A stretch of DNA of 64,000 nucleotides from Ferroplasma acidiphilum (lineage in GTDB: Archaea; Thermoplasmatota; Thermoplasmata; Thermoplasmatales; Thermoplasmataceae), in assembly GCF_002078355.1 (NCBI RefSeq), contig NZ_CP015363.1, forward strand, positions 992,001 through 1,056,000, given 5' to 3'. Every line of letters begins with the position of its first letter. Position 1 is the stretch's first letter. The notes under the pieces are model-generated. The model worked only from the letters and a program-made list of their open reading frames with translations, searched no databases and was not told the DNA's origin. Below are positions 1 to 64,000 of the stretch, in pieces. The translations under genes were made by a program, and so were the position numbers.

Positions 1-8
1 TTAAGGAA

Positions 9-569
9 ATGTTAAAGATAGATAAGTTATTGCTAAAACGGGAATATAATGAATTGTTAAAACATGATTTATATTATACGAAATACAGTTCCGGGAATAT
101 ATTTTATTACTTTTTTTACGATAAGATTCTGAATGGAAGGGAAATTATTGAGGCAAACGCAAATGTAAAAATTGTACTGTCAAATCTGGATATAAATCAG
201 AATCTGATCTATCAGGCCATAAACATAAGAAATTTTCTCTATAAAAAATTACTATATTCCAGATACAGGATATACAATGACAGTTTTTACTTAAAAAATA
301 ATATGTCCGTGGATGGCTATCTCATACTCAATTCAATAGCCCTGGAAATGTATTTACTATTGTACAGATATTCTGACTTTATTTATCCATACAGGAGCAA
401 ATATATAGATACTCTGCTACTTGAACTGTCCGGAGTGGATTTGTTTTTAATTAAGAATAAGTTATACTTGCCTAAAATTACCAAAAATATTGATAAGAAA
501 TTAAATTCCATTAATAAAGACATAAACATAAAAGATTTTGAATCCTTGATGCTTTACAGAAAAATGTAA
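9..569 (+). CDS. hypothetical protein, possibly 5'-truncated by the window edge
   Basis: I do not recognise this protein. It is about 186 residues long, rich in Lys, Ile, Asn, Tyr and Leu, and has no membrane segment, zinc motif or obvious catalytic motif. The reading frame stays open from base 3 to the left edge, and the AAGGA before the ATG lies only one base away, too close to act as a ribosome-binding site. The ATG at 9 may therefore be an internal methionine of a longer gene that begins outside the window. The repeated short Leu/Ile-rich stretches suggest a compact helical protein. No function is assigned. Confidence 0.5.
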   Translation: MLKIDKLLLKREYNELLKHDLYYTKYSSGNIFYYFFYDKILNGREIIEANANVKIVLSNLDINQNLIYQAINIRNFLYKKLLYSRYRIYNDSFYLKNNMSVDGYLILNSIALEMYLLLYRYSDFIYPYRSKYIDTLLLELSGVDLFLIKNKLYLPKITKNIDKKLNSINKDINIKDFESLMLYRKM

Positions 570-812
570 TTCAGTGTAACAATGCAGAATATGCTTTAAA
601 GGCTAACTACATTTCAGCTGGAAATGTCAAGAAGTTCACACCTAATTTTTTTATTTAAGCTATATATTAAGGAAATATTCCAGAAACATCGAAATATGAG
701 CAGAACTAGCATGAATTTTTCTATATTATCAATATAATTTATCGGGGTAAATGCGTGTAAGAGCTGCAAGAGTACAGGTAAAATTTAATAGATATACAGA
801 TATTAATATCAG

Positions 813-2222
813 ATGAATGTTGATGATTTGTTTATTTATGATTTAAAATATGGAAAACTCAATGGCCAGTTAATTAATAATGAATTTTATGCCATAGGCG
901 ATGTGTATATGAACGAAGATTTGCCGGCCATACTTGAAAGGCTTGAGGATTATGGGTATGTAACTGAACAGGGCTCAGTATTCGATTTAAAATGCAAGTA
1001 CTGTGGCGGGGACAACTTTATGGTAGTCCCGTTTTCTGAATCTGGTAATATTGCCATGGATATAGATAAATCTCCACCTGACCCGGATAATTTAAAAGAA
1101 GTTTACATATGCAGGGACTGCAGAAAAATTAATATTCCGGATGGTAAATGGAATAAATATAAAAAGTACTTAATAAAGGATATGGTAAACAACGTGGCGG
1201 ATGCACTGCATGAATTTATAAAAATACTTGATGAAAATAAATTAACATACGAAATACCTTCCATGATAACATGTAAATCCAGAAGTCATATTTTCAGTGT
1301 AAAAATAACGGTAGATTATGATTACTTTATTGATATATATTCACATGCTGATTTCAGGGAAGTACTGGAAAATACAGAGTTATTCAAATCTGAATTTCCT
1401 TCCAGAAAAATGGCTATTTTTAATATATCTGATAAATTTACAGATACGGGTACAGGCAGCGAAATTGAATATTACAGTGCGACCAGCAAGGACGACCTTG
1501 TCCTGAAATTGAGACAGTATGTAAATAAAATTTTAACTTCTAAAGAGTACAGGTTTGGCATAGATGAATTTGACAATATTTTGTTATACGGGCTGGAAGA
1601 AAATAATGTATACGGCATAGAGACATTTTCATCCGGGAACACTTTGTATTTCCTTTCTAAATTCCTGATGCAGGGGGCATTGCACGGCCAGAACGGACTC
1701 TATATAACCACAAGATATTCTCCGGATTACATATTAAAAATTGCGGATAGTTTTGGCATGAATATAAGGCAGCTGGTAAACGACAAAAAAATATTCATAT
1801 TCGACGGTAACTCCTCTCTGGAGAAATTCCAGCACAGTGAATCAGACATATGGAAGATTAGAGACCATATATCCAAGGTTATTGCGGAAATTGGCAAATA
1901 TATTACAAAATATAATATAAAAAGGCTGGTTATAGACTCAATAGAGCCACTTGAAATTAACCCGGGTGAGGATAGTATAAGATATCTTTTCAACGAACTG
2001 AAAAATCTTGACTGTGTGACCATGGCAACAAAATATATCAATAATATAAATTCAAATTCAATAGAGGATATGTATTTTACAGGAATAGTTGAAATTGGAA
2101 CGGTAATTGATTTAAATTCCATTAAAAATATTATTGTGATAAAAAAATTCATGATAAGGGATAATTCCAGGAGGCTGGTTGAATACAATATAACAGACAA
2201 AAACACACTCGAAATAAAGTGA
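813..2222 (+). CDS. zinc-ribbon protein with KaiC/RecA-like domain lacking a normal Walker A
   Basis: This 469-residue protein has an N-terminal part with a four-cysteine zinc ribbon (CKYC at residues 61-64 and CRDC at 100-103). From about residue 244 it has a C-terminal domain that follows the KaiC/RadA-like layout: a GIDEFDN-type entry, a strand where the P-loop should be, LYITTRYSP, and a clear Walker B-like strand ending IDSIEP. The P-loop position reads FSSGNTLY, without the GKT/GKS of a working ATPase. ATP hydrolysis is therefore doubtful and a sensing or scaffold role is possible. The stop codon overlaps a GTG start for the following glycosyltransferase, so the two are probably co-translated. 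A TATA-like box near 783-790 suggests a leaderless start. The function is not known. Confidence 0.7.
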   Translation: MNVDDLFIYDLKYGKLNGQLINNEFYAIGDVYMNEDLPAILERLEDYGYVTEQGSVFDLKCKYCGGDNFMVVPFSESGNIAMDIDKSPPDPDNLKEVYICRDCRKINIPDGKWNKYKKYLIKDMVNNVADALHEFIKILDENKLTYEIPSMITCKSRSHIFSVKITVDYDYFIDIYSHADFREVLENTELFKSEFPSRKMAIFNISDKFTDTGTGSEIEYYSATSKDDLVLKLRQYVNKILTSKEYRFGIDEFDNILLYGLEENNVYGIETFSSGNTLYFLSKFLMQGALHGQNGLYITTRYSPDYILKIADSFGMNIRQLVNDKKIFIFDGNSSLEKFQHSESDIWKIRDHISKVIAEIGKYITKYNIKRLVIDSIEPLEINPGEDSIRYLFNELKNLDCVTMATKYINNINSNSIEDMYFTGIVEIGTVIDLNSIKNIIVIKKFMIRDNSRRLVEYNITDKNTLEIK

Positions 2223-3715
2223 CATGCATGGGGAAGAAACCGTATTTTATTGTATTTCTCTCCATAATTTTCATCGTGCTATATTTATATTTTCTGGTAA
2301 TTTCACTTATATCACTGGATAAAACTATAGCCACAAAATTTCTCACTGTATTGCTCATATTGATAAATGGCTTTTTTATCATGCATACTCTGGAATATTT
2401 ATATTATTATTTAATAGCATCATCAAAATATGAGCAATCAGTGGCATATTATTTCAGCAGATATTTTCCATTCACCACAACTGTGTTTATCGCCTGTTAC
2501 AACGAACCGGTGGACGTTCTTGAAAATACTATATTCAGCATAAAGCAGATGTGCAAACGTGGAAATGATTCACCATTTATTCTTGACGACTCAACAGATA
2601 AAAAGACCATAGAGGATATTAAAGAACTGGCACTAAAATACAGGATTGGCTACATACACAGGGATAACAGAAGAGGATACAAGGCCGGTGCATTGAATGA
2701 CGCGCTAAAAATAACAGATTCAAAATATTTTGCAGTATTTGATGCAGATCAGGAACCACTGCAGGAATTTCTGACTGAATTAATTCCAATAATGGAAGAC
2801 AACGATGACCTGTCCATAATCCAGGTACCACAGAAATATGTAAACAATAATACTCCTGTAGCTAAAGGTGCCAACGATATTCAGGAAGTATTTTATAATT
2901 TTATAACTGAGGGAAAAAGCCTTGAAAATAGCATGTTCTCATGTGGTTCCAATGTTATATACCGGACGGAGACAATAAAAAGTATCGGGGGATTTAATGA
3001 AAAAAATGTTACAGAAGACCTGGCAACATCAATTAAATTGCATGAAAGCGGGTACCACAGCATATATTATAACAGGCCCCTTGCTTCAGGTGAAGCACCA
3101 CAAACACTTAATTCATATTTTATACAGCAATCGAGATGGTCACAGGGTTCCATAGGCATTTTTTTTCAGGTAATAAAATTGTTATTTAGAAGAAAGAAGC
3201 TGACTTTAAGGCAAAAAACAGGATATTTTGTTTCTACATCCTGGTACTTCGTGGGTGTTGTAAACATGCTTATGCTGGTATTCCCGTTGCTATTCATATT
3301 TTTTAATATTGTATCCATAATTACTCCTGAAAACTATATATTTATATTCGCATTTTATATAATATTTAACTTCTTTGCATTTTCTTCGTCCGTTTACAGC
3401 GTGGAGAAATCAATAATTCCCGTAATGCGGAATATGTCCCTTACATTTATATCCAGCCCGATATTTATTAAATCAGCAGTTTTTGCATTGATTGGAAGAA
3501 AGACTTCATTTAAAGTTACACCAAAAGAAGATTCTTCCAGAATTCCGTTAAAAGGTGTATGGGCACAGCTTTTAATATTTTTTATAACCGGTATAGGGTT
3601 CATTTACTCGGTATATAGATACCTGATTTCAGGTACTCTGGAGTATTTATTAAATGGAATTTTTATGCTGTATTTCTTTTCTTTAAGCTCTACCCTGTTT
3701 TATTATAACAGATAA
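2219..3715 (+). CDS. family 2 glycosyltransferase, cellulose-synthase-like, membrane bound
   Basis: The 498-residue protein is a processive GT2 polysaccharide synthase. Two N-terminal membrane segments (about residues 9-33 and 40-65) precede the catalytic domain. The motifs follow in family order: DDS near 123, DAD near 175, TED near 265 and the QQSRW signature near 303. Several C-terminal membrane helices follow, as in BcsA-type enzymes that couple sugar transfer to export. I use the GTG at 2219, which overlaps the stop of the upstream KaiC-like gene. An ATG at 2228 is an alternative that loses only three residues. The product would be a membrane-anchored or secreted glycan; donor and polymer cannot be told. 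No PilZ domain is visible. Confidence 0.88.
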   Translation: MTCMGKKPYFIVFLSIIFIVLYLYFLVISLISLDKTIATKFLTVLLILINGFFIMHTLEYLYYYLIASSKYEQSVAYYFSRYFPFTTTVFIACYNEPVDVLENTIFSIKQMCKRGNDSPFILDDSTDKKTIEDIKELALKYRIGYIHRDNRRGYKAGALNDALKITDSKYFAVFDADQEPLQEFLTELIPIMEDNDDLSIIQVPQKYVNNNTPVAKGANDIQEVFYNFITEGKSLENSMFSCGSNVIYRTETIKSIGGFNEKNVTEDLATSIKLHESGYHSIYYNRPLASGEAPQTLNSYFIQQSRWSQGSIGIFFQVIKLLFRRKKLTLRQKTGYFVSTSWYFVGVVNMLMLVFPLLFIFFNIVSIITPENYIFIFAFYIIFNFFAFSSSVYSVEKSIIPVMRNMSLTFISSPIFIKSAVFALIGRKTSFKVTPKEDSSRIPLKGVWAQLLIFFITGIGFIYSVYRYLISGTLEYLLNGIFMLYFFSLSSTLFYYNR

Positions 3716-3821
3716 CTTATACCTCTTTTCCCAGAAAGTATCTGGAATATGCGCTATATTTTCCGGTGCATAATAATTTTATGTTATAAACTTATTAATT
3801 ATATAAAATATTTTGTCATAA

Positions 3822-3829
3822 TTTATATA
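3822..3829 (+). promoter_or_regulatory. TATA box of the CARF-PIN gene
   Basis: TTTATATA is centred about 25 bases before the ATG at 3850, so transcription should begin at or next to that codon. This favours 3850 over the in-frame TTG at 3841 as the start. Confidence 0.55.
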
Positions 3830-3849
3830 CTTTAACATTATTGCTCTTT

Positions 3850-5250
3850 ATGAGTTTTAAGGCTCTTGTTTTATTTGGTTCATCTACAGATTTACTTGAA
3901 TCTTCTTTTTCTTCCACTTTGCGCCTTGTTGAATCCTTCGATATAGATTCTGTCAAAATTTTATATTCATCATTTGCAGAAGATCAATGCATTAAATTAA
4001 AAGAACTGCTTCAGAAAGTCCTGAAAGGCGAAAGCATAACGATAGCTAGCGAACAAATTAATGAAAGCGGATATGAAACACAATTCGACAGATTAATAGA
4101 TAGCAACACTATCCTAAGTCCTACCTCAGGTTCAAAGTTTTATGCTTTCGTATCCACAAAAATAGCAGTGGAGAAAAACACAACTATAATCCATACCATG
4201 TTTCCTTTCGGTCCGTGGAAGGGAATGTTTTACCCATTTGTTCCCAGATTCTTCCAGCCAGTAAAAACAATAAATGGAGACATACAACCTCAAGAAAAAG
4301 TAAGGAACATATTCGACAATGAGGAAGTAGTTAAAAAGAGCATTAGTGAGTTTACCCATCAGAAACTCGGTGCGTATAAAATAAGTTTCAGGGTGGGCAA
4401 TATGGCATTAAAATTAAACTTAAACGATCCGCTGAATTATTATGATGGGACACCGGATGTTTTAACCTCTCTGGAAATAAGCAAAAATGGTGTTATGTCC
4501 TTAAACAAAACCGATCCTGACAGTATAATTAAATTTCAGTTTGAAAATAAAGCTAAAAATTTTAAATTATCTTATAAAAAAGAGGGTGAATTCAGGCAAA
4601 TTGAATGGAGTGCCTTTCAGGACATGAAAAATTTAATTAAAATAGCGATAGATGCCGATCTGGAAAATCTCAATAAGGATAACTCAGGAAGAAATGCTAT
4701 ATCACCTGCAGATATTATCGGGCTTCTGGGATTCGAAGATATAAAAGTTGAAGGAGAAAATCTAATGGAACGGCCCATAGAAAATCTCGGAGATCAGGTT
4801 AAAGGCATTGTTGTGGATACAAATCTTGTTTACTCTGGCATATTAATGTACAGGGGCGTGAAAATGATGATTCCATATTGTACCTATGTTGAAATAGCCA
4901 ACAGAAGATCAGAATTGCTAAAATATGACGCGGATAACAGAATTAAATATGTATATGGCACGTTTCTCTGGGAAAGCTTAACCGAATTGATGGATCGCAA
5001 TCAAATGCTTCGTACCGAGGCTTTTTTCTGTGATGGGGTTATTCCAATGATTGACCCGCTTCTGATTAAAGACTGTGCAATAGTGACCAGGGACGAGGGT
5101 GCGTACAGGCATTGGCTGGACATTTTCCCGAGAAATGTTATGGTAATGAAAGCTACACAGAATGTGTCTGAAAATCGGGCAAAAATTGTATTTGCTTTAA
5201 TGTTGCTTTCTTCAATGATAAGGGAATTAAAATTCTCCAATTATAATTGA
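3850..5250 (+). CDS. probable CARF-like domain fused to a PIN-family nuclease
   Basis: The protein is about 466 residues. Its N-terminal 130 residues look like a CARF/Rossmann-type ligand-sensing domain: an opening strand ALVLFGSS, and a later loop SPTSGSK (near residue 95) that resembles the TGGTK ligand loop of Csx1/Csm6-type sensors. The C-terminal 145 residues look like a PIN nuclease: VVDTN near 325, an acidic YVEIANR near 350, and IVTRDEGAY near 417 supply the expected Asp, Glu and Asp. The middle is a beta-rich linker I cannot name. CARF-PIN fusions are known in archaea as auxiliary effectors, normally beside type III CRISPR loci. No cas gene or array is in this window. The PIN call is firmer than the CARF call. 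Confidence 0.6.
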   Translation: MSFKALVLFGSSTDLLESSFSSTLRLVESFDIDSVKILYSSFAEDQCIKLKELLQKVLKGESITIASEQINESGYETQFDRLIDSNTILSPTSGSKFYAFVSTKIAVEKNTTIIHTMFPFGPWKGMFYPFVPRFFQPVKTINGDIQPQEKVRNIFDNEEVVKKSISEFTHQKLGAYKISFRVGNMALKLNLNDPLNYYDGTPDVLTSLEISKNGVMSLNKTDPDSIIKFQFENKAKNFKLSYKKEGEFRQIEWSAFQDMKNLIKIAIDADLENLNKDNSGRNAISPADIIGLLGFEDIKVEGENLMERPIENLGDQVKGIVVDTNLVYSGILMYRGVKMMIPYCTYVEIANRRSELLKYDADNRIKYVYGTFLWESLTELMDRNQMLRTEAFFCDGVIPMIDPLLIKDCAIVTRDEGAYRHWLDIFPRNVMVMKATQNVSENRAKIVFALMLLSSMIRELKFSNYN

Positions 5251-5280
5251 GTTATAGATTATTTCTTAATTATAAGAAAA

Positions 5281-6831
5281 TTAATTTAAATTATTACAAT
5301 GCTTATTAAAATAATCTTCTAAAAATTCCGAAATTCTAGAATTTTCAAAGTCCATGTATTGATTAATTATCATGCACACATCCTCCTTTGAATCGATGCC
5401 TTCAAGTATTTTTGTAGCTTCTTCAGTTCTGTTAACTGCAGATAATATGCATGCCTTCTCTATGGCGTATAAAGCATGTATAATATTTTCTTCCTTATCG
5501 GGAAGAGTATTCAGCAATTGAATTATTTTCTCATGATAATTCTTTGTGATTGAATCTTCTATTGCCGGATTCAATATATCGCAGATTTCTTCAATATCAT
5601 CGTCCATTTCAACAGCCCTGCCGAGGTATTCAACAGCTTTATCGTATAAGCCCAGGTTGCCATAAACAGTATAATATGCCCTTTCTATTTCAGGGCCTTT
5701 ATCCAGTTTTGAAATCCTGTTGAGAATATCTACCGGTTCATCTTTCACACCATTATGGGAGAGCTCAATTGCATAATTAATTCCATATTGTACAGAATCC
5801 GGTTGTTTATCGTATAGTGTTTTAATTGGCAGCAATGCATCCGCATGTTCCCCTTTTTCAGAGAGGGCATAGAATTTGTAAAAGATGAATGTTTCTTCCT
5901 CAGGGTATTTTCTGGCATTTTCCTCTATAATGGATAAGGCAAGATCATATTGTGCGGTTGTTACAAGCATCTTTATATATTCTTCGTTTGCCTCAATATT
6001 GTTGTTTCTTTTAATATATTCCTTAAATATACGGTTACCCATATCGTATTTCTGTTCAATATAGTATACCTTTGCAAGATTAGATGCCATGTCAAGATTA
6101 TCCAGAGCACTATTATAGAAATCTTTTGCAATTTTCTCTGCATTATCCATATCCCCATTATCGAGCAGGAAATCAGTAATTCTCACCAGGTAATCCGTAT
6201 CCGCAGTATTTTTAAAGGCATCTAACAGAGCCTTGGTAAATTCAAATGCGCCTCCTGTTGCCAGTTTAAGCTCAACCATCAGGTCATTTGTGATTTTATC
6301 GTTTTTCCTGAAACGCAGGGACAATTTTAATTCTCTTTCTGCCATTTTATAGTTTCCAGCATCAAGGTATAGTTCCGCCAGGTCTCTGTGCCCATCCGGA
6401 TCAGATGGGTTTTTCTCCAGGGATAACTTGTATGCGGATATTGCATCTTCTGTTCTCCCTAAATTATTAAGTGCCCTGGCACGGTTATAATAGGAAAATT
6501 CATAATCCTTATCCACTTTTATTGCCTTGTCTGCAAGGTCAAGAGCTTTTTCATCATCTCCCATCTGTAAATAACATAAACTTTCCATGGAGTAATGTGA
6601 TGCGTCACCGGGGTCCAGTGTTTCTATAAACTCCAGTTCCTTTATAGTTTCCTCAAAATCGCCGCTGTGAAATAATATATCCGATTTGAAATCATGCAGA
6701 TCAACGTTCCTGGGCAATATTGAAATTGCCCGGTTTATGGTTTCTAATGAACCGGCAAAATCACCTGCCTCGAATAATTTCTGGGCTTTCTCTGTCAGTT
6801 CATAAACATTTTTATTATCAGTACGAAACAT
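5281..6831 (-). CDS. TPR-repeat protein (516 aa)
   Basis: The protein is built almost wholly of tetratricopeptide repeats. Units with the pattern ALDLADKAI, YYNRARALNNLGR and AISAYKLSLEKNP are clear over residues 10-200. More degenerate helical repeats continue to the C-terminus. There is no signal peptide, membrane segment or catalytic domain, so it is most likely a cytosolic scaffold for protein-protein contacts. It is convergent with the CARF-PIN gene, with 30 bases between the two stops. A second TPR protein lies at 61796-63013. The partner is unknown. Confidence 0.85.
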   Translation of the reverse strand: MFRTDNKNVYELTEKAQKLFEAGDFAGSLETINRAISILPRNVDLHDFKSDILFHSGDFEETIKELEFIETLDPGDASHYSMESLCYLQMGDDEKALDLADKAIKVDKDYEFSYYNRARALNNLGRTEDAISAYKLSLEKNPSDPDGHRDLAELYLDAGNYKMAERELKLSLRFRKNDKITNDLMVELKLATGGAFEFTKALLDAFKNTADTDYLVRITDFLLDNGDMDNAEKIAKDFYNSALDNLDMASNLAKVYYIEQKYDMGNRIFKEYIKRNNNIEANEEYIKMLVTTAQYDLALSIIEENARKYPEEETFIFYKFYALSEKGEHADALLPIKTLYDKQPDSVQYGINYAIELSHNGVKDEPVDILNRISKLDKGPEIERAYYTVYGNLGLYDKAVEYLGRAVEMDDDIEEICDILNPAIEDSITKNYHEKIIQLLNTLPDKEENIIHALYAIEKACILSAVNRTEEATKILEGIDSKEDVCMIINQYMDFENSRISEFLEDYFNKHCNNLN

Positions 6832-6947
6832 AGAACTTAATTTATGAATGCATTATTATGTTTTCTAATAACATGTGCCCAATCTTTTGCCGGTGCAAGG
6901 TAAAAAATTATATCTAAAAGAAATTGAAATTTTCCAGTGCCACAGGA

Positions 6948-7433
6948 TTAAATAAAAATATAATCCATCATCTCTTTTGATATTCCAGTTTCTTTTGCAT
7001 AATTTTCAACATCATTTGATAAGATTATTTCATGTGCATTTTTCATAGCAATACCCTGCTGTTCCTGATTAATATTTTTCCACCTGGAAAATAAGAGTAT
7101 TTCTTCATTGGAATTGTGCTCTGTGAGAGTTTTATAAAATAAAGGCAACCGTACATTGAATAAAGGATTCTCACTTAATTTCCATTTATATAAATTATTG
7201 AACAGTGTTTCTATCAATTTATGATCTGCAATAAGGGTGTTTATTAATTTTGATGTTGAACTATCATTCTCTTTTAATAAAGGAAATACAACAGCTTCTT
7301 CAATGTTAACATGGATATTTAATAAAAATTTATTGAAATCCATTAATTCAGCGCTACCTTTCTGGAGTATATTATTATAAGCTATTATTCTGATTCCAGA
7401 ATGTTCGAGCATGAGCAATTCTACTGTATCCAT
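6948..7433 (-). CDS. hemerythrin HHE cation-binding domain protein
   Basis: This is a four-helix protein of about 161 residues with hemerythrin-type iron ligands in order: LEHSGIR, HVNIEEAVVFP, DHKLIETLF and EHNSNEE. HHE proteins bind a di-iron centre and act in oxygen, nitric oxide or iron handling, a reasonable need in an acidophile living with soluble iron. I start at the ATG at 7433. It is preceded by a TTTTATAG box about 24 bases upstream, whereas the longer frame from 7484 would overlap the upstream regulator and add hydrophobic residues that do not fit the fold. It lies 29 bases after the ArsR-type gene on the same strand. Confidence 0.8.
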   Translation of the reverse strand: MDTVELLMLEHSGIRIIAYNNILQKGSAELMDFNKFLLNIHVNIEEAVVFPLLKENDSSTSKLINTLIADHKLIETLFNNLYKWKLSENPLFNVRLPLFYKTLTEHNSNEEILLFSRWKNINQEQQGIAMKNAHEIILSNDVENYAKETGISKEMMDYIFI

Positions 7434-7462
7434 TAATATACATTCTACTGGCACTATAAAAG

Positions 7463-8194
7463 TTATGGTATTATACCAAACCATGATTCGATCGGTTTGA
7501 TTATGTCAATTACCCTTGTATTTCTGTATATTTTAATATAATTTTGATTTATAAGAGCTTTCATAATTTCCGATCCCAGGGCTCCGCCAAGATGGTATTC
7601 TTTTTCTGTTAAATCCATGCACCCATAAGCAAATATTCTTCCATGCTTTTTCTGCACAGGTATATTCACTCCCAGCCTGGTTAGTATAATTTCTCCGGAA
7701 TCTGTCAATTCATATTCAGGCTTATCATTCTTAATGGATATCCATTTACTGGATAACAATAATTTTAATAACATAACCCCGGATTGCCCGGCTATATGAT
7801 CATAACACCTTCTGCCGTTCTGAAATTGTTTATGTGGATCGAATTCCGGCAAATTATCCGCAGTTACAGATGTTGCAATGTTGTCAAGCCATGATGTTAA
7901 TGATTCTATGGATTCTGGTATAATTTTATAATATTTTTCTCTGCCTACCTGCCATCCATGGACTATTCCGTAATTCTGGAGTATCGATAACTGTGCAGAT
8001 ATTTTCGGCTGTGATACATTGAAGGTGCTGGATAATTGGTTAACGTTCAATTTGCCCTTTGAAAGCAATAAAATAATACGCAACCTGACCGGATTTGATA
8101 AACAATAGAATAGCCGATCAGGCAATGATTTTGCACCAGGGTTATGATTTGAATCGTATTTGCCCTTTTTACTAACATTCTCCAAATTTTTCAA
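7463..8194 (-). CDS. ArsR-family winged-helix regulator with C-terminal extension
   Basis: Residues about 25-105 form an ArsR/SmtB winged helix: FYCLSNPVRLRIILLL, then the recognition region NVSQPKISAQLSIL, then a wing ending GREKYYKI. The C-terminal 130 residues hold RRCYDHIAG and a YGCMDLTEKEYHLGGALG block, an extension found in a subgroup of ArsR proteins whose ligand I do not know. No in-frame ATG exists, so the TTG at 8194 is used; an AGAGG lies immediately upstream. The gene is divergent from an MFS carrier (8299) across about 105 bases, the usual layout for a repressor controlling its efflux pump. The hemerythrin gene follows on the same strand. Confidence 0.82.
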   Translation of the reverse strand: MKNLENVSKKGKYDSNHNPGAKSLPDRLFYCLSNPVRLRIILLLSKGKLNVNQLSSTFNVSQPKISAQLSILQNYGIVHGWQVGREKYYKIIPESIESLTSWLDNIATSVTADNLPEFDPHKQFQNGRRCYDHIAGQSGVMLLKLLLSSKWISIKNDKPEYELTDSGEIILTRLGVNIPVQKKHGRIFAYGCMDLTEKEYHLGGALGSEIMKALINQNYIKIYRNTRVIDIIKPIESWFGIIP

Positions 8195-8298
8195 TCCTCT
8201 ATATTGTCCAGTATAATTATATGTATAATAACTTGCCTATACATAAGAATTTCAGTATATATCGTCCCATATAATATATTCAATATTATACAATATTC

Positions 8299-9507
8299 AT
8301 GGGAAACAGCTATAAGCAGGAAATAAATGAAAAAGCAAATAGAAAATATGGATTGATTGTTGCACTCCTTATTTTCGCTATTATGGTAGTATCTAACATA
8401 CCAACACCGCTGTATGCATTGTACGCAATTAAGTTCAATTTCGGGTCTCTAGCAATAGCAGGCATATTCGCAACCTATGTGGTATTTCTTATTCCATCTT
8501 TATTATTCTGGGGCCAGTATTCCGATGTAAAAGGCGGGAAAATCCCCATTATTCTCGGGATTATTTTTGAGATTGCAGGCATTATATCTTTTTTCCTGGC
8601 AGGCAATATATCAGAACTATTCCTGGCCCGGGCTTTTCAGGGCTTAGCAAGTGGTGCAATATCAGGGCCTGCCAGTGCCTTATTATTTCATTATCGTGGC
8701 AAGGCAGGCGCAATTTTAACATCTGTCTCAACATCATCTGGAACCGCAGTAGGGCCACTATTAGGCGGGGTTATGGCTGAATATCTTCCATTTCATTTGA
8801 AGTTGGTATATATCCTATCATTAATAATCATCATAATTCCAGTCGCCCGTATTGCTCCTATGATAAATAAATTAATAATAAATAAGCGATCCAATCATAA
8901 TGTTTTTGAATTTCATTTTCCAAAACTGGATATGGCAGAGAAGGGTCTATTTACATTAAGTGCAGCCACAGCATTTATTGCATGGTCTATAACTGCATTC
9001 TATATGTCTATGTCACCACTTTACATTATACGATTACTGAGTATTTCCAATATAGCCATAACAGGGCTAATAGTGTTTTTGATGCTGGGGATAGCCTCAA
9101 TAATGCAGATTTTATCAATGAAAAGTACTATATTTTCTTCCTTGCTCACAGGTATGATATCCCTTACTATTGCAATTGCTCTTATTGTAATATCGTTCCC
9201 ATTTAAATCCATGGAAATTTTTATTGTGGCAACCATTATGACAGGAATCGGGCAGGGATTTGCTTTTACAGGAGCTACCAGGGAAATTAGAACAATTTCA
9301 CCTCCATTAAAAATGGGTGGGGTTTTATCAAATTATTATATCATAATATATTTTGGGGTTGGAATCCCCACAGTTATTTTAGGACTCATAGACATGATTT
9401 CTGGATTATTCAGTGGAATTCTATATTATGGCTCCTCCCTGATAATTTGTTCGCTTATAATTATAATATTCCTGCATAAGTATAGAATAAAAATTGCAAT
9501 AGATTGA
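8299..9507 (+). CDS. MFS transporter, drug-efflux type
   Basis: The 402-residue protein has about 12 membrane helices. It carries an MFS loop 2-3 signature of the form GQYSDVKGGK, and LARAFQGLASGAISGPA in helix 4, where antiporters often have motif C-like glycines. It should be a plasma-membrane secondary transporter; the substrate is unknown. Divergence from an ArsR-type regulator suggests inducible export. An AT-rich box near 8270-8279 lies 25 bases before the ATG, so the message is probably leaderless. Confidence 0.82.
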   Translation: MGNSYKQEINEKANRKYGLIVALLIFAIMVVSNIPTPLYALYAIKFNFGSLAIAGIFATYVVFLIPSLLFWGQYSDVKGGKIPIILGIIFEIAGIISFFLAGNISELFLARAFQGLASGAISGPASALLFHYRGKAGAILTSVSTSSGTAVGPLLGGVMAEYLPFHLKLVYILSLIIIIIPVARIAPMINKLIINKRSNHNVFEFHFPKLDMAEKGLFTLSAATAFIAWSITAFYMSMSPLYIIRLLSISNIAITGLIVFLMLGIASIMQILSMKSTIFSSLLTGMISLTIAIALIVISFPFKSMEIFIVATIMTGIGQGFAFTGATREIRTISPPLKMGGVLSNYYIIIYFGVGIPTVILGLIDMISGLFSGILYYGSSLIICSLIIIIFLHKYRIKIAID

Positions 9508-9773
9508 CATTATGATAAATTTTATAGGCTGCGTCCATATTTTTCTCTTTATATATACATATTAGATCTCTTCAGAACACTCTCTCTATCTTTAGTGTAT
9601 TATAGGCACTTTTCATTTATTGTCTTCTTTACCTTTGTTGCCTGTAGAAATTAATCAGGTCATTTAATTCAATTAAACCCCCGGACTCATTTATTATGGC
9701 TTAAGGTTTCTAGTGTGGAATCCTTGTTATACAAGATATATACTATTAAAATAAAATTTATATCTAGTTGATA

Positions 9774-10529
9774 TTATTTTCTGGCGAAAAGCACCCTGTT
9801 GTCCAGATACTGCCATATTACTCCGGTGGAGCTAAATCCAGTATGTTTGAGTAAATCTATGTGTTCCTCAAGGCTAACATTCTGATCGTGCGATCCTGAA
9901 GCGTAGCGCTTTGACCTTTCCATTAATTCTTCCCTAAATACCCCACTATTTAATATGTATTCCCACCATTCTTCCCAGTTCATAGCCTTATCTCTGGAAA
10001 TATTAAGTGCGGATATATTATTTCTTATTTTTGAATACATATCATGCAGGTCAACAGAATCTGTATTGCTCCTGAAATGGTCACCGTCCATGAAAATTCC
10101 GCCATCTTTCAGGAGTTTATAGAAATTTTCGTATACGTTTGATAAGTTATTGCGCGGTATCCAGTGCAATGCAGTTGTGGATACTATTGCATCAAATCCC
10201 TCGTCTGCAAGGTCCTTTGCCCATGCATTTCCTTTAAGGTCATATTCGAGTATCTTTACCCTGGATCCATATATAGATGCATTGCTTTTGGCAAGTTTCA
10301 ACAGTACCGGGTCATAATCTATTGAGTATATTCTGGCATCTTTAAATCTCTCTGCGAGCCTCACACTGAATGAAGCGGGGCCACATCCAGCATCCAGTAT
10401 TCTATTAACTTCTGGATGTGTTTCTTCTATTACGTCCATCATAAATGAAAATCGTTCCTCCCTCATCTCTATAAGTGCGTTTTGCTGCAGTTCCCAGCTT
10501 GATAGGAATCCATCATAATTTATTACCAT
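9774..10529 (-). CDS. class I SAM-dependent methyltransferase
   Basis: About 251 residues with the Rossmann-fold methyltransferase motifs: ILDAGCGPASFSVRLAERF (motif I, SAM binding), an acidic strand end IYSIDYDP (motif II), and FDAIVSTTALHWI (motif IV region). The overall pattern resembles trans-aconitate-type or small-molecule methyltransferases, but the acceptor cannot be deduced. The ATG at 10529 is preferred to the upstream TTG. It stands alone, divergent from the APC permease. The 266 bases downstream of its stop hold no clear gene. Confidence 0.8.
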   Translation of the reverse strand: MVINYDGFLSSWELQQNALIEMREERFSFMMDVIEETHPEVNRILDAGCGPASFSVRLAERFKDARIYSIDYDPVLLKLAKSNASIYGSRVKILEYDLKGNAWAKDLADEGFDAIVSTTALHWIPRNNLSNVYENFYKLLKDGGIFMDGDHFRSNTDSVDLHDMYSKIRNNISALNISRDKAMNWEEWWEYILNSGVFREELMERSKRYASGSHDQNVSLEEHIDLLKHTGFSSTGVIWQYLDNRVLFARK

Positions 10530-10702
10530 ATACAATAGATAATAATATGTAAATTAAATTTTGCCAATAATGTCCATAATTCTATATGTTTATAGGTTTC
10601 TCAATATTCATGTGAATATAACAGGTCTGCTCATTGAATCATTGTATAGCGCTCTCTTATGGTAAAGATTACAGGCGTATATAATAAAACAATTCGCAAA
10701 AG

Positions 10703-10728
10703 CTTATATACATTAGTGTCATACTAAT
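10703..10728 (+). promoter_or_regulatory. TATA box followed by an ATTAGT-N5-ACTAAT operator-like palindrome
   Basis: CTTATATA (10703-10710) sits about 26 bases before the ATG at 10734. It is followed at once by the palindrome ATTAGT (10712-10717), GTCAT, ACTAAT (10723-10728), which lies between the TATA box and the predicted transcription start. The same palindrome with a different spacer is found at the promoter of the convergent ABC ATPase operon (13949-13965). A repressor site is the simplest reading. Confidence 0.6.
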
Positions 10729-10733
10729 TTCAT

Positions 10734-12296
10734 ATGGTAGATAATAAAACAAAACAATATTCTAACCGGCTGATGACTGGGCAGGTTGGAACATGGGGGG
10801 CAATAGCTGAGGAAATATCCGCTATGGCACCTGCATGCGATTCAATAGCATTTGTTGTATCATCGGCAGTCTTTGCATTTTTCCTTACGCCATTATCCTT
10901 TATTATTGCGACATTGACAATGTTCCTTGAAGTAAATACTTTATACCATTTATCAAAGAGGCATGCCAGTGCTGGTGGATATTATGGATATATAGCAAAT
11001 GCATTTGGGCCTGTTCCAGCAATAAGTGCAGGGTTGATGTACCCTATGTACCAGACAGTTAGTACAGCAGCTATTCCGGTATTCGTAGCAGGCGTAGTCC
11101 TGCCTGGCGTTGTCATGTACTTTCTTGGAGTAGGAATGCCCGCATGGATATGGATACCTTTTATCCTGGCATTTATTATAGTCCCTATTGTCATTGCCAT
11201 TGTCGGGATAAGGCCACAGATGAAATACATACGTGTAGCTGGATTCTTTGAGATTATTTTCCTTGCTGTGCTTTCAGCTATTATAATTATAAAGGCGCCG
11301 GACAACACATTGAATGTATTCAATCCTTTTGCGTGGCCCCAGTACAGTTCATGGTTTGCCCCTGAAGGAGGGGTTTTTACCGGAGTAGGGCTGGGAATGA
11401 TATTCGGGCTTACCAGCTTTATTGGATATGGCGGTTCTGCACCGCTTGGCGAGGAAGCCACAAATCCTAAGGCAATTACAAGATCGCTTACTTTTGGCCT
11501 TTTTATTGTAGGCATAGTAATGACAGAAGTAGCATATGCACAGATAGTTGGTTGGGGAATACCCCTGATACAAACATTCAGTTCAAGTGGAATTCCTGGA
11601 ATTATTGTTGCAACTACGTATACTGGAATAGTAGGTGGTGTGATGTTTGCACTGGTGGCATTCAATTCAGCCTTTTCTGATGGCGTTGCAATGCAGGCAA
11701 ACGCAGGGCGGGTTTATTTTGCTATGGGCAGGGATGGGATTATTCCAAAATTCTTTTCATTTATACATAAAAAATATGTTACGCCTTCAAAGGCATTAAT
11801 ATTTGTAGGTGTGGTTTCATCCATAGTGGCGGTGCTATCCACTTTCATTGTAGCTATGGGTGCAGGCGTAAGCCCCTATGCCCTGATGGATAATAAGGCA
11901 AGTGACCCTGTAATAATAAAAGCACTTACAGATACATTCCAGTTTCTCACAACCATGGCTCTCGCCGGATTAATTATAACACATATTCTCCTTAATACAA
12001 GTGTAATGACAATGTTTAGAAGATTGAAGGAGAAACATACTGGCATACGTGATGTTGTATTGCATATGACCCAGCATTATCTATTCCCTTCTATAGCAAC
12101 GGTAATATTTATCTTCGTTCTTTACGAGTCGGTTGTGCCACCGGTGTATCCCATTACATATGCTATACTAATCATCGGTGTTTATACAGTGTTTTCTGTA
12201 GTATACGCACTTTATATAAAATATAAAAAGCCGGAACTGGCAAAAAAGGCAGGTAAATATGTAAATATTGTAGATGAAGAACACGACAAAAGTTAG
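10734..12296 (+). CDS. APC-family amino acid permease
   Basis: This is a 520-residue polytopic protein with about 12-14 membrane segments and an APC-type opening (GTWGAIAEEISAMAP). A helix 6-like stretch FGLTSFIGYGGSAPLGEEATNP is typical of amino acid/polyamine permeases, where unwound glycine-rich helices bind the substrate. It should import an amino acid or related compound with protons at the plasma membrane. Its 3' end overlaps by four bases the stop of the convergent ABC ATPase gene, and both promoters share a palindrome, so joint control is likely. Substrate not determined. Confidence 0.87.
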   Translation: MVDNKTKQYSNRLMTGQVGTWGAIAEEISAMAPACDSIAFVVSSAVFAFFLTPLSFIIATLTMFLEVNTLYHLSKRHASAGGYYGYIANAFGPVPAISAGLMYPMYQTVSTAAIPVFVAGVVLPGVVMYFLGVGMPAWIWIPFILAFIIVPIVIAIVGIRPQMKYIRVAGFFEIIFLAVLSAIIIIKAPDNTLNVFNPFAWPQYSSWFAPEGGVFTGVGLGMIFGLTSFIGYGGSAPLGEEATNPKAITRSLTFGLFIVGIVMTEVAYAQIVGWGIPLIQTFSSSGIPGIIVATTYTGIVGGVMFALVAFNSAFSDGVAMQANAGRVYFAMGRDGIIPKFFSFIHKKYVTPSKALIFVGVVSSIVAVLSTFIVAMGAGVSPYALMDNKASDPVIIKALTDTFQFLTTMALAGLIITHILLNTSVMTMFRRLKEKHTGIRDVVLHMTQHYLFPSIATVIFIFVLYESVVPPVYPITYAILIIGVYTVFSVVYALYIKYKKPELAKKAGKYVNIVDEEHDKS

Positions 12297-13030
12297 ATTC
12301 TCCTGTGATAATCTGGAGAATATTTTATTAATTCTTTTGTGAAATCATTTAGTGGGGTATTCATTATATTATCAGTATAATTCTCCTCTATTATTTTTCC
12401 GTGGTTCAGAATATAGACATAGTCTGAAGCAAATGCAACCCTGTTAATATCGTGGTCTATATAAATTATTGATATATTTTTCTTCAATTGCTTGAGAAAA
12501 TTTAATGTTTTAAAGAGCGTAATTGAATCCATCATGGAAAAGGCTTCATCCAGGACTATAAACTCAGGTTCAGGGATTATTGATATTGCTAAGGCAAGTT
12601 TCTGCAGTTCTCCCCCGGACAATGAATGCCCGTAACGGTCTTTGTAAATGCTATAATCCATCCCTGCCATCTCCAGCTTTTCAATAGCATCGCTAATTTC
12701 TACATTATTGATGCTTGCAGCTGTTGAAACATGCCATTCTACAGTTTTTACAGGATTCATTGATATGTACGGGTCCTGGAATACATACCTGACAGACCCG
12801 GCAGTTCTAACCGGTGAATTATTGTAAAGGATTTGCCCTGCATAATCAGTATCGTAGCCGGTTATTATGTTAGCCAGTGTTGTCTTTCCAGATCCTGATG
12901 ACCCTGTAATCCCGCTGATAACATTGTTCCGGAATGTTGTAGATATACTATCAAGTGCATATAAATCATGATATTTCATATATCCTGATCTTATCTTATA
13001 AACTTTTGATATACCATCAAGCTGTATCAT
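12293..13030 (-). CDS. ABC transporter ATPase, oligopeptide type (DppF/OppF-like)
   Basis: The 245-residue nucleotide-binding subunit carries a Walker A GSSGSGKT, a Q-loop VFQDPYISMNP, signature LSGGELQKLALA, Walker B FIVLDEAFS and an H-loop IDHDINR. The short LSGGE form and the QDPY region fit the second ATPase of peptide/nickel importers. It overlaps the preceding ATPase gene by 14 bases, so the two would form a heterodimer. No permease or solute-binding gene accompanies the pair here, so the membrane partner must be elsewhere or be unconventional. Confidence 0.88.
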   Translation of the reverse strand: MIQLDGISKVYKIRSGYMKYHDLYALDSISTTFRNNVISGITGSSGSGKTTLANIITGYDTDYAGQILYNNSPVRTAGSVRYVFQDPYISMNPVKTVEWHVSTAASINNVEISDAIEKLEMAGMDYSIYKDRYGHSLSGGELQKLALAISIIPEPEFIVLDEAFSMMDSITLFKTLNFLKQLKKNISIIYIDHDINRVAFASDYVYILNHGKIIEENYTDNIMNTPLNDFTKELIKYSPDYHRRI

Positions 13031-13919
13031 TTTTCCACCCCGGATAATTTATGCAGCGTACGCCATGGTTATTTATAGTTCTGTATTCAATCTGTGTTTC
13101 ACATTCTTTAGTCCAGTACCTACAATTATTGATAAATACGCATCCTCCGTATTTTTTATTATTTATTTCTATATATTCTCTATTGCGGTTTGAATATAAT
13201 GGTACATATTTCAGTAGGGTGTCAGTATATGGGTGGAATGGCCCACCAAGTATGCGTGAATATTCACCATCCTCTATTATTTCTCCGCCATAGAGTATGT
13301 AAACTCTGTCACACACCTGGAACAATGCGTTTACATCATTGCTGGAAAAAAGTACAGAAGCTTTCTTTTTAATAGTTTTTAACATAATAAGAAGGTTATA
13401 TGTGGATATTGAATCAAGCCCTGTTGTAGGCTCATCCAGCACAAGCAATTCAGGATTTGTAAGCAAAGCCATGGCAATAACCACACGATGCCTCATTCCA
13501 TCACTTAACTGGATAGCCTTCATATTAAATATTTCAGGGTCAAGGTTCAGTTCTTTGAATAATAACCGGACATATTCCTTATCAAAGGATTTCCAGTCAT
13601 AAAGCTTGCCTATCTGAAAATTTACCGTTTTGAGTGGCTTAAGGCTGTTAAAAGAATCCTGTTTAACGTAAATAGCCACACGCCGGTATTTTCCATAATT
13701 TTCCTTCCGGTATATACTTTTTCCATTGTACAGAACATCTCCTTCACTGGCATATATATCTCCCATAATGGATTTCATAAGTGTAGTTTTTCCGGAACCA
13801 TTTGCACCCAGTACACCAACTATTTCATGGTCTTCAACATGCATATTGATATTTTTTAAAATCTCTGTATATTTCTTATCACTATAATAGCCAGAATGAA
13901 GGTTGTTGACCTGAAGCAT
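13017..13919 (-). CDS. ABC transporter ATPase, oligopeptide type (DppD/OppD-like)
   Basis: A 300-residue ATPase with Walker A GANGSGKT, Q-loop VKQDSFNSL, signature LSDGMRHRVVIA, Walker B LLVLDEPTTGLD and an H-loop position read as SSNDV instead of the usual histidine. The C-terminal 60 residues carry four cysteines (GGCVF, NNCRY, KECET, VRCIN) in the pattern of the oligopeptide-transporter C-terminal domain that can bind an iron-sulphur cluster. The missing H-loop histidine suggests an asymmetric ATPase pair in which the second subunit does most of the hydrolysis. It is the first gene of a two-gene operon. Confidence 0.87.
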   Translation of the reverse strand: MLQVNNLHSGYYSDKKYTEILKNINMHVEDHEIVGVLGANGSGKTTLMKSIMGDIYASEGDVLYNGKSIYRKENYGKYRRVAIYVKQDSFNSLKPLKTVNFQIGKLYDWKSFDKEYVRLLFKELNLDPEIFNMKAIQLSDGMRHRVVIAMALLTNPELLVLDEPTTGLDSISTYNLLIMLKTIKKKASVLFSSNDVNALFQVCDRVYILYGGEIIEDGEYSRILGGPFHPYTDTLLKYVPLYSNRNREYIEINNKKYGGCVFINNCRYWTKECETQIEYRTINNHGVRCINYPGWKNDTA

Positions 13920-13939
13920 AAAAGTTAATCAGGGGAGTA

Positions 13940-13965
13940 TATATAAATATTAGTAATATACTAAT
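13940..13965 (-). promoter_or_regulatory. TATA box and ATTAGT-N5-ACTAAT palindrome of the ABC ATPase operon
   Basis: On the minus strand TTTATATA (13947-13940) lies about 25 bases before the ATG at 13919. Directly upstream of it is the palindrome ATTAGT (13949-13954), AATAT, ACTAAT (13960-13965). The arms are identical to those at 10712-10728. Here the site abuts the BRE side of the TATA box instead of the start-site side. Confidence 0.6.
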
Positions 13966-14475
13966 AATTAAGTCAGGATTTTTTAGAAAGTGCTTTCAAT
14001 CCACCTTGAACATTATCATTAAAATATTTTTCTAATTTCAATTAGACTAATCTGAATTAGACTAAAATAAATTTCATTGTTTATTTTTATAATCAAAAAC
14101 CCCAGCATTTTCTTAACAATTCCGGTGATTTCAATATATGGTAAAGACTCGGGATTTTTATTATTTAATGCATTAAAGTGCCAGGTATCTTAACAACTGG
14201 AGATTTTTAACCAACTTATATTGCATTTTTCCTTCCTCCTGCCTAATATGGTGTGGAGATTAATACAGTGTCACAGATTCTATTACGGATATATCATCTC
14301 CGGAGTCTCCAGAGAGCAGAGCATTATTCGTTTAGCATAATATGTCTTAACATACATGGAATTTAGGTTATGAATATATAAGTGCAACCATAAAAAAGAT
14401 TTGTTCAAATAAAAAATTGATTTTGTGATTAACCTGTTAACTAAATATCTTTATACGCATATATAATTCTACCGT
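13966..14475. other. 510-base intergenic region with a tandem TTAGACTAA repeat
   Basis: No gene is visible here. It contains two direct copies of AATTAGACTAA (14040-14050 and 14055-14065), 15 bases apart start to start. Each copy contains the small palindrome TTAG-A-CTAA. An imperfect GGAG/CTCC inverted repeat lies near 14307-14325. A TTTATACG-like box near 14450 precedes the next gene. Confidence 0.5.
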
Positions 14476-15066
14476 GTGGTACAGAGCGAAACACATGGCA
14501 TAACACTGGACAGTAGATTTAACATGAGAAATTCATTTATACGTGGATTTTCCATGCTCATAGTCCCACCAGTATTGCTTGTTATAATTTTACTTGCTCA
14601 TAATTTCTATTCCCTGGAGTATTTTCACGTGGTTGCAGGATCAATGTGGACTGGAATGGATCTCATACTGGGAATATTTTTTTCCTATGTTATGAGGGGA
14701 TTGGATAATTTCGAGAAAACCAGAATTTCCATGAGATTGACACCAACTATGCTATACTTTATGCCCGCAATATCAGCATCAACAATCACAGCCGGCATAT
14801 ATACAGCAATGGCACTACACATACCATTTTCATCTCCATATATCATAGCTGCTCTTGTTATATCTGCAATTCTCTTTATTGAAGGCATAGGGATTTTCCT
14901 GCCAAACGAACTCCGTGTTTATAACGAAATTCTACATGGTGCAAAGAACACAGAAAAAATTGTGCGGTTAACAATGTTAAACCTTAAATTATCACTGATA
15001 CAGGTAATATTCCAGATTGCTATAATTTTGATTATGGCACATTTTGCGGTGGGGGTAGATTTTTGA
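14476..15066 (+). CDS. four-TM integral membrane protein, first of a tandem paralogous pair
   Basis: This 196-residue protein has four to five hydrophobic helices and no soluble domain. A conserved FHVVAGSMWTGMDLILG block in helix 2 and a RLTPTMLYFMPA block in helix 3 recur in the next gene, so the two are paralogs. The in-membrane His and the WTG-D motif recall small heme-binding or DUF2269/CopD-like membrane families, but I cannot assign one. The GTG at 14476 is 23 bases from a TATA-like box; an ATG at 14524 is an alternative. The last four bases overlap the start of the paralog, so the two are co-translated. Confidence 0.72.
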   Translation: MVQSETHGITLDSRFNMRNSFIRGFSMLIVPPVLLVIILLAHNFYSLEYFHVVAGSMWTGMDLILGIFFSYVMRGLDNFEKTRISMRLTPTMLYFMPAISASTITAGIYTAMALHIPFSSPYIIAALVISAILFIEGIGIFLPNELRVYNEILHGAKNTEKIVRLTMLNLKLSLIQVIFQIAIILIMAHFAVGVDF

Positions 15067-15617
15067 ATAATTCAAAAAATATTGGCCATGAAATACGTAT
15101 GGGAGTTATTGCCCTGGTAATACCATTAATAGCATTTATAGCGGCACTTATAATTCCAGGAATTTTAATTCTTGACTATGTTCACGTTCTCTTTGGAGCC
15201 CTATGGACAGGTGTTGATGTCTTTCTTGGACTAATATTCTTTATTGTGCTTTCCGGGATGGAAGATAGAATAAGGTCTGACATTTCCTTCAGGTTAATTC
15301 CCATGCTCTTATATTTTATTCCAGCAATGTCTGTATTCACGCCTTTACTTGGATTCGCCCTTGCCATGAGGGAAAATATATTCAGGTTAGATTACCTGTT
15401 CATAGCAATCATTACAATTTCAATTGCCCTCGCAGTGGTGTCCTTTGCTGTAATAGTTCCTGCAATATACAGTATTTACAAGGGATTTAAAAGCAATAAT
15501 GTTGATGAAAGCAGGAATGGGAAATTATTAATGCGTATTGCAAAGGCTGCATCCCTACAGATGGTTTTACAAATTATTATTATAAGCTTGATGGCTTATA
15601 TCGTTGTATACATTTAA
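15063..15617 (+). CDS. four-TM integral membrane protein, second of a tandem paralogous pair
   Basis: A 184-residue paralog of the preceding protein. It shares YVHVLFGALWTGVDVFLG and FRLIPMLLYFIPA with it at matching positions, and has the same helix spacing. The TTG start at 15063 overlaps the stop of the first gene. Tight coupling and equal size suggest an obligate heterodimer or two-subunit membrane complex. The conserved histidine and tryptophan next to a membrane-embedded acidic residue could bind a cofactor or ion, which is inference. A TDT-like carrier gene follows 79 bases later on the same strand. Confidence 0.72.
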   Translation: MNNSKNIGHEIRMGVIALVIPLIAFIAALIIPGILILDYVHVLFGALWTGVDVFLGLIFFIVLSGMEDRIRSDISFRLIPMLLYFIPAMSVFTPLLGFALAMRENIFRLDYLFIAIITISIALAVVSFAVIVPAIYSIYKGFKSNNVDESRNGKLLMRIAKAASLQMVLQIIIISLMAYIVVYI

Positions 15618-15696
15618 AATTCTAAATTACAATAATTAACTCAATGAAACGCGATCTGATATAAAGCTTTAAATGATATTTTAAATTTCTCAATAA

Positions 15697-16668
15697 ATGG
15701 CATCAAAGAAATTTAACATACCTGTATCCGCATTTTCCTCTGTTATGGGTATGGAAATTTCCTCCATTGCATTTCATTTTCATAGATTGGCAGCTATATC
15801 GGGATTCTTAGAATACCTTGGGGTTATAGTCTATGTATTTTTAGTTTTATATTTTGTATTTATGGTGTTACACCGCAAAAAAATATTAAAGAATAAAACA
15901 ATGGCCCCTGCGTCCTTCACTTTTGCGGCAGGCAGCAGCGTGCTTGGTTCTAGATTGTATATGGGCGGCTTCATATTTTTCTCAAAAATACTATTGTTAA
16001 TTGCAATAATTTTCATAATTTATCTAGGTTTCCTGTTACTGGCAAAGACCATCAGAAAAAAGGAAATTCCTGAAATTTATTTTATGTTTATGCCCTTTAT
16101 AGGCGTATTAAGCCTCTCAAATCTGTTCACACACCTGCATGGAGCTTTTAATCCTGCAATATCAATATGGGTTCCGGTATCACTTTTTGTCATAGGAAAT
16201 CTATCATGGATTATAACAGTTTTAAGTTTTATAAATTATAGGAAATATTTCAATTATAAGAGCTTAAATGGATTTTATATGATCTATGCAGGGATATCTT
16301 CCTTAACAACGGTATCCGGAACACTGATAATAGAAAATTATGGGTTATATGGCAATAGCCTCTATGTATTGATTCATTGGATTGTAACAGTGGATTATGC
16401 CTATTCTGTGGGTTTATCCGTGTTTTTAATTCTATTTTTCATCCTGAAAATAATCAAAAACAATATTGATTTAAATTATAAAATATCTATTTGGGGAGCA
16501 GTATTCCCATTTGGCGTGCTTTCAAGTGCCACATACCTTACAGGCGAATATAACCATATAAATATCCTTTCTACCCTGTCATTATTCTATGTTTCAGTAG
16601 CATTATCCCTTATAATAATAGCAATTATACAGATTATAATTTTTCTGGGCAAAGGTAAACCCGAATAG
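15697..16668 (+). CDS. TDT/SLAC1-like ten-TM transporter
   Basis: The 323-residue protein has about ten hydrophobic helices. Two landmarks fit the tellurite-resistance/dicarboxylate (TehA, SLAC1) family: a SFTFAAGSSVLGSRL stretch in helix 3, and IWGAVFPFGVLSSATY late in the protein, which resembles the WW-FPLG-A block of that family. Members are anion or weak-acid channels and carriers in the plasma membrane. It stands close after the paralogous 4-TM pair and may be co-expressed with it. Substrate unknown; the family call is moderate. Confidence 0.6.
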   Translation: MASKKFNIPVSAFSSVMGMEISSIAFHFHRLAAISGFLEYLGVIVYVFLVLYFVFMVLHRKKILKNKTMAPASFTFAAGSSVLGSRLYMGGFIFFSKILLLIAIIFIIYLGFLLLAKTIRKKEIPEIYFMFMPFIGVLSLSNLFTHLHGAFNPAISIWVPVSLFVIGNLSWIITVLSFINYRKYFNYKSLNGFYMIYAGISSLTTVSGTLIIENYGLYGNSLYVLIHWIVTVDYAYSVGLSVFLILFFILKIIKNNIDLNYKISIWGAVFPFGVLSSATYLTGEYNHINILSTLSLFYVSVALSLIIIAIIQIIIFLGKGKPE

Positions 16669-16715
16669 ATGAAAGAGAATTATTATTGGAAATAAAGAAT
16701 ATGGATGCATTATAT

Positions 16716-17705
16716 TTATAGCCGGAATATGCTATCAATTAATCCCTTAATGTATCCTATAGAATAAATTCTTCCGGAATATGAATACCCGGGAACCAAC
16801 TCAATATCCCCTTCCAGAGTTGGTGTATGGTCAACTCTCATTATACCGCTATAATTTATATCATTATATGCCCTCATGCATGCAGCCATATCGGTCCTGC
16901 CTTCATCTATCAGGCTTTCCTGGTAGTTGTATTTGTTTCCGTTTACATCCCTGAAATGCACAAAAAATATTCTGTCATTGAAATGCCTTATTTCAGAAGG
17001 AAGGTTATCAGTCATAAGGGTGAAATTACCCTGGCAGAGTGTTATGCCATTATATTTGCTTCTATTTAATTCTAAAAGTTTATCGTATGATTCTATAGAA
17101 TTCATTATTCTATCAATTCCCCTGAAGTTTTCTATGGGCGGGTCGTCCGGATGCATTGCCAGCTTAACATCGTTTTCCTCAGCTACCGGGATAATATTGT
17201 CTAGAAAATATTTTAGATTTTTCCATAATGCATCTTTTCCAATTTTTCCCATCATCGGCGGTTCTATATTTTTTATGTCATTATAGTCAAAGCCAGATAC
17301 ATACTCACCATTTTTTCCTATAATATCTGATTTTGTTCTTGACCATCCTGATCCTGCCATCCAGTTATAGCACCAGATTTTTATGTTCAATTTGGCCATG
17401 TTTTCTATCATTTTAGAAATATAATCAATTTCTTTTTCCCTGTCGCTGTTGCCATACATAATTCCATTCATTGGGGGGTTGTCTTCAATGGCGATAAGAT
17501 TTAATCCACTGTCCCGCAACATATTCATGTATTTCATCATAGGGTAGTAATCCCAGGGCTCGTCTTCTGTAGAATTTCGCCAGTCGTTATAATTCCTTGG
17601 CAATACTCCTACTGCGTCATTAACCCCTATCTGTTTTAATATTTTCCAGAATCTATCTGGTTTAGATTCAAGTATAATTTCTGCCAGTTTAAAATTCAAT
17701 GCCAT
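16716..17705 (-). CDS. uxuA: mannonate dehydratase
   Basis: UxuA dehydrates D-mannonate to 2-keto-3-deoxygluconate. The 329-residue protein has the TIM-barrel signatures of the family: AIEDNPP early, [10 protein letters not shown] near residue 186, [17 protein letters not shown], a DEGRTDM loop and MRVDHTPT near the end. The His, Cys, Asp and His residues in these motifs are the usual metal and catalytic ligands. It follows an AldT-like aldohexose dehydrogenase on the same strand after 64 bases. A mannonate dehydratase is also known from Thermoplasma acidophilum, where it has been proposed to serve D-mannose breakdown. The ATG at 17705 is the only good start. Confidence 0.9.
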
Positions 17706-17769
17706 AATTTGTTAATGCAAATAAATTAATAAATTATCGTTGCACAACATTAATATTTATTCCAGTTTC

Positions 17770-18546
17770 CTATTCATCAGGTGTACTTATAGGCGCTTTT
17801 ATGCTTAAACCCCCATCCACCATTATTGATGCTCCGGTTATAAAAGACGACTGGTTTGATGCCAGAAATAATACTGTATTTGCAACTTCTTCAGGCTTTC
17901 CTATTCTTCCTAAAGGATGCTGCAAACCCCATTCCCTTATTTTGTCTTTAATTTTTTCTTCATTGTTGCCGACTTCCAGAATAGCTGCTTTCCTGACCAG
18001 AGGTGTATCTATTGTAGCTGGCAATACAGCATTGCATCTTATTTCAGGGGCATAATCCAGAGCTATACTCTTTGTCAATCCTATTATCGCATGCTTTGAT
18101 GTTACATATGCAGCTGCGTTTTTTGTTATAATATTTGCCTGGACTGATGAGATATTTATTATATTGCCACTGTGGTTTTTTATCATTTCTGGAATGCAGT
18201 ACTTTGATACATTATAAACCCCTTTAACATTTATGTCCATAATTCGATCCCACATGCCTTCATCTGTTTTATCAAGCCTTGCATACTCTTCTATCCCTGC
18301 ATTATTAACAAGAATATCTATACCATTAAATTTGGAAAGAATATTTTCAATGGTACTTTTTACATCGTTGCTACCGGAAACGTCACAATTATAGTATGTA
18401 ATTCGATCATCAGTATCTTCTGGAATGTTTCTAGATATTGACATGACATTTGCCCCTTCTTCCAAAAACCTGAGGGCAATTGCTCTGCCAATGCCTTTGG
18501 AACCACCTGTAACAAGGACATTTTTACCTTTTAAATCATCATACAT
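17770..18546 (-). CDS. aldT: SDR-family D-aldohexose (D-mannose) dehydrogenase, AldT-like
   Basis: Short-chain dehydrogenase of 258 residues. The cofactor site is TGGSKGIGRA near residue 15 and NNAGIE near 87. The catalytic residues are Ser in NISSVQA, then YVTSK. A segment near the catalytic lysine (SKHAIIGLTKSIALDYAP, and ATIDTPLVRKAA after it) and the C-terminal GGLSIKAPISTP match, from memory, the Thermoplasma acidophilum AldT enzyme, which oxidises D-mannose and 2-deoxyglucose. It would convert mannose to mannonolactone or mannonate, the substrate of the UxuA encoded next to it. I use the ATG at 18546 in preference to the upstream TTG at 18555. Confidence 0.88.
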   Translation of the reverse strand: MYDDLKGKNVLVTGGSKGIGRAIALRFLEEGANVMSISRNIPEDTDDRITYYNCDVSGSNDVKSTIENILSKFNGIDILVNNAGIEEYARLDKTDEGMWDRIMDINVKGVYNVSKYCIPEMIKNHSGNIINISSVQANIITKNAAAYVTSKHAIIGLTKSIALDYAPEIRCNAVLPATIDTPLVRKAAILEVGNNEEKIKDKIREWGLQHPLGRIGKPEEVANTVLFLASNQSSFITGASIMVDGGLSIKAPISTPDE

Positions 18547-18809
18547 AGATAACAAATCTGATGAAAATATTTAAGGATGTGTTGAATTACATTTATAAAA
18601 AATCCAGGGTGAATTGTGGGGTTATTAAAATCGGGTATCGTGAATTTCATTTCTGGCATAGGAGGCAGCATAAATAGCCTTTAGCATCAATAGTCACATG
18701 GATAAATTTGTAAAGCATACTATAGTATTCTGAATCAGTTAACGGTAGTGCATTTTAATAATTAACATACAAAATAATTAAATGATTATATAAAAGATAA
18801 ATAATAAAT

Positions 18810-19415
18810 TTACTTCTTTTTACTACCTATGCCAGCCCCAAGTGGTATTCTCCCCGCATGATTACTGTTGGTAACTACGGCAAATGCAGTATATATAGCA
18901 AAGGCTGCAGCCAGTATTCCAAGATATCCTCCAATATGGGTTATTATTACAACACCTGACATTGCGCCGGCCCCCAGGAAAAAGAACGTGAGCCAGAGGA
19001 ACAGGAAAGTAAACATAAGTCCCAGATTTAACCTGATTGCAGTTACAAACATATACAACGTAAATACTCCCCAGAGAAGCAATGAAACGCCAAGTGCTTC
19101 GTTAGTAACTGTAATAACACTAAAATGCGCCGCAACCTCAAGGAATACGTACCACAACCAGAATGCACCGTAAGATGAAAAGGCAACAAAACCAAATTGA
19201 GAGCCCCTTCTCATTTCCCATTGGCCTGCTATAAGCTGGGCAATGCCCCCGTAAGCAAAAGCGAAGGAAATTGCCATGCCAGTTCCACCCTTTGACCCAA
19301 TAATTCCGGCATTGACAAAGCTGAGCATAAATGTTGTCAGCGCAAAGCCAGTTAATCCAAGTGGTGCAGGGTCTACCTTAAAAACCGTTCCAAATACATT
19401 TTCAGTTTCATCCAT
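18810..19415 (-). CDS. acetate uptake transporter, GPR1/FUN34/YaaH (AceTr) family
   Basis: The 201-residue protein has six membrane helices and the family signature APLGLTGFALTTFMLS near the N-terminus (the NPAPLGL-type motif, here DPAPLGL). Family members such as SatP and Ato/AceP move acetate or succinate with protons. It is divergent from acetyl-CoA synthetase across 580 bases, which makes acetate the likely substrate. It is unusual here in having a real ribosome-binding site and a predicted 5' leader of about 45 bases holding an inverted repeat. Confidence 0.88.
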   Translation of the reverse strand: MDETENVFGTVFKVDPAPLGLTGFALTTFMLSFVNAGIIGSKGGTGMAISFAFAYGGIAQLIAGQWEMRRGSQFGFVAFSSYGAFWLWYVFLEVAAHFSVITVTNEALGVSLLLWGVFTLYMFVTAIRLNLGLMFTFLFLWLTFFFLGAGAMSGVVIITHIGGYLGILAAAFAIYTAFAVVTNSNHAGRIPLGAGIGSKKK

Positions 19416-19420
19416 ATTTA

Positions 19421-19429
19421 CACTCCTTT
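19421..19429 (-). promoter_or_regulatory. ribosome-binding site of the acetate transporter
   Basis: On the minus strand AAAGGAGTG lies five bases before the ATG at 19415. Good Shine-Dalgarno spacing is rare in this window, and it agrees with a TATA box (TTTTTATA, 19490-19483) set further upstream. Confidence 0.6.
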
Positions 19430-19432
19430 ATT

Positions 19433-19458
19433 TGCAACAATTCAACTTGACTGTTGCA
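19433..19458. repeat. TGCAACA-N12-TGTTGCA inverted repeat at the predicted start site of the acetate transporter gene
   Basis: Perfect 7-base arms (19433-19439 and 19452-19458) are separated by 12 bases. They lie between the minus-strand TATA box and the ribosome-binding site, beginning at about the predicted transcription start. The repeat could be an operator or a hairpin at the 5' end of the mRNA. Confidence 0.5.
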
Positions 19459-19996
19459 GTTTACGAAATCAATCATTATTTGTATAAAAATTTATTGTAT
19501 TGTACGTTACTATATTTCTATTGTTTTTTATAGCTTATATTAGTTCTCATTATCCCACCTTCTCTGTGTTTCATAATACTATAAGGGCATCTGCAGCTAG
19601 CCAGGAGCATATTACATGATCAACGAACTTAAATTGAGAACTGGAAATCCAAACCTCATATCTCTTATTCTCAAAGGCACTTGCCAATATCAATCAATTT
19701 ATATGAGATACACTAATATTCAGCATAAAATTCAGTCTCTGCTAGTAGTAGTTTAAAATTTATGATTATGGGTGAACAGTGCGTAACAATATTCAGCTTA
19801 CATTTTATTTTGAAAAATTTACTGGAGACGAATTACACCGGGAACCTAATAACTAATTATCCTCATATAGGTTGAATGGAGGAAAATTGTATAAGTAAGT
19901 GTTAGGGCAGAATACGTGTAAACGAGAAAAATTTACAAAAATTATCTGGCTATTGACGTATTTATTTATATAGTCTATTTCACAAAATTTAAATAT
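19459..19996. other. divergent control region between acetate transporter and acetyl-CoA synthetase
   Basis: No convincing gene is seen. The left end holds the TATA box of the transporter (19483-19490), and the right end holds TTTATATA (19965-19972) plus TTTAAATA (about 19988-19995) before acs. The middle 450 bases look like plain AT-rich spacer, unusually long for this compact genome. Long upstream regulation or an undetected small RNA is possible. Confidence 0.5.
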
Positions 19997-20017
19997 GTGT
20001 CAATCCTATATTTATCT

Positions 20018-21937
20018 ATGAAAGATACTTTGCCAATGGATGAAAAATACAAAGTGCACATGAGCAAATACTTTGAAGAATACGAAAGGTCTTTAAAAGA
20101 TGTTAACGGATTCTGGAATGAAAATGGACGGATAATAGACTGGTTTAAGCCGTTTGATAAAGTACTTGATGACTCTAAAAAACCATTTTACCGCTGGTTT
20201 ATCAATGGAAAAACTAATCTATCATATAATTGCCTTGACAGGCACATACAGAACGAGAAACGGAACAAAGTAGCGTTTATATGGGTTCCGGAGAGAGGAG
20301 AGGAAAAGGTTGTAACATATTTTGGATTATACAGGAGGGTCAATGCATTTGCAAGGGGATTATTAAACCTCGGTGTAAAAAAGGGAGATAAAATTACAAT
20401 ATACATGCCTATGATCCTTGAAGCACCAATAGCAATGCTGGCGTGTGCAAGAATAGGTGCGGTATTTAATGTTGTATTCTCCGGTTTCGGTGAACAGGCC
20501 CTGGCTGAGAGAATAAATAATTCAAATTCTAAAACAATTATAACTGCTGATGGAGGATATAGAAAGGGGAATATTATACAGCTAAAAAATATTGTTGATA
20601 AGGCTATAGACCTTAGCAATGGTGTGGACAATGTCATTGTAGTAAAAAACACACATACAGAAATAGACATGGAGCCGGACCGTGATTATTACTATGATGA
20701 TATTATAGAAGATGGATATGTAGAGCCCGAGCAAATGGATTCAAATGACCCATTATTTATTCTGTATACCTCAGGAACTACCGGAAAGCCCAAAGGTATT
20801 TTACATGCCAACGGAGGATATCCTGTCTGGATTGCCAATACATTAAAATGGGCATTTAATCCGAAAGACGAGGATAGGTGGTGGTGTGCTGCTGATATTG
20901 GATGGATCACCGGGCATAGCTATATAGTGTTTGCACCTTTATTGTTAGGTTTAACATCTGTAATGTATGAAGGAGCTATAGATTATCCAAAGCCAGACAG
21001 GATGTGGGAGATTATTGAAAGATATGGCGTTAACCTTCTATATACATCACCAACGGCAATAAGGCTGTTAATGAAATACGGAGAAAAATACCCGTTGTCA
21101 CATGACCTGTCTTCCTTAAAAACCCTGGGCACTGTTGGTGAACCTATAAATCCTGCAGCATGGCACTGGTACTATGAAGTAATTGGAAAGAGCAGATGCC
21201 CTATAATTGATACCTACTGGCAAACAGAAACAGGCGGTTTTACAATATCACCCTCTGCCAGGCTGGGATTGCCCGATCTAAAGCCGGGTTCGGCCACGTT
21301 CCCTATGCCCGGTATAGATGCGGAAATCCTGGATGAAAATGGGAAAAATGTAAAGCCAGGGGAAAAGGGGTATATAGTAATTAAAAAGCCATGGCCCGGA
21401 TTGATGCTCACCGTGAATAATGATGATAAAAGGTACATTGACACATATTTCTCAAAATTCAAGGGCAAATATTTTATGGGTGACTATGCCATTCAGGATG
21501 ATGATGGATATTACTGGCTTCTGGGCAGATCGGATGAAGTTTTGAAGGTATCCGGGCACAGGATTGGTACGATTGAAGTTGAGGACGGTTTAGTATCCAT
21601 GAAGGAAATAGCTGAAGCAGCTGTATTTGGCAAACCGGATACAGTAAAAGGAGATACCATCGTTGCATTTGCAACATTAAAAGATGGATATGAAAAATCC
21701 CCTGAATTAATAGAGAATATTAAAAAAAGGATAAGGAATAATCTCGGCCCAATTATGGTTCCGGAGGAAATTCACATAGTGAGTACAGTGCCGAAAACCA
21801 GAAGTGGAAAAATAATGAGGCGAGTAATTAAGGCAGTTTACCTGGATCAATTGCCCGGAGATATCAGCACACTGGAAAATGAAGCATCTGTTGAAGAAAT
21901 AAAAAGGGCAGTGGACATTATAAAGAAAGGAGAGTGA
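20018..21937 (+). CDS. acs: acetyl-CoA synthetase, AMP-forming
   Basis: Acs activates acetate with ATP and CoA to acetyl-CoA in the cytosol. The protein of about 639 residues has the full ANL-superfamily set: P-loop YTSGTTGKPKGI, then YWQTETGG (the A5 core), GDYAIQDDDGYYWLLGRSDEVLKVSGHR (hinge), and PKTRSGKIMRR with the catalytic lysine. Length and motif order are those of true Acs. The ATG at 20018 fits a TTTAAATA box 26 bases away. A GTG at 19997, seven codons earlier, fits a second, stronger TATA box, so the exact start is open. The divergent acetate permease supports acetate assimilation. Confidence 0.95.
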   Translation: MKDTLPMDEKYKVHMSKYFEEYERSLKDVNGFWNENGRIIDWFKPFDKVLDDSKKPFYRWFINGKTNLSYNCLDRHIQNEKRNKVAFIWVPERGEEKVVTYFGLYRRVNAFARGLLNLGVKKGDKITIYMPMILEAPIAMLACARIGAVFNVVFSGFGEQALAERINNSNSKTIITADGGYRKGNIIQLKNIVDKAIDLSNGVDNVIVVKNTHTEIDMEPDRDYYYDDIIEDGYVEPEQMDSNDPLFILYTSGTTGKPKGILHANGGYPVWIANTLKWAFNPKDEDRWWCAADIGWITGHSYIVFAPLLLGLTSVMYEGAIDYPKPDRMWEIIERYGVNLLYTSPTAIRLLMKYGEKYPLSHDLSSLKTLGTVGEPINPAAWHWYYEVIGKSRCPIIDTYWQTETGGFTISPSARLGLPDLKPGSATFPMPGIDAEILDENGKNVKPGEKGYIVIKKPWPGLMLTVNNDDKRYIDTYFSKFKGKYFMGDYAIQDDDGYYWLLGRSDEVLKVSGHRIGTIEVEDGLVSMKEIAEAAVFGKPDTVKGDTIVAFATLKDGYEKSPELIENIKKRIRNNLGPIMVPEEIHIVSTVPKTRSGKIMRRVIKAVYLDQLPGDISTLENEASVEEIKRAVDIIKKGE

Positions 21938-22142
21938 TTTGGGAAAAAATAAATCATTCCCCTTAAACCATGAACCATTGGGTTTATTCCATTGTGTTTA
22001 GTGCCCTTTTAAGGTTTCTGCCTATTCCAGGTATTCTATGATTTGCTTACCCAGTTTTGTATCTGAATATAATTGACATACCGGACTCTGCTATCATGAT
22101 ATTCTTTATCTTTTTGTTCTCTTTATGATTTATATGTAGTCA

Positions 22143-22150
22143 TATTCAAA
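22143..22150. repeat. target-site duplication, left copy
   Basis: TATTCAAA abuts the left inverted repeat of the IS256-family element and is repeated exactly at 23405-23412. The 8-bp length is typical of the family. Confidence 0.85.
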
Positions 22151-23404
22151 GATAGTGTAAGTAATTGTCTGTAAATTATAAATGGCCTTGCATAATTTAG
22201 ATTGGGGTGAAAAAAATGCAAGACCAATTAGAAGTAATAAAAGAAAAGATAAAAAGTTATGGATTGAACAGAGAAAATATGAGGGATTTAAAGAAGTGGA
22301 TCCTGAATGATCTCATGAATGAGGAAGCAGAAGAGCAAATAAATGCATCCAGGTATGAGAGAAATAGTAATAGAAAGGATTACAGGAATGGGTATAAGCA
22401 GAGATCATTATTGACAACAGATGGAAAGATTATACTGGATAAGCCACAGTTCAGGGAAACATCTTTCCATACAGCTGTATTTGACAATTATTCAAGGGTA
22501 GAGAGAGCTGTAGAATCCATTATACTGGAATCATACCTTAGTGGAGTTTCTACAAGGAATGTGAATAAGGTAGTAAAATCCTTAGATGTACAGGTATCAC
22601 CATCCTATGTATCGTCATTATACTCAAGGCTTGATAAAACAGTAAATGAATTCCTTGAAAGGAAGATAGATGGAGTATATAAATTCATATACATAGATGG
22701 TACATACCTTAAAATAAGGAATAATGGAAGGTACAGGAATAAGGCCATCTATATCTGTGTAGGAATTAACAGTGATGGATATAGAGAGATATTAGGTGCA
22801 AGAATATATGATTCTGAAACTGAAATACAGTGGGAATTATTCTTTGATGATCTGAAAAACAGGGGATTAAATAGTGTTGAAATGGTAATATCAGATGGAA
22901 ATAAGGGTATTAGAGAAGCAGTTAAACAGTCATTTCCTGGTGCTTCATGGCAATACTGCCATGTACACTTTATGAGGAATTTAAGGAAATTAATGGGAAA
23001 ACAGCAATGGAAAGATATATCATTGCTGGTAAAGCGGGCACTGGATAATCCTGATATACTCCCTGTACTGCAGGATAAGCTTGTTGATAAAGGATTGGAT
23101 AAATGTTCTACTATGTTTGACAGATACTATGATTCATTATACAACTATAGATCATTCAATACAAATATACAGGGGCTTAGAAGACTAAGAGTATCCAATA
23201 CCATAGAAAGATTGAATGCAGAAATAAAAAGAAGGACTAAGAAAATAGGTGCATTTCCATCTGATGATTCTGCAATGAGATTAGCAGGTTCTATAATGAT
23301 GGACATAAATGAGGAGTATGTAACAGGAAGAAAATATATAAATATGGAGGAGATTAACAGAGAGTAAGGCTATTTACAATTTACAGAAAATAATGTACAT
23401 TATC
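22151..23404 (+). mobile_element. complete IS256-family insertion sequence, 1254 bp
   Basis: The element is bounded by imperfect terminal inverted repeats of 39 bases (22151-22189 and 23366-23404, 32 of 39 matching), which start GATA and end GCCTT on the inside. It is flanked by a perfect 8-bp duplication TATTCAAA. One intact transposase gene fills it, and its stop codon lies at the edge of the right inverted repeat. The perfect duplication and unbroken gene point to a recent, probably active insertion between acs and an aldo/keto reductase gene. Confidence 0.93.
22207..23367 (+). CDS. IS256/Mutator-family transposase
   Basis: The 386-residue DDE transposase has the catalytic acids in IYIDGTYLK (Asp164), MVISDGNKG (Asp230) and NTIERLNAEIKRR (Glu near 335). 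Between the second Asp and the Glu lies the QYCHVHFMRNL block with the conserved Cys and His that marks the Mutator superfamily. The N-terminal third is the DNA-binding part. Translation may start at the GTG at 22207 or the ATG at 22216. The gene is complete and sits inside intact inverted repeats. Confidence 0.95.
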   Translation: MKKMQDQLEVIKEKIKSYGLNRENMRDLKKWILNDLMNEEAEEQINASRYERNSNRKDYRNGYKQRSLLTTDGKIILDKPQFRETSFHTAVFDNYSRVERAVESIILESYLSGVSTRNVNKVVKSLDVQVSPSYVSSLYSRLDKTVNEFLERKIDGVYKFIYIDGTYLKIRNNGRYRNKAIYICVGINSDGYREILGARIYDSETEIQWELFFDDLKNRGLNSVEMVISDGNKGIREAVKQSFPGASWQYCHVHFMRNLRKLMGKQQWKDISLLVKRALDNPDILPVLQDKLVDKGLDKCSTMFDRYYDSLYNYRSFNTNIQGLRRLRVSNTIERLNAEIKRRTKKIGAFPSDDSAMRLAGSIMMDINEEYVTGRKYINMEEINRE

Positions 23405-23412
23405 TATTCAAA
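23405..23412. repeat. target-site duplication, right copy
   Basis: TATTCAAA, identical to 22143-22150, directly follows the right inverted repeat of the IS256-family element. Confidence 0.85.
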
Positions 23413-23502
23413 AAGGATTAACAATAAATTATGTATTACTTTTCTGTGGCCTGCAATTATCCGGTATCCCAAGTATTAAATAGGGATTATAAATTTTATT
23501 TA

Positions 23503-24531
23503 ATGAAATATGTTAATGTTGGAAATTCTGGATTAAAAGTTTCTACAGTGGCCATAGGTACATGGCACCTGCCAGGATCAGGACAATTTGTTAATAAGGT
23601 TGAATCTGTAGATGAAGAAGAATTTAAGAAAATTTTCAAGAAAGCTTATGATTTAGGCATAAATTTCTATGATACAGCAGATATTTACCATGGAAGAGTG
23701 GAACATAATGAGGATTGCATAGAATGCACAGGCAACTCGGAAAGGGTTCTTGGTAATATTTTAAAAGATTATGATAGGGAATCACTGGTTATATCTACAA
23801 AGGTAGCTGGACCTATGAATTATTATGTTAATTCATCCGGTCTATCCAGAAAACATATACTGCATGGCATTAAAAGTTCACTGGAGAGGCTAAAAACAGA
23901 TTATGTGGATTTATACCAGTTCCACTGGTCAGATAACGATACTCCATTAATAGAGACTTTAAAGGCAATGAGCCATACCGTCGACCTTGACCTATCCAGG
24001 TATATAGGGATGAGCAATGTTAATGCCTGTGATATTCCGGAATTTATGAATTTATCTGAAAAATATAATTTAAATAATTTTATAACAATGCAGGAGGCTT
24101 ATAATATACTTGACAGGAAAATTGAGAATGATAAGATTCTATATGCACAGAGATACAACTTAGGCTTGCTTGCATATATACCCCTTGATCAGGGGATACT
24201 TGCAGGGAAGTACTTAAACAATTACGGAAAAGGTTCCAGAATTACATACTATTCTGGGTTACAAAATGAAATAGATAGAACATTGAATACAGTAAAAAAA
24301 TTAAAGGAATTTGCTGATGAAAATGATATTACATTATCCCAGCTCGCCATAGCATGGCTATTAAATAGAGGTAGAGAATTAAATATTAAAATTATACCGC
24401 TACTGGGAATAACAAACATAAAATATCTGGATGACAATATAAATGCACTGAATGTGAACTTAAAAACTGAAGATATGAAATATATAAATGAATTATCCAG
24501 TGCTTATACTAATGACAACATGGGCCATTAG
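23503..24531 (+). CDS. aldo/keto reductase
   Basis: A TIM-barrel NADP-dependent oxidoreductase of 342 residues. The catalytic tetrad is visible: Asp in FYDTADIYHG, Tyr in the same motif, Lys in VISTKVAGP, and His in YQFHWSDND. The sequence opens with VNVGNSGLKVSTVAIGTW, typical of the AKR group related to the potassium-channel beta subunit. It reduces or oxidises an aldehyde or sugar; the substrate is unknown. The ATG at 23503 has a TATTAAATA box 25 bases upstream. The longer frame back to 23431 adds 24 unlikely residues. The IS256 element lies just upstream and may have separated the gene from part of its old control region. Confidence 0.87.
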   Translation: MKYVNVGNSGLKVSTVAIGTWHLPGSGQFVNKVESVDEEEFKKIFKKAYDLGINFYDTADIYHGRVEHNEDCIECTGNSERVLGNILKDYDRESLVISTKVAGPMNYYVNSSGLSRKHILHGIKSSLERLKTDYVDLYQFHWSDNDTPLIETLKAMSHTVDLDLSRYIGMSNVNACDIPEFMNLSEKYNLNNFITMQEAYNILDRKIENDKILYAQRYNLGLLAYIPLDQGILAGKYLNNYGKGSRITYYSGLQNEIDRTLNTVKKLKEFADENDITLSQLAIAWLLNRGRELNIKIIPLLGITNIKYLDDNINALNVNLKTEDMKYINELSSAYTNDNMGH

Positions 24532-24573
24532 TTTAAGAAAAATAAAACAAGTTTAGGAAGGCATATATTCATT

Positions 24574-24702
24574 CAGTGGTTTAAATCACAGAGTTCAATC
24601 AACATTACATGGTCATTGCCGTAAGGGGGTTATAGTTAAAGCTATTATACAAAGTTAAAGGAAAAAATAAAAATTAAAAATAAGACCATAAATAGGTATG
24701 AT
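24574..24702 (+). repeat. diverged direct repeat, copy A (left edge of sugar island)
   Basis: About 130 bases that align over their length with copy B at 35108-35252, with roughly 75% matching and a few gaps. Shared blocks include AGTTCAAT, TCATTGC, ATTATACAAAGTTAAAG and ATAAGAC-ATAAATA. It opens with a weak hairpin (GTGGT, loop, ATCAC). It lies in the 455-base gap between the aldo/keto reductase and a small secreted protein gene. The rest of that gap shows no gene. It may be an eroded insertion-sequence end or a non-coding RNA. Confidence 0.65.
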
Positions 24703-24986
24703 ATGTGAAATATTAGATGCAATAATCAAATAGAGATATTGTTCAGAACTTAATGGTATTCTGTTCGACTATTAAAGAAGTGCGGAGAGTTAGTAAAATT
24801 CTCTTATATTTTTAGCATTTAATTTGATGATCTGTATATCTGTTGTATATTCACCGGGTAGAGCAAATAGATTCCTTTTAGAATTAATGCTATTATTTGA
24901 GATGAGATTTAACTTTTTGTCGAATTTTTACATCATTCAATTTTTGCTATCGTTACCTTTTTATATGTATATACATTCTTTTAGTG

Positions 24987-25457
24987 ATGTTCAATTATAG
25001 AAAAGTTATTGCCACACTTATCACTTTTATACTTGTATTTATAATTATAATGTCAGGTTACATTTATTATCATAATTTTGATGAAAATAATAACAAGATA
25101 TATAATGACTCGATAAGTAAGATAAATGTGGGACAAATAGGGATTGATTATAATTATACCAAAATTATTTTTCCAAATACTGTAAATTCCAATTCAAATT
25201 TTAATATTATAATACTTTTTAATTCAAATATTTCAATCAAATATATATATACTCAAACTTCAGGGTTTTGTGTTTCAGAATGGTCATTTCATTATGGTTC
25301 CTATACAGAAAATGGCACTACACAGGGAGAATTTATAGGCTCTGTTGCAGAAAATATAGGAATATTAAATATAACCATTAAGGCTCCTGATCATTATTAT
25401 AATGGATACATTTCATTGCATCTTGTTGGCAATGTTCCTGAAACAGTTATTTATTAA
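24987..25457 (+). CDS. small membrane-anchored extracellular protein, unknown function
   Basis: A protein of about 156 residues. Residues 5-27 form one hydrophobic helix (VIATLITFILVFIIIMSGYI) after a short basic start. The remaining 125 residues are Asn/Ser/Tyr-rich with several N-x-S/T sites, as in surface-exposed, glycosylated archaeal proteins. The likely topology is N-terminus in, bulk outside. I do not recognise the domain. The 3' end overlaps by 11 bases the stop of the convergent sugar ABC ATPase gene. Its place beside the importer could mean an accessory surface role, which is a guess. Confidence 0.6.
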   Translation: MFNYRKVIATLITFILVFIIIMSGYIYYHNFDENNNKIYNDSISKINVGQIGIDYNYTKIIFPNTVNSNSNFNIIILFNSNISIKYIYTQTSGFCVSEWSFHYGSYTENGTTQGEFIGSVAENIGILNITIKAPDHYYNGYISLHLVGNVPETVIY

Positions 25458-26502
25458 TATTATCACCTTTTTCATTAAATACATGACATTTATTTAAGTT
25501 AAAGTATACAGGAATTTCTTTCCCTATACTTATATCACTTTCTTCTGTAATTATTTTTATTTCCTTATCACTTCCTGCCATCCCTATTATTAATGTGCGC
25601 GATCCAAGTAATTCCGAAATTTTAGGTACAATTTTTCCTTCTATATCATCATCATTTTGTTTATGTAAATATATATTTTCTGGCCTTACGCCTAATGTAA
25701 TGTTCTTATCTTCTGAATTTAATTTAAACTGAATTGAGCATTCGCCTTCATATATATTTCCATTTTTTCTGCATGAAAGCATATTCATTTCAGGATCACC
25801 AAGGAAAGTTGCAATATACTCATTTACTGGATTGTTATAGATATCTATTGGCTTACCATATTGTTCTAATAACCCATTGTGCAGAATTCCTATATGATCG
25901 CCAAGAGACATCGCTTCCATCTGATCATGAGTTACATAAATAAATGTTCTATTCAGTTCTTCCTGCATCAATTTTAACTCATTCCTAATTTTTGACCTTA
26001 TATTTGCGTCCAAATTGCTTAGTGGCTCATCCAGTAAAAATATTTTTGGGTCACGTACAAGCGCCCTTCCAAGTGCAATTCTTTGGGCCTGGCCCCCGGA
26101 TAATTCTCGCGGGTATCTGTCAAGTAATGTTGTAATATCAAGCGTCTTTGCGACTTCATTTACAATTCTTATTATGCTTTCTTTCTTGTAATTTAACATT
26201 TTTAATGGGAACGCCATATTTTTAAACACTGTCATATGGGGATATAACGCGTAATTTTGAAAAACCATAGCAACCCCACGTTCTACCGGTGACAATTGAT
26301 TAACAGCATTGTTGTCAAATAGGATTTTGCCACTATCCATTGTATCCAGACCGGCGAGTATATTTAATGTTGTTGATTTCCCTGATCCGGAAGAACCAAG
26401 TAATACAAAGAATTCTCCGTTTTCTATATCAAAATTCAAACCTTTCAATACTGGAACTTTTCCGTATGATTTGTATACATCTATTACTTTTACATCTGCC
26501 AT
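25447..26502 (-). CDS. sugar ABC transporter ATPase (MalK/UgpC-like, CUT1)
   Basis: The 351-residue ATPase has Walker A GSSGSGKS, Q-loop VFQNYALYPHMTV, signature LSGGQAQRIALGRAL, Walker B FLLDEPLSNLD and H-loop YVTHDQMEAMS. The C-terminal 110 residues form the OB-fold (TOBE) regulatory domain with LGVRPENIYL, as in MalK-type ATPases that serve di- and oligosaccharide importers. It is the last gene of a four-gene operon and follows the second permease after five bases. Confidence 0.93.
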   Translation of the reverse strand: MADVKVIDVYKSYGKVPVLKGLNFDIENGEFFVLLGSSGSGKSTTLNILAGLDTMDSGKILFDNNAVNQLSPVERGVAMVFQNYALYPHMTVFKNMAFPLKMLNYKKESIIRIVNEVAKTLDITTLLDRYPRELSGGQAQRIALGRALVRDPKIFLLDEPLSNLDANIRSKIRNELKLMQEELNRTFIYVTHDQMEAMSLGDHIGILHNGLLEQYGKPIDIYNNPVNEYIATFLGDPEMNMLSCRKNGNIYEGECSIQFKLNSEDKNITLGVRPENIYLHKQNDDDIEGKIVPKISELLGSRTLIIGMAGSDKEIKIITEESDISIGKEIPVYFNLNKCHVFNEKGDNINK

Positions 26503-26507
26503 TTAAA

Positions 26508-27314
26508 TCACCCTTTGACTCCTCCTGATAATGCTTTTATCATATATTTCTGGGAGAATATATATAATATAATAGCTGGAATAGTATATATTATAGAAAA
26601 TGCTGCTAGTTCGTTATACTGTACGTTATATGCACCAAAGAAACTGTATATTTCAACAGATATGGGAAACAAATGCGTCGATGAAAGTAAGATATATGGA
26701 ACATAAAAGTTTCCCCAGTTAATAACAAAATTCAGTATTATCAGAACAGCCATAATTGGCATAGCAAGCGGCAAAAAGATATAGAGCATAGACTTCAAAT
26801 TAGATGCACCGTCTATATATGATGCCTTTTCTATAGCCTGAGGTATCTGGTCAAATGAATTTTTTAATATCCATATGTCTATTGGCACATTTAAGACCCC
26901 TAAAAATAATATTACTCCAATTATATTATTATACAATGATTCTTTGACATAAAATACATATTCAGGTATTAATAATGAAAATACTGGAAATCCGGTTAGA
27001 AGTAATATACCTAGTAGCAAAGGTAATCTAAATCTAAATCTTTTTCTAGAAAAAATATAGGCAGGACCTATAGCAAATAAAATCGACAAAAAAGTCCCTC
27101 CAAATGACTGTATTAATCCTTCGTATATTGAATTGATAAATATTTTATTTGTTAATACAGAGTAAAAGGGTTTTAAAGTGTAATAGGATGGGAAGGTAAG
27201 CCCGACATTATTTAAAGGGCTAAAGGCCTCAACAATTAGCCATATAAATGGGATTACAAATAAAATGCCTAATAATGACAAAACGATATATGTTAATAAT
27301 TTATTTAATTTCAT
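26508..27314 (-). CDS. sugar ABC transporter permease (MalG-like)
   Basis: The 268-residue membrane subunit has six helices. The EAA loop that docks on the ATPase is EKASYIDGASNLKSMLYIFLPLAMP near residue 160. Size and position after the MalF-like gene fit the MalG role. It is spaced one base from the upstream permease stop and five bases from the ATPase, so the genes are translationally coupled. The importer would take up an oligosaccharide for the neighbouring glycoside hydrolases. Confidence 0.92.
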   Translation of the reverse strand: MKLNKLLTYIVLSLLGILFVIPFIWLIVEAFSPLNNVGLTFPSYYTLKPFYSVLTNKIFINSIYEGLIQSFGGTFLSILFAIGPAYIFSRKRFRFRLPLLLGILLLTGFPVFSLLIPEYVFYVKESLYNNIIGVILFLGVLNVPIDIWILKNSFDQIPQAIEKASYIDGASNLKSMLYIFLPLAMPIMAVLIILNFVINWGNFYVPYILLSSTHLFPISVEIYSFFGAYNVQYNELAAFSIIYTIPAIILYIFSQKYMIKALSGGVKG

Positions 27315-27315
27315 T

Positions 27316-28206
27316 TTAGTTCACCTTAATAAATTTAAGATATATTAAAGAAAGACCTAGGGCTATTATTATTATAATTACTCCGATAGCATTTGCCAGA
27401 CCAAGTGAAAATAGGGAAAAAGCTGTATTGTACTGATAAATTGTAAGCAACTCCGTACTACCAGCAGGTCCTCCGGCAGTAAGAACATATATCAATGTAA
27501 AAGTTCCAAATGTGAATAACGTAATTAATAACAAATCAGTTATTATACTTTTTTTCAAAAGAGGGAATATTATAGAGAAAAACCTTCTAAAAGGTTTTGC
27601 GCCATCAACATAAGATGCTTTTATTATCGATGGGTCAATTCCTTGAATTCCTCCAAGAAATATTAGTACAGAAAAACCGAGACCGATCCATATATTAGCT
27701 ATAATGATAGAATATAATGCATTGTGAATTGAGAGGAAATTTATAGAGTGCAATCCGAAACCGGTCAGTATAAAATTTATTGTCCCATCTGGTATGTAAC
27801 TCAATGTACTGTACCACATAATTCCCGCTGTAACCTGTGGTGTGGCCCATGCAATAAGTATAACTGTAGTTACTACTATCTTAAAATATTTCTGAGTCAA
27901 TGTTATTAAATAGGCTATTATAGAGCCCAGAAACATTTGCCCGATTATTGCTGAAAAAATCAAAAATATGATTGTAATATATATTGATTTCAAAAATAAG
28001 TGACTTGTAAATAATTCCTTGTAGTTAGTAAATTCCGTAAAAGCATAATGGCTAATATCATATAGAGATAAATTTGTAAATGAATATTTTATCGATAAGA
28101 ATATTGGATATATAAAAAATATGAGCAAATAAACGAAAGATGGTACTAATATTAAAAAAATTGCGTTCTTTTTAAAATTAAATTTATTTTTAGCAAACTG
28201 TTGCAT
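27316..28206 (-). CDS. sugar ABC transporter permease (MalF-like)
   Basis: The 296-residue membrane subunit has six to seven helices. Its EAA loop reads IKASYVDGAKPFRRFFSIIFPLLKK near residue 200, matching the G-x9-P spacing of CUT1 permeases. It lacks the large periplasmic loop of bacterial MalF, as is usual in archaea. It follows the solute-binding gene by six bases and precedes the second permease by one. Confidence 0.92.
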   Translation of the reverse strand: MQQFAKNKFNFKKNAIFLILVPSFVYLLIFFIYPIFLSIKYSFTNLSLYDISHYAFTEFTNYKELFTSHLFLKSIYITIIFLIFSAIIGQMFLGSIIAYLITLTQKYFKIVVTTVILIAWATPQVTAGIMWYSTLSYIPDGTINFILTGFGLHSINFLSIHNALYSIIIANIWIGLGFSVLIFLGGIQGIDPSIIKASYVDGAKPFRRFFSIIFPLLKKSIITDLLLITLFTFGTFTLIYVLTAGGPAGSTELLTIYQYNTAFSLFSLGLANAIGVIIIIIALGLSLIYLKFIKVN

Positions 28207-28212
28207 TTAGTT

Positions 28213-29772
28213 TCACCATAATAAATAACTTAACAGTGATAAAGACACATCCGAATATAAATTGGACATATAGTTGAACTGATTATTTCCGGTATCGTGT
28301 GAATTTATACTGAAATATGGTGTATAGGGTGTAGTAGCCACAACGCTAGTTCCACCTACTGCAGATACAAGCAAAGAATTGTATACTGTTGCGGCATGCG
28401 AAACACTATAATGAGCGCTAACAATATCACCCATTACTTGCTGGAGCGCATCTGAAACCTTGGGATATGCTGCAACAGGAGGCCTATAACTACCATATTT
28501 AAGTATATTCGTATAAAATGTATCCAGTGAAGGAGCAGTGGGCATAAGTTTTGCGAAATTTGTATTGTTTACAGCGTTTTTAGCTGTTGGTAGTCCACCA
28601 GCTAAAGCCTGACCGGGTTCATTTATTAGTATCTGATTTGATGTATTGTCCAGTGCAGTCATAAAGGAAGCAACTAATGGTTTTTCAGACGAAGGTGTGC
28701 CATTGTACATAGCCCAACCCCAGCCACCTACCATTGTATTGAATCCGGGTGCCTGACCGCTAGATGTGGGTATCATTGCAACACCTATATATTTGGTGAA
28801 GTTGTTTATTGGATGTTGTGCTCCTGGCGCCCATTGATATCCATACATCCAGCTACCATCTATAGCTATTGCTAATTTTCCCTGCTGTAAATCTTGACCT
28901 GCGGTTATATATGGTGTGGAACTTAATGCAGATGTTGCAAGACCTTCATCAAAAACTGTTTTATAGAATCCAAAAGTTTCATTTAAACCGTTACTGTACC
29001 CGACCCATTTATGATCTGTGAAGTTATATAGCCCGCTTCCAGTGCCGTATAATAAGCCTTCAAATCCTGTAAATGATGATGCTTCATCTCCTTTACTTCC
29101 CTCATATATGTTTAATGGAATTAAACTACTATCAGTAGGAACGAGAGTGTTATTTACCTTTTGTGCAGCGTCTATTATCTGAGTCCAGTTTGTTGGTTGC
29201 CATGTTGTATTGCTGGATGATATTACACCCGCCTTCTGTAATAATGTTATATTGTAATATATCAAAGTATCTGTGACCTGTGCAGGTAAACCATAATATG
29301 TTCCATTAATAGTCATCTGCCCTAATGCAGAGGGGAAAACATTGTCAAAGACAGTCGAATTTACATATGAATTTAGTGGTGATAATATTCCTTCGTGCTG
29401 ATATGTTGCTGTATAAAACATATCCTCTAACATGACGGAGGGCGCGGTAGAGGAAGATGAAGTTAATAAATCTAATTTTGTATAATATTGACCTTCACTA
29501 CTTGCCCCAGATGGACCTACAAACTTTATTGTAACATTTGGATGCGCTGCTTGCCAGCTTTGTGTTGCATTGTTTATAAAATCTTCCCAATCCTGGGTAG
29601 AAGATGAATAAACAGGCGCTGCTATTGAAATTGTTTCCTGTTTTGCCGGATGTTGAAATGTTGAATAATAGTAAATAAGTCCACCACTAATTATTGCGAC
29701 AATAACAATGATTATAACCACATACGTCCAAACTTTTCCTTTTGGTTTAATATCGGGATTACTACTTTGCAT
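28213..29772 (-). CDS. membrane-anchored sugar-binding protein of the CUT1 ABC importer
   Basis: About 519 residues. One helix at residues 14-36 (WTYVVIIIVIVAIISGG) tethers the protein, and the rest is an extracellular type-1-like binding domain rich in Ser, Thr, Asn and Tyr. Blocks such as YYGLPAQVTDTLIYYN, GKLAIAIDGSWMYG and VGGWGWAMYNG are those of family 1 sugar-binding proteins. It is the first gene of the operon. The ATG at 29772 has a TTATATATA box about 26 bases away and is preferred to the upstream TTG. The divergent neighbour is an alpha-mannosidase, so alpha-mannosides are a reasonable ligand guess. Confidence 0.9.
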   Translation of the reverse strand: MQSSNPDIKPKGKVWTYVVIIIVIVAIISGGLIYYYSTFQHPAKQETISIAAPVYSSSTQDWEDFINNATQSWQAAHPNVTIKFVGPSGASSEGQYYTKLDLLTSSSSTAPSVMLEDMFYTATYQHEGILSPLNSYVNSTVFDNVFPSALGQMTINGTYYGLPAQVTDTLIYYNITLLQKAGVISSSNTTWQPTNWTQIIDAAQKVNNTLVPTDSSLIPLNIYEGSKGDEASSFTGFEGLLYGTGSGLYNFTDHKWVGYSNGLNETFGFYKTVFDEGLATSALSSTPYITAGQDLQQGKLAIAIDGSWMYGYQWAPGAQHPINNFTKYIGVAMIPTSSGQAPGFNTMVGGWGWAMYNGTPSSEKPLVASFMTALDNTSNQILINEPGQALAGGLPTAKNAVNNTNFAKLMPTAPSLDTFYTNILKYGSYRPPVAAYPKVSDALQQVMGDIVSAHYSVSHAATVYNSLLVSAVGGTSVVATTPYTPYFSINSHDTGNNQFNYMSNLYSDVSLSLLSYLLW

Positions 29773-29883
29773 ACCAGATTTATACAAATGTTATATATAA
29801 TTGTTTTGCTGAATACAATAATAGTTATATTATAGTTGGGTAATATGTAAATAAGTTTAAATAATTAAATTAGATAAGTTTTC

Positions 29884-32800
29884 ATGTTCAAAACCAATAA
29901 CAAGTTAATAATATCTAGAAGATTATATGAAATTATATCTTTAAGCATAATAGACGTACAAATTATAGATCATGTAAAGCTAAATAATAATGATATAAAA
30001 TTACCCTACTCAACTTTTCAAAATCCCGATGACATTAATAATTTTTCCTTTGAAGTAAATTTGGATAAACTGGAGGATAATTATAAATACTTACTATCAG
30101 TAGAAATATCAGGAAATGCAGAATTAATTATTGATGGAATACTTGACCAATCAATAGATGCTGGCCATACATATTCAATATTTAACGGGCCAAAAAGGGA
30201 ATTTATACTCAGAACAGGAAGCAGGGAATTATTTGGAAGGAACCAGTGGGATTTAAGTATAAAATCTATAAAAATAATAACAATTAATTATACATTGTTT
30301 CAAATTGGCATGGAATTGTTACAGTTATATAATTATGCGAATACAATGGGAAGATCTAAAAACAAAATTTACAATAGTATGTTAAAGTATCTGTCAACAG
30401 TATATGAATCTCCAAATATAGAGCAAATTACAGGACTGGCTGCTGTGCTTCTGAATAAAAAACATAAAGAATTAATAGATTTTTTATCTGATATATATGG
30501 TTACCCCGTACTTAATAAAACCATTACAGATTATAATAGAAACAAAATTAACATGGACAGATATAATAACATATTAGATGAGATTGCTAAAACAATAAAC
30601 GAGATTAGTGATAGTAAATATAAAAATAATACAATGTTTACTTTCGGTCATTGTCATATAGATGTTGCCTGGTTGTGGCCATATTCTGAAACTGTAAGGA
30701 AAATACAGAGATCTTTTTCAAACGTCTTAAAACTTTACGATATGGATTTTAATTTTGCCTTTGCACAGAGTACAGCATTATACTACTATGAAATAGAAAA
30801 GAATAATAAATCCATTTTTAATAAGATTAAGAAATTGGTTAAAGAAGATAAATGGATTCCCGTTGGTGGCATGTGGGTTGAATCTGATACTAATTTAATA
30901 AGAGGAGAATCACTGGCTCGCCAGTTATTATACGGGCAGAGCTATTTTATGGAAGCTTTTAACAGATATGCCAGGATAGCATGGTTGCCTGATACTTTTG
31001 GTTTCTCTGGCCAATTGCCACAGTTGTTTGTTAAATCAGGTATGAATGCCTTTGTTACACATAAACCAATGTGGAACGACACAACCGAGTTTCCATACCA
31101 TTGTTTTAAGTGGTCTGGAATCGATAATACTTCAATTATGACGAGTATATCCAGTTTAGGTTATAATGAAAACCTGGATTTTGATTCTATTATCAATGCA
31201 TGTAAATTAAATAAAAATAGTGACCTGCCAATTACATATTTATATGGATATGGTGATGGTGGTGGAGGACCTGATATAGAAATGATGTTAAAGCTAAATC
31301 AGGCTAAACATTCAGAATTTATGCCCCGGGTCAAGAGCAGTTTTAATGAGCAGGATTATATTAGCAACCTTGATAAGTTTAATGATAAAATGCCCACTTA
31401 CAATGGTGAAATTTATCTTGAAAATCACCGTGGAGTTTATACTACAAATCATGAGATTAAAAAATTTGTTGCAACCCTTGAAGATAAATTATCAATGCTT
31501 GAATTTTTAAATTCTATGAATTATGGGTCTGCAACACAGAGAAATAACACAAAAAATCTGTGGTACAATTTACTGAAGGCACAGTTTCATGATATATTGC
31601 CAGGTTCAGCCTATTATTATGCATATGAAGAAGAATTTACTGAACTGGATAATTTAAATGAAGAGATAGATAAAATTACAATAATAGCGATAAAGATATT
31701 TATAGAAAATAAAAATATCAAGAAAGGTTTGATTGCCATAAACAATAGCCAGTATAGCTTTACTGGATATCTGGAAATAGACAGCTCAAATTTACCCTCC
31801 GAGATGCCAGGAAATGGAGTAATACATACTATGGATAAGGACTTTGTTTTAATAAACGTACCCGCATTAGGTTTTGCTACAGTTGATCAAAGTGCTGAAG
31901 ATAATAAATTTCAAAATCCAGTAAAAATTAGAAATGTAAAAGGTAAATATATAGTACAGAATGCAAAATTAAAGTTAATAATTAATTCTAAAGGTATTAT
32001 CTCATTTTTTCACAATAATAAAAAATATATCAAAAATGGAAACATAATCAGAATATACAATGACGTACCATCAAATTTTGATGCCTGGAATATAGATGTT
32101 CAAAATATAAAAAATGATATGCATATGGAAGAGATAAAAACTGATATTAGAATAATTTCAGAGAACACAATAGGCGTTATTGAAATTAAAAGAACATTTG
32201 AAGATAGTTCCTTTATAATACAGAAAATAATAGTAAAACCTGACTCAGATATCGTGGAATTTGAAAATACAGCTATACTGAATAACAGGGAAAAACTTGT
32301 TAAGGTTCTATTCGAACCGGGTTTCACTACAGATTATATTAGAAGGGAAATACCTTTCGGGTATGTGAGGATGAAATTAGATAGTGCAAATGAAAAAACA
32401 CATTTTGAATTCCCTGCATTGAGATATGTAGACTACAGCGATAACGACCATGGATTCTCAATAGTATCAAGAGAGTCTCATGGATACAGCTTTATTAGCA
32501 ATAAACTGGGTATAAGTATCGGGAAAACGCCATTATATCCAAACCCATTCTCCGATAGAAACGGGATTAAAGAAAAATTTTATGTGTGCCTGCATGATAG
32601 GAACTATAATATTTATAAAGAAGCAAATTTTATATTTAATCCTGTAAAACTCTACAATAATAAGTACGATGGTAACAAGAAAAAGGAGAGATTGCTCAAC
32701 TTTTCAGGAGATGATATAATCCTGGAAAATATAAAGATCTCTGAAAACGAACAGGGTTTAATAGCCAGATTTTACAATTGTTCTGATAAAATTTCAAACT

Positions 32801-32931
32801 TTGAATTGAAAATTCCTGATAAAGACATTTATGAAACAGATATACTTGAAAACAACAAAATCAAAATTGACAAAAATATCATCTTTAAACCCTTTGAAAT
32901 AAAAACACTGTTAATAGAAAAAATTCACTAA
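29884..32931 (+). CDS. GH38 alpha-mannosidase
   Basis: A 1015-residue glycosidase that removes terminal alpha-linked mannose. The GH38 zinc site begins GHCHIDVAWLWP near residue 257. The nucleophile Asp lies in WLPDTFGFSGQLPQ near residue 370. YGYGDGGGGP and the histidine in FHDILPGS are further family landmarks. The C-terminal half is the usual beta-sandwich region. There is no signal peptide, so the enzyme is probably cytosolic and acts on imported oligosaccharides. It is divergent from the sugar ABC operon across about 110 bases. Together with the mannose dehydrogenase and mannonate dehydratase near 17 kb it makes a complete mannoside route. Confidence 0.95.
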   Translation: MFKTNNKLIISRRLYEIISLSIIDVQIIDHVKLNNNDIKLPYSTFQNPDDINNFSFEVNLDKLEDNYKYLLSVEISGNAELIIDGILDQSIDAGHTYSIFNGPKREFILRTGSRELFGRNQWDLSIKSIKIITINYTLFQIGMELLQLYNYANTMGRSKNKIYNSMLKYLSTVYESPNIEQITGLAAVLLNKKHKELIDFLSDIYGYPVLNKTITDYNRNKINMDRYNNILDEIAKTINEISDSKYKNNTMFTFGHCHIDVAWLWPYSETVRKIQRSFSNVLKLYDMDFNFAFAQSTALYYYEIEKNNKSIFNKIKKLVKEDKWIPVGGMWVESDTNLIRGESLARQLLYGQSYFMEAFNRYARIAWLPDTFGFSGQLPQLFVKSGMNAFVTHKPMWNDTTEFPYHCFKWSGIDNTSIMTSISSLGYNENLDFDSIINACKLNKNSDLPITYLYGYGDGGGGPDIEMMLKLNQAKHSEFMPRVKSSFNEQDYISNLDKFNDKMPTYNGEIYLENHRGVYTTNHEIKKFVATLEDKLSMLEFLNSMNYGSATQRNNTKNLWYNLLKAQFHDILPGSAYYYAYEEEFTELDNLNEEIDKITIIAIKIFIENKNIKKGLIAINNSQYSFTGYLEIDSSNLPSEMPGNGVIHTMDKDFVLINVPALGFATVDQSAEDNKFQNPVKIRNVKGKYIVQNAKLKLIINSKGIISFFHNNKKYIKNGNIIRIYNDVPSNFDAWNIDVQNIKNDMHMEEIKTDIRIISENTIGVIEIKRTFEDSSFIIQKIIVKPDSDIVEFENTAILNNREKLVKVLFEPGFTTDYIRREIPFGYVRMKLDSANEKTHFEFPALRYVDYSDNDHGFSIVSRESHGYSFISNKLGISIGKTPLYPNPFSDRNGIKEKFYVCLHDRNYNIYKEANFIFNPVKLYNNKYDGNKKKERLLNFSGDDIILENIKISENEQGLIARFYNCSDKISNFELKIPDKDIYETDILENNKIKIDKNIIFKPFEIKTLLIEKIH

Positions 32932-33171
32932 GCTCCCATCACGCATAAACTATTATTTCTATTTACTACTTAATATTCTTCTAATGACTCTGGATGAGAA
33001 CAGCAAGGCATTATCATGTAAATAATATATATGGAAATTGAAAGATTCATAGTCCCTTAATAATCTATTATCTTTGTATATAACCTGATTTTTATGTCAA
33101 AAGGAAATTACAGATAAATGTATAGATATATTTAAAGCCACAAGTTATTAAAGTATGATATCACATTACTA

Positions 33172-35025
33172 TTAAAAATAAACAACCTCATAATCTAATG
33201 CTATACTGCTTTTTAATTCTTTTCCATCAAATTCTATATTTATCTCTTTATTGTTTTTAAATAATATCATCTTTGATTTTCCGAAAACAATTAATTTATT
33301 TTTTATAAGTAACATAGAATTCTTTCTTAGATATAAGGGATATTTTTCATCACTTTTAATATACTGGTTTCCTGAAATAATAGAAGAATTGTTTATATTT
33401 AACCAGCTTCCTGATGGGATATATAATTGTCTTTCATTGCCATAAATTTGTGGTGCATACAACAAATTACCTATGATGTATTCATCATCTATATAATATG
33501 CATTCATGTCATTAAAATCATAATAAAATAGTGGTTTAATAACAGGAAATCCATATAAATGTGATTCATATATTATTGAATATATATAATCAATTAATTC
33601 ATATCTTTTATTAATAGATTCTACGATCTGGTCTCTATAAAATTCTGGTAACTTAAATATTTCCTGATCATTTGAAAATTTATCTTTGTGGTTTCTATAA
33701 AATGGAAATAGTAATGCCATTTTATAATATTTGCTGATCAGTTCAGGCGATGATTCTCCCATGAATCCACCGAGGTCACAACCACATACACTTACCCCTG
33801 ATAAATTTAAAGACACTACCATTGAAATTTGCAATTTTAAATCGTCTTCGCTTGAAGTATTGTCACCGGTCCAGACTGCAGCATATTTTTCAATACCGGC
33901 ATAACCCGATCTTGAGACGATGAAAACGTCATCTTTTATCTCTTTCATTGCCTCATATGTGGCTTTCACCTGGAAATATGAATACGCATTATGTAAGTAT
34001 CTATGTTCTATTTTTTTATTGTCTATGTTATGCAGAGCATCCGGCTGTATAGTTTTAAACTCATTGAACAAAGAAGGCTCATTCATATCCAGCCATATGC
34101 CATCTGTATTTTTCATAAAATGTTTAATTTCCCCTTTCCACCATTTAATAGCATCTTGGTTAAAAAAATCTGGCATGGCTGAATTTCCAGGCCATAGATT
34201 TGATGTGTATATTTCACCGTTTTTGTTTTCTATATAATGGCCTAAGCCATTTTTAAAAACATTATAATCTTGGCTAATTTTAACGCCCGGGTCAATTATT
34301 GTTACCAATTTTACATCCCTTTTATGCAAGTTATCTAATAATCTTTTATTGTCCGGGAATTTATTTTTATCAAATGTAAATATTTTAAATTTGTCCATAT
34401 AATCAATATCTAAATAAATAGCAGAAACGTCTATATATTTTTTATAGTTATCTATTATACTATAAACTTCTTCTTCTGGATAATAACTATATCTTGATAT
34501 TTGATGTTTTATAGCCCATAACGGTGGCATAAATGTTTTGCCAATTAAACCCGTAAATTTCTTATATAAATCATCAAAATTATTAGACTCGAAAATATAT
34601 ATTTCACAGGATTTATTGTATATTTTAATTGTTAACTTATCATATTCTTTTATTCCGATGTCTATATCAATTTTTGAGACAGAGTTTATGAATATCCCGC
34701 TTATATTTTCAGAAATGGAGATTAAAAATGGTATGGATAAATATAAAGGGTCATCATATCTTTTGTAACCATTTGGGTCTGAGTTGTACATTGTGAACTT
34801 ATGCCTGTTTTTTAATACACTGTATGCTTTTTCTCCTAATCCTACAATTTTCTCATTTTGTGTTAATTTTTTCTTTAAAATTATATACTGATCTTCACAG
34901 GATATATCAAAAATAGTATTATTACTCTCCTTTAAATCATCACTATTAAAATTGATTAAGGGCTCATCATTGTTTATTATAATTTTTGTATAATTATCCC
35001 CTTTTAAAGTCTTTATTGCAGGCAT
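33172..35025 (-). CDS. GH31 alpha-glucosidase, MalA-like
   Basis: A 617-residue glycosidase resembling Sulfolobus MalA along its length: the YNSDPNGYKRYDDPLYLSIP substrate region, ISRYSYYPEEEV, the catalytic nucleophile in WLDMNEPS near residue 312, and the acid/base in AVWTGDNTSS. It hydrolyses maltose and other alpha-glucosides, possibly xylosides. No signal peptide is present. I start at the second Met of a Met-Met pair (35025). The frame continues to a TTG at 35127, but that part runs into repeat copy B and encodes an odd Cys/Ile-rich stretch, so it is not likely to be translated. Confidence 0.93.
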   Translation of the reverse strand: MPAIKTLKGDNYTKIIINNDEPLINFNSDDLKESNNTIFDISCEDQYIILKKKLTQNEKIVGLGEKAYSVLKNRHKFTMYNSDPNGYKRYDDPLYLSIPFLISISENISGIFINSVSKIDIDIGIKEYDKLTIKIYNKSCEIYIFESNNFDDLYKKFTGLIGKTFMPPLWAIKHQISRYSYYPEEEVYSIIDNYKKYIDVSAIYLDIDYMDKFKIFTFDKNKFPDNKRLLDNLHKRDVKLVTIIDPGVKISQDYNVFKNGLGHYIENKNGEIYTSNLWPGNSAMPDFFNQDAIKWWKGEIKHFMKNTDGIWLDMNEPSLFNEFKTIQPDALHNIDNKKIEHRYLHNAYSYFQVKATYEAMKEIKDDVFIVSRSGYAGIEKYAAVWTGDNTSSEDDLKLQISMVVSLNLSGVSVCGCDLGGFMGESSPELISKYYKMALLFPFYRNHKDKFSNDQEIFKLPEFYRDQIVESINKRYELIDYIYSIIYESHLYGFPVIKPLFYYDFNDMNAYYIDDEYIIGNLLYAPQIYGNERQLYIPSGSWLNINNSSIISGNQYIKSDEKYPLYLRKNSMLLIKNKLIVFGKSKMILFKNNKEINIEFDGKELKSSIALDYEVVYF

Positions 35026-35107
35026 CATTCCAAAATATATATTAATAATATAAATATATATGCATGTAAACGTTTCAATTACAAATAAGCATACACATAG
35101 CTCTGCC

Positions 35108-35252
35108 CGGTGGTTGTGAAACCACAAAGTTCAATTAATATTTCCTGATCATTGCTGTAATAAAGTTATGGTTAAAATCATTATACAAAGTTAAAGCCGA
35201 AAAAATATAATACATAAAAATTTAAAATAAGACTATAAATAATTATGACAGG
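35108..35252 (+). repeat. diverged direct repeat, copy B (right edge of ABC/GH38/GH31 segment)
   Basis: About 145 bases homologous to copy A at 24574-24702 and in the same orientation. It begins with a perfect hairpin GTGGTT-GTGA-AACCAC (35110-35125), which is weaker but kept in copy A with a G-U pair. It lies in the gap between the GH31 and GH15 genes, which shows no gene of its own. Confidence 0.65.
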
Positions 35253-35367
35253 ATAAATACCAGAAGGTAAGTTTGCTTTTAAACGCAATTCAAAAACCTA
35301 TCAATAAATCAACTCTATGAAAATATGGAAAGGATATCTATTAATATTTTTATTAAATTATCTATAA

Positions 35368-37218
35368 ATGGTTGTTACTAGCAACGTTACGAATTCCCCT
35401 GAAGAAACAAATAATAATTATTTAAAAATTCAAAACCATGGCATAATATTCAATAACAGGACCGCTGCTTTGATAGGTGCTGATGGTACCATTGACTGGG
35501 CATGCTTTCCAAATTTTAATTCTGTACCAATTTTTGATTCCATATTAGATTATAAAAAGGGCGGCTATTTAATGTTGAAGCCATTGTGCAACACAACAAT
35601 TAATCAATATTACGAGGAATTTACAAATATATTGATTACTGAATTCATAAAAGACAATAATATAATCTTGAAGTTAACTGATTTTTTGCCTGCATCAAAG
35701 TTTTCAACTACGAATTTTCCGGAAATACATAGATTTGTTGAAGCATTGGATGACGTCACCATAAAATTATATTTTAAACCGTCCTTTAACTATGGGCAGG
35801 AAATACCTTCTATTGAAAAAGATAAAAATGGGTACTTATTTCATAGAACAGAAAGGAATGTGGGAATATCAACAAATTTTAGGTTAAATAAAAATAAAAC
35901 AATGGTTTACAATGATAATATAAAGTTAAACAAAGGTTCATTTCAGTGGATTGTAATATCAACAGACATTAACCATCTGAGCAACGTTGATGAGTACAAA
36001 TCATATAAATTGCTGGAGTACACAAGAAATTACTGGAAAAATTGGTCGAATACTATTTATTATCAGGGATTGTATCACAAATATATTGTGAGATCGGCAC
36101 TGGTACTGAAGGGTCTATTCTATGAACCCACTGGCATGATGGTAGCAGCCCCAACATCAAGTTTACCCGAATCCATTGGCGGTGAAAGAAACTGGGATTA
36201 CCGGTTTACATGGATAAGGGATACTGCTTATGTGATAGAAGCATTATCACTGATCAGATTGAATGACGAGGCAACAAAATTTCTCTATGATTTACTGGAT
36301 AGAATAAATAGGGACCAGAAACTAAGGACTATATATTCTATTGATGACTCAGATACTACCGATGAAAAGATAATAAATTATTCCGGATATATGAATTCGG
36401 GTCCGGTGCGTGTTGGCAATAAAGCAGTAGATCAATTACAACTGGATCAATTCGGTTCGATTATAAATGCAATTTACCAGTTTAATTTGGCTGGAGGTAT
36501 GGTAACTATACAGTTATGGGATTTTGTTCTTTCCATATTAAATTCATTAAAACCAATTTGGAAGTATCCGGATTCATCAATATGGGAATTTAGAACGGAA
36601 CCAAAGCAGTATGTTTATTCAAAAATTATATCCTGGACCGCATTTCATGAGGCAATAATAATGGGTAAAACATTAGGTTATTCTGCACCATATAATGAGT
36701 GGAAACAGATAGAAAATGAAATAAAAAATGATATATTGAAAAATGGTTTTAATAGCGAAATTAATTCATTCACACAGTATTATGGCTCAACTAACGTGGA
36801 TGCTTCACTTCTCAGAATTCCATTAACAGATTTTCTACCGGTTAATGATTATAGAATAACGGGAACTTTAAAAAAAATAGAAACTGACTTAATGCATAAT
36901 AATTACTTATTTAAAAGATATAATGAGGATGATGGATTAAAGGGGGACGATAATGCATTTTTATTGCTGTCATTCTGGTATATCGAAGACCTGATAAAAA
37001 TGAAAAAAATAAAGGAAGCGAAAAACGCCCTGGAAACAGTATTAAATTTATCAAATCATTTAATGCTATTTTCTGAAGAAATTGATTTGCAAACACATGA
37101 TTTCCTTGGAAATTTCCCTCAGGCAATTACACATCTAGGCGTCATAAGGGCCATTGTAAAATTAAATGAACAATTTTCCAATACACAGAAATCTCCCGTA
37201 TTTAATCGTAAAAAATGA
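35368..37218 (+). CDS. GH15 glucoamylase/trehalase-like glycosidase
   Basis: The 616-residue protein matches archaeal GH15 enzymes. It has an N-terminal beta-sandwich opening IGADGTIDWACFPNF, then the (alpha/alpha)6 barrel with ESIGGERNWDYRFTWIRDT, DQLQLDQFGS, and the C-terminal GNFPQAITHLG. Thermoplasma GH15 members include both glucoamylases and trehalases, so the substrate may be starch-type oligosaccharides or trehalose. There is no signal peptide. The ATG at 35368 is about 25 bases from an AT-rich box. The enzyme would yield free glucose for the glucose dehydrogenase encoded at 39067. Confidence 0.92.
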   Translation: MVVTSNVTNSPEETNNNYLKIQNHGIIFNNRTAALIGADGTIDWACFPNFNSVPIFDSILDYKKGGYLMLKPLCNTTINQYYEEFTNILITEFIKDNNIILKLTDFLPASKFSTTNFPEIHRFVEALDDVTIKLYFKPSFNYGQEIPSIEKDKNGYLFHRTERNVGISTNFRLNKNKTMVYNDNIKLNKGSFQWIVISTDINHLSNVDEYKSYKLLEYTRNYWKNWSNTIYYQGLYHKYIVRSALVLKGLFYEPTGMMVAAPTSSLPESIGGERNWDYRFTWIRDTAYVIEALSLIRLNDEATKFLYDLLDRINRDQKLRTIYSIDDSDTTDEKIINYSGYMNSGPVRVGNKAVDQLQLDQFGSIINAIYQFNLAGGMVTIQLWDFVLSILNSLKPIWKYPDSSIWEFRTEPKQYVYSKIISWTAFHEAIIMGKTLGYSAPYNEWKQIENEIKNDILKNGFNSEINSFTQYYGSTNVDASLLRIPLTDFLPVNDYRITGTLKKIETDLMHNNYLFKRYNEDDGLKGDDNAFLLLSFWYIEDLIKMKKIKEAKNALETVLNLSNHLMLFSEEIDLQTHDFLGNFPQAITHLGVIRAIVKLNEQFSNTQKSPVFNRKK

Positions 37219-37642
37219 AATTAAGAAAAAGATAATAACTTAAACATGGAACAGTGATGGATATTATTATACTATAATTAGATTAAAAATTATTGCACAT
37301 AATTTCATCGCAACATATGATACATAATCAGGAAGAAGCTAAGTAATATGAAGAATATTGCCAATTTTTACCATTTAATATTAAGATCACTATACATATA
37401 ATATATTTACCAGAGATATTGAATTAATCCTCTCTATAATTCAGTATCAGTTGATACAAGACGTTAAGGCAATTCTATAACTATATAGTATCTGAAATAC
37501 TTTTGGGAACATGGTAATTCTCACATTTAAATAGAATAACATTAGTATGTTTTTCCTATGCCATATATCGCATATTTAACCGTAACAATTATGGCACTGA
37601 GTCAACAAACAGTATATATTATGGAATTGAATCTCTGCGGAC
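37219..37642. other. 424-base intergenic region without a visible gene
   Basis: The region is AT-rich with no open frame that looks coding on either strand. An ACTATATAGTA near-palindrome lies around 37480, and a TATATATTA box near 37612-37620 is placed about 27 bases before the MFS gene start. Nothing else is supported. Confidence 0.5.
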
Positions 37643-38803
37643 ATGGCTGAAAGGAATGTTCCACTAATAACGGGCGCCTCTACTGTAAGAGGTTTTGGCT
37701 ATTCATCAATATGGATTTATAGTTCCCTGTATATGCATGATATCCTGAAAATATCACTTCTATATGTTGGCATAATATTTACCGCCGGAGGCTTTATAGC
37801 AGCCCTTGTCAATATTTATGGAGGTGCAATATCTGACAGGGTAGGTCACAAGGAAACTATGATTTTCTCTTTTTCAATTTCAGTTGTTATATATGCAGTT
37901 CTAAGTTTTGTTCCTGGAGTTTCGCTCTCAGCTTTTCTGTATCCTGTTGCTTTTATAATGTTCATGATTGCAAATGCGATAATGTCTCCTGCTTCCAATG
38001 CACTTATATCGCGTTCTTCTGATATCCAGCTTAAAGGATTTTCTATACTGAGGGTTGGGAATAACATAGGATGGGGTTTTGGCCCTGCAATAGGTGGGTT
38101 TATTGAATCATTTGGAGGGTATCACCTGCTTTTTGTATTCGGGCTTATTATGGGCATAATTTCACTGGGAATTAGTCTGTTCCTAAGGAATGTAAAATAT
38201 GATGAAAAAATTGGAAAGGTGCCATTGACTACCAGCAACACATGGCTTATCCAGTTATCTTTAATTGCACTTCTGCTTTTTGTTGTCCAGTCCCAGGAAA
38301 CTGTTACACTTACCAATTATGCAACTATATTCAGATCTATTAAAATCTACCAGCTTGGAATAGTATACCTCACAAATGGGATATTTGTAATAGTATTGCA
38401 GGGATTCATATATAAAATTATCAGAAAAATAGGAAACTTTGCATCCTTCGCAATAGGGTCTTTCATTTATTCATTTGGCTTCTTTTCATATGCATTCGAT
38501 ACTGGAATTATAGGAATGATTATTTCCACAATTGTACTTACAATCGGAGAAGATTTTGCATTCCCTGTAGGATATTCCATGGTTTCGGCAGTTTCAAAAC
38601 CGGAAAATATTGGGAAAAATATGGGAATATACAATGCGTTTTTAAGTGTCGGGAGAGCTATCGGACCAACCCTTGGAGGGGCGGCGTTTACAATTTTTAC
38701 CATACCCTCCGAAATATGGCTTTTTACTACTTTTACCGGATTCGTGGCCTGCATAATATTTATCGTAAAATTCAGGAATGTTGAATCGCTAAAACATGTT
38801 TAA
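37643..38803 (+). CDS. MFS transporter
   Basis: A 386-residue carrier with 12 predicted helices. The loop 2-3 signature is GGAISDRVGHKE near residue 60, and the second-half counterpart is degenerate. GWGFGPAIGGFIESFGGY in helix 5 and SVGRAIGPTLGG in helix 11 are typical. Substrate unknown. Position between glycosidase genes and the glucose-oxidising genes makes sugar or sugar-acid transport a reasonable guess only. Confidence 0.82.
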   Translation: MAERNVPLITGASTVRGFGYSSIWIYSSLYMHDILKISLLYVGIIFTAGGFIAALVNIYGGAISDRVGHKETMIFSFSISVVIYAVLSFVPGVSLSAFLYPVAFIMFMIANAIMSPASNALISRSSDIQLKGFSILRVGNNIGWGFGPAIGGFIESFGGYHLLFVFGLIMGIISLGISLFLRNVKYDEKIGKVPLTTSNTWLIQLSLIALLLFVVQSQETVTLTNYATIFRSIKIYQLGIVYLTNGIFVIVLQGFIYKIIRKIGNFASFAIGSFIYSFGFFSYAFDTGIIGMIISTIVLTIGEDFAFPVGYSMVSAVSKPENIGKNMGIYNAFLSVGRAIGPTLGGAAFTIFTIPSEIWLFTTFTGFVACIIFIVKFRNVESLKHV

Positions 38804-39066
38804 ACTACGGGAAGCTGTAATAAGACATTCCCCGGAGCATATTATGTTATTTTCTACTTCTTCATTTTAATTTCAGTATTTTGATGCAGAAGCTTACAGC
38901 CAGGGGCCACTTACTGTAACCTATTATAGCTATTCCTGCTTAATTGCATTTAACACTAGAAACTATCACAGAAAAACACCTTGTGTACCTATAATCGATT
39001 CATAAATAATATCATCTACACTAATAAATAGGGAAATTATGGAAGTTGTCAATCAAATAGTTGGAA

Positions 39067-40143
39067 TTAATCCCATAATATTCTGGTTTTTATTTCATCT
39101 TTAGATTTTTCAGTCAATGCAGTGGTTATTTTCTCCCTATCTGATATTTGAATTTCATCTGTTATCAATAGTTTTTCTATTCCCGGATACATAGATTTCC
39201 ATTGCATTAAATGATCCGTTGCCATTTCAAAATGTGGCTTCTGACCGTTTATCAGCCCTACCATTGCAATTGATTTATAAACAAAATCCTGCAGCATATG
39301 GCTATTTATACTGAGTTCCCCCGACCTTATAAACCCGAATAATCCAAATATTCCATTGTTTTTGAGAAGGCCCATTGTTTCCGATATTACATCTGCAGAG
39401 GAACCTGATGCTTCTATTATTAAATCAAATGAATTATTTTCAAAATTATACCCGTTAGCTGAATTATAATATTTGATATCTGCTATATTAAATATTTTTG
39501 ATTCCTTTTCATGTGCATATCTTCTGTTTGCTATTGTTACACTAAACCCATATGTTTTTAAAAGCAGTGAAAACAATATGCCTATTGTCCCTGTTCCTAT
39601 TACCAGTGCATTGCGGCAGTGAAAGGTATTGTCATTGCATTTCCATATCATCCTTTTCTGTATATTGATAATCTCATCCATTGATTTTTCCAGATCAGCC
39701 AGTGGCTGGGCTAATATAGCCATATTTTTTATATCGGCAGGAACCCTCACTAAATATTTCTCATCATCGTATATATATTCACTCATAAACCCATTCATGC
39801 CTTTTATTCCTGCCTCAACAAAATTTCCCGTTTCACAGAAATCAGGCCTTCCAACCAGGCAATTCAGACATTTCCCACATCCCCTCCTGTTTACAGGCAT
39901 TACTATATCTCCTTTTTTGAATATATTTCCATCCTCCACCACAGTGCCTATGGCTTCGTGCCCTAAAATCAGATAATCGGATTGGGGTGGCAGAGCTGCG
40001 GAATTCAACTGCCCTTTTACTATTTCCCTATCAGTGCCACATATGCCATTTTCCAGAATTTTTATTTTAATTCCATTACTTTTATAATTTAAATTTTGAA
40101 AAGTTATTCCTGCTTCAGGCGGTTTTACCGTTATTGCTTGCAT
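39067..40143 (-). CDS. gdh: glucose 1-dehydrogenase, medium-chain zinc type
   Basis: This 358-residue enzyme oxidises glucose (often also galactose) to the lactone with NAD(P), the first step of the non-phosphorylative Entner-Doudoroff route. ICGTDREI carries the catalytic zinc Cys, and LILGHEAIG carries the zinc His and Glu. GCGKCLNCLVGRPDFC supplies the structural zinc cysteines, and VIGTGTIGILFS is the dinucleotide site. It resembles the Thermoplasma acidophilum enzyme in order and length. It lies 45 bases downstream of gluconate dehydratase on the same strand, with which it forms an operon. Confidence 0.9.
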   Translation of the reverse strand: MQAITVKPPEAGITFQNLNYKSNGIKIKILENGICGTDREIVKGQLNSAALPPQSDYLILGHEAIGTVVEDGNIFKKGDIVMPVNRRGCGKCLNCLVGRPDFCETGNFVEAGIKGMNGFMSEYIYDDEKYLVRVPADIKNMAILAQPLADLEKSMDEIINIQKRMIWKCNDNTFHCRNALVIGTGTIGILFSLLLKTYGFSVTIANRRYAHEKESKIFNIADIKYYNSANGYNFENNSFDLIIEASGSSADVISETMGLLKNNGIFGLFGFIRSGELSINSHMLQDFVYKSIAMVGLINGQKPHFEMATDHLMQWKSMYPGIEKLLITDEIQISDREKITTALTEKSKDEIKTRILWD

Positions 40144-40188
40144 AAATAAATGATTATATAGTACATATAAAATCTTTCGAAGGAGAAT

Positions 40189-41346
40189 TTATTTAAAACC
40201 TCTCTTTTCCCAACCTTCTGAGAATAGGTTAAAATCAGTATCGTTTTCGTCTGCAATATAATTATTAATTTTATCCTTAAGATTTATTCCTATTCCGGGT
40301 TTTTCGGGCAGTTCCACATATCCGTTTTTAACTTCAGGTACAGTATCAACTATATCGCCAATCCAGGCAGGATATGCAAATTCATCAAACATTTCCTGTA
40401 TTTTCAGGTTATTCATCAAAGCATCTATATTCAGGGTTGTAAATGTATTCAATGGGCCTTCAGCCTGATGTGGTGCTATTGAAATGTTGTTGGCCTCTGC
40501 CATTGCGCCTATTTTCAGCAATTCTATGATGCCACCTGTATTTATCAGGTCTGGCTGTGCTATGCTGATAGAATTTGATTTAAATAATTGCGTAAAATCA
40601 TACGATGTTATCAACCTTTCACCTGCAGCAATTGGAATTTTTAAGAACTTTGACAGCATAGCCATGCCGTCGATATCCTCGGGTATAACAGGTTCTTCAA
40701 ACCACTCAATATTAGGATATTTTTCAAGTTCCTTGCCTATTTTCATGGCTGTAGACCTGTTAAATCTCCCGTGCCCCTCAATCAGCATTTCAGTGTTATC
40801 TCCAACAACACCGTGGACAATCTGTATTATTTCCATAGATTTTTTAAATTCGTCGTATTCTAAGAATCCAGAACCACCACCAAATGGGTCAAACTTTAAA
40901 GCCTTATAGCCTTTATTTATCACCTTCCTGGCTTCTTTCCCCCAGTCTTCAATGTTATTTATATTTGTATACCAGCCATTTGCATACACCTTTATTTTGT
41001 TTCTAACAGGGCCACCGAACAGATTGTAAATTGTAGAGCCAAAATGCTTGCCTATCAAATCGAAACATGCAGATTCAACACCGCTGATCAGTGACATATT
41101 TACTATGTCCCGGTTCCTGTTAAAGGATGATGTAAACCATTCATTTACCAATTCCCTCACTTTAAATGGGTCTTTATTTACAATAAATTTTTTAATGTCT
41201 TTTATATGGTTAACCACTGCAAACTGGCTGTTGTATACAGTTGCCTCTCCATAGCCATTTTCCCCATTGTCAGTTATGATTTCTATAAAAACCCATTTTT
41301 TCCATGTGTTTTTTATTATATAAGATTTTAAATCAACAATTTTCAT
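40189..41346 (-). CDS. gad: gluconate dehydratase (enolase superfamily)
   Basis: The 385-residue protein dehydrates gluconate, possibly also galactonate, to 2-keto-3-deoxygluconate. It has the mandelate-racemase/enolase fold: VYANGWY and GYKALKFDPFGGGSG match the Sulfolobus gluconate dehydratase. The Mg ligands fall in LIEGHGRFN, WFEEPV and AAGERLIT, and the late catalytic His in SIAPHQAEGP. The ATG at 41346 begins MKIVDLKSY, the normal family start; the longer frame from 41403 adds 19 unrelated residues. The partner is the adjacent glucose dehydrogenase. Galactonate dehydratase is the main alternative. Confidence 0.87.
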   Translation of the reverse strand: MKIVDLKSYIIKNTWKKWVFIEIITDNGENGYGEATVYNSQFAVVNHIKDIKKFIVNKDPFKVRELVNEWFTSSFNRNRDIVNMSLISGVESACFDLIGKHFGSTIYNLFGGPVRNKIKVYANGWYTNINNIEDWGKEARKVINKGYKALKFDPFGGGSGFLEYDEFKKSMEIIQIVHGVVGDNTEMLIEGHGRFNRSTAMKIGKELEKYPNIEWFEEPVIPEDIDGMAMLSKFLKIPIAAGERLITSYDFTQLFKSNSISIAQPDLINTGGIIELLKIGAMAEANNISIAPHQAEGPLNTFTTLNIDALMNNLKIQEMFDEFAYPAWIGDIVDTVPEVKNGYVELPEKPGIGINLKDKINNYIADENDTDFNLFSEGWEKRGFK

Positions 41347-41560
41347 ATTTTTATAGTAATAGTTAGAATAAGTATTTTGTGATTGAATCGAAAATTGGTT
41401 CATTACTTTAATGCGTGATTGTTCTGATTTCCTGCTGGTGTTTTCTTAATATTCCATCCTTCGGCAGTCCTGATATTTTACCACCTTTGTTACTATTGAA
41501 TTGGGATCTATCCAATTAATAACCGGTATAATAATAAATAATAGCATTATATTATACAGT

Positions 41561-42334
41561 ATGGTTCTCAACAATATTTATATGATTCCACATGGAGATG
41601 AACTTATAGATATACCGGACGAAGATAGCAGGAAATTAAGCAATGCCTTGAAAGAACTTACCGAAAATGACAGCTCAGATGTGCTGGTCATCCTCTCGCC
41701 CCACGGCGTAAATCTTTCAAAAAATATAGCTGTTGTGAATACAGAATACTTTAAGGCTGATACACAATTAAAGAATACATATCTTGATTTTAAAGTGCAG
41801 AATGAGAGAAAACTTACTGAAGATATCATAAAATCCACCCGGGACACAACAGAAGAATTAAGATTTATAACATATTCAGGGGATATTTCGGTATTTCCCC
41901 TTGATTTTGGTTCAAGCATACCACTTTCTTTCTTCAAGCAGAGAAATATAGTACTTATCGGGCAGTCAAGGATTAATGACAGAGGTAGATTAATAAACTT
42001 TGGAAAATCACTTTACAATACTGTTCAGGCATACAATAAGAAAGTGAGCATAATAATAAGTGCAGATCAGGCTCATACACACTCGGATAAGGGGCCATAT
42101 GGATACTCGCAGAATGCAGAAAAGTATGAAAATACCGTAAAACATTGCTTCGAAACAGGATCTTTTGAGGCTTTATATAAAATTGAACAGGAAATTATAG
42201 ATACAGGAAAACCTGACAGTTTCTGGAATCTTATGGTAATGTATGGAATATTGCAGGCATCTGGAAGGAAAATGAGGCTTGATTACCATTATGTTGAAAT
42301 TTATTTTGGCATGATGCTTGCCCATTCTATTTAG
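41561..42334 (+). CDS. LigB-type extradiol dioxygenase-like protein
   Basis: About 257 residues with the class III extradiol dioxygenase (LigB/MEMO) fold. An early metal-ligand motif MIPHGDE, a second LSPHGVNL, and a late IISADQAHTHSDKGPYGYS with His residues fit the family. Many archaeal members have no known substrate. I use the ATG at 41561, which has an AATAAATA box 26 bases upstream; the longer frame from 41501 runs through that promoter. It stands alone between the sugar genes and a DUF998 gene. Confidence 0.78.
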   Translation: MVLNNIYMIPHGDELIDIPDEDSRKLSNALKELTENDSSDVLVILSPHGVNLSKNIAVVNTEYFKADTQLKNTYLDFKVQNERKLTEDIIKSTRDTTEELRFITYSGDISVFPLDFGSSIPLSFFKQRNIVLIGQSRINDRGRLINFGKSLYNTVQAYNKKVSIIISADQAHTHSDKGPYGYSQNAEKYENTVKHCFETGSFEALYKIEQEIIDTGKPDSFWNLMVMYGILQASGRKMRLDYHYVEIYFGMMLAHSI

Positions 42335-42480
42335 AATTTTTGCAACATGGTATGTGCCATGGAAGTATTATATATATTCATAATTAAATATGAATTTACT
42401 TTTCGCTATTCAATATACTAAAAATGATATTTATTTAAAGGTGGGTGGAAATATGCTAGCCTGGATCAACATAAATAATT

Positions 42481-43050
42481 TCAGTCTTCCCCATACTTTG
42501 CAACTATCCATCCTCCGAACCCTAAAGCCCATAAAATATCTGGATACACTATGAGCCTTTCCATTCCACCTACCCCCAATCCAAGGTAAATTCCCGTAGC
42601 ATAAAGAACCAGGGCAATCAGAGCTATTGTTCCCAGAATAGCCCAGAAAACCGATATAATGTTCTTTAATCTCCATAGTATAAAGTATGTTGCAATTGAA
42701 GCCATAAAGAAAACCAGAAGAGAAGAATAAAGATGTATAGCCCCGGTGGTTTCTGGAAATATTCCCACGCCCATAGCTCCGATGCCTGCCAGAATAAGAA
42801 CAATGCGCAAAGGTTTTGAGAACTTTAGCAGAAAGGCAGCAGAAATAATTATTGCAATTCCCAGTAGAACAATAGATGTATTGAATATATATGCCGTGCT
42901 TCCAACTCCGAGGTCGCTGATATAATTATTAGCAACGCTGTAGTGAGGGTATAAAGCCTCCGCAATTAGCACCAGTAGAAAAAACTGGGCAGCGCCTGCA
43001 AATAACACAAGCCCGGATATTTTCATAGCTGTCTTATCTGAAATTTTCAT
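42481..43050 (-). CDS. DUF998 family membrane protein
   Basis: A 189-residue protein with six hydrophobic helices. The block NNYISDLGVG after the first helix and IFPETTGAIHLYSSLLVFF in the middle are the features of DUF998 proteins, whose function is not known. It faces the LigB-like gene with about 145 bases between the two stops. No partner is evident. Confidence 0.78.
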   Translation of the reverse strand: MKISDKTAMKISGLVLFAGAAQFFLLVLIAEALYPHYSVANNYISDLGVGSTAYIFNTSIVLLGIAIIISAAFLLKFSKPLRIVLILAGIGAMGVGIFPETTGAIHLYSSLLVFFMASIATYFILWRLKNIISVFWAILGTIALIALVLYATGIYLGLGVGGMERLIVYPDILWALGFGGWIVAKYGED

Positions 43051-43300
43051 TAATATTTAACCATAGTAAGTATAAAAATTTACCTATTGTCTATAAAACG
43101 CCTGTTAATCACATGGAACTGCAATAAAAAGAGAAAATACATTCCCCAAATCCCTGATATTATGCATTTATACAAAGTTGGTATACTTCATGTTTTACAA
43201 TCAAATTTATTGATAACAGATGGTTATATTTATACATAATTATGTTGTAGAAACCCTGGAATGACCTAAATTTTATTAACGATTTGTAAATTAATAATAT

Positions 43301-44482
43301 ATGCGCGTGTTTTCCAATAATAAAAATAATAACATAATCCTATATATCACAATAGTAATTGTAATAACTTTTTCCACCCGGATAAACAATAATTTAATAC
43401 TTACTACAATACCGTTAATTTCTAAATATTACCTGAATTTCAACAGCGTAGAAATTGGAATACTGGGAGCACTGGCAGTAGGAAGCGCGGGAATAATGAG
43501 TGCTCTTATAAATTCAAAATTGTGCAGTGAAAACAGAAGGAAATTATTTATTACATCGATTATAATTTATTTAATATTTTTGCCTTTATTTTATTTTTCA
43601 AATCGCTACAGTATATGGGTTTTTGTTATAATATCTGGATTTTTTTTCGGAACTGTTATGCCCAATATAATAAGCTCTACCGGAACAATAAAGGATAAAA
43701 AAATAAGGGAAAGAACGCTGGCATTATACACACTGTCTTTAAGTACAAGCTTAATAGCAGGGCCTTTATTGGAATCATACCTGTTGTTATATTTTAATTT
43801 ATACCAGCTGTTTTTATTTTTTATACCTTTCGGTATTCTAGCAGTTGCGTTATCGTTTAAAATCAAATTTCCAGAAGAAAATAGAAATGAAAGAAAAAAG
43901 AAAATAAATGTTTTTAAAAATAAAGGATTTCAATTATCAATTTTCAATAATATTTCATATGACACCCCGTTTGCATTAATCCTGACATTCGGTGGTATTT
44001 TTGCGAAGGCAGAATTCAATGCTCCCTATTCATTTATCGAGATATTACTCGCAGGTTTCTTTGCCTTATCATTTATTTCAAGGCTTATTTTATCATATAA
44101 ACATTTAAAAAAATTATATTTTACCACTATAATTTCAATTTCAATAACAATCATCGGATTAATAATGATATATTTTTCAAATAATTTAATTGTTTATTTT
44201 ATTATCATATGTTTTCTCGGAATACCACATGGCCTAACATATCCCACATCCCTTACCGCATTATCGAGGTCATTTGATGAAGATGAAATATCTATAGCCA
44301 ATACATATTTTTATGCAATAATGATGTTAATTGCTGTTATTGTGCCATCAATTTCAGGATTAATGGTATATACAATAGGTTTAAGGGATACTTTTCTATT
44401 TTTTGCTTTTCCGGTTATAGTATTATTTTTTATTATAATATATGATTACAAAAAAATTCCTGGAATCAATGGCCAGTCATGA
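43301..44482 (+). CDS. MFS transporter, paralog of the gene at 46098-47315
   Basis: A 393-residue carrier with 12 helices. LALYTLSLSTSLIAGPLLESY, ISYDTPFALILTFGGIFAK and LGIPHGLTYPTSL align with equivalent blocks in the convergent MFS gene at 46098-47315, so the two are diverged paralogs. Normal MFS loop signatures are weak. Substrate unknown. A solitary TnpB gene lies between the two. Confidence 0.8.
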   Translation: MRVFSNNKNNNIILYITIVIVITFSTRINNNLILTTIPLISKYYLNFNSVEIGILGALAVGSAGIMSALINSKLCSENRRKLFITSIIIYLIFLPLFYFSNRYSIWVFVIISGFFFGTVMPNIISSTGTIKDKKIRERTLALYTLSLSTSLIAGPLLESYLLLYFNLYQLFLFFIPFGILAVALSFKIKFPEENRNERKKKINVFKNKGFQLSIFNNISYDTPFALILTFGGIFAKAEFNAPYSFIEILLAGFFALSFISRLILSYKHLKKLYFTTIISISITIIGLIMIYFSNNLIVYFIIICFLGIPHGLTYPTSLTALSRSFDEDEISIANTYFYAIMMLIAVIVPSISGLMVYTIGLRDTFLFFAFPVIVLFFIIIYDYKKIPGINGQS

Positions 44483-44538
44483 TATGAAATTGTTACCTGA
44501 TTTCTATTGATTGATCGTAACTATTATTGTGAACTACC

Positions 44539-45921
44539 TCATGCTAAAGCATATAGGCTTCCTGCTTCATTGACCATGCTTAACTTCACATAGGGGCTTA
44601 CATTAGGCCCTTCAAAGCCAGAGGCAATAATCTCCACAGGCGTTAGTTCCCTACGCTCCATAGGTACATTTAAATTTATATTATATTTCTTAAAATAATT
44701 ATTTAATTTTCTATTTTTAATTTTTAATAATTCATTTAATTTTATTATTCCATAATACATATCATTTAATGCAGAATTATAATCCCTATCTATAATAAAA
44801 CCACAATTAGGGCAATTGTATATTCTTTCATCTAATTTTATATTATATTTATTATGGCAATTAGAGCATTCCTTTGTAGTAGAAATAAAACGATCTATAA
44901 GTATAAGTGTTGATGCCTTATGTTTAAGTGCATCTATTATCCCACCTATACCTGTAGACTCTATCCTTTTACCAAAGAGATGCTTCCATCCTCTTATATT
45001 GTCATTCTGTGTTACTACTATATCATAATTGGATGTCAGATAATGGGTTATTTTGTTAATAGTGTCTTTTCTTTTGTTCGTTGTCTTATTCTGTTCTCTG
45101 TTTAATTTATTTTTGTTTTTATAATAATTCTTGGATTGCTCTCTACTGAGTTTTTTAGTTCCTTCTACATATTTAGCTTTTCTTGACAATGACCTCTGCA
45201 ATCTTATTTCTTTTTTGGATTTTGGTATATTATAGTTTAATATTAAGCCATTAGAGCATGTTAACTGGTTCTTTATTCCTAAGTCAAATGATAATATTTT
45301 TTGATTATTAACAGGTTTTTCTAAAATGTATTTATTTTTGTATGCTGTTATGTAAATATAATAATTATTGTTTTTATTGATTAACAATGCACTTGCCGGT
45401 TCATAATAGCATTCTAAGTTATCTAAGCCATTTACTTTTAATAACTGCTTTATATTCTGTATTTTAATATAATTATTATTTATTATTTTATATGTTATAG
45501 TATATTGATTCAATGGTATTGATGTTATAAATGATTTAAACTTCAATTTTCCAACTTTAGAGCCCTTTTCTTTTAATTTATGCAATCCTCTTATATTGTC
45601 CATTGCCCTGTTAATAATTTCCTCCTTCATCTGTGATGATAAATATTTTAATTTCCTTGTTTCATAATGGTCTTTAACATATACATTTACATTCTTTATT
45701 TTAGGATCTATATTAAAAATATCATTGTTGAATTCTTTGTCTAAAATATAATTATATAGCCATTTAGCTTCTAAAAAGATTGTGTTTAATGCCTTTATAG
45801 TATTATTATTTAATTTATCATTGTCTATTTTTAGTTTAAGTATTATTACATCCTGTGTTTTTCTTCTTTCTCTTGTTATTCTTAATGAATTTTTAATTTT
45901 ATTTCTCTTTGTTTCTATCAT
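44539..45921 (-). CDS. tnpB: solitary TnpB (IS200/IS605 orfB) RNA-guided nuclease-like protein
   Basis: The 460-residue protein has an N-terminal helical part and a RuvC-like nuclease split as usual: LSFDLGIKN holds the first Asp, VVTQNDNIRGW the second acidic position, and DRDYNSALN the last Asp. A zinc finger of four cysteines (CSNCHNKY, then CPNC) lies between the last two. In related proteins the second position is usually Glu (QDE or VED); here it reads QND, so the catalytic acid may be Asp or lost. No TnpA is adjacent. The C-terminal tail ends MVNEAGSLYALA, and an ATGC-TTTA-GCAT hairpin spans the stop, as at right ends that encode the guide RNA. Confidence 0.9.
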   Translation of the reverse strand: MIETKRNKIKNSLRITRERRKTQDVIILKLKIDNDKLNNNTIKALNTIFLEAKWLYNYILDKEFNNDIFNIDPKIKNVNVYVKDHYETRKLKYLSSQMKEEIINRAMDNIRGLHKLKEKGSKVGKLKFKSFITSIPLNQYTITYKIINNNYIKIQNIKQLLKVNGLDNLECYYEPASALLINKNNNYYIYITAYKNKYILEKPVNNQKILSFDLGIKNQLTCSNGLILNYNIPKSKKEIRLQRSLSRKAKYVEGTKKLSREQSKNYYKNKNKLNREQNKTTNKRKDTINKITHYLTSNYDIVVTQNDNIRGWKHLFGKRIESTGIGGIIDALKHKASTLILIDRFISTTKECSNCHNKYNIKLDERIYNCPNCGFIIDRDYNSALNDMYYGIIKLNELLKIKNRKLNNYFKKYNINLNVPMERRELTPVEIIASGFEGPNVSPYVKLSMVNEAGSLYALA

Positions 45922-46097
45922 ACTTTCTTCTATTAATTTTATTATATCAATTCAATATATAAATTATTTCCATTTATTTCTTTATTTCCAGAAATTCATC
46001 CACATCGTAAACTCAGTGGCTTTCCTTCTGGTAGATGGATTTGTAAATTTATTACAATTTACAAAATATTAATGGCCTCCCTGCAATTTAAAGATAA

Positions 46098-47315
46098 TTA
46101 TTGCGTTACCGGTGTGTTTTTAATTGCTCTATTGTCCTTTATATTAAAGAATACGGATGTTAACAGCAATAGCCCCATTGGTACTGCCGTCAAATATATA
46201 GCTATTCTTATGCTGTATATTGTTGAAATTATCCCGAATACAAAGGGTATTAGAAATATTATAACATCCATTATCAATATAAAAACCGAATAAACAACAT
46301 TAAGGTCTTCCAGTTCCACACTTGATGCGATATAATAGCTTGCTGTTGGGTATATTGAACCATGTGGAAATCCAAGTATTAACAATGACCCTATGAACAT
46401 TATTATGCCTGCATCAATACCCAGTAGCAAATATCCTATAATTGTTGCAGCGAATGATGCATACATTAAGATTTCATGGTTTTTAACATTTTTAACCGAT
46501 AATACGAGCCTTGTCAGGAAGGAAACGATATAGAATAAAGCCAGAAGATAGAAGAAAATATCAGGATTTATGCCATTATATTCTTTTCCCATAAGTGACC
46601 CATAGGTTATCAGCAAAATAAATGGAAATGCATAGGCTATATTGCCGAACAGGGCAAACAACACTTTTCCCTGTTTTAATGAATGGGATGCCTTGCCCAG
46701 TATTTCTTTAAATGTTAATCTATTTTTCCTCTTCATATTCATCTTTATTCTTGTTGATAGGGTAAACATCAATACAGTGGAAAGTAGAGATATGAATAAA
46801 AATATTAAAAATGCATATCTGACATTTATTGATGATGTTATTAATCCTTCCATAACAACCCCGAATATTAAGCTCAATGACAGTGATGCTGTATACGCTG
46901 CTATGTACTTGTCTCTTTTACCCGGCGGGGCAATAACGTTTGTTACCGTCATTAATAGAGGCTGTACAACTCCCATGGATAACCCGGTTACTGTTGATAA
47001 AATCAATACCTCGTATATATTATTGGATAACAGGTAAAAGAATATGCCCACTGTCATTATTAAAAGTAATAATGCTATAGTCCTTGGTGTTTTTTCTATA
47101 TTAATTCTCCCGTTGATCAGGACATTGGCAACCATTGCCCCTATGCCGTATAAGGTTGCAGTTAAGCCCACAAAGAATACATCTGCATTTATAACATATT
47201 TAGTAAATACAGGAACGACTGTCATAAGCATGTTGGTTGAAGTCCTCATGGTGAATGCTACAGATAGCAACATTATCAGATTTATTAAAAGTAGTTTATT
47301 GTTAGTATTATTCAT
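46098..47315 (-). CDS. MFS transporter, paralog of the gene at 43301-44482
   Basis: A 405-residue carrier with 12 helices. YTASLSLSLIFGVVMEGL, FGNIAYAFPFILLITYGSLMG and LGFPHGSIYPTASYY match the same positions in the paralog 1.6 kb away. The two genes converge on a TnpB element. Substrate unknown. Confidence 0.82.
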   Translation of the reverse strand: MNNTNNKLLLINLIMLLSVAFTMRTSTNMLMTVVPVFTKYVINADVFFVGLTATLYGIGAMVANVLINGRINIEKTPRTIALLLLIMTVGIFFYLLSNNIYEVLILSTVTGLSMGVVQPLLMTVTNVIAPPGKRDKYIAAYTASLSLSLIFGVVMEGLITSSINVRYAFLIFLFISLLSTVLMFTLSTRIKMNMKRKNRLTFKEILGKASHSLKQGKVLFALFGNIAYAFPFILLITYGSLMGKEYNGINPDIFFYLLALFYIVSFLTRLVLSVKNVKNHEILMYASFAATIIGYLLLGIDAGIIMFIGSLLILGFPHGSIYPTASYYIASSVELEDLNVVYSVFILIMDVIIFLIPFVFGIISTIYSIRIAIYLTAVPMGLLLLTSVFFNIKDNRAIKNTPVTQ

Positions 47316-47527
47316 TAATAAAGTAATTACATATTAATATTTAATTTTTTAAAAATACAGTAAACACGTCTATATCAATTTTAATAATACATAGCCATGG
47401 CACGTAACCTGCCACAGGAAATACAATAGTGGAAACAAATTACATCCAGTAATTATTTTTGTATTAAAGTTATTACTCTTTGATAATAATAAAATACTTA
47501 TAGATAGATAGTATCATTCATGTATAT

Positions 47528-49612
47528 ATGGACAATACTATATCAAAATTTATTGAATTGCCCGTGCAAAAAAGAGTTGATTTCTGGTCTCCTCAGAAAA
47601 TAGGGCATATTAGAAAATTATCAGGCAGTGGAATAGCTTCTGAAATATTTGTTGAAAATAATGAGAGTCTGAGAATACTTGATAACATTGTTTTCAGAGA
47701 GAATAAATCCCATGCTATTCCGAACATGGACATGCAAACAGATACTATGCTTGCCGGCATGAAACTATCCGTTCCGGTATACCTCGGAGATATGTCATAC
47801 GGTGCGTTAAGCGGAAATCCTAATATTGCAATTGCAAAGGCAGCTGAAATCACGGAAACCATGGCAGGTACTGGAGAGGGCGGATTGTATGGGTCAGTTT
47901 CCGGTTCAAAAAGAATATTTGTCCAGTGGGCATCCGCACGTTTTGGTGTTAGCGCGGGCTCCCTTAACCAGGGTGCATCTATAGTAATAAAAATAGGGCA
48001 GGGGGCGAAACCCGGAATAGGAGGGCACCTTCCTGGAAGCAAGGTAACGCATAATATATCGCTGGCAAGAAAAATACCTGAGAATATGGATGCAATATCA
48101 CCGGCACCACACCATGATATATATTCAATAGAAGACCTGACACAGAGAATAGAAGCATTAAAAATATTATCTGATAAGCCTGTATTTGTAAAGGTTGCAG
48201 CAACCAATTACATACCGTATATAGTTACGGGAATTGCAAGATCAGGTGCTGCAGGAGTTATAATCGATGGACATGGGGCAGGAACAGGAGCAGCCCCTGT
48301 TGCAGTCAGGGACAATATGGGCATACCTGTGGAACTTGCAGTAGCTTCCGCTGATTCTATATTGAAAAAGGAAAACCTCAGAAAAAATTTTACCATTATA
48401 GCAGCAGGAAGAGTGTCAAATTCCACAGATGCCATGAAACTTTACGCGCTGGGTGCGGACGTTGTTAGCCTTGGCACATCTATTCTCATAGCAATGGGAT
48501 GCATAATGGTAAAGAAATGTAATTTAGGCTATTGCCCGGTTGCATTGACTAACAGGACAGATAGCAGCAAATCCCTGGATATTGATTTTGCAGTAAACCG
48601 TGTTGTGAACTTCATAAATGGGTTCAGAAGTGAAATGGCTGAAATGATGGGAAAACTGGGGATAAACAGCATGAAAGAACTTACCGGCAATAGGGATTTG
48701 CTGGAAGCCAGAAATCTTTCCGGAGAAACCATGGAATTGCTTGGAATAAGGTACGGAAATCCTGTAGACCTGGATCCTATACAGGGAAATTTTGAATATG
48801 ACATAAAATATCTAAATAGCCTCATAAATAAGGGGGAACCTGTAATGAGCAGCATGGGAAGCAACGCGCCTCCAGAGGTTGATAAACCTGCCAGAATAAT
48901 AGACTGGCTAAGGCTGGACGGTGCCCAGGTTACAAGGCCCTCCATAGATCCTTACAGAGAAAACATAAACCTGGATTTTTATTTATCAGGAGGAGATCTT
49001 GTTATTTCAATGCCCGTAATAATAAATGTCAATGGTGCTGATAAAAATGTAATGGAGGCACTGGAATGGGCTTCATTGTTTATAGGTTCAGTTACAATAG
49101 ATTATAATCCTGAGATGGACAATCCCGAAATAAATTTTCATGGGACACATTCTGGAAAACACCGGTATTCATTTATAGCCTCGGGAGAAAACCTTGATCG
49201 CAATGCGGGTGGCTTTATTCTGGAGGAGGACAGGTATACAGAGCTTAAAATCACAGAAATTAATGATATACTGGGAAAAGAAGGAATACGAGAAAACTAT
49301 GATTTAATCCTGGAGGTCTCCAGATTCAGGAATTCTGGTGACATTATCAAGTACCTCGCCCTCGGGTGTGATTCTGTTATATTATCTTCAAAGATATTCG
49401 AAAGTGGGCTTGAAAATAATTATTCTAATCTAAATGAAAAGGCATTAAATTTTTTAATGGGAATAAGGAAAGAACTTGCCCTGTTATCCGGGGCCATGGG
49501 TATATCAAATCTTCAATATTCAATTGTAGGGAATAAAGAGCTCTTAAGGTCTGTTAACCTTGATAGTAATATAGGTAAAGCTATCAATATACAGGAGGGT
49601 GGAAGCAGATGA
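47528..49612 (+). CDS. glutamate synthase, FMN/iron-sulphur domain protein
   Basis: This 694-residue subunit carries the synthase site that makes glutamate from 2-oxoglutarate and ammonia delivered by the partner amidotransferase. The N-terminal 430 residues are the GltB FMN barrel: YLGDMSYGALSGNPN, GTGEGGLYG, KIGQGAKPGIGGHLPG and IIDGHGAGTGAAP. The [3Fe-4S] cysteines have the exact C-x5-C-x4-C spacing (Cys325, 331, 336). The last 270 residues look like a degenerate second barrel: LALGCDSVILSS and FLMGIRKELALLSGAMGI echo LYALGADVVSLGT and FINGFRSEMAEMMGKLGI, but the cluster cysteines are absent. The stop overlaps the start of the next gene. Confidence 0.9.
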   Translation: MDNTISKFIELPVQKRVDFWSPQKIGHIRKLSGSGIASEIFVENNESLRILDNIVFRENKSHAIPNMDMQTDTMLAGMKLSVPVYLGDMSYGALSGNPNIAIAKAAEITETMAGTGEGGLYGSVSGSKRIFVQWASARFGVSAGSLNQGASIVIKIGQGAKPGIGGHLPGSKVTHNISLARKIPENMDAISPAPHHDIYSIEDLTQRIEALKILSDKPVFVKVAATNYIPYIVTGIARSGAAGVIIDGHGAGTGAAPVAVRDNMGIPVELAVASADSILKKENLRKNFTIIAAGRVSNSTDAMKLYALGADVVSLGTSILIAMGCIMVKKCNLGYCPVALTNRTDSSKSLDIDFAVNRVVNFINGFRSEMAEMMGKLGINSMKELTGNRDLLEARNLSGETMELLGIRYGNPVDLDPIQGNFEYDIKYLNSLINKGEPVMSSMGSNAPPEVDKPARIIDWLRLDGAQVTRPSIDPYRENINLDFYLSGGDLVISMPVIINVNGADKNVMEALEWASLFIGSVTIDYNPEMDNPEINFHGTHSGKHRYSFIASGENLDRNAGGFILEEDRYTELKITEINDILGKEGIRENYDLILEVSRFRNSGDIIKYLALGCDSVILSSKIFESGLENNYSNLNEKALNFLMGIRKELALLSGAMGISNLQYSIVGNKELLRSVNLDSNIGKAINIQEGGSR

Positions 49613-51504
49613 ATTATATACCATCCAGCTGTGGCCTTTTTGGAATAATGAGGAAAAATGGCAGGGAAAAAATACCCGGAACTATTCCGGTAAAATGCCT
49701 GAATTCAATACGGTACCGTGGCAGCGACAAGGGTTCCGGCTATGCATCTTTTAATGTTAACCATAACAACAATTACAGCATAAACGTGTTTTATGAAGAG
49801 GATGAACATAAATTAAGGTCGTTGCTGGAACAGAATGGCTTTGGCATAAATAAAATGGAAGTCAGGAATGGAAATAACATAAAAAGCTATTGCTATGATG
49901 TTTCCATTGGAGATATGAGTTCCATAGACAATGTTAACGATGTTTTATGGAAGGAGGGAACAGGCCGGATTTACAGTTCAGGCACATCACTTGATATTTT
50001 TAAGGGCATAGGATATCCAGATGATGTGGGAAAAGAATATTCAATAGAATCAAAGGAAGCTGACATGTGGCTCGCACATACAAGGCAGCCAACAAACTCA
50101 CCGGGCTCTCTCCCATACTGGTCACATCCATTTTCTTCATTTAACATAGCTATAGTACATAATGGTGATATCAGTTCATTTGGCGCCAACAGGGAATTTC
50201 TGAAATCAAAAGGTGTTAATAGTTTCGTGGGAACTGACAGCGAAGTTATAGCTTATATTTTCAGGGAATTATTGAAGCAGTATGATTTAATCACAACAGT
50301 AAAAATCATGGCAGGGAAAATTGAAGATTCCAGTATGAAATATAAAAACAGGGGAGCTGTCCTTGATGGGCCATACACACTTGTTATAGGCTATGATGAT
50401 GGCAATGACCTGTATATGATTTGCATTGCAGACCGTACAAAATTAAGGCCTGCAATACTTGGTGAGGATGATGGCAATTTCTTTATAGCCAGTGAAGAAA
50501 GCCAGATCAGGCTTATTAGCCCGAATGCTAGAATATGGACACTGGAACCCGACTCTTATTTTATAGCATCCTTTAACCGCGGCATTATAAGTCCCGGGAG
50601 AAAGGGCATTGAGAATAGGAATAAAATCAATATTCCTGATTCTTTTCAGATTGATGCAAGGGCAATAGAATACAACAGGCTTAACCAGGCTATATTAAAA
50701 GGAGATCAGGCCATAACAATAAATAATGTTGCCGGGCACAGGTATATAGGAATAAATTTTCCTGATTCAGAGAAAGATATAACTATTTATGGAACACCGG
50801 GAAATTGCTTTATGAATCTTAACGAAAACAATAGTTCTACAATTTATGGTAATGTTGCGGATGATTGCTGTGATTCTATGGGGGGAGGAATGGTAAAAAT
50901 CTACGGGGATGCAGGAGATATTCTATGCCAGGCATTAAATGGAGGGAAAGTTTATGTGCTCGGCAATGCTGGCAATAGGGCATGCATACAGATGCGTGAA
51001 TACGTGGACAAATCTACTGTAGTTGTAATTAACGGAAAATTTGATGATTATCTCGGTGAATATATGTCCGGTGGCACTTTGCTGGTTCTTTCCAACAGTG
51101 ACAGAAATTTTGGGAGGTATATAGGATCCGGAATGATAGGGGGGACTATCTTTATAAGGGGAAAGGTTAACAGCAGGAACATAGGCATTCAACCTCCTGA
51201 AACTGCTGTAAATGGAATGTTAAATGCACTCAGGAAATCAGAATTGATCACAGATAAAGAGTATCATAAATTAAAGGGAATGAGTTTTATAGACATGATT
51301 AAGTTTCTTCCATCCGATTCCAGAAAATTTGTAAGAAAATTTTATTCAGGGCACGAATTGCCTGAATACGAATACCGTTATTTGAATAGTCAGGAAAAAA
51401 TAAAATTAAATAGTATTGTGAATGAATTTGATACCGAAATGGGAACACATAGTACAGAATTTCTGGGTGATAAATTTACAATAATAATGCCGGGAAATTA
51501 TTGA
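49609..51504 (+). CDS. glutamate synthase, class II amidotransferase fused to GXGXG domain
   Basis: The 631-residue protein joins two parts that are usually separate in archaea. Residues 1-340 form the Ntn-type glutamine amidotransferase: Cys8 in SSCGLFGIM, then RYRGSDKGSGYA, HTRQPTNSPG, IAIVHNGDIS and FVGTDSEVIAY. From about residue 345 to 540 the GltB C-terminal GXGXG beta-helix is seen: DDCCDSMGGGMVKIYGDAG, ALNGGKVYVLGNAG and MIGGTIFIRGKV. Cys8 must become N-terminal, so seven residues would be cut off, as in other GOGATs with a propeptide. The ATGA overlap with the FMN subunit gene gives equal expression. Confidence 0.9.
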   Translation: MNYIPSSCGLFGIMRKNGREKIPGTIPVKCLNSIRYRGSDKGSGYASFNVNHNNNYSINVFYEEDEHKLRSLLEQNGFGINKMEVRNGNNIKSYCYDVSIGDMSSIDNVNDVLWKEGTGRIYSSGTSLDIFKGIGYPDDVGKEYSIESKEADMWLAHTRQPTNSPGSLPYWSHPFSSFNIAIVHNGDISSFGANREFLKSKGVNSFVGTDSEVIAYIFRELLKQYDLITTVKIMAGKIEDSSMKYKNRGAVLDGPYTLVIGYDDGNDLYMICIADRTKLRPAILGEDDGNFFIASEESQIRLISPNARIWTLEPDSYFIASFNRGIISPGRKGIENRNKINIPDSFQIDARAIEYNRLNQAILKGDQAITINNVAGHRYIGINFPDSEKDITIYGTPGNCFMNLNENNSSTIYGNVADDCCDSMGGGMVKIYGDAGDILCQALNGGKVYVLGNAGNRACIQMREYVDKSTVVVINGKFDDYLGEYMSGGTLLVLSNSDRNFGRYIGSGMIGGTIFIRGKVNSRNIGIQPPETAVNGMLNALRKSELITDKEYHKLKGMSFIDMIKFLPSDSRKFVRKFYSGHELPEYEYRYLNSQEKIKLNSIVNEFDTEMGTHSTEFLGDKFTIIMPGNY

Positions 51505-51932
51505 GTTATAATATCCTCTTTTATTACTTCTATTTCCCTTGAGGCCTATATATGACATATTGTTTTCTTTCTGTGCTTCCGAATTTGACAGGATTTAATC
51601 TTTCTACCTTATTGCAGGGAATTATAATTTTTACATTTTAATTCTATCTAATGTTTCAATCTATCTTCTATGAACAACTACATCTTAACCATAATAAAAA
51701 TGTCAGTAATCGCATAAAATTCCATAACACACTACCTTTTCAAGTTGTCATTTTGTTCATATTCTGGTATTCATATTTAAATCAGTTGCGTGAAACATGA
51801 ACATAGATCAGTGCCATTTAAAATACAGATACAGCATTTCCGTCAATTTAATGTAAGATACAGATTTTAAGCAAAATCATTTATCCGGATTATCCCCGTA
51901 AAAGTATTTATTGCCTGTTTGCATTAGGTGAT
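51505..51932. other. 428-base intergenic region upstream of glutamine synthetase
   Basis: No gene is seen on either strand. A GTATTTATT box at 51904-51912 stands about 25 bases before the glnA ATG, suggesting a leaderless message. An AGGTGAT directly abutting the ATG matches the 16S tail but has no spacing and is probably chance. Confidence 0.5.
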
Positions 51933-53258
51933 ATGCAGGATGAAGAGTCCTTTATTGAAAAGTTAAAGAAAGATGAAGTTGAATTTTTGCAACTGCAATT
52001 TACAGATATTTCTGGCTCAGTTAAATCATTGACCATACCACATAACAGGTTTGAGGATGTTATTTACAATGGCGTTATGTTTGATGGCAGTTCCATTGTT
52101 GGATACAAACAGATAGAGGATTCTGATATGAAGGCAGTACCGGAATTATCATCCTATACCATTCTAACCAATGAGAACTATGCAGGGAAAACTGCAAGGT
52201 TTGTGTGCAAGATATTCAATTCAGATGGCACAAGGTTTGAGGGAGATCCAAGGTATATACTGGAAAAGCAGGTTGAGAGGCTTACTAAGGAAAACAAGAC
52301 ATACTATTTAGGCCCTGAACTTGAATATTTCCTTTTCAAGCAGGATGAGAATGGTGAGCCAACAATAGAGCCAAGCGATTATGGGGGATATTTTGACAAA
52401 GAACCTCTTGATAAGGCATTCACAGTAAAGCAGGAGATAATAAGGAAGCTTGAAGGCCTCCATTACTATCCTGAGGCATCACACCATGAGGTAGCATACA
52501 GCCAGCATGAGATAGATGTAAAGTATTCAGATGCTATTACAATGGCTGATAGAATAATTATGATAAAAAGCGTTGTAAAGGAAACTGCCAATGAATATGG
52601 ATATTATGCAACATTTATGCCAAAGCCTGTAAAGGGTGTAAATGGGAATGGAATGCATGTGCACCAGAGCATATTCTCAGGTGATGAAAACCTTTTCTAC
52701 AATGAGTCCAATAAGTATGGATTGAGCGACTATGCAATGCATTACCTTGGTGGAATATTGCATAATGTAGCAGATGCATCACTTGTCCTTGCATCAACTG
52801 TAAATTCCTATAAAAGATTGGTACCGGGCTATGAAGCGCCTGTATACATTGCATGGGCAAACAGGAACAGGAGTGCACTTGTGAGAATACCTGCTGCACC
52901 ACCAAAGGGAAAGAGAATGGAGTTAAGGTTCCCTGATGCTGCTGGAAACCAGTATCTGCAATTTGCTGCAATACTTGGCATGGGGCTTGATGGTATAGAA
53001 AATAAAACCAATCCCCCTGAAGCAATGGAGAAAAATATATTTGAAATGGATCTGGCAGAAAGGCAGAAGAATGGGATAAAGTCAATGCCCGGTTCACTTG
53101 GCCAGGCTATAGAATCATTCCGCAACAGTGAATTGATGAAGAAAATATTCGGTGAATCTGTATTCAATAATCTGCTGCGCATCAAAGAAAATGAATGGAA
53201 CGAGTTCAGGTCAGAGGTCACGGACTGGGAGATTAATAAGTACCTTGATATCTATTAA
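51933..53258 (+). CDS. glnA: glutamine synthetase, type I
   Basis: GlnA makes glutamine from glutamate, ammonia and ATP. The 441-residue length and motifs are those of GSI: FDGSSIVGY near residue 50, the metal-binding GPELEYFLF near 130, NGNGMHVHQSIF with the ATP-site His, VPGYEAPVYIAWANRNRSALVRIP, and MELRFPDAAGNQYLQFAA. It would act as a dodecamer in the cytosol. Glutamate synthase genes precede it on the same strand after a 428-base gap, and PEP carboxylase and the ammonium channel gene follow on the other strand, completing ammonia assimilation. Confidence 0.96.
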   Translation: MQDEESFIEKLKKDEVEFLQLQFTDISGSVKSLTIPHNRFEDVIYNGVMFDGSSIVGYKQIEDSDMKAVPELSSYTILTNENYAGKTARFVCKIFNSDGTRFEGDPRYILEKQVERLTKENKTYYLGPELEYFLFKQDENGEPTIEPSDYGGYFDKEPLDKAFTVKQEIIRKLEGLHYYPEASHHEVAYSQHEIDVKYSDAITMADRIIMIKSVVKETANEYGYYATFMPKPVKGVNGNGMHVHQSIFSGDENLFYNESNKYGLSDYAMHYLGGILHNVADASLVLASTVNSYKRLVPGYEAPVYIAWANRNRSALVRIPAAPPKGKRMELRFPDAAGNQYLQFAAILGMGLDGIENKTNPPEAMEKNIFEMDLAERQKNGIKSMPGSLGQAIESFRNSELMKKIFGESVFNNLLRIKENEWNEFRSEVTDWEINKYLDIY

Positions 53259-53306
53259 TCTTTTTAATTATTCCGAATAACCATTTCAATATTCAGGGAA
53301 AAAATA

Positions 53307-54833
53307 TTAACCTATGAATTTTCTTAACAGGCTGAGCTCGTAAATATATGATTTAACTTCTTCAAATTTCCTATTTTTAAATGCCATGAGCAGTAATTTA
53401 GTGTATAAATTATGTTTCTGCACATTATATGATGTTTCGGTTGGAATGCCTATGTTATCTTCAACATATTTAATATCTTCCCTTATCATATCCAGAGTTT
53501 TATCGCTAACCCTCCAGATTTCTTTTAAATAGTCAAGTGATTCGTAGTTGAAGTATTGTGCACTGGCTTTTATATCCTGTTCCATATAACGGTATAATTT
53601 CTTTAACAGCACCTGACTGGATTCCGGTAGGGACGATAAGGAAGCTATTCCAAGTATCTCCGGGGGAATTCCAATTGAATAAAGAGCACCAACAAAGGAA
53701 ATTGCACGTGGCAAACTAGCTTTTCCTGTACTACGGGAGTATCCAAATAGCCCTATATGCAATTTCCGCTCCCTTCTCTTCGGAAGATAAAATGTTATGT
53801 CATTAATTGGCTGTGCAATATCCTCTATAATTTTCTGAAATCTTTCAGAATATGTGCCCACAATTCCCTTTATTATTTTTTCAGTTTCTATATCAATAAA
53901 TTCAGCTTTCTGTGGCGTATGTTTATTGATTAATTTAATTGAATCTTTGACTTCCTGATCATTGTAATCGTATCTAAAAGCTGATTGTATAGAGAAAGTA
54001 TAGTATTGATCGTATTCAGAAAGTGCCCTTTTTATATTTGCAGGGCCAAGATTTCCCCTGAATGGTGAAGAGCCGGCTCCGATTATTGGATATACTGACA
54101 TTCCAGTATCCTCACTTATTTGGTCCATTTTAGACGCTGCATATTTTGCAAGCAACGTTGCAGGAATCATCCCGTAATTCATTGCAGGATCTGACCTTGC
54201 AATAAAGATTCTCATATATTCTGGAGAAATAACCCTGTGATATTCCTTAACAATATGCTCAATATTAAATATTGAATCTTTATCTTCTATCAATGGAATC
54301 AGGTTAATCTTGCCTGGAAGAACTTCCCCTGTAACATCCTTTGAATAAACATTGTCATAAAGATTGATGGATTGTGCTCCCACCACACATTTTTCATAAA
54401 ATTTGACCACATTCAGCATGCTCCTGTAATCTGTGGTGAAGGGAAGTATTACCTCAAATATTGGAGCTATTCCATTATTGAATATCCTGTTTGAAACATC
54501 ATAATTAAGTGGGATGCTATTTAGAGTCTCATTCAGAATTTTTCTTTCAGCCCCTTCAATTAATGGATTTGGAACCCGGTATGTCAGGAAAATATCCTGC
54601 CCAATTTTGCTATTTTCAAAGAAAATGCGGTCCTTTGCAAATAATTTCCTTATTACATGTGTATCTACATCTTTCCCTTCTGCATCCCACATTACCTCCT
54701 GTATTCCTAATTTTTTATACGCTATGTAAGCTTCTTCGATTTCGTCTTCATTTGTAATTATATTTTTATTTGAACTCCATTCCGGCATCAATGCATTGTC
54801 AGGATGTTGGGTTGACATCGTTTTTGGAATCAT
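53307..54833 (-). CDS. ppcA: phosphoenolpyruvate carboxylase, archaeal type
   Basis: PpcA carboxylates PEP to oxaloacetate. The 508-residue protein starts MIPKTMSTQHPDNA, the signature of the short archaeal PEPC, about half the bacterial length. Further landmarks are IGAGSSPFRGNLGPAN and HIGLFGYSRSTGKASLPRAI. It is convergent with glnA with 48 bases between stops. It supplies the C4 acid that becomes 2-oxoglutarate for the neighbouring GOGAT. PEP carboxykinase begins at the right end of the window. Confidence 0.95.
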   Translation of the reverse strand: MIPKTMSTQHPDNALMPEWSSNKNIITNEDEIEEAYIAYKKLGIQEVMWDAEGKDVDTHVIRKLFAKDRIFFENSKIGQDIFLTYRVPNPLIEGAERKILNETLNSIPLNYDVSNRIFNNGIAPIFEVILPFTTDYRSMLNVVKFYEKCVVGAQSINLYDNVYSKDVTGEVLPGKINLIPLIEDKDSIFNIEHIVKEYHRVISPEYMRIFIARSDPAMNYGMIPATLLAKYAASKMDQISEDTGMSVYPIIGAGSSPFRGNLGPANIKRALSEYDQYYTFSIQSAFRYDYNDQEVKDSIKLINKHTPQKAEFIDIETEKIIKGIVGTYSERFQKIIEDIAQPINDITFYLPKRRERKLHIGLFGYSRSTGKASLPRAISFVGALYSIGIPPEILGIASLSSLPESSQVLLKKLYRYMEQDIKASAQYFNYESLDYLKEIWRVSDKTLDMIREDIKYVEDNIGIPTETSYNVQKHNLYTKLLLMAFKNRKFEEVKSYIYELSLLRKFIG

Positions 54834-55006
54834 AATCCTTAATGCGAAGGATGTAAATATATAAATTGATTAAAAAAATGGCATCTGTCTCATTTATACA
54901 TGTAAAATAAGAGAGGATTCAATACAGTATGGATTATAAGCTATCAAAATATGATTTCTGTCTATACTGGAAATAAAATATAATAGATTTGGGGGCATTA
55001 CACTTA

Positions 55007-56419
55007 TTAATCTTTATCTATTTTTTCATTGCCCTCCATATGAATGTTATTATGTTCAATTGCGTGCATTGGTGGTGAGGGCGGATAACCGGTGATATCA
55101 AGCCCTGCTTCTCCGTGAATAGCCATATCACCTATTTTTAGCCTTGCATTGGTCTCGCGCAATGGAATAAACACCCCGATCAACCTTAATAAACCGTATG
55201 TCAATGCAAATACATATAATATAACTATAACTGCAGCAAATGCCTGTATGCCGAGCTCATAAAAATTTCCATATAAGGCGCCCCGCAATCCCGGGTCAAT
55301 ATACTGTGTTACCACCGGATCAGCAAGTACCCCGGTTAATAATCCACCCACTACCCCGGCAACGGCATGAGATGAAAAAACACCCAGGCTATCATCCACC
55401 TTGAATTTAGGCTCTATTTTATATAGAAATATCCATGGTATTATTCCTGTAGCTATTCCTATTACCATTGCACCATAAATGTTAACATAACCTGCAGCAG
55501 GTGTTATTCCAACCAGCCCCGCTATAGCTCCAACAGATGCACCGATTAATGAGGGCTTCTTGAAAAACTTCAAATCCATGAACATCCATGTCATCATGCT
55601 TACTGCTGTTGCCACATTTGTATTTATTATTGCTATTCCTGCATCTATGGTAGCCCCATATGGATCGCCACCGTTGAATCCGTCCCAGCCCAGCCATATC
55701 AATCCCAGGCCCAGCATTACCAATCCGAGGTTATTTGCCTTCATCTTCATTTCATCTTTTAACCTCGGACCTATTACAAAGGCTGCTGCTAAAGCCCCTA
55801 TTCCCGCATCTAGATGTATAACATACCCACCGGAAAAATCTACCGCCCCAAGCTGGTTTAACCAGCCACCGGCAAAAAGCCAGTACGCAACAGGGCTATA
55901 AACTACCAGCGACCAGATGGGCACAAAAATCATCCACGCTTTGAAATTCATTCTTTCTAAAATTCCACCCAGCAATAGGATGGGCGTAATAGCGGCAAAT
56001 ACAAACTGGAAAAACATAACCGTTGAATTTGGTATTGTTAATGCATCTTTTAAAGGCCCAACTATGGCCTGGCCAGATATAAATGACCCTGCACCTGCAG
56101 GTGATGGAATTCCAAAAATGTAATATCCGTCTATTTTCAACAAACTTGATGTGCCAAATCCAAAATTATAACCAGCCAGAATCCATATTATAAGAACTGC
56201 GGCAAAAGCGTATAAAGCCATCATCATCGCATTTACCATATATTTCCTTTTTGTCAATCCTGCGTAGTATATAGCCAGTCCGGGTATGCTCATAAGCCCA
56301 ACCAGAGTGGAAGCGGTTAGCATCCATCCATTATTTCCTGTGTTAAGCCATGATGTGCTATCAGGGATAGTTGTAAAATACAATATCATGCTATTCAGTA
56401 ACATGATAATGAGTACCAT
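55007..56419 (-). CDS. amt: ammonium channel, Amt/Mep family
   Basis: This 470-residue protein has 11 predicted helices. [24 protein letters not shown] starts the channel. [21 protein letters not shown] carries the first pore His, and [19 protein letters not shown] the second. The central helices keep [13 protein letters not shown]. It brings in ammonium for GS and GOGAT encoded alongside. I use the ATG at 56419, but ATGs 5 and 10 codons later are also possible. No GlnB/GlnK gene is adjacent, unlike many amt loci. Confidence 0.95.
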
Positions 56420-56740
56420 TTATGTATTGATAAATATTTCTATTTATTTTCTGTCAATTGTTTTAATTATAAGCTATTATCTGAATAATAAATATTTATT
56501 TGAGAATAATATGCCTTTAAGATATAAAATATATAGTAATACGGAATAAATCGGTAAAATAGAAACTTTTAGATATACAAATAAATTGCGCGTTAAGATA
56601 GAAATGTCTGAAAATTGTTTACATGGCATGTGTAGTCGCCAATTGTCAAAATACCACCTGCGAATATTTGTAATTAATATTGAGATACAGATTACCATAG
56701 CTTAAAAAATTCACCGATATTTATCAGAGAAAACCAGGAA
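56420..56740. other. intergenic spacer between amt and a pseudogene remnant
   Basis: AT-rich sequence with a short open frame at 56420-56549 that looks like chance hydrophobic translation. No promoter or repeat stands out. Confidence 0.4.
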
Positions 56741-56989
56741 AAATATGAAATATATGTTCTGATCCTTCTTATGATATTCATAGTTTTAAGTACAATAGGA
56801 ATTGCAAATAGTTACTTACACTTCATCGGTTAGATAGACCTTAAGCACATCAGTTTTGGAATATTTGAACCTGTGTATAGACTTGGTTACACCGTGATGT
56901 TTATCATAGTGGCGTTTTTCCCACTGCCTGACTATATTGTTGTTCCGTTTTACAGATATCGAGCAGTTGCTAATGCAAAGATTTATTGA
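56741..56989 (+). pseudogene. remnant of a DedA/SNARE-associated-type membrane protein
   Basis: One frame reads as membrane protein across an in-frame TAG at 56831-56833: hydrophobic IYVLILLMIFIVLSTIGIAN before it, and FGIFEPVYRLGYTVMFIIVA then FFPLPDYIVVPFYRY after it. It ends at TGA 56987-56989. The YRLGY...PLPDYIVVPFYRY pattern resembles the start of DedA-family proteins, of which the C-terminal two thirds are missing. A stop in the middle plus truncation points to decay. The family call is by pattern only. Confidence 0.4.
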
Positions 56990-57078
56990 GCATAGGAAAG
57001 CACTGCCAGTAGAGTGAAATACTGCATATCCTTAGGTTCAATTTCACCGGTGGTTTTAAATTCAGTTATTTTACTATA

Positions 57079-58932
57079 TTATTGTACATCCATAGAATTG
57101 CTACGATCATTCAAATCCATTTCCACATGGCATTGTCTTTTAAGGTATTCACCAGTTTCGCTGTCTTCACAGAATATATAGGTTCCATAAATTCCCCTTG
57201 TTAGAAGAATTCTGTATCGATTAACAAGAAGCTCTATAGCAGTGTCATATGATGTTTTATCTCCATTCTTTCCTTTAAAGAATAGTTTTTTAATTTCAAA
57301 ATCTTCGCAATTGTCTCCAAGCACCCATTTATTATCTCTCCTCACAAGGTCTCTTCCCCATATGACACCGGTATAATCAGCTTCAAATCCCTGTGCGCCA
57401 TAAACAGAAGCACATTTCTCCAGTTTATTTGATTCCCCACCTACCCAGAAAGGAGCATACTCTTTTTTAGGGTCCATAAGCCACCTTACCGCTATTCCGG
57501 TTCCAGAGTATAGATTAAGCCCTGATGGAATTCTATCCCCTATCCTGATATTATCCTGTGAATTAATATCGTGTATGTTTCCCTTTGCTTCAGTGAATGA
57601 GGCAACCAGAGCGGATTTTTTTCCAAGGTCTATTTTTGTTTTAAGTGTATTTATAAGGCATTTTATATCTGGAAAATATTGCAGGTCATACGGTTCAGGA
57701 TAAATTGTGGATTCACCTTTCAGCAGTTTATTTACAAATTCTCCGTACTCATTACCATTTCTATATAAGCCTTTAAGTGTTATTTCATGCGGGTTCTCAA
57801 GATACTTTAAAAAATTTGATTGTGTTCCCTGTTCGCGCGTTCCAAGTATCTGGGAATCGTCATAGAAGAATACCGATATATCTGCTACTTTTCCTGCATT
57901 TTTAATATTTTTAACGGTCATTCTCTGTGATTCGTCGAATATAGCAATATCATAATGTACTGGAAATTTATCTTCAGCAACACCGGGATTGCCGGGCCTT
58001 CCGGTTGAATAATATTTAATCAGGGTGGACATTCCCGTGCTAATACTATCAAGGAGTTTACGCAGCGATGCGACCATCCTGTTATTCCTGTAAGAAAGTA
58101 CAGATTGTTTGCCCATTGCTGATGACCTGAGAAGAAGGTTGAGGGCAATCAATGATTTTCCGGAACCGGGTCCGCCGTGGATTATATAATTTCCTGGCGT
58201 TCCTGTAAGCAGGTTATTAATTATTTCAAGATAGGGCTCCAATTGCTCGCTGTAAAGGCCATAACCTTCAGATGCAAGGGCTTTCATTGCGCCATTTTTG
58301 ATATCAAGATGGTATTTCCTTACAGCCTCAAATAAGTTTATATTTTGCCTGTACCTTGCATTGACAAAGGTCGTCAGGCTGTGAGGATCGAATCCAGGGT
58401 CTAAATTTTTCTTCAATTCCTTTATTATTAATTCCCGTTCATTTCCAGAATATATTCCATCCATAGATTTGTTGTGATTTAATATGTTGTATAAAATGAC
58501 CATAGAATTAATGTTAAAATTTTCTATCCCTTCTATACTATACTTTATTTTTCCAGAATAGTTCAACACCTGATATGAAGGATTAACTTCTTTTTTGTTA
58601 TCAGCAATTACAGAATAATCATCGACTATTTCCATGGTTCTCCAGCCTTTCATTTCAATTATCATCAGTGATGGAGATACAGTATTTCCGACAAATATAG
58701 CATCTGCCCGCTCTCCTCCTGCAGGAATGATGTACTCAAGAACAATGCCCTTGCTGTTAAGTGCTGTGATCAGATTATATAGATATGCAATAGAACCCTT
58801 CCAGGAATTATACAGGTATAACCCGGGAGATACATGAAATAGTTCTCTATATTTGTTTGCCAGGGCATCTGGAAAATCTTTATTGTATTCTTCAAGAAAA
58901 GATTTGGTGTTGTTATAATATAAATAATTCAT
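57079..58932 (-). CDS. PD-(D/E)XK nuclease-like domain fused to DUF2075 helicase-like ATPase
   Basis: The 617-residue protein has two parts. Residues 60-130 look like a restriction-endonuclease fold: RADAIF (Asp77), IIEMKGW (Glu93, Lys95) and NPSYQVLNY (Gln121). Residues 240-600 form a DUF2075/SF1-like NTPase: Walker A GGPGSGKS at 253-260, Walker B AIFDESQRM, YDDSQILG, LKGLYRNG, and late YGAQGFEADY and NRYRILLTRGIYGTYIF, which correspond to helicase motifs V and VI. Such proteins are linked to DNA processing or defence, but this one stands alone. A TTATAATA box lies upstream of the ATG at 58932. Confidence 0.78.
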   Translation of the reverse strand: MNYLYYNNTKSFLEEYNKDFPDALANKYRELFHVSPGLYLYNSWKGSIAYLYNLITALNSKGIVLEYIIPAGGERADAIFVGNTVSPSLMIIEMKGWRTMEIVDDYSVIADNKKEVNPSYQVLNYSGKIKYSIEGIENFNINSMVILYNILNHNKSMDGIYSGNERELIIKELKKNLDPGFDPHSLTTFVNARYRQNINLFEAVRKYHLDIKNGAMKALASEGYGLYSEQLEPYLEIINNLLTGTPGNYIIHGGPGSGKSLIALNLLLRSSAMGKQSVLSYRNNRMVASLRKLLDSISTGMSTLIKYYSTGRPGNPGVAEDKFPVHYDIAIFDESQRMTVKNIKNAGKVADISVFFYDDSQILGTREQGTQSNFLKYLENPHEITLKGLYRNGNEYGEFVNKLLKGESTIYPEPYDLQYFPDIKCLINTLKTKIDLGKKSALVASFTEAKGNIHDINSQDNIRIGDRIPSGLNLYSGTGIAVRWLMDPKKEYAPFWVGGESNKLEKCASVYGAQGFEADYTGVIWGRDLVRRDNKWVLGDNCEDFEIKKLFFKGKNGDKTSYDTAIELLVNRYRILLTRGIYGTYIFCEDSETGEYLKRQCHVEMDLNDRSNSMDVQ

Positions 58933-59065
58933 TGTAATAACAATATTATAACTTATTTAATAATTTTCTTTATATAAAAGAAAAATCCTTATATATTACA
59001 ACCAGGTATCCTGAGATACAGTATTATTTTCCTTATATTCAGGGTAAACGGTAAAATTTTGCGCC

Positions 59066-60319
59066 CTAAGCCCGACCATTCGCAGTACCTTGTATGTTGA
59101 CCACCTTTAACAGTATCAGGGCAAAACCTATAAAATAGAAAATAGAGGATAATTCAAAAAGCCGGGAATACTCAGCAGATCCCATACCCCGGAATAGAAA
59201 AAGGACCAGACCATATATCAATGGGGAAAACGCTGCACCTATCTCTGTGGAAACAAGGAATATGGATAAATATTTGCCTGCACTTCCATGCGGAACTATG
59301 AAACTCATATATGAATTTGTAATTGTAAAATAATTTCCATATGCTATACCTATTAATGAACCAAGGACTAAAAATAAGTAAAATGCGTGTATGAACGAGA
59401 TAAATAATATGCTGAATCCACTTATCAATGGAAATATTAACAGAAATATTTCTTTATTTATTTTATCAGCAAGAATTCCTATGCCCACAGTAGACAATGC
59501 TGAAATTAAAAGTATAGTTACACCTGCTATTGCAACATAGATTGCAGTATCTTTCAAATCAAGTGAATATTCAAAATAGTAATATTCAAAGAATACCAGT
59601 CCAGAGCTCCCTGTGGTTATGAAAAAATTAGCTATTGCCATCCATTTAAATTTTGTAGATTGTTTAAAGTTTTTAATAACACCGGAAAGCTTCCGGTGTA
59701 TAATTTCAGAGCTGCTAATATAATCCTCTCTTTTTATTGTAAATATTGTGATTATAGACCCTGCAGCTATAGTTATAAGGATTAATACAGTGGCAAGCTC
59801 TATTCGCCCTGTTCCGATTAAAACTCCCGATAACCCGAATCCAAAAGCTGAACCAATCAGTGTGAAAAAACCACCTACTCCTGATGATGTACTTCTCTGC
59901 GATTCGGGGATTATATCTCTAATCAACGGCTGGTAGGAGCCATAAGCAATATTGGACCCGATCTCAATCAGGATGTAAATAATAAAAATTGTAACAATGG
60001 TTTCTTTGATTATTATAAATAGCAATAAAGAAAATATAACAATTATAGAACCTATTAAAATCATAGGTCTTCTACGGCCATATCTTGAATGGAATTTATC
60101 TGAAAATGATCCGGAAAGAAAATTGAATGCAATTCCGATAATTATGCCCGCAAAAGCAATTATTCCAAGATATATCGTCTGGAGCCTGGATGGAACTAAT
60201 AATTCTATTACATATGGGAGGAATAATGACTCAAAGGAAGTCCATAAATAATTATTTCCAAGATATACGGAATTCATCCCAAAAATATACCTGAAAGACT
60301 TCAATGAGTGTTCGTTCAC
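59066..60319 (-). CDS. MFS transporter, sugar (SLC45/GPH-like) type, tandem copy 2
   Basis: A 417-residue carrier with 12 helices. GSFSDKFHSRYGRRRPMI is the loop 2-3 signature with the extended RYGRRRP form found in sugar carriers of the SLC45 and GPH groups. It is a paralog of the upstream gene (NNYLWTSFES matches TNYLWISYES at the same place), from which it is separated by 28 bases. The pair is probably one transcript. A disaccharide/proton symporter is a reasonable guess. Confidence 0.82.
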   Translation of the reverse strand: MNEHSLKSFRYIFGMNSVYLGNNYLWTSFESLFLPYVIELLVPSRLQTIYLGIIAFAGIIIGIAFNFLSGSFSDKFHSRYGRRRPMILIGSIIVIFSLLLFIIIKETIVTIFIIYILIEIGSNIAYGSYQPLIRDIIPESQRSTSSGVGGFFTLIGSAFGFGLSGVLIGTGRIELATVLILITIAAGSIITIFTIKREDYISSSEIIHRKLSGVIKNFKQSTKFKWMAIANFFITTGSSGLVFFEYYYFEYSLDLKDTAIYVAIAGVTILLISALSTVGIGILADKINKEIFLLIFPLISGFSILFISFIHAFYLFLVLGSLIGIAYGNYFTITNSYMSFIVPHGSAGKYLSIFLVSTEIGAAFSPLIYGLVLFLFRGMGSAEYSRLFELSSIFYFIGFALILLKVVNIQGTANGRA

Positions 60320-60347
60320 TATAATGGATAAGCAGGTAGCTTATAAA

Positions 60348-61565
60348 TTAATCTTTCAGTATCTTATAAAACATAGCAAATCCTATAAAGAAAAATCCTC
60401 CTGCGGCATAAAAAACATATCTGAAACCCAGGGAATAGGATGAAGAAAAATAAAGGATTAATCCGTATATGAGGGGTGACACAGAGGATGCGCCACCTGT
60501 GGCCATATTATAGTAACCCATATATTTTCCAGTTTCCTCACCGGGGGCCATATCGCTGGCTAAAGCATCTGAAACACTCATAAATATTCCATATGACATG
60601 CCTATTATGGAGCCTAATATAAGAAAATAGACAAATTTCTCAAATTCAGGTATGAGAATCATTGCGATTCCACCGATAACGGTTATATAAACAAGGATTT
60701 TTTTCCTGCCTATTTTATCTGACAATACACCGAAAACAAATGATGCAAACGCAGATGTAATAAGTACTACAATGCCAGCTATTGAGACATAATATGCCGG
60801 ATTTGCGTAATGCAATATGTATTTAAAAAAATACAGCTCAAAGAATGATAGCCCTATAACACCTGAAAATACCATGAAGCTTCCAACAACTACATAGATA
60901 TAATTTTTTAAACCATTTTTTAAATTGAACATATCCATGAATAATTTTGTTATCCCCGGCTTCTTCCGCTTAATTATCAGGTCTGATTTCTTTATGGTGT
61001 TGGTGGACAGGAGGGCAGTAACCACCACTACGACCGTTATTAAAACAATTACATACTGCCTATACGGTGTGTCTATCAGGAAACCTGTGATGCCATATCC
61101 CATCATAGAGCCTAAAAGTCTGAATATGCCCCCTATTCCACTACCCTTACCTCTTTGATCTTCTCCCAGAATATCTGCGTATAGTGGCTGGTATGCCCCT
61201 ACTGCTACATTCGAAGAGATCTGTATCATAATATACCCGAGAAGAACGCCCGCAAGTGTAATAGTTAGAAGCTGATTAAGAAACATTGATAGCACTATGA
61301 ATATTGCTCCAGCCATAATATAAGGTCCACGGCGACCCCACCCAAAATTATACTTGTCACTCAATGTCCCGAAAAAAAGACCAATAAATACACCGAGGGC
61401 AGTACCTATAAATGCAATTATTCCCAGGAATAAACTACTTTTATTATACGACAATAATTCAATGGGCAGTATATAAGATTCATATGAAATCCATAGATAA
61501 TTGGTGCCAAGATGTATGGCATTCATTTTTAATAAATAACTGGTGCTTTTTGGTATATTTACCAC
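60348..61565 (-). CDS. MFS transporter, sugar (SLC45/GPH-like) type, tandem copy 1
   Basis: A 405-residue carrier with 12 helices. FFGTLSDKYNFGWGRRGPYI is the loop 2-3 signature, and FVFGVLSDKIGRKK is its repeat in the second half. The start is uncertain. A GTG at 61565 gives an N-terminus that aligns with the paralog; an ATG at 61526 would remove 13 residues. Tandem duplication with the following gene suggests related but distinct substrates or a heterodimer. Confidence 0.82.
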   Translation of the reverse strand: MVNIPKSTSYLLKMNAIHLGTNYLWISYESYILPIELLSYNKSSLFLGIIAFIGTALGVFIGLFFGTLSDKYNFGWGRRGPYIMAGAIFIVLSMFLNQLLTITLAGVLLGYIMIQISSNVAVGAYQPLYADILGEDQRGKGSGIGGIFRLLGSMMGYGITGFLIDTPYRQYVIVLITVVVVVTALLSTNTIKKSDLIIKRKKPGITKLFMDMFNLKNGLKNYIYVVVGSFMVFSGVIGLSFFELYFFKYILHYANPAYYVSIAGIVVLITSAFASFVFGVLSDKIGRKKILVYITVIGGIAMILIPEFEKFVYFLILGSIIGMSYGIFMSVSDALASDMAPGEETGKYMGYYNMATGGASSVSPLIYGLILYFSSSYSLGFRYVFYAAGGFFFIGFAMFYKILKD

Positions 61566-61795
61566 TTTTTATTAACATAGCTATAGTATTAATAAACATA
61601 CGTTTTGTATATTGATAGTTTTCATATAACTTCCAGAAAAGATAAAAACAATGAATAATTGACCTCGAGACAACATAATTTAGTTATACGCACATATCAG
61701 GTATAATTTATACAAATGTGCCAGCATTGGAAAAAGCCATGGGCAATATCAGTAAAGAATAGAACTTTATTATATAACTTAAGGCTATAATCCCT

Positions 61796-63013
61796 ATGGC
61801 TGATAAAAGTATTGATAAACAGGTTGACAAATATTATAACGAAGCAATGAAACTTTTTAATGATGAAATATATGATAAAGCAATCCTTCCGTTAACCAGG
61901 GCCATTAAATTAGATAATGGCAATCCAGAGTATTATGAAAAGCGGTCGTGGTGTTATATATATACAGACGAGAGCAAGAAGGCAATAGAAGACATAGATA
62001 AGGCCTTATCCATAGTTAAAAAGCCGGAGTATTATATTGCAAAGGCATACGCATTGATAAATGATAACAATAACAGTGAGGCATACACGGCACTTGATAC
62101 AGCAATAAATATGGCTCCAGGGAATCCCGATTACCATTCTATTAAAGGAGATCTGCTTCTTGACGACAAAAAATATGGCCCTGCTCTAGAACAGTATAAT
62201 ACAGCAATAAAAATACTTCCAGGTGTATACCAGTTCCATTATGGAAAAGCCATGGCTTATTCGTATATGGAAAAATTTCCTGAAGCGCTTGAAGAATATA
62301 ACAGAGTTATAGAAATTGAGCCAAATTTTGGGGAAGCTTATTACAACAGATCAATAATTTATCTGGATCAGGATAAGTTTGAAGATGCCATCCGGGATGC
62401 TGAGAGGGCAATGGATCTTGAATCAGACGTTCCGGATAATTTCGATTTAATGGGAAACATTTTAGCAGCAATGGAAAAATACGAAGAGGCCTTAAAATAT
62501 TATGGTGAAGCAATAGAACTTGACAGTAGATTTGCTGCGGCCTATTATGATATGGGAATTATGTACGACAATATGAAAAACTATAGTAACGCCATTGAAA
62601 ATTATGATAAGGCAATTAAACTGGTTGATAATTACTATGAAGGAACAAAATCGCCTTCAAATGCAGCTATTCCAGCATTTCTTAAAAAAGCAAATGACTT
62701 ATATTTGCTTAATAAAGCAGATGACGCCATTGCCACCTATGAACAGGCATTTAAGAGAGAACCAGGAAGTGTAATAATTCCGGTAAAAATGGGACATATA
62801 CTATTTGAACTGGCAAGGTACAGTGATGTGGTATCACTTCTATCACCAATCTTTTCATATGGCCTGAAAACTATTAAAAAAATGTGCGCAGAAGATGAAT
62901 GCGAGGATAACCACCTTATATCCGGATTAAATGACCTTATCAATAGTTGCAATGCCACCGGTAAAACACAGAATGTCAAGTTATATAAAAAATTACTAGA
63001 TGACATGCAATGA
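61796..63013 (+). CDS. TPR-repeat protein (405 aa)
   Basis: At least eight tetratricopeptide units are clear, for example YYNEAMKLFNDEIYDKAILP, YYNRSIIYLDQDKFEDAIRD and YYDMGIMYDNMKNYSNAIEN. No other domain, signal or membrane segment is seen, so this is a cytosolic scaffold. A TTATATAA box near 61769-61776 lies about 25 bases from the ATG. It resembles the TPR protein at 5281-6831 in style, but the partners are unknown. Confidence 0.88.
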   Translation: MADKSIDKQVDKYYNEAMKLFNDEIYDKAILPLTRAIKLDNGNPEYYEKRSWCYIYTDESKKAIEDIDKALSIVKKPEYYIAKAYALINDNNNSEAYTALDTAINMAPGNPDYHSIKGDLLLDDKKYGPALEQYNTAIKILPGVYQFHYGKAMAYSYMEKFPEALEEYNRVIEIEPNFGEAYYNRSIIYLDQDKFEDAIRDAERAMDLESDVPDNFDLMGNILAAMEKYEEALKYYGEAIELDSRFAAAYYDMGIMYDNMKNYSNAIENYDKAIKLVDNYYEGTKSPSNAAIPAFLKKANDLYLLNKADDAIATYEQAFKREPGSVIIPVKMGHILFELARYSDVVSLLSPIFSYGLKTIKKMCAEDECEDNHLISGLNDLINSCNATGKTQNVKLYKKLLDDMQ

Positions 63014-63109
63014 AGCAATGCACACGAATAAATTATTGACTCAAGTTAAATGATAAATCTATCTATTCCTATTATATATTATAGTAACAATAAAAGCATA
63101 CAGGTCATT

Positions 63110-63170
63110 CCATTGATAAAATGGCCATCTCGGAACCAGAGGGAACTGGATAGATGGTGTAGCGCTATCC
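63110..63170 (+). ncRNA. candidate structured RNA element
   Basis: CCATT-GATAA-AATGG (63110-63124) is followed directly by CCATCT...AGATGG (63125-63130 with 63152-63157), which encloses CCAG-AGGGAA-CTGG (63136-63149). A competing pair GGATAG/CTATCC (63148-63153 with 63165-63170) could give an alternative fold. The strand is uncertain. It is more GC-rich than its surroundings, which in AT-rich genomes often marks RNA genes. I do not recognise a known RNA family. Confidence 0.35.
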
Positions 63171-63656
63171 TCCCGGAGTTTGAGTATTATAAGAATGGTG
63201 GCTTCCAGAGGTATATTTTATATAGTTAAGGAAAAAGTAACCTTACTATGAATTATAATTATTCATTGCGTTTAACACGAGCTATTCTGATAAATTATTA
63301 AAATCAGATTTCTAAAACTTGTGTTTTTATTATTTCCTAACAAGAATATTACTTTTTATATCACTATTGTGTTTGGCATAGCACCATACCTTATACGTTT
63401 GGAATTTTTATAGTTTGCCGGTTTTGGATGCTATATTCGTAAATATGCTTAAATTTTTCATCATCAGATAAATTTAATGTACAATGGAATTTTTATATAA
63501 GACAATACATAATATTTAACGATAAGAAATGAATTCAATACTAATATTTTTTTACTATTAAAGTTTTTAGGAGAATGGAAAGGCCGGTTATTAGAATTTT
63601 TAGTGTTTTATAAATAATTCAATATATTATTTATTAATTTTTAAAATTATAGCAGG

Positions 63657-63664
63657 TTTATATA
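63657..63664 (+). promoter_or_regulatory. TATA box of the PEP carboxykinase gene
   Basis: TTTATATA is centred 25 bases before the ATG at 63686, so the message should be leaderless. Confidence 0.55.
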
Positions 63665-63685
63665 ACAGGATTCACATCAAACTAT

Positions 63686-64000
63686 ATGGGTGATATAGAA
63701 AATATATCAAAAAATCCGGAAAATCAGCTAAAAATGTTATTATTCCATAGAAATCCAGAATTGAATGGAAGACTGGAAACATTTGTGAGAATGCTTGAAC
63801 CAGCGAATATTGTTGTTATTACTGACCCAGATTTTTATGAAAAAAAACTGGTAGGGGAAATGGCAACAGACCATGAACTTATAGAATTGAATAGGAAATA
63901 TTACAGTAATTCTTACCTGTACAGGAGCAATCCAGATGATGTTGCAAGGACTGAGAAGGATACATACATATCCAGTTTAGATGAGAAGAATGCTGGTGCA
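63686..64000 (+). CDS. pckG: phosphoenolpyruvate carboxykinase (GTP), N-terminal part, cut by window end
   Basis: The first 105 residues of a GTP-dependent PEPCK are present and the frame runs off the right edge. The pattern NPELNGRLETFVRMLEPA, IVVITDPDFYEKKL, then NSYLYRSNPDDVARTEKDTY matches the N-terminal domain of the family, in which DP-DVAR-E-KT is well conserved. The enzyme turns oxaloacetate into PEP for gluconeogenesis, which would be needed for growth on acetate through the Acs encoded at 20018. The catalytic GTP and metal motifs lie beyond the window. Confidence 0.85.
   Translation, partial: MGDIENISKNPENQLKMLLFHRNPELNGRLETFVRMLEPANIVVITDPDFYEKKLVGEMATDHELIELNRKYYSNSYLYRSNPDDVARTEKDTYISSLDEKNAGA

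What the first reader, a model, noticed from the sequence alone, without database searches (positions are those of the whole stretch)
24574..35252. Diverged direct repeats bracket a 10.5-kb sugar-uptake and glycosidase segment
Seen: copies A (24574-24702) and B (35108-35252) align over about 140 bases in the same orientation and share a leading hairpin. They enclose the small surface protein, the CUT1 ABC operon, GH38 and GH31. Inference: the segment may have been acquired or could be lost by recombination between the repeats, or the repeats are eroded insertion-sequence ends acting like a composite transposon.
Basis: partly seen in the sequence, partly recalled or inferred. Interest (0 to 1): 0.66.

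Follow-up and report, generated by a model that had tools for sequence, protein, structure and literature searches.

The report
IS110 relics flanking a strain-specific sugar island
Two worn-down ends of an IS110-type jumping gene flank a 10.5-kb set of sugar-uptake and sugar-splitting genes in the acid-loving archaeon Ferroplasma acidiphilum, and its closest sequenced relative lacks exactly that set and keeps one such end, so the repeats mark where the genes were gained or lost.

Summary
Copies A and B are 75% identical over about 140 bp (E 6e-22), and as a full-length pair they are unique in the genome. The element-derived half of each repeat (A 24568-24652, B 35100-35188, minus strand) is the left non-coding end (LE) of an IS110-group insertion sequence. 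Relatives of this end lie directly upstream of DEDD/Transposase_20 recombinase genes elsewhere in Y, Fer1 and other Ferroplasma, fold like a bridge RNA and carry target guides matching their own insertion sites. The next ~60 bp are flanking DNA shared only by A, B and C. F. acidarmanus Fer1 lacks the CUT1/GH38/GH31 segment and has one repeat, C, between the same two neighbours. A profile built without A, B and C finds exactly these three copies in 184 kb. Best reading: gain or loss of a catabolic island by recombination between decayed IS110-end repeats. Direction is unsettled: the GH31-GH15 pair in two relatives favours loss in Fer1; the CUT1-GH38 block resembling another genus favours lateral exchange. 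A composite transposon is not supported, nor is an active small RNA.

The parts
24568..24652 (-). Repeat A, part 1: relic of IS110-group left end (positions 2-86 of a 208-nt LE profile); terminus at about 24652
   Evidence: nhmmer with a profile of 8 LEs built without A/B/C, E 8.5e-9, none in reversed control
24653..24714 (.). Repeat A, part 2: about 60 bp of flanking (old target-side) DNA shared only with B and C
   Evidence: matches of other copies in the genome and family stop at the LE terminus
24984..25457 (+).
   Evidence: no Pfam hit; homologues
25447..29787 (-). CUT1 sugar ABC operon: ATPase, two permeases, solute-binding protein
   Evidence: PF00005, PF00528, PF01547
29884..32931 (+). 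GH38 alpha-mannosidase-type glycosidase
   Evidence: PF01074 and PF07748; absent from Fer1
33172..35031 (-). GH31 glycosidase; start probably ATG near 35031, not TTG 35127
   Evidence: PF01055; absent from Fer1, 76-77% identical in G052 and G060
35100..35188 (-). Repeat B, part 1: relic of IS110-group left end (profile positions 2-88), inserted in the GH31-GH15 intergenic region
   Evidence: nhmmer E 8.1e-13; absent from the same intergenic region in G052 and G060
35189..35260 (.). Repeat B, part 2: flank shared with A and C, continuing into the GH15 upstream region
23431..24531 (+). Left conserved neighbour: aldo/keto reductase (94.5% aa identity to Fer1)
   Evidence: PF00248
35368..37218 (+). 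Right conserved neighbour: GH15 glucoamylase/trehalase-type enzyme (96% aa identity to Fer1)
   Evidence: PF00723

Best explanation
[quoted passage not shown] This relic plus about 60 bp of flank now exists twice in F. acidiphilum Y, as direct repeats at the ends of a 10.5-kb block (CUT1 ABC transporter, GH38, GH31). Homology-dependent recombination between the repeats switches the locus between 'A-segment-B' (strain Y) and 'single repeat C' (Fer1). Shown: identity of the relics, the shared flank, the clean presence/absence between strains, and one repeat at the empty junction. Inferred: that the exchange was ordinary (RadA-type) homologous recombination, and its direction, where I favour loss in Fer1 at about 60% over acquisition by Y.
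For: IS110 identity: the core of B matches sequence directly upstream of recombinase genes with PF01548 and PF02371. Full copies share the LE start CTTGTATAATG and RE end AGTATACT. A profile without A/B/C finds only A, B and C in 184 kb of Y and Fer1. LEs fold into a 5' stem-loop, a target loop and a donor loop, as described for IS110 bridge RNAs (PMC11208160). Own guide-target match 3.8/8 versus 2.4/8 shuffled without A/B/C (p 6e-4); A, B, C match 6, 7 and 7 of 10 at the canonical spacing of 61 nt. Indel: in Fer1 AKR-C-GH15 is contiguous, C's left flank matches A's and its right flank matches B's; Fer1 has no GH38 or GH31 orthologue anywhere. Direction: the GH31-GH15 divergent pair persists in G052 and G060 without any LE between, so its absence in Fer1 looks derived.
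Against: A, B and C are about equally diverged (17, 17 and 14 private differences), so no clear crossover point is visible in C. A and B are now only 75% identical with a longest exact run of about 17 nt, so recombination today would be inefficient; the event must be older. CUT1-GH38 proteins are closer to a different genus (G024, 70-85%) than to G052 (59-78%), although control proteins show the reverse (58-65% versus 80-86%), which speaks for lateral exchange of that block. How A, with its GH15-side flank, came to lie beside AKR is not explained by a single step.
Confidence: 0.8

Rival explanations
1. Acquisition by Y: a circular or linear DNA from a diverged Ferroplasma carrying the segment and one copy of the relic recombined with the single repeat of a Fer1-like chromosome, duplicating the repeat at both ends.
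For: Segment GC is lower than its flanks (28-34% versus 33-39%); CUT1-GH38 is closest to another genus; Y-Fer1 DNA identity falls to 87-91% next to the segment versus about 94-97% in most of the rest of the window, as after import of foreign DNA; the repeats are as diverged as sequences of different lineages.
Against: GH31 lies divergently next to GH15 in G052 and G060 at ordinary orthologue identity (76-78%), so Y would have had to lose and regain the pair in the same arrangement; no mobility gene lies in the segment.
Confidence: 0.35
2. Composite transposon: two IS110 elements flanked the segment and moved it as cargo.
For: Both repeats contain IS110 LE sequence in direct orientation.
Against: The repeat continues about 60 bp past the element end into the same flank in A, B and C, which two independent insertions would not give; no right end or recombinase at either; C sits at the same site without the cargo.
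Confidence: 0.04
3. Bridge-RNA-directed recombination by an IS110 recombinase acting in trans on the LT-CT-RD half-sites in A and B excised or inserted the segment.
For: Both repeats retain a CT core with target-side and donor-side sequence; IS110 recombinases catalyse excision and inversion (PMC11208160); intact recombinase genes are present in Y and Fer1.
Against: A and B are two left junctions, not the donor-target or LE-RE pair the enzyme normally recombines; the homology of about 140 bp is sufficient explanation; C shows no switch exactly at the core.
Confidence: 0.07
4. Conserved regulatory RNA or promoter element shared by co-regulated sugar genes, not a mobile-element relic.
For: A block AATAAGACYATAAATA in the 60-bp flank is nearly invariant in A, B and C and lies upstream of GH15 in Y and Fer1.
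Against: The LE part is homologous to sequence beside recombinase genes across the genus; A and B fold no better than shuffles; no Rfam hit; absent upstream of GH15 in G052 and G060.
Confidence: 0.05

Closest known systems
IS110-group insertion sequences with bridge RNA in the left end (IS621 type; PMC11208160)
   Same: Long LE upstream of a DEDD/Transposase_20 recombinase, CT core, 5' stem-loop plus target loop plus donor loop, left target guide matching the insertion site in the full relatives
   Different: A and B are relics: about 90 of 208 nt of LE, no donor loop, no recombinase, no RE
Genomic islands bounded by direct repeats and gained or lost by homologous recombination
   Same: Direct repeats at both ends; empty-site relative with a single repeat; catabolic cargo; atypical GC
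   Different: Repeats are not a tRNA att site and the island has no integrase; the repeat is an IS relic plus flank
Strain variation between F. acidiphilum Y and F. acidarmanus Fer1 (PMC5473848, PMC12350378)
   Same: Same two genomes; IS elements, including IS110, and genomic islands reported
   Different: This indel and its IS110 relics are not mentioned in the passages of these two papers I read; the island named there nearest in number (905,732-938,099) is elsewhere

Membership tests
IS110-group IS left end (bridge-RNA gene) | Sequence homology to LEs adjacent to IS110 recombinase genes | tested here: met
IS110-group IS left end (bridge-RNA gene) | LE longer than RE in the element family | tested here: met
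   Full relatives: LE about 208 nt, RE about 110 nt
IS110-group IS left end (bridge-RNA gene) | Complete bridge RNA: 5' stem-loop, target loop and donor loop | tested here: not met
   Present in full relatives but A and B stop at profile position 86-88 of 208, so the donor half is absent, and the remaining stems have decayed: relics, not functional members
IS110-group IS left end (bridge-RNA gene) | Target guide in the RNA corresponds to the insertion site | tested here: met
   Family level p 6e-4 without A/B/C; A 6/10, B 7/10, C 7/10 including core; individually modest
Intact mobile IS110 element | Adjacent DEDD/Transposase_20 gene and right end | tested here: not met
   No IS110 recombinase homology anywhere in the window (tblastn); the neighbouring genes are GH31, GH15, AKR and a small ORF
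Composite transposon | Two complete or near-complete IS copies with independent outer flanks | tested here: not met
   Shared 60-bp flank beyond the element end in A, B and C
Direct-repeat-bounded genomic island | Relative with empty site and a single repeat copy | tested here: met
   Fer1 L061:9974-10141 between AKR and GH15
Direct-repeat-bounded genomic island | Excised circle or reversible loss within a strain | not testable with these tools
   Needs reads or PCR

The most novel reading that the evidence does not exclude
Transposase-less IS110 left ends in archaea act as bridge-RNA-addressed recombination sites, so that an IS110 recombinase supplied in trans moves or flips host catabolic blocks between them; the CUT1-GH38 block is inverted between Y and G052.
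Probability: 0.06. Interest if true: 0.8.

Novelty: new member of a known kind. Interest (0 to 1): 0.45.

Why it matters
It turns an anonymous repeat pair into an interpretable event. A decayed bridge-RNA gene marks the breakpoints of a 10.5-kb sugar-catabolism difference between the two reference Ferroplasma strains, and so predicts a physiological difference (uptake and hydrolysis of alpha-mannosides or alpha-glucosides) that can be tested. It also gives a Thermoplasmatales set of IS110 elements in which bridge-RNA guides can be matched to natural insertion sites.

Tried and rejected
Rfam scan of the whole window: no family reached threshold. tRNA/att-site origin: no tRNA in the window. Small RNA or hairpin function of A and B: folds are no better than shuffles. 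Mosaic test for a crossover point in C: inconclusive. First guide-target test with gapped anchoring put several guides out of register; redone with ungapped anchors. Right target guides were only inspected by eye: L062 GGAATAG against right target CTATTCC and L063 TATATAG against CTATATA fit, but there were too few complete elements for statistics. Internal deletion between the LE ATAGTATG and the RE ATAGTATA as the source of the roughly 90-nt relics was considered; it is unsupported.

Full report
Source. The window is G000:C1:992001-1056000 of a single 1,826,943-bp contig, the size reported for F. acidiphilum Y (PMC5473848). G009 is F. acidarmanus Fer1, NC_021592.1; PMC5473848 gives a median ANI of 98.7% between the two.

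Observation. A and B are direct repeats at 75% identity over about 140 bp, E 6e-22. No other place in the genome matches both halves of the repeat. Three further places match only the first ~70 bp of B: 905627(+), 948349(+) and 1385905(-).

What the repeat is. At 905627 and 948349 the matching stretch lies directly upstream of an ORF which, in the complete copy, carries DEDD_Tnp_IS110 (PF01548) and Transposase_20 (PF02371); at 1385905 the gene is interrupted by a Mutator-type transposase ORF. Aligning full copies from Y and Fer1 defines an element with LE start CTTGTATAATG, about 208 nt of LE, the recombinase gene and about 110 nt of RE ending AGTATACT. All matches of B to these copies end at window 35188, the element terminus. 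Only A, B and one Fer1 copy (C) share the next ~60 bp. A profile made from eight LEs without A, B or C, searched against the window plus 120 kb of Fer1, gives three hits only: A 24652-24568 (E 8.5e-9), B 35188-35100 (E 8.1e-13) and C (E 9.6e-15), all starting at profile position 2; the reversed control gives none.

Bridge-RNA features. Covariation support is modest because the sequences are close: 4 of 43 pairs have compensatory changes, and the single-sequence energy is not clearly below shuffles (z -1.1). The architecture and CT core match the published description (PMC11208160). The ten bases before TGTGG (left target guide) match the ten bases at the insertion site: for example TTGAGTTCCT/GTGAGTTCCT in G040 and AAGTATATCT/GAGTAGATCT in Fer1. 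Across 13 distinct guides without A/B/C the non-core identity is 3.8/8 versus 2.4/8 in shuffled pairings, p 6e-4. A, B and C keep the same 61-nt spacing and match their own flank at 6, 7 and 7 of 10. In A and B the profile match ends at position 86-88 of 208, so the donor loop is gone, and both fold no better than shuffled sequence. They are relics.

The empty site. In Fer1 the aldo/keto reductase (94.5% aa), one repeat C (L061:9974-10141) and GH15 (96% aa) are contiguous. C's left flank aligns with A's and its right flank with B's. Fer1 has no GH38 and no GH31 orthologue anywhere.

Direction. G052 and G060 (same genus) keep the divergent GH31-GH15 pair (76-77% and 78% identity) with no LE between the genes, so that adjacency is probably ancestral and Fer1 lost it. 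G052 also has the CUT1 operon, the small ORF and GH38 beside GH31, but as an inverted block. The CUT1-GH38 proteins of Y are closer to G024, another genus (70-85%; small ORF 59%), than to G052 (59-78%; small ORF 40%). Two control proteins show the opposite: acetyl-CoA synthetase 65% to G024 versus 86% to G052, and an enolase-superfamily dehydratase 58% versus 80%. So that block has been exchanged laterally at some time. Y-Fer1 DNA identity falls to 87-91% next to the segment against about 94-97% in most of the rest of the window. A, B and C are about equidistant, so C does not show a clean crossover point. Recombination at the repeats is well supported; its direction is not settled.

Composite transposon. 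Two independent insertions would share element sequence but not flank. A, B and C share flank beyond the element end, so A and B are two copies of one junction. The composite-transposon reading is therefore rejected, while the 'eroded IS end' part of the finding is confirmed.

Limits. Only one representative per species is held apart from the Fer1/Y pair, so strain-level presence/absence could not be surveyed. G handles other than Fer1, G060 and G063 (metagenome bins) are unnamed. No expression data were available.

Noticed in passing
L061:14161-18693 (Fer1), opposite window 38804-39005: Fer1 carries a different CUT1 sugar ABC operon (24-34% identical to the Y one, 46-59% to one in G060) just beyond GH15 and the MFS gene, absent from Y. 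The GH15 / MFS / glucose dehydrogenase neighbourhood looks like a hot spot for swapping sugar-uptake operons.
   Followed up: partly
window 22149-23406: Mutator-family transposase gene (PF00872) between acetyl-CoA synthetase and the aldo/keto reductase in Y, absent from Fer1.
   Followed up: partly
L063:3295-4800, L064, L124, L125, L135, L137: IS110 copies in several genomes sit at the same target GAATTGAGTTC|CT; in L063 the next ORF resembles an IS481/rve-type transposase (by eye, not Pfam-tested), so this IS110 may target the end of another IS.
   Followed up: partly
window 57000-64000: Y and Fer1 are 98-100% identical here, against 87-97% over most of the window to the left: a sharp divergence step suggesting recent recombination between the strains or introgression.
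   Followed up: no
window 35031-35127: The GH31 ORF as called from TTG 35127 overlaps repeat B; homology to relatives begins near ATG 35031, so the longer start is probably wrong.
   Followed up: yes
G026 contig C11, G061 contigs, G040:C1:1207717: Many short, transposase-less IS110 left-end fragments (23-116 nt) are scattered through Ferroplasma genomes, all anchored at the element terminus.
   Followed up: partly
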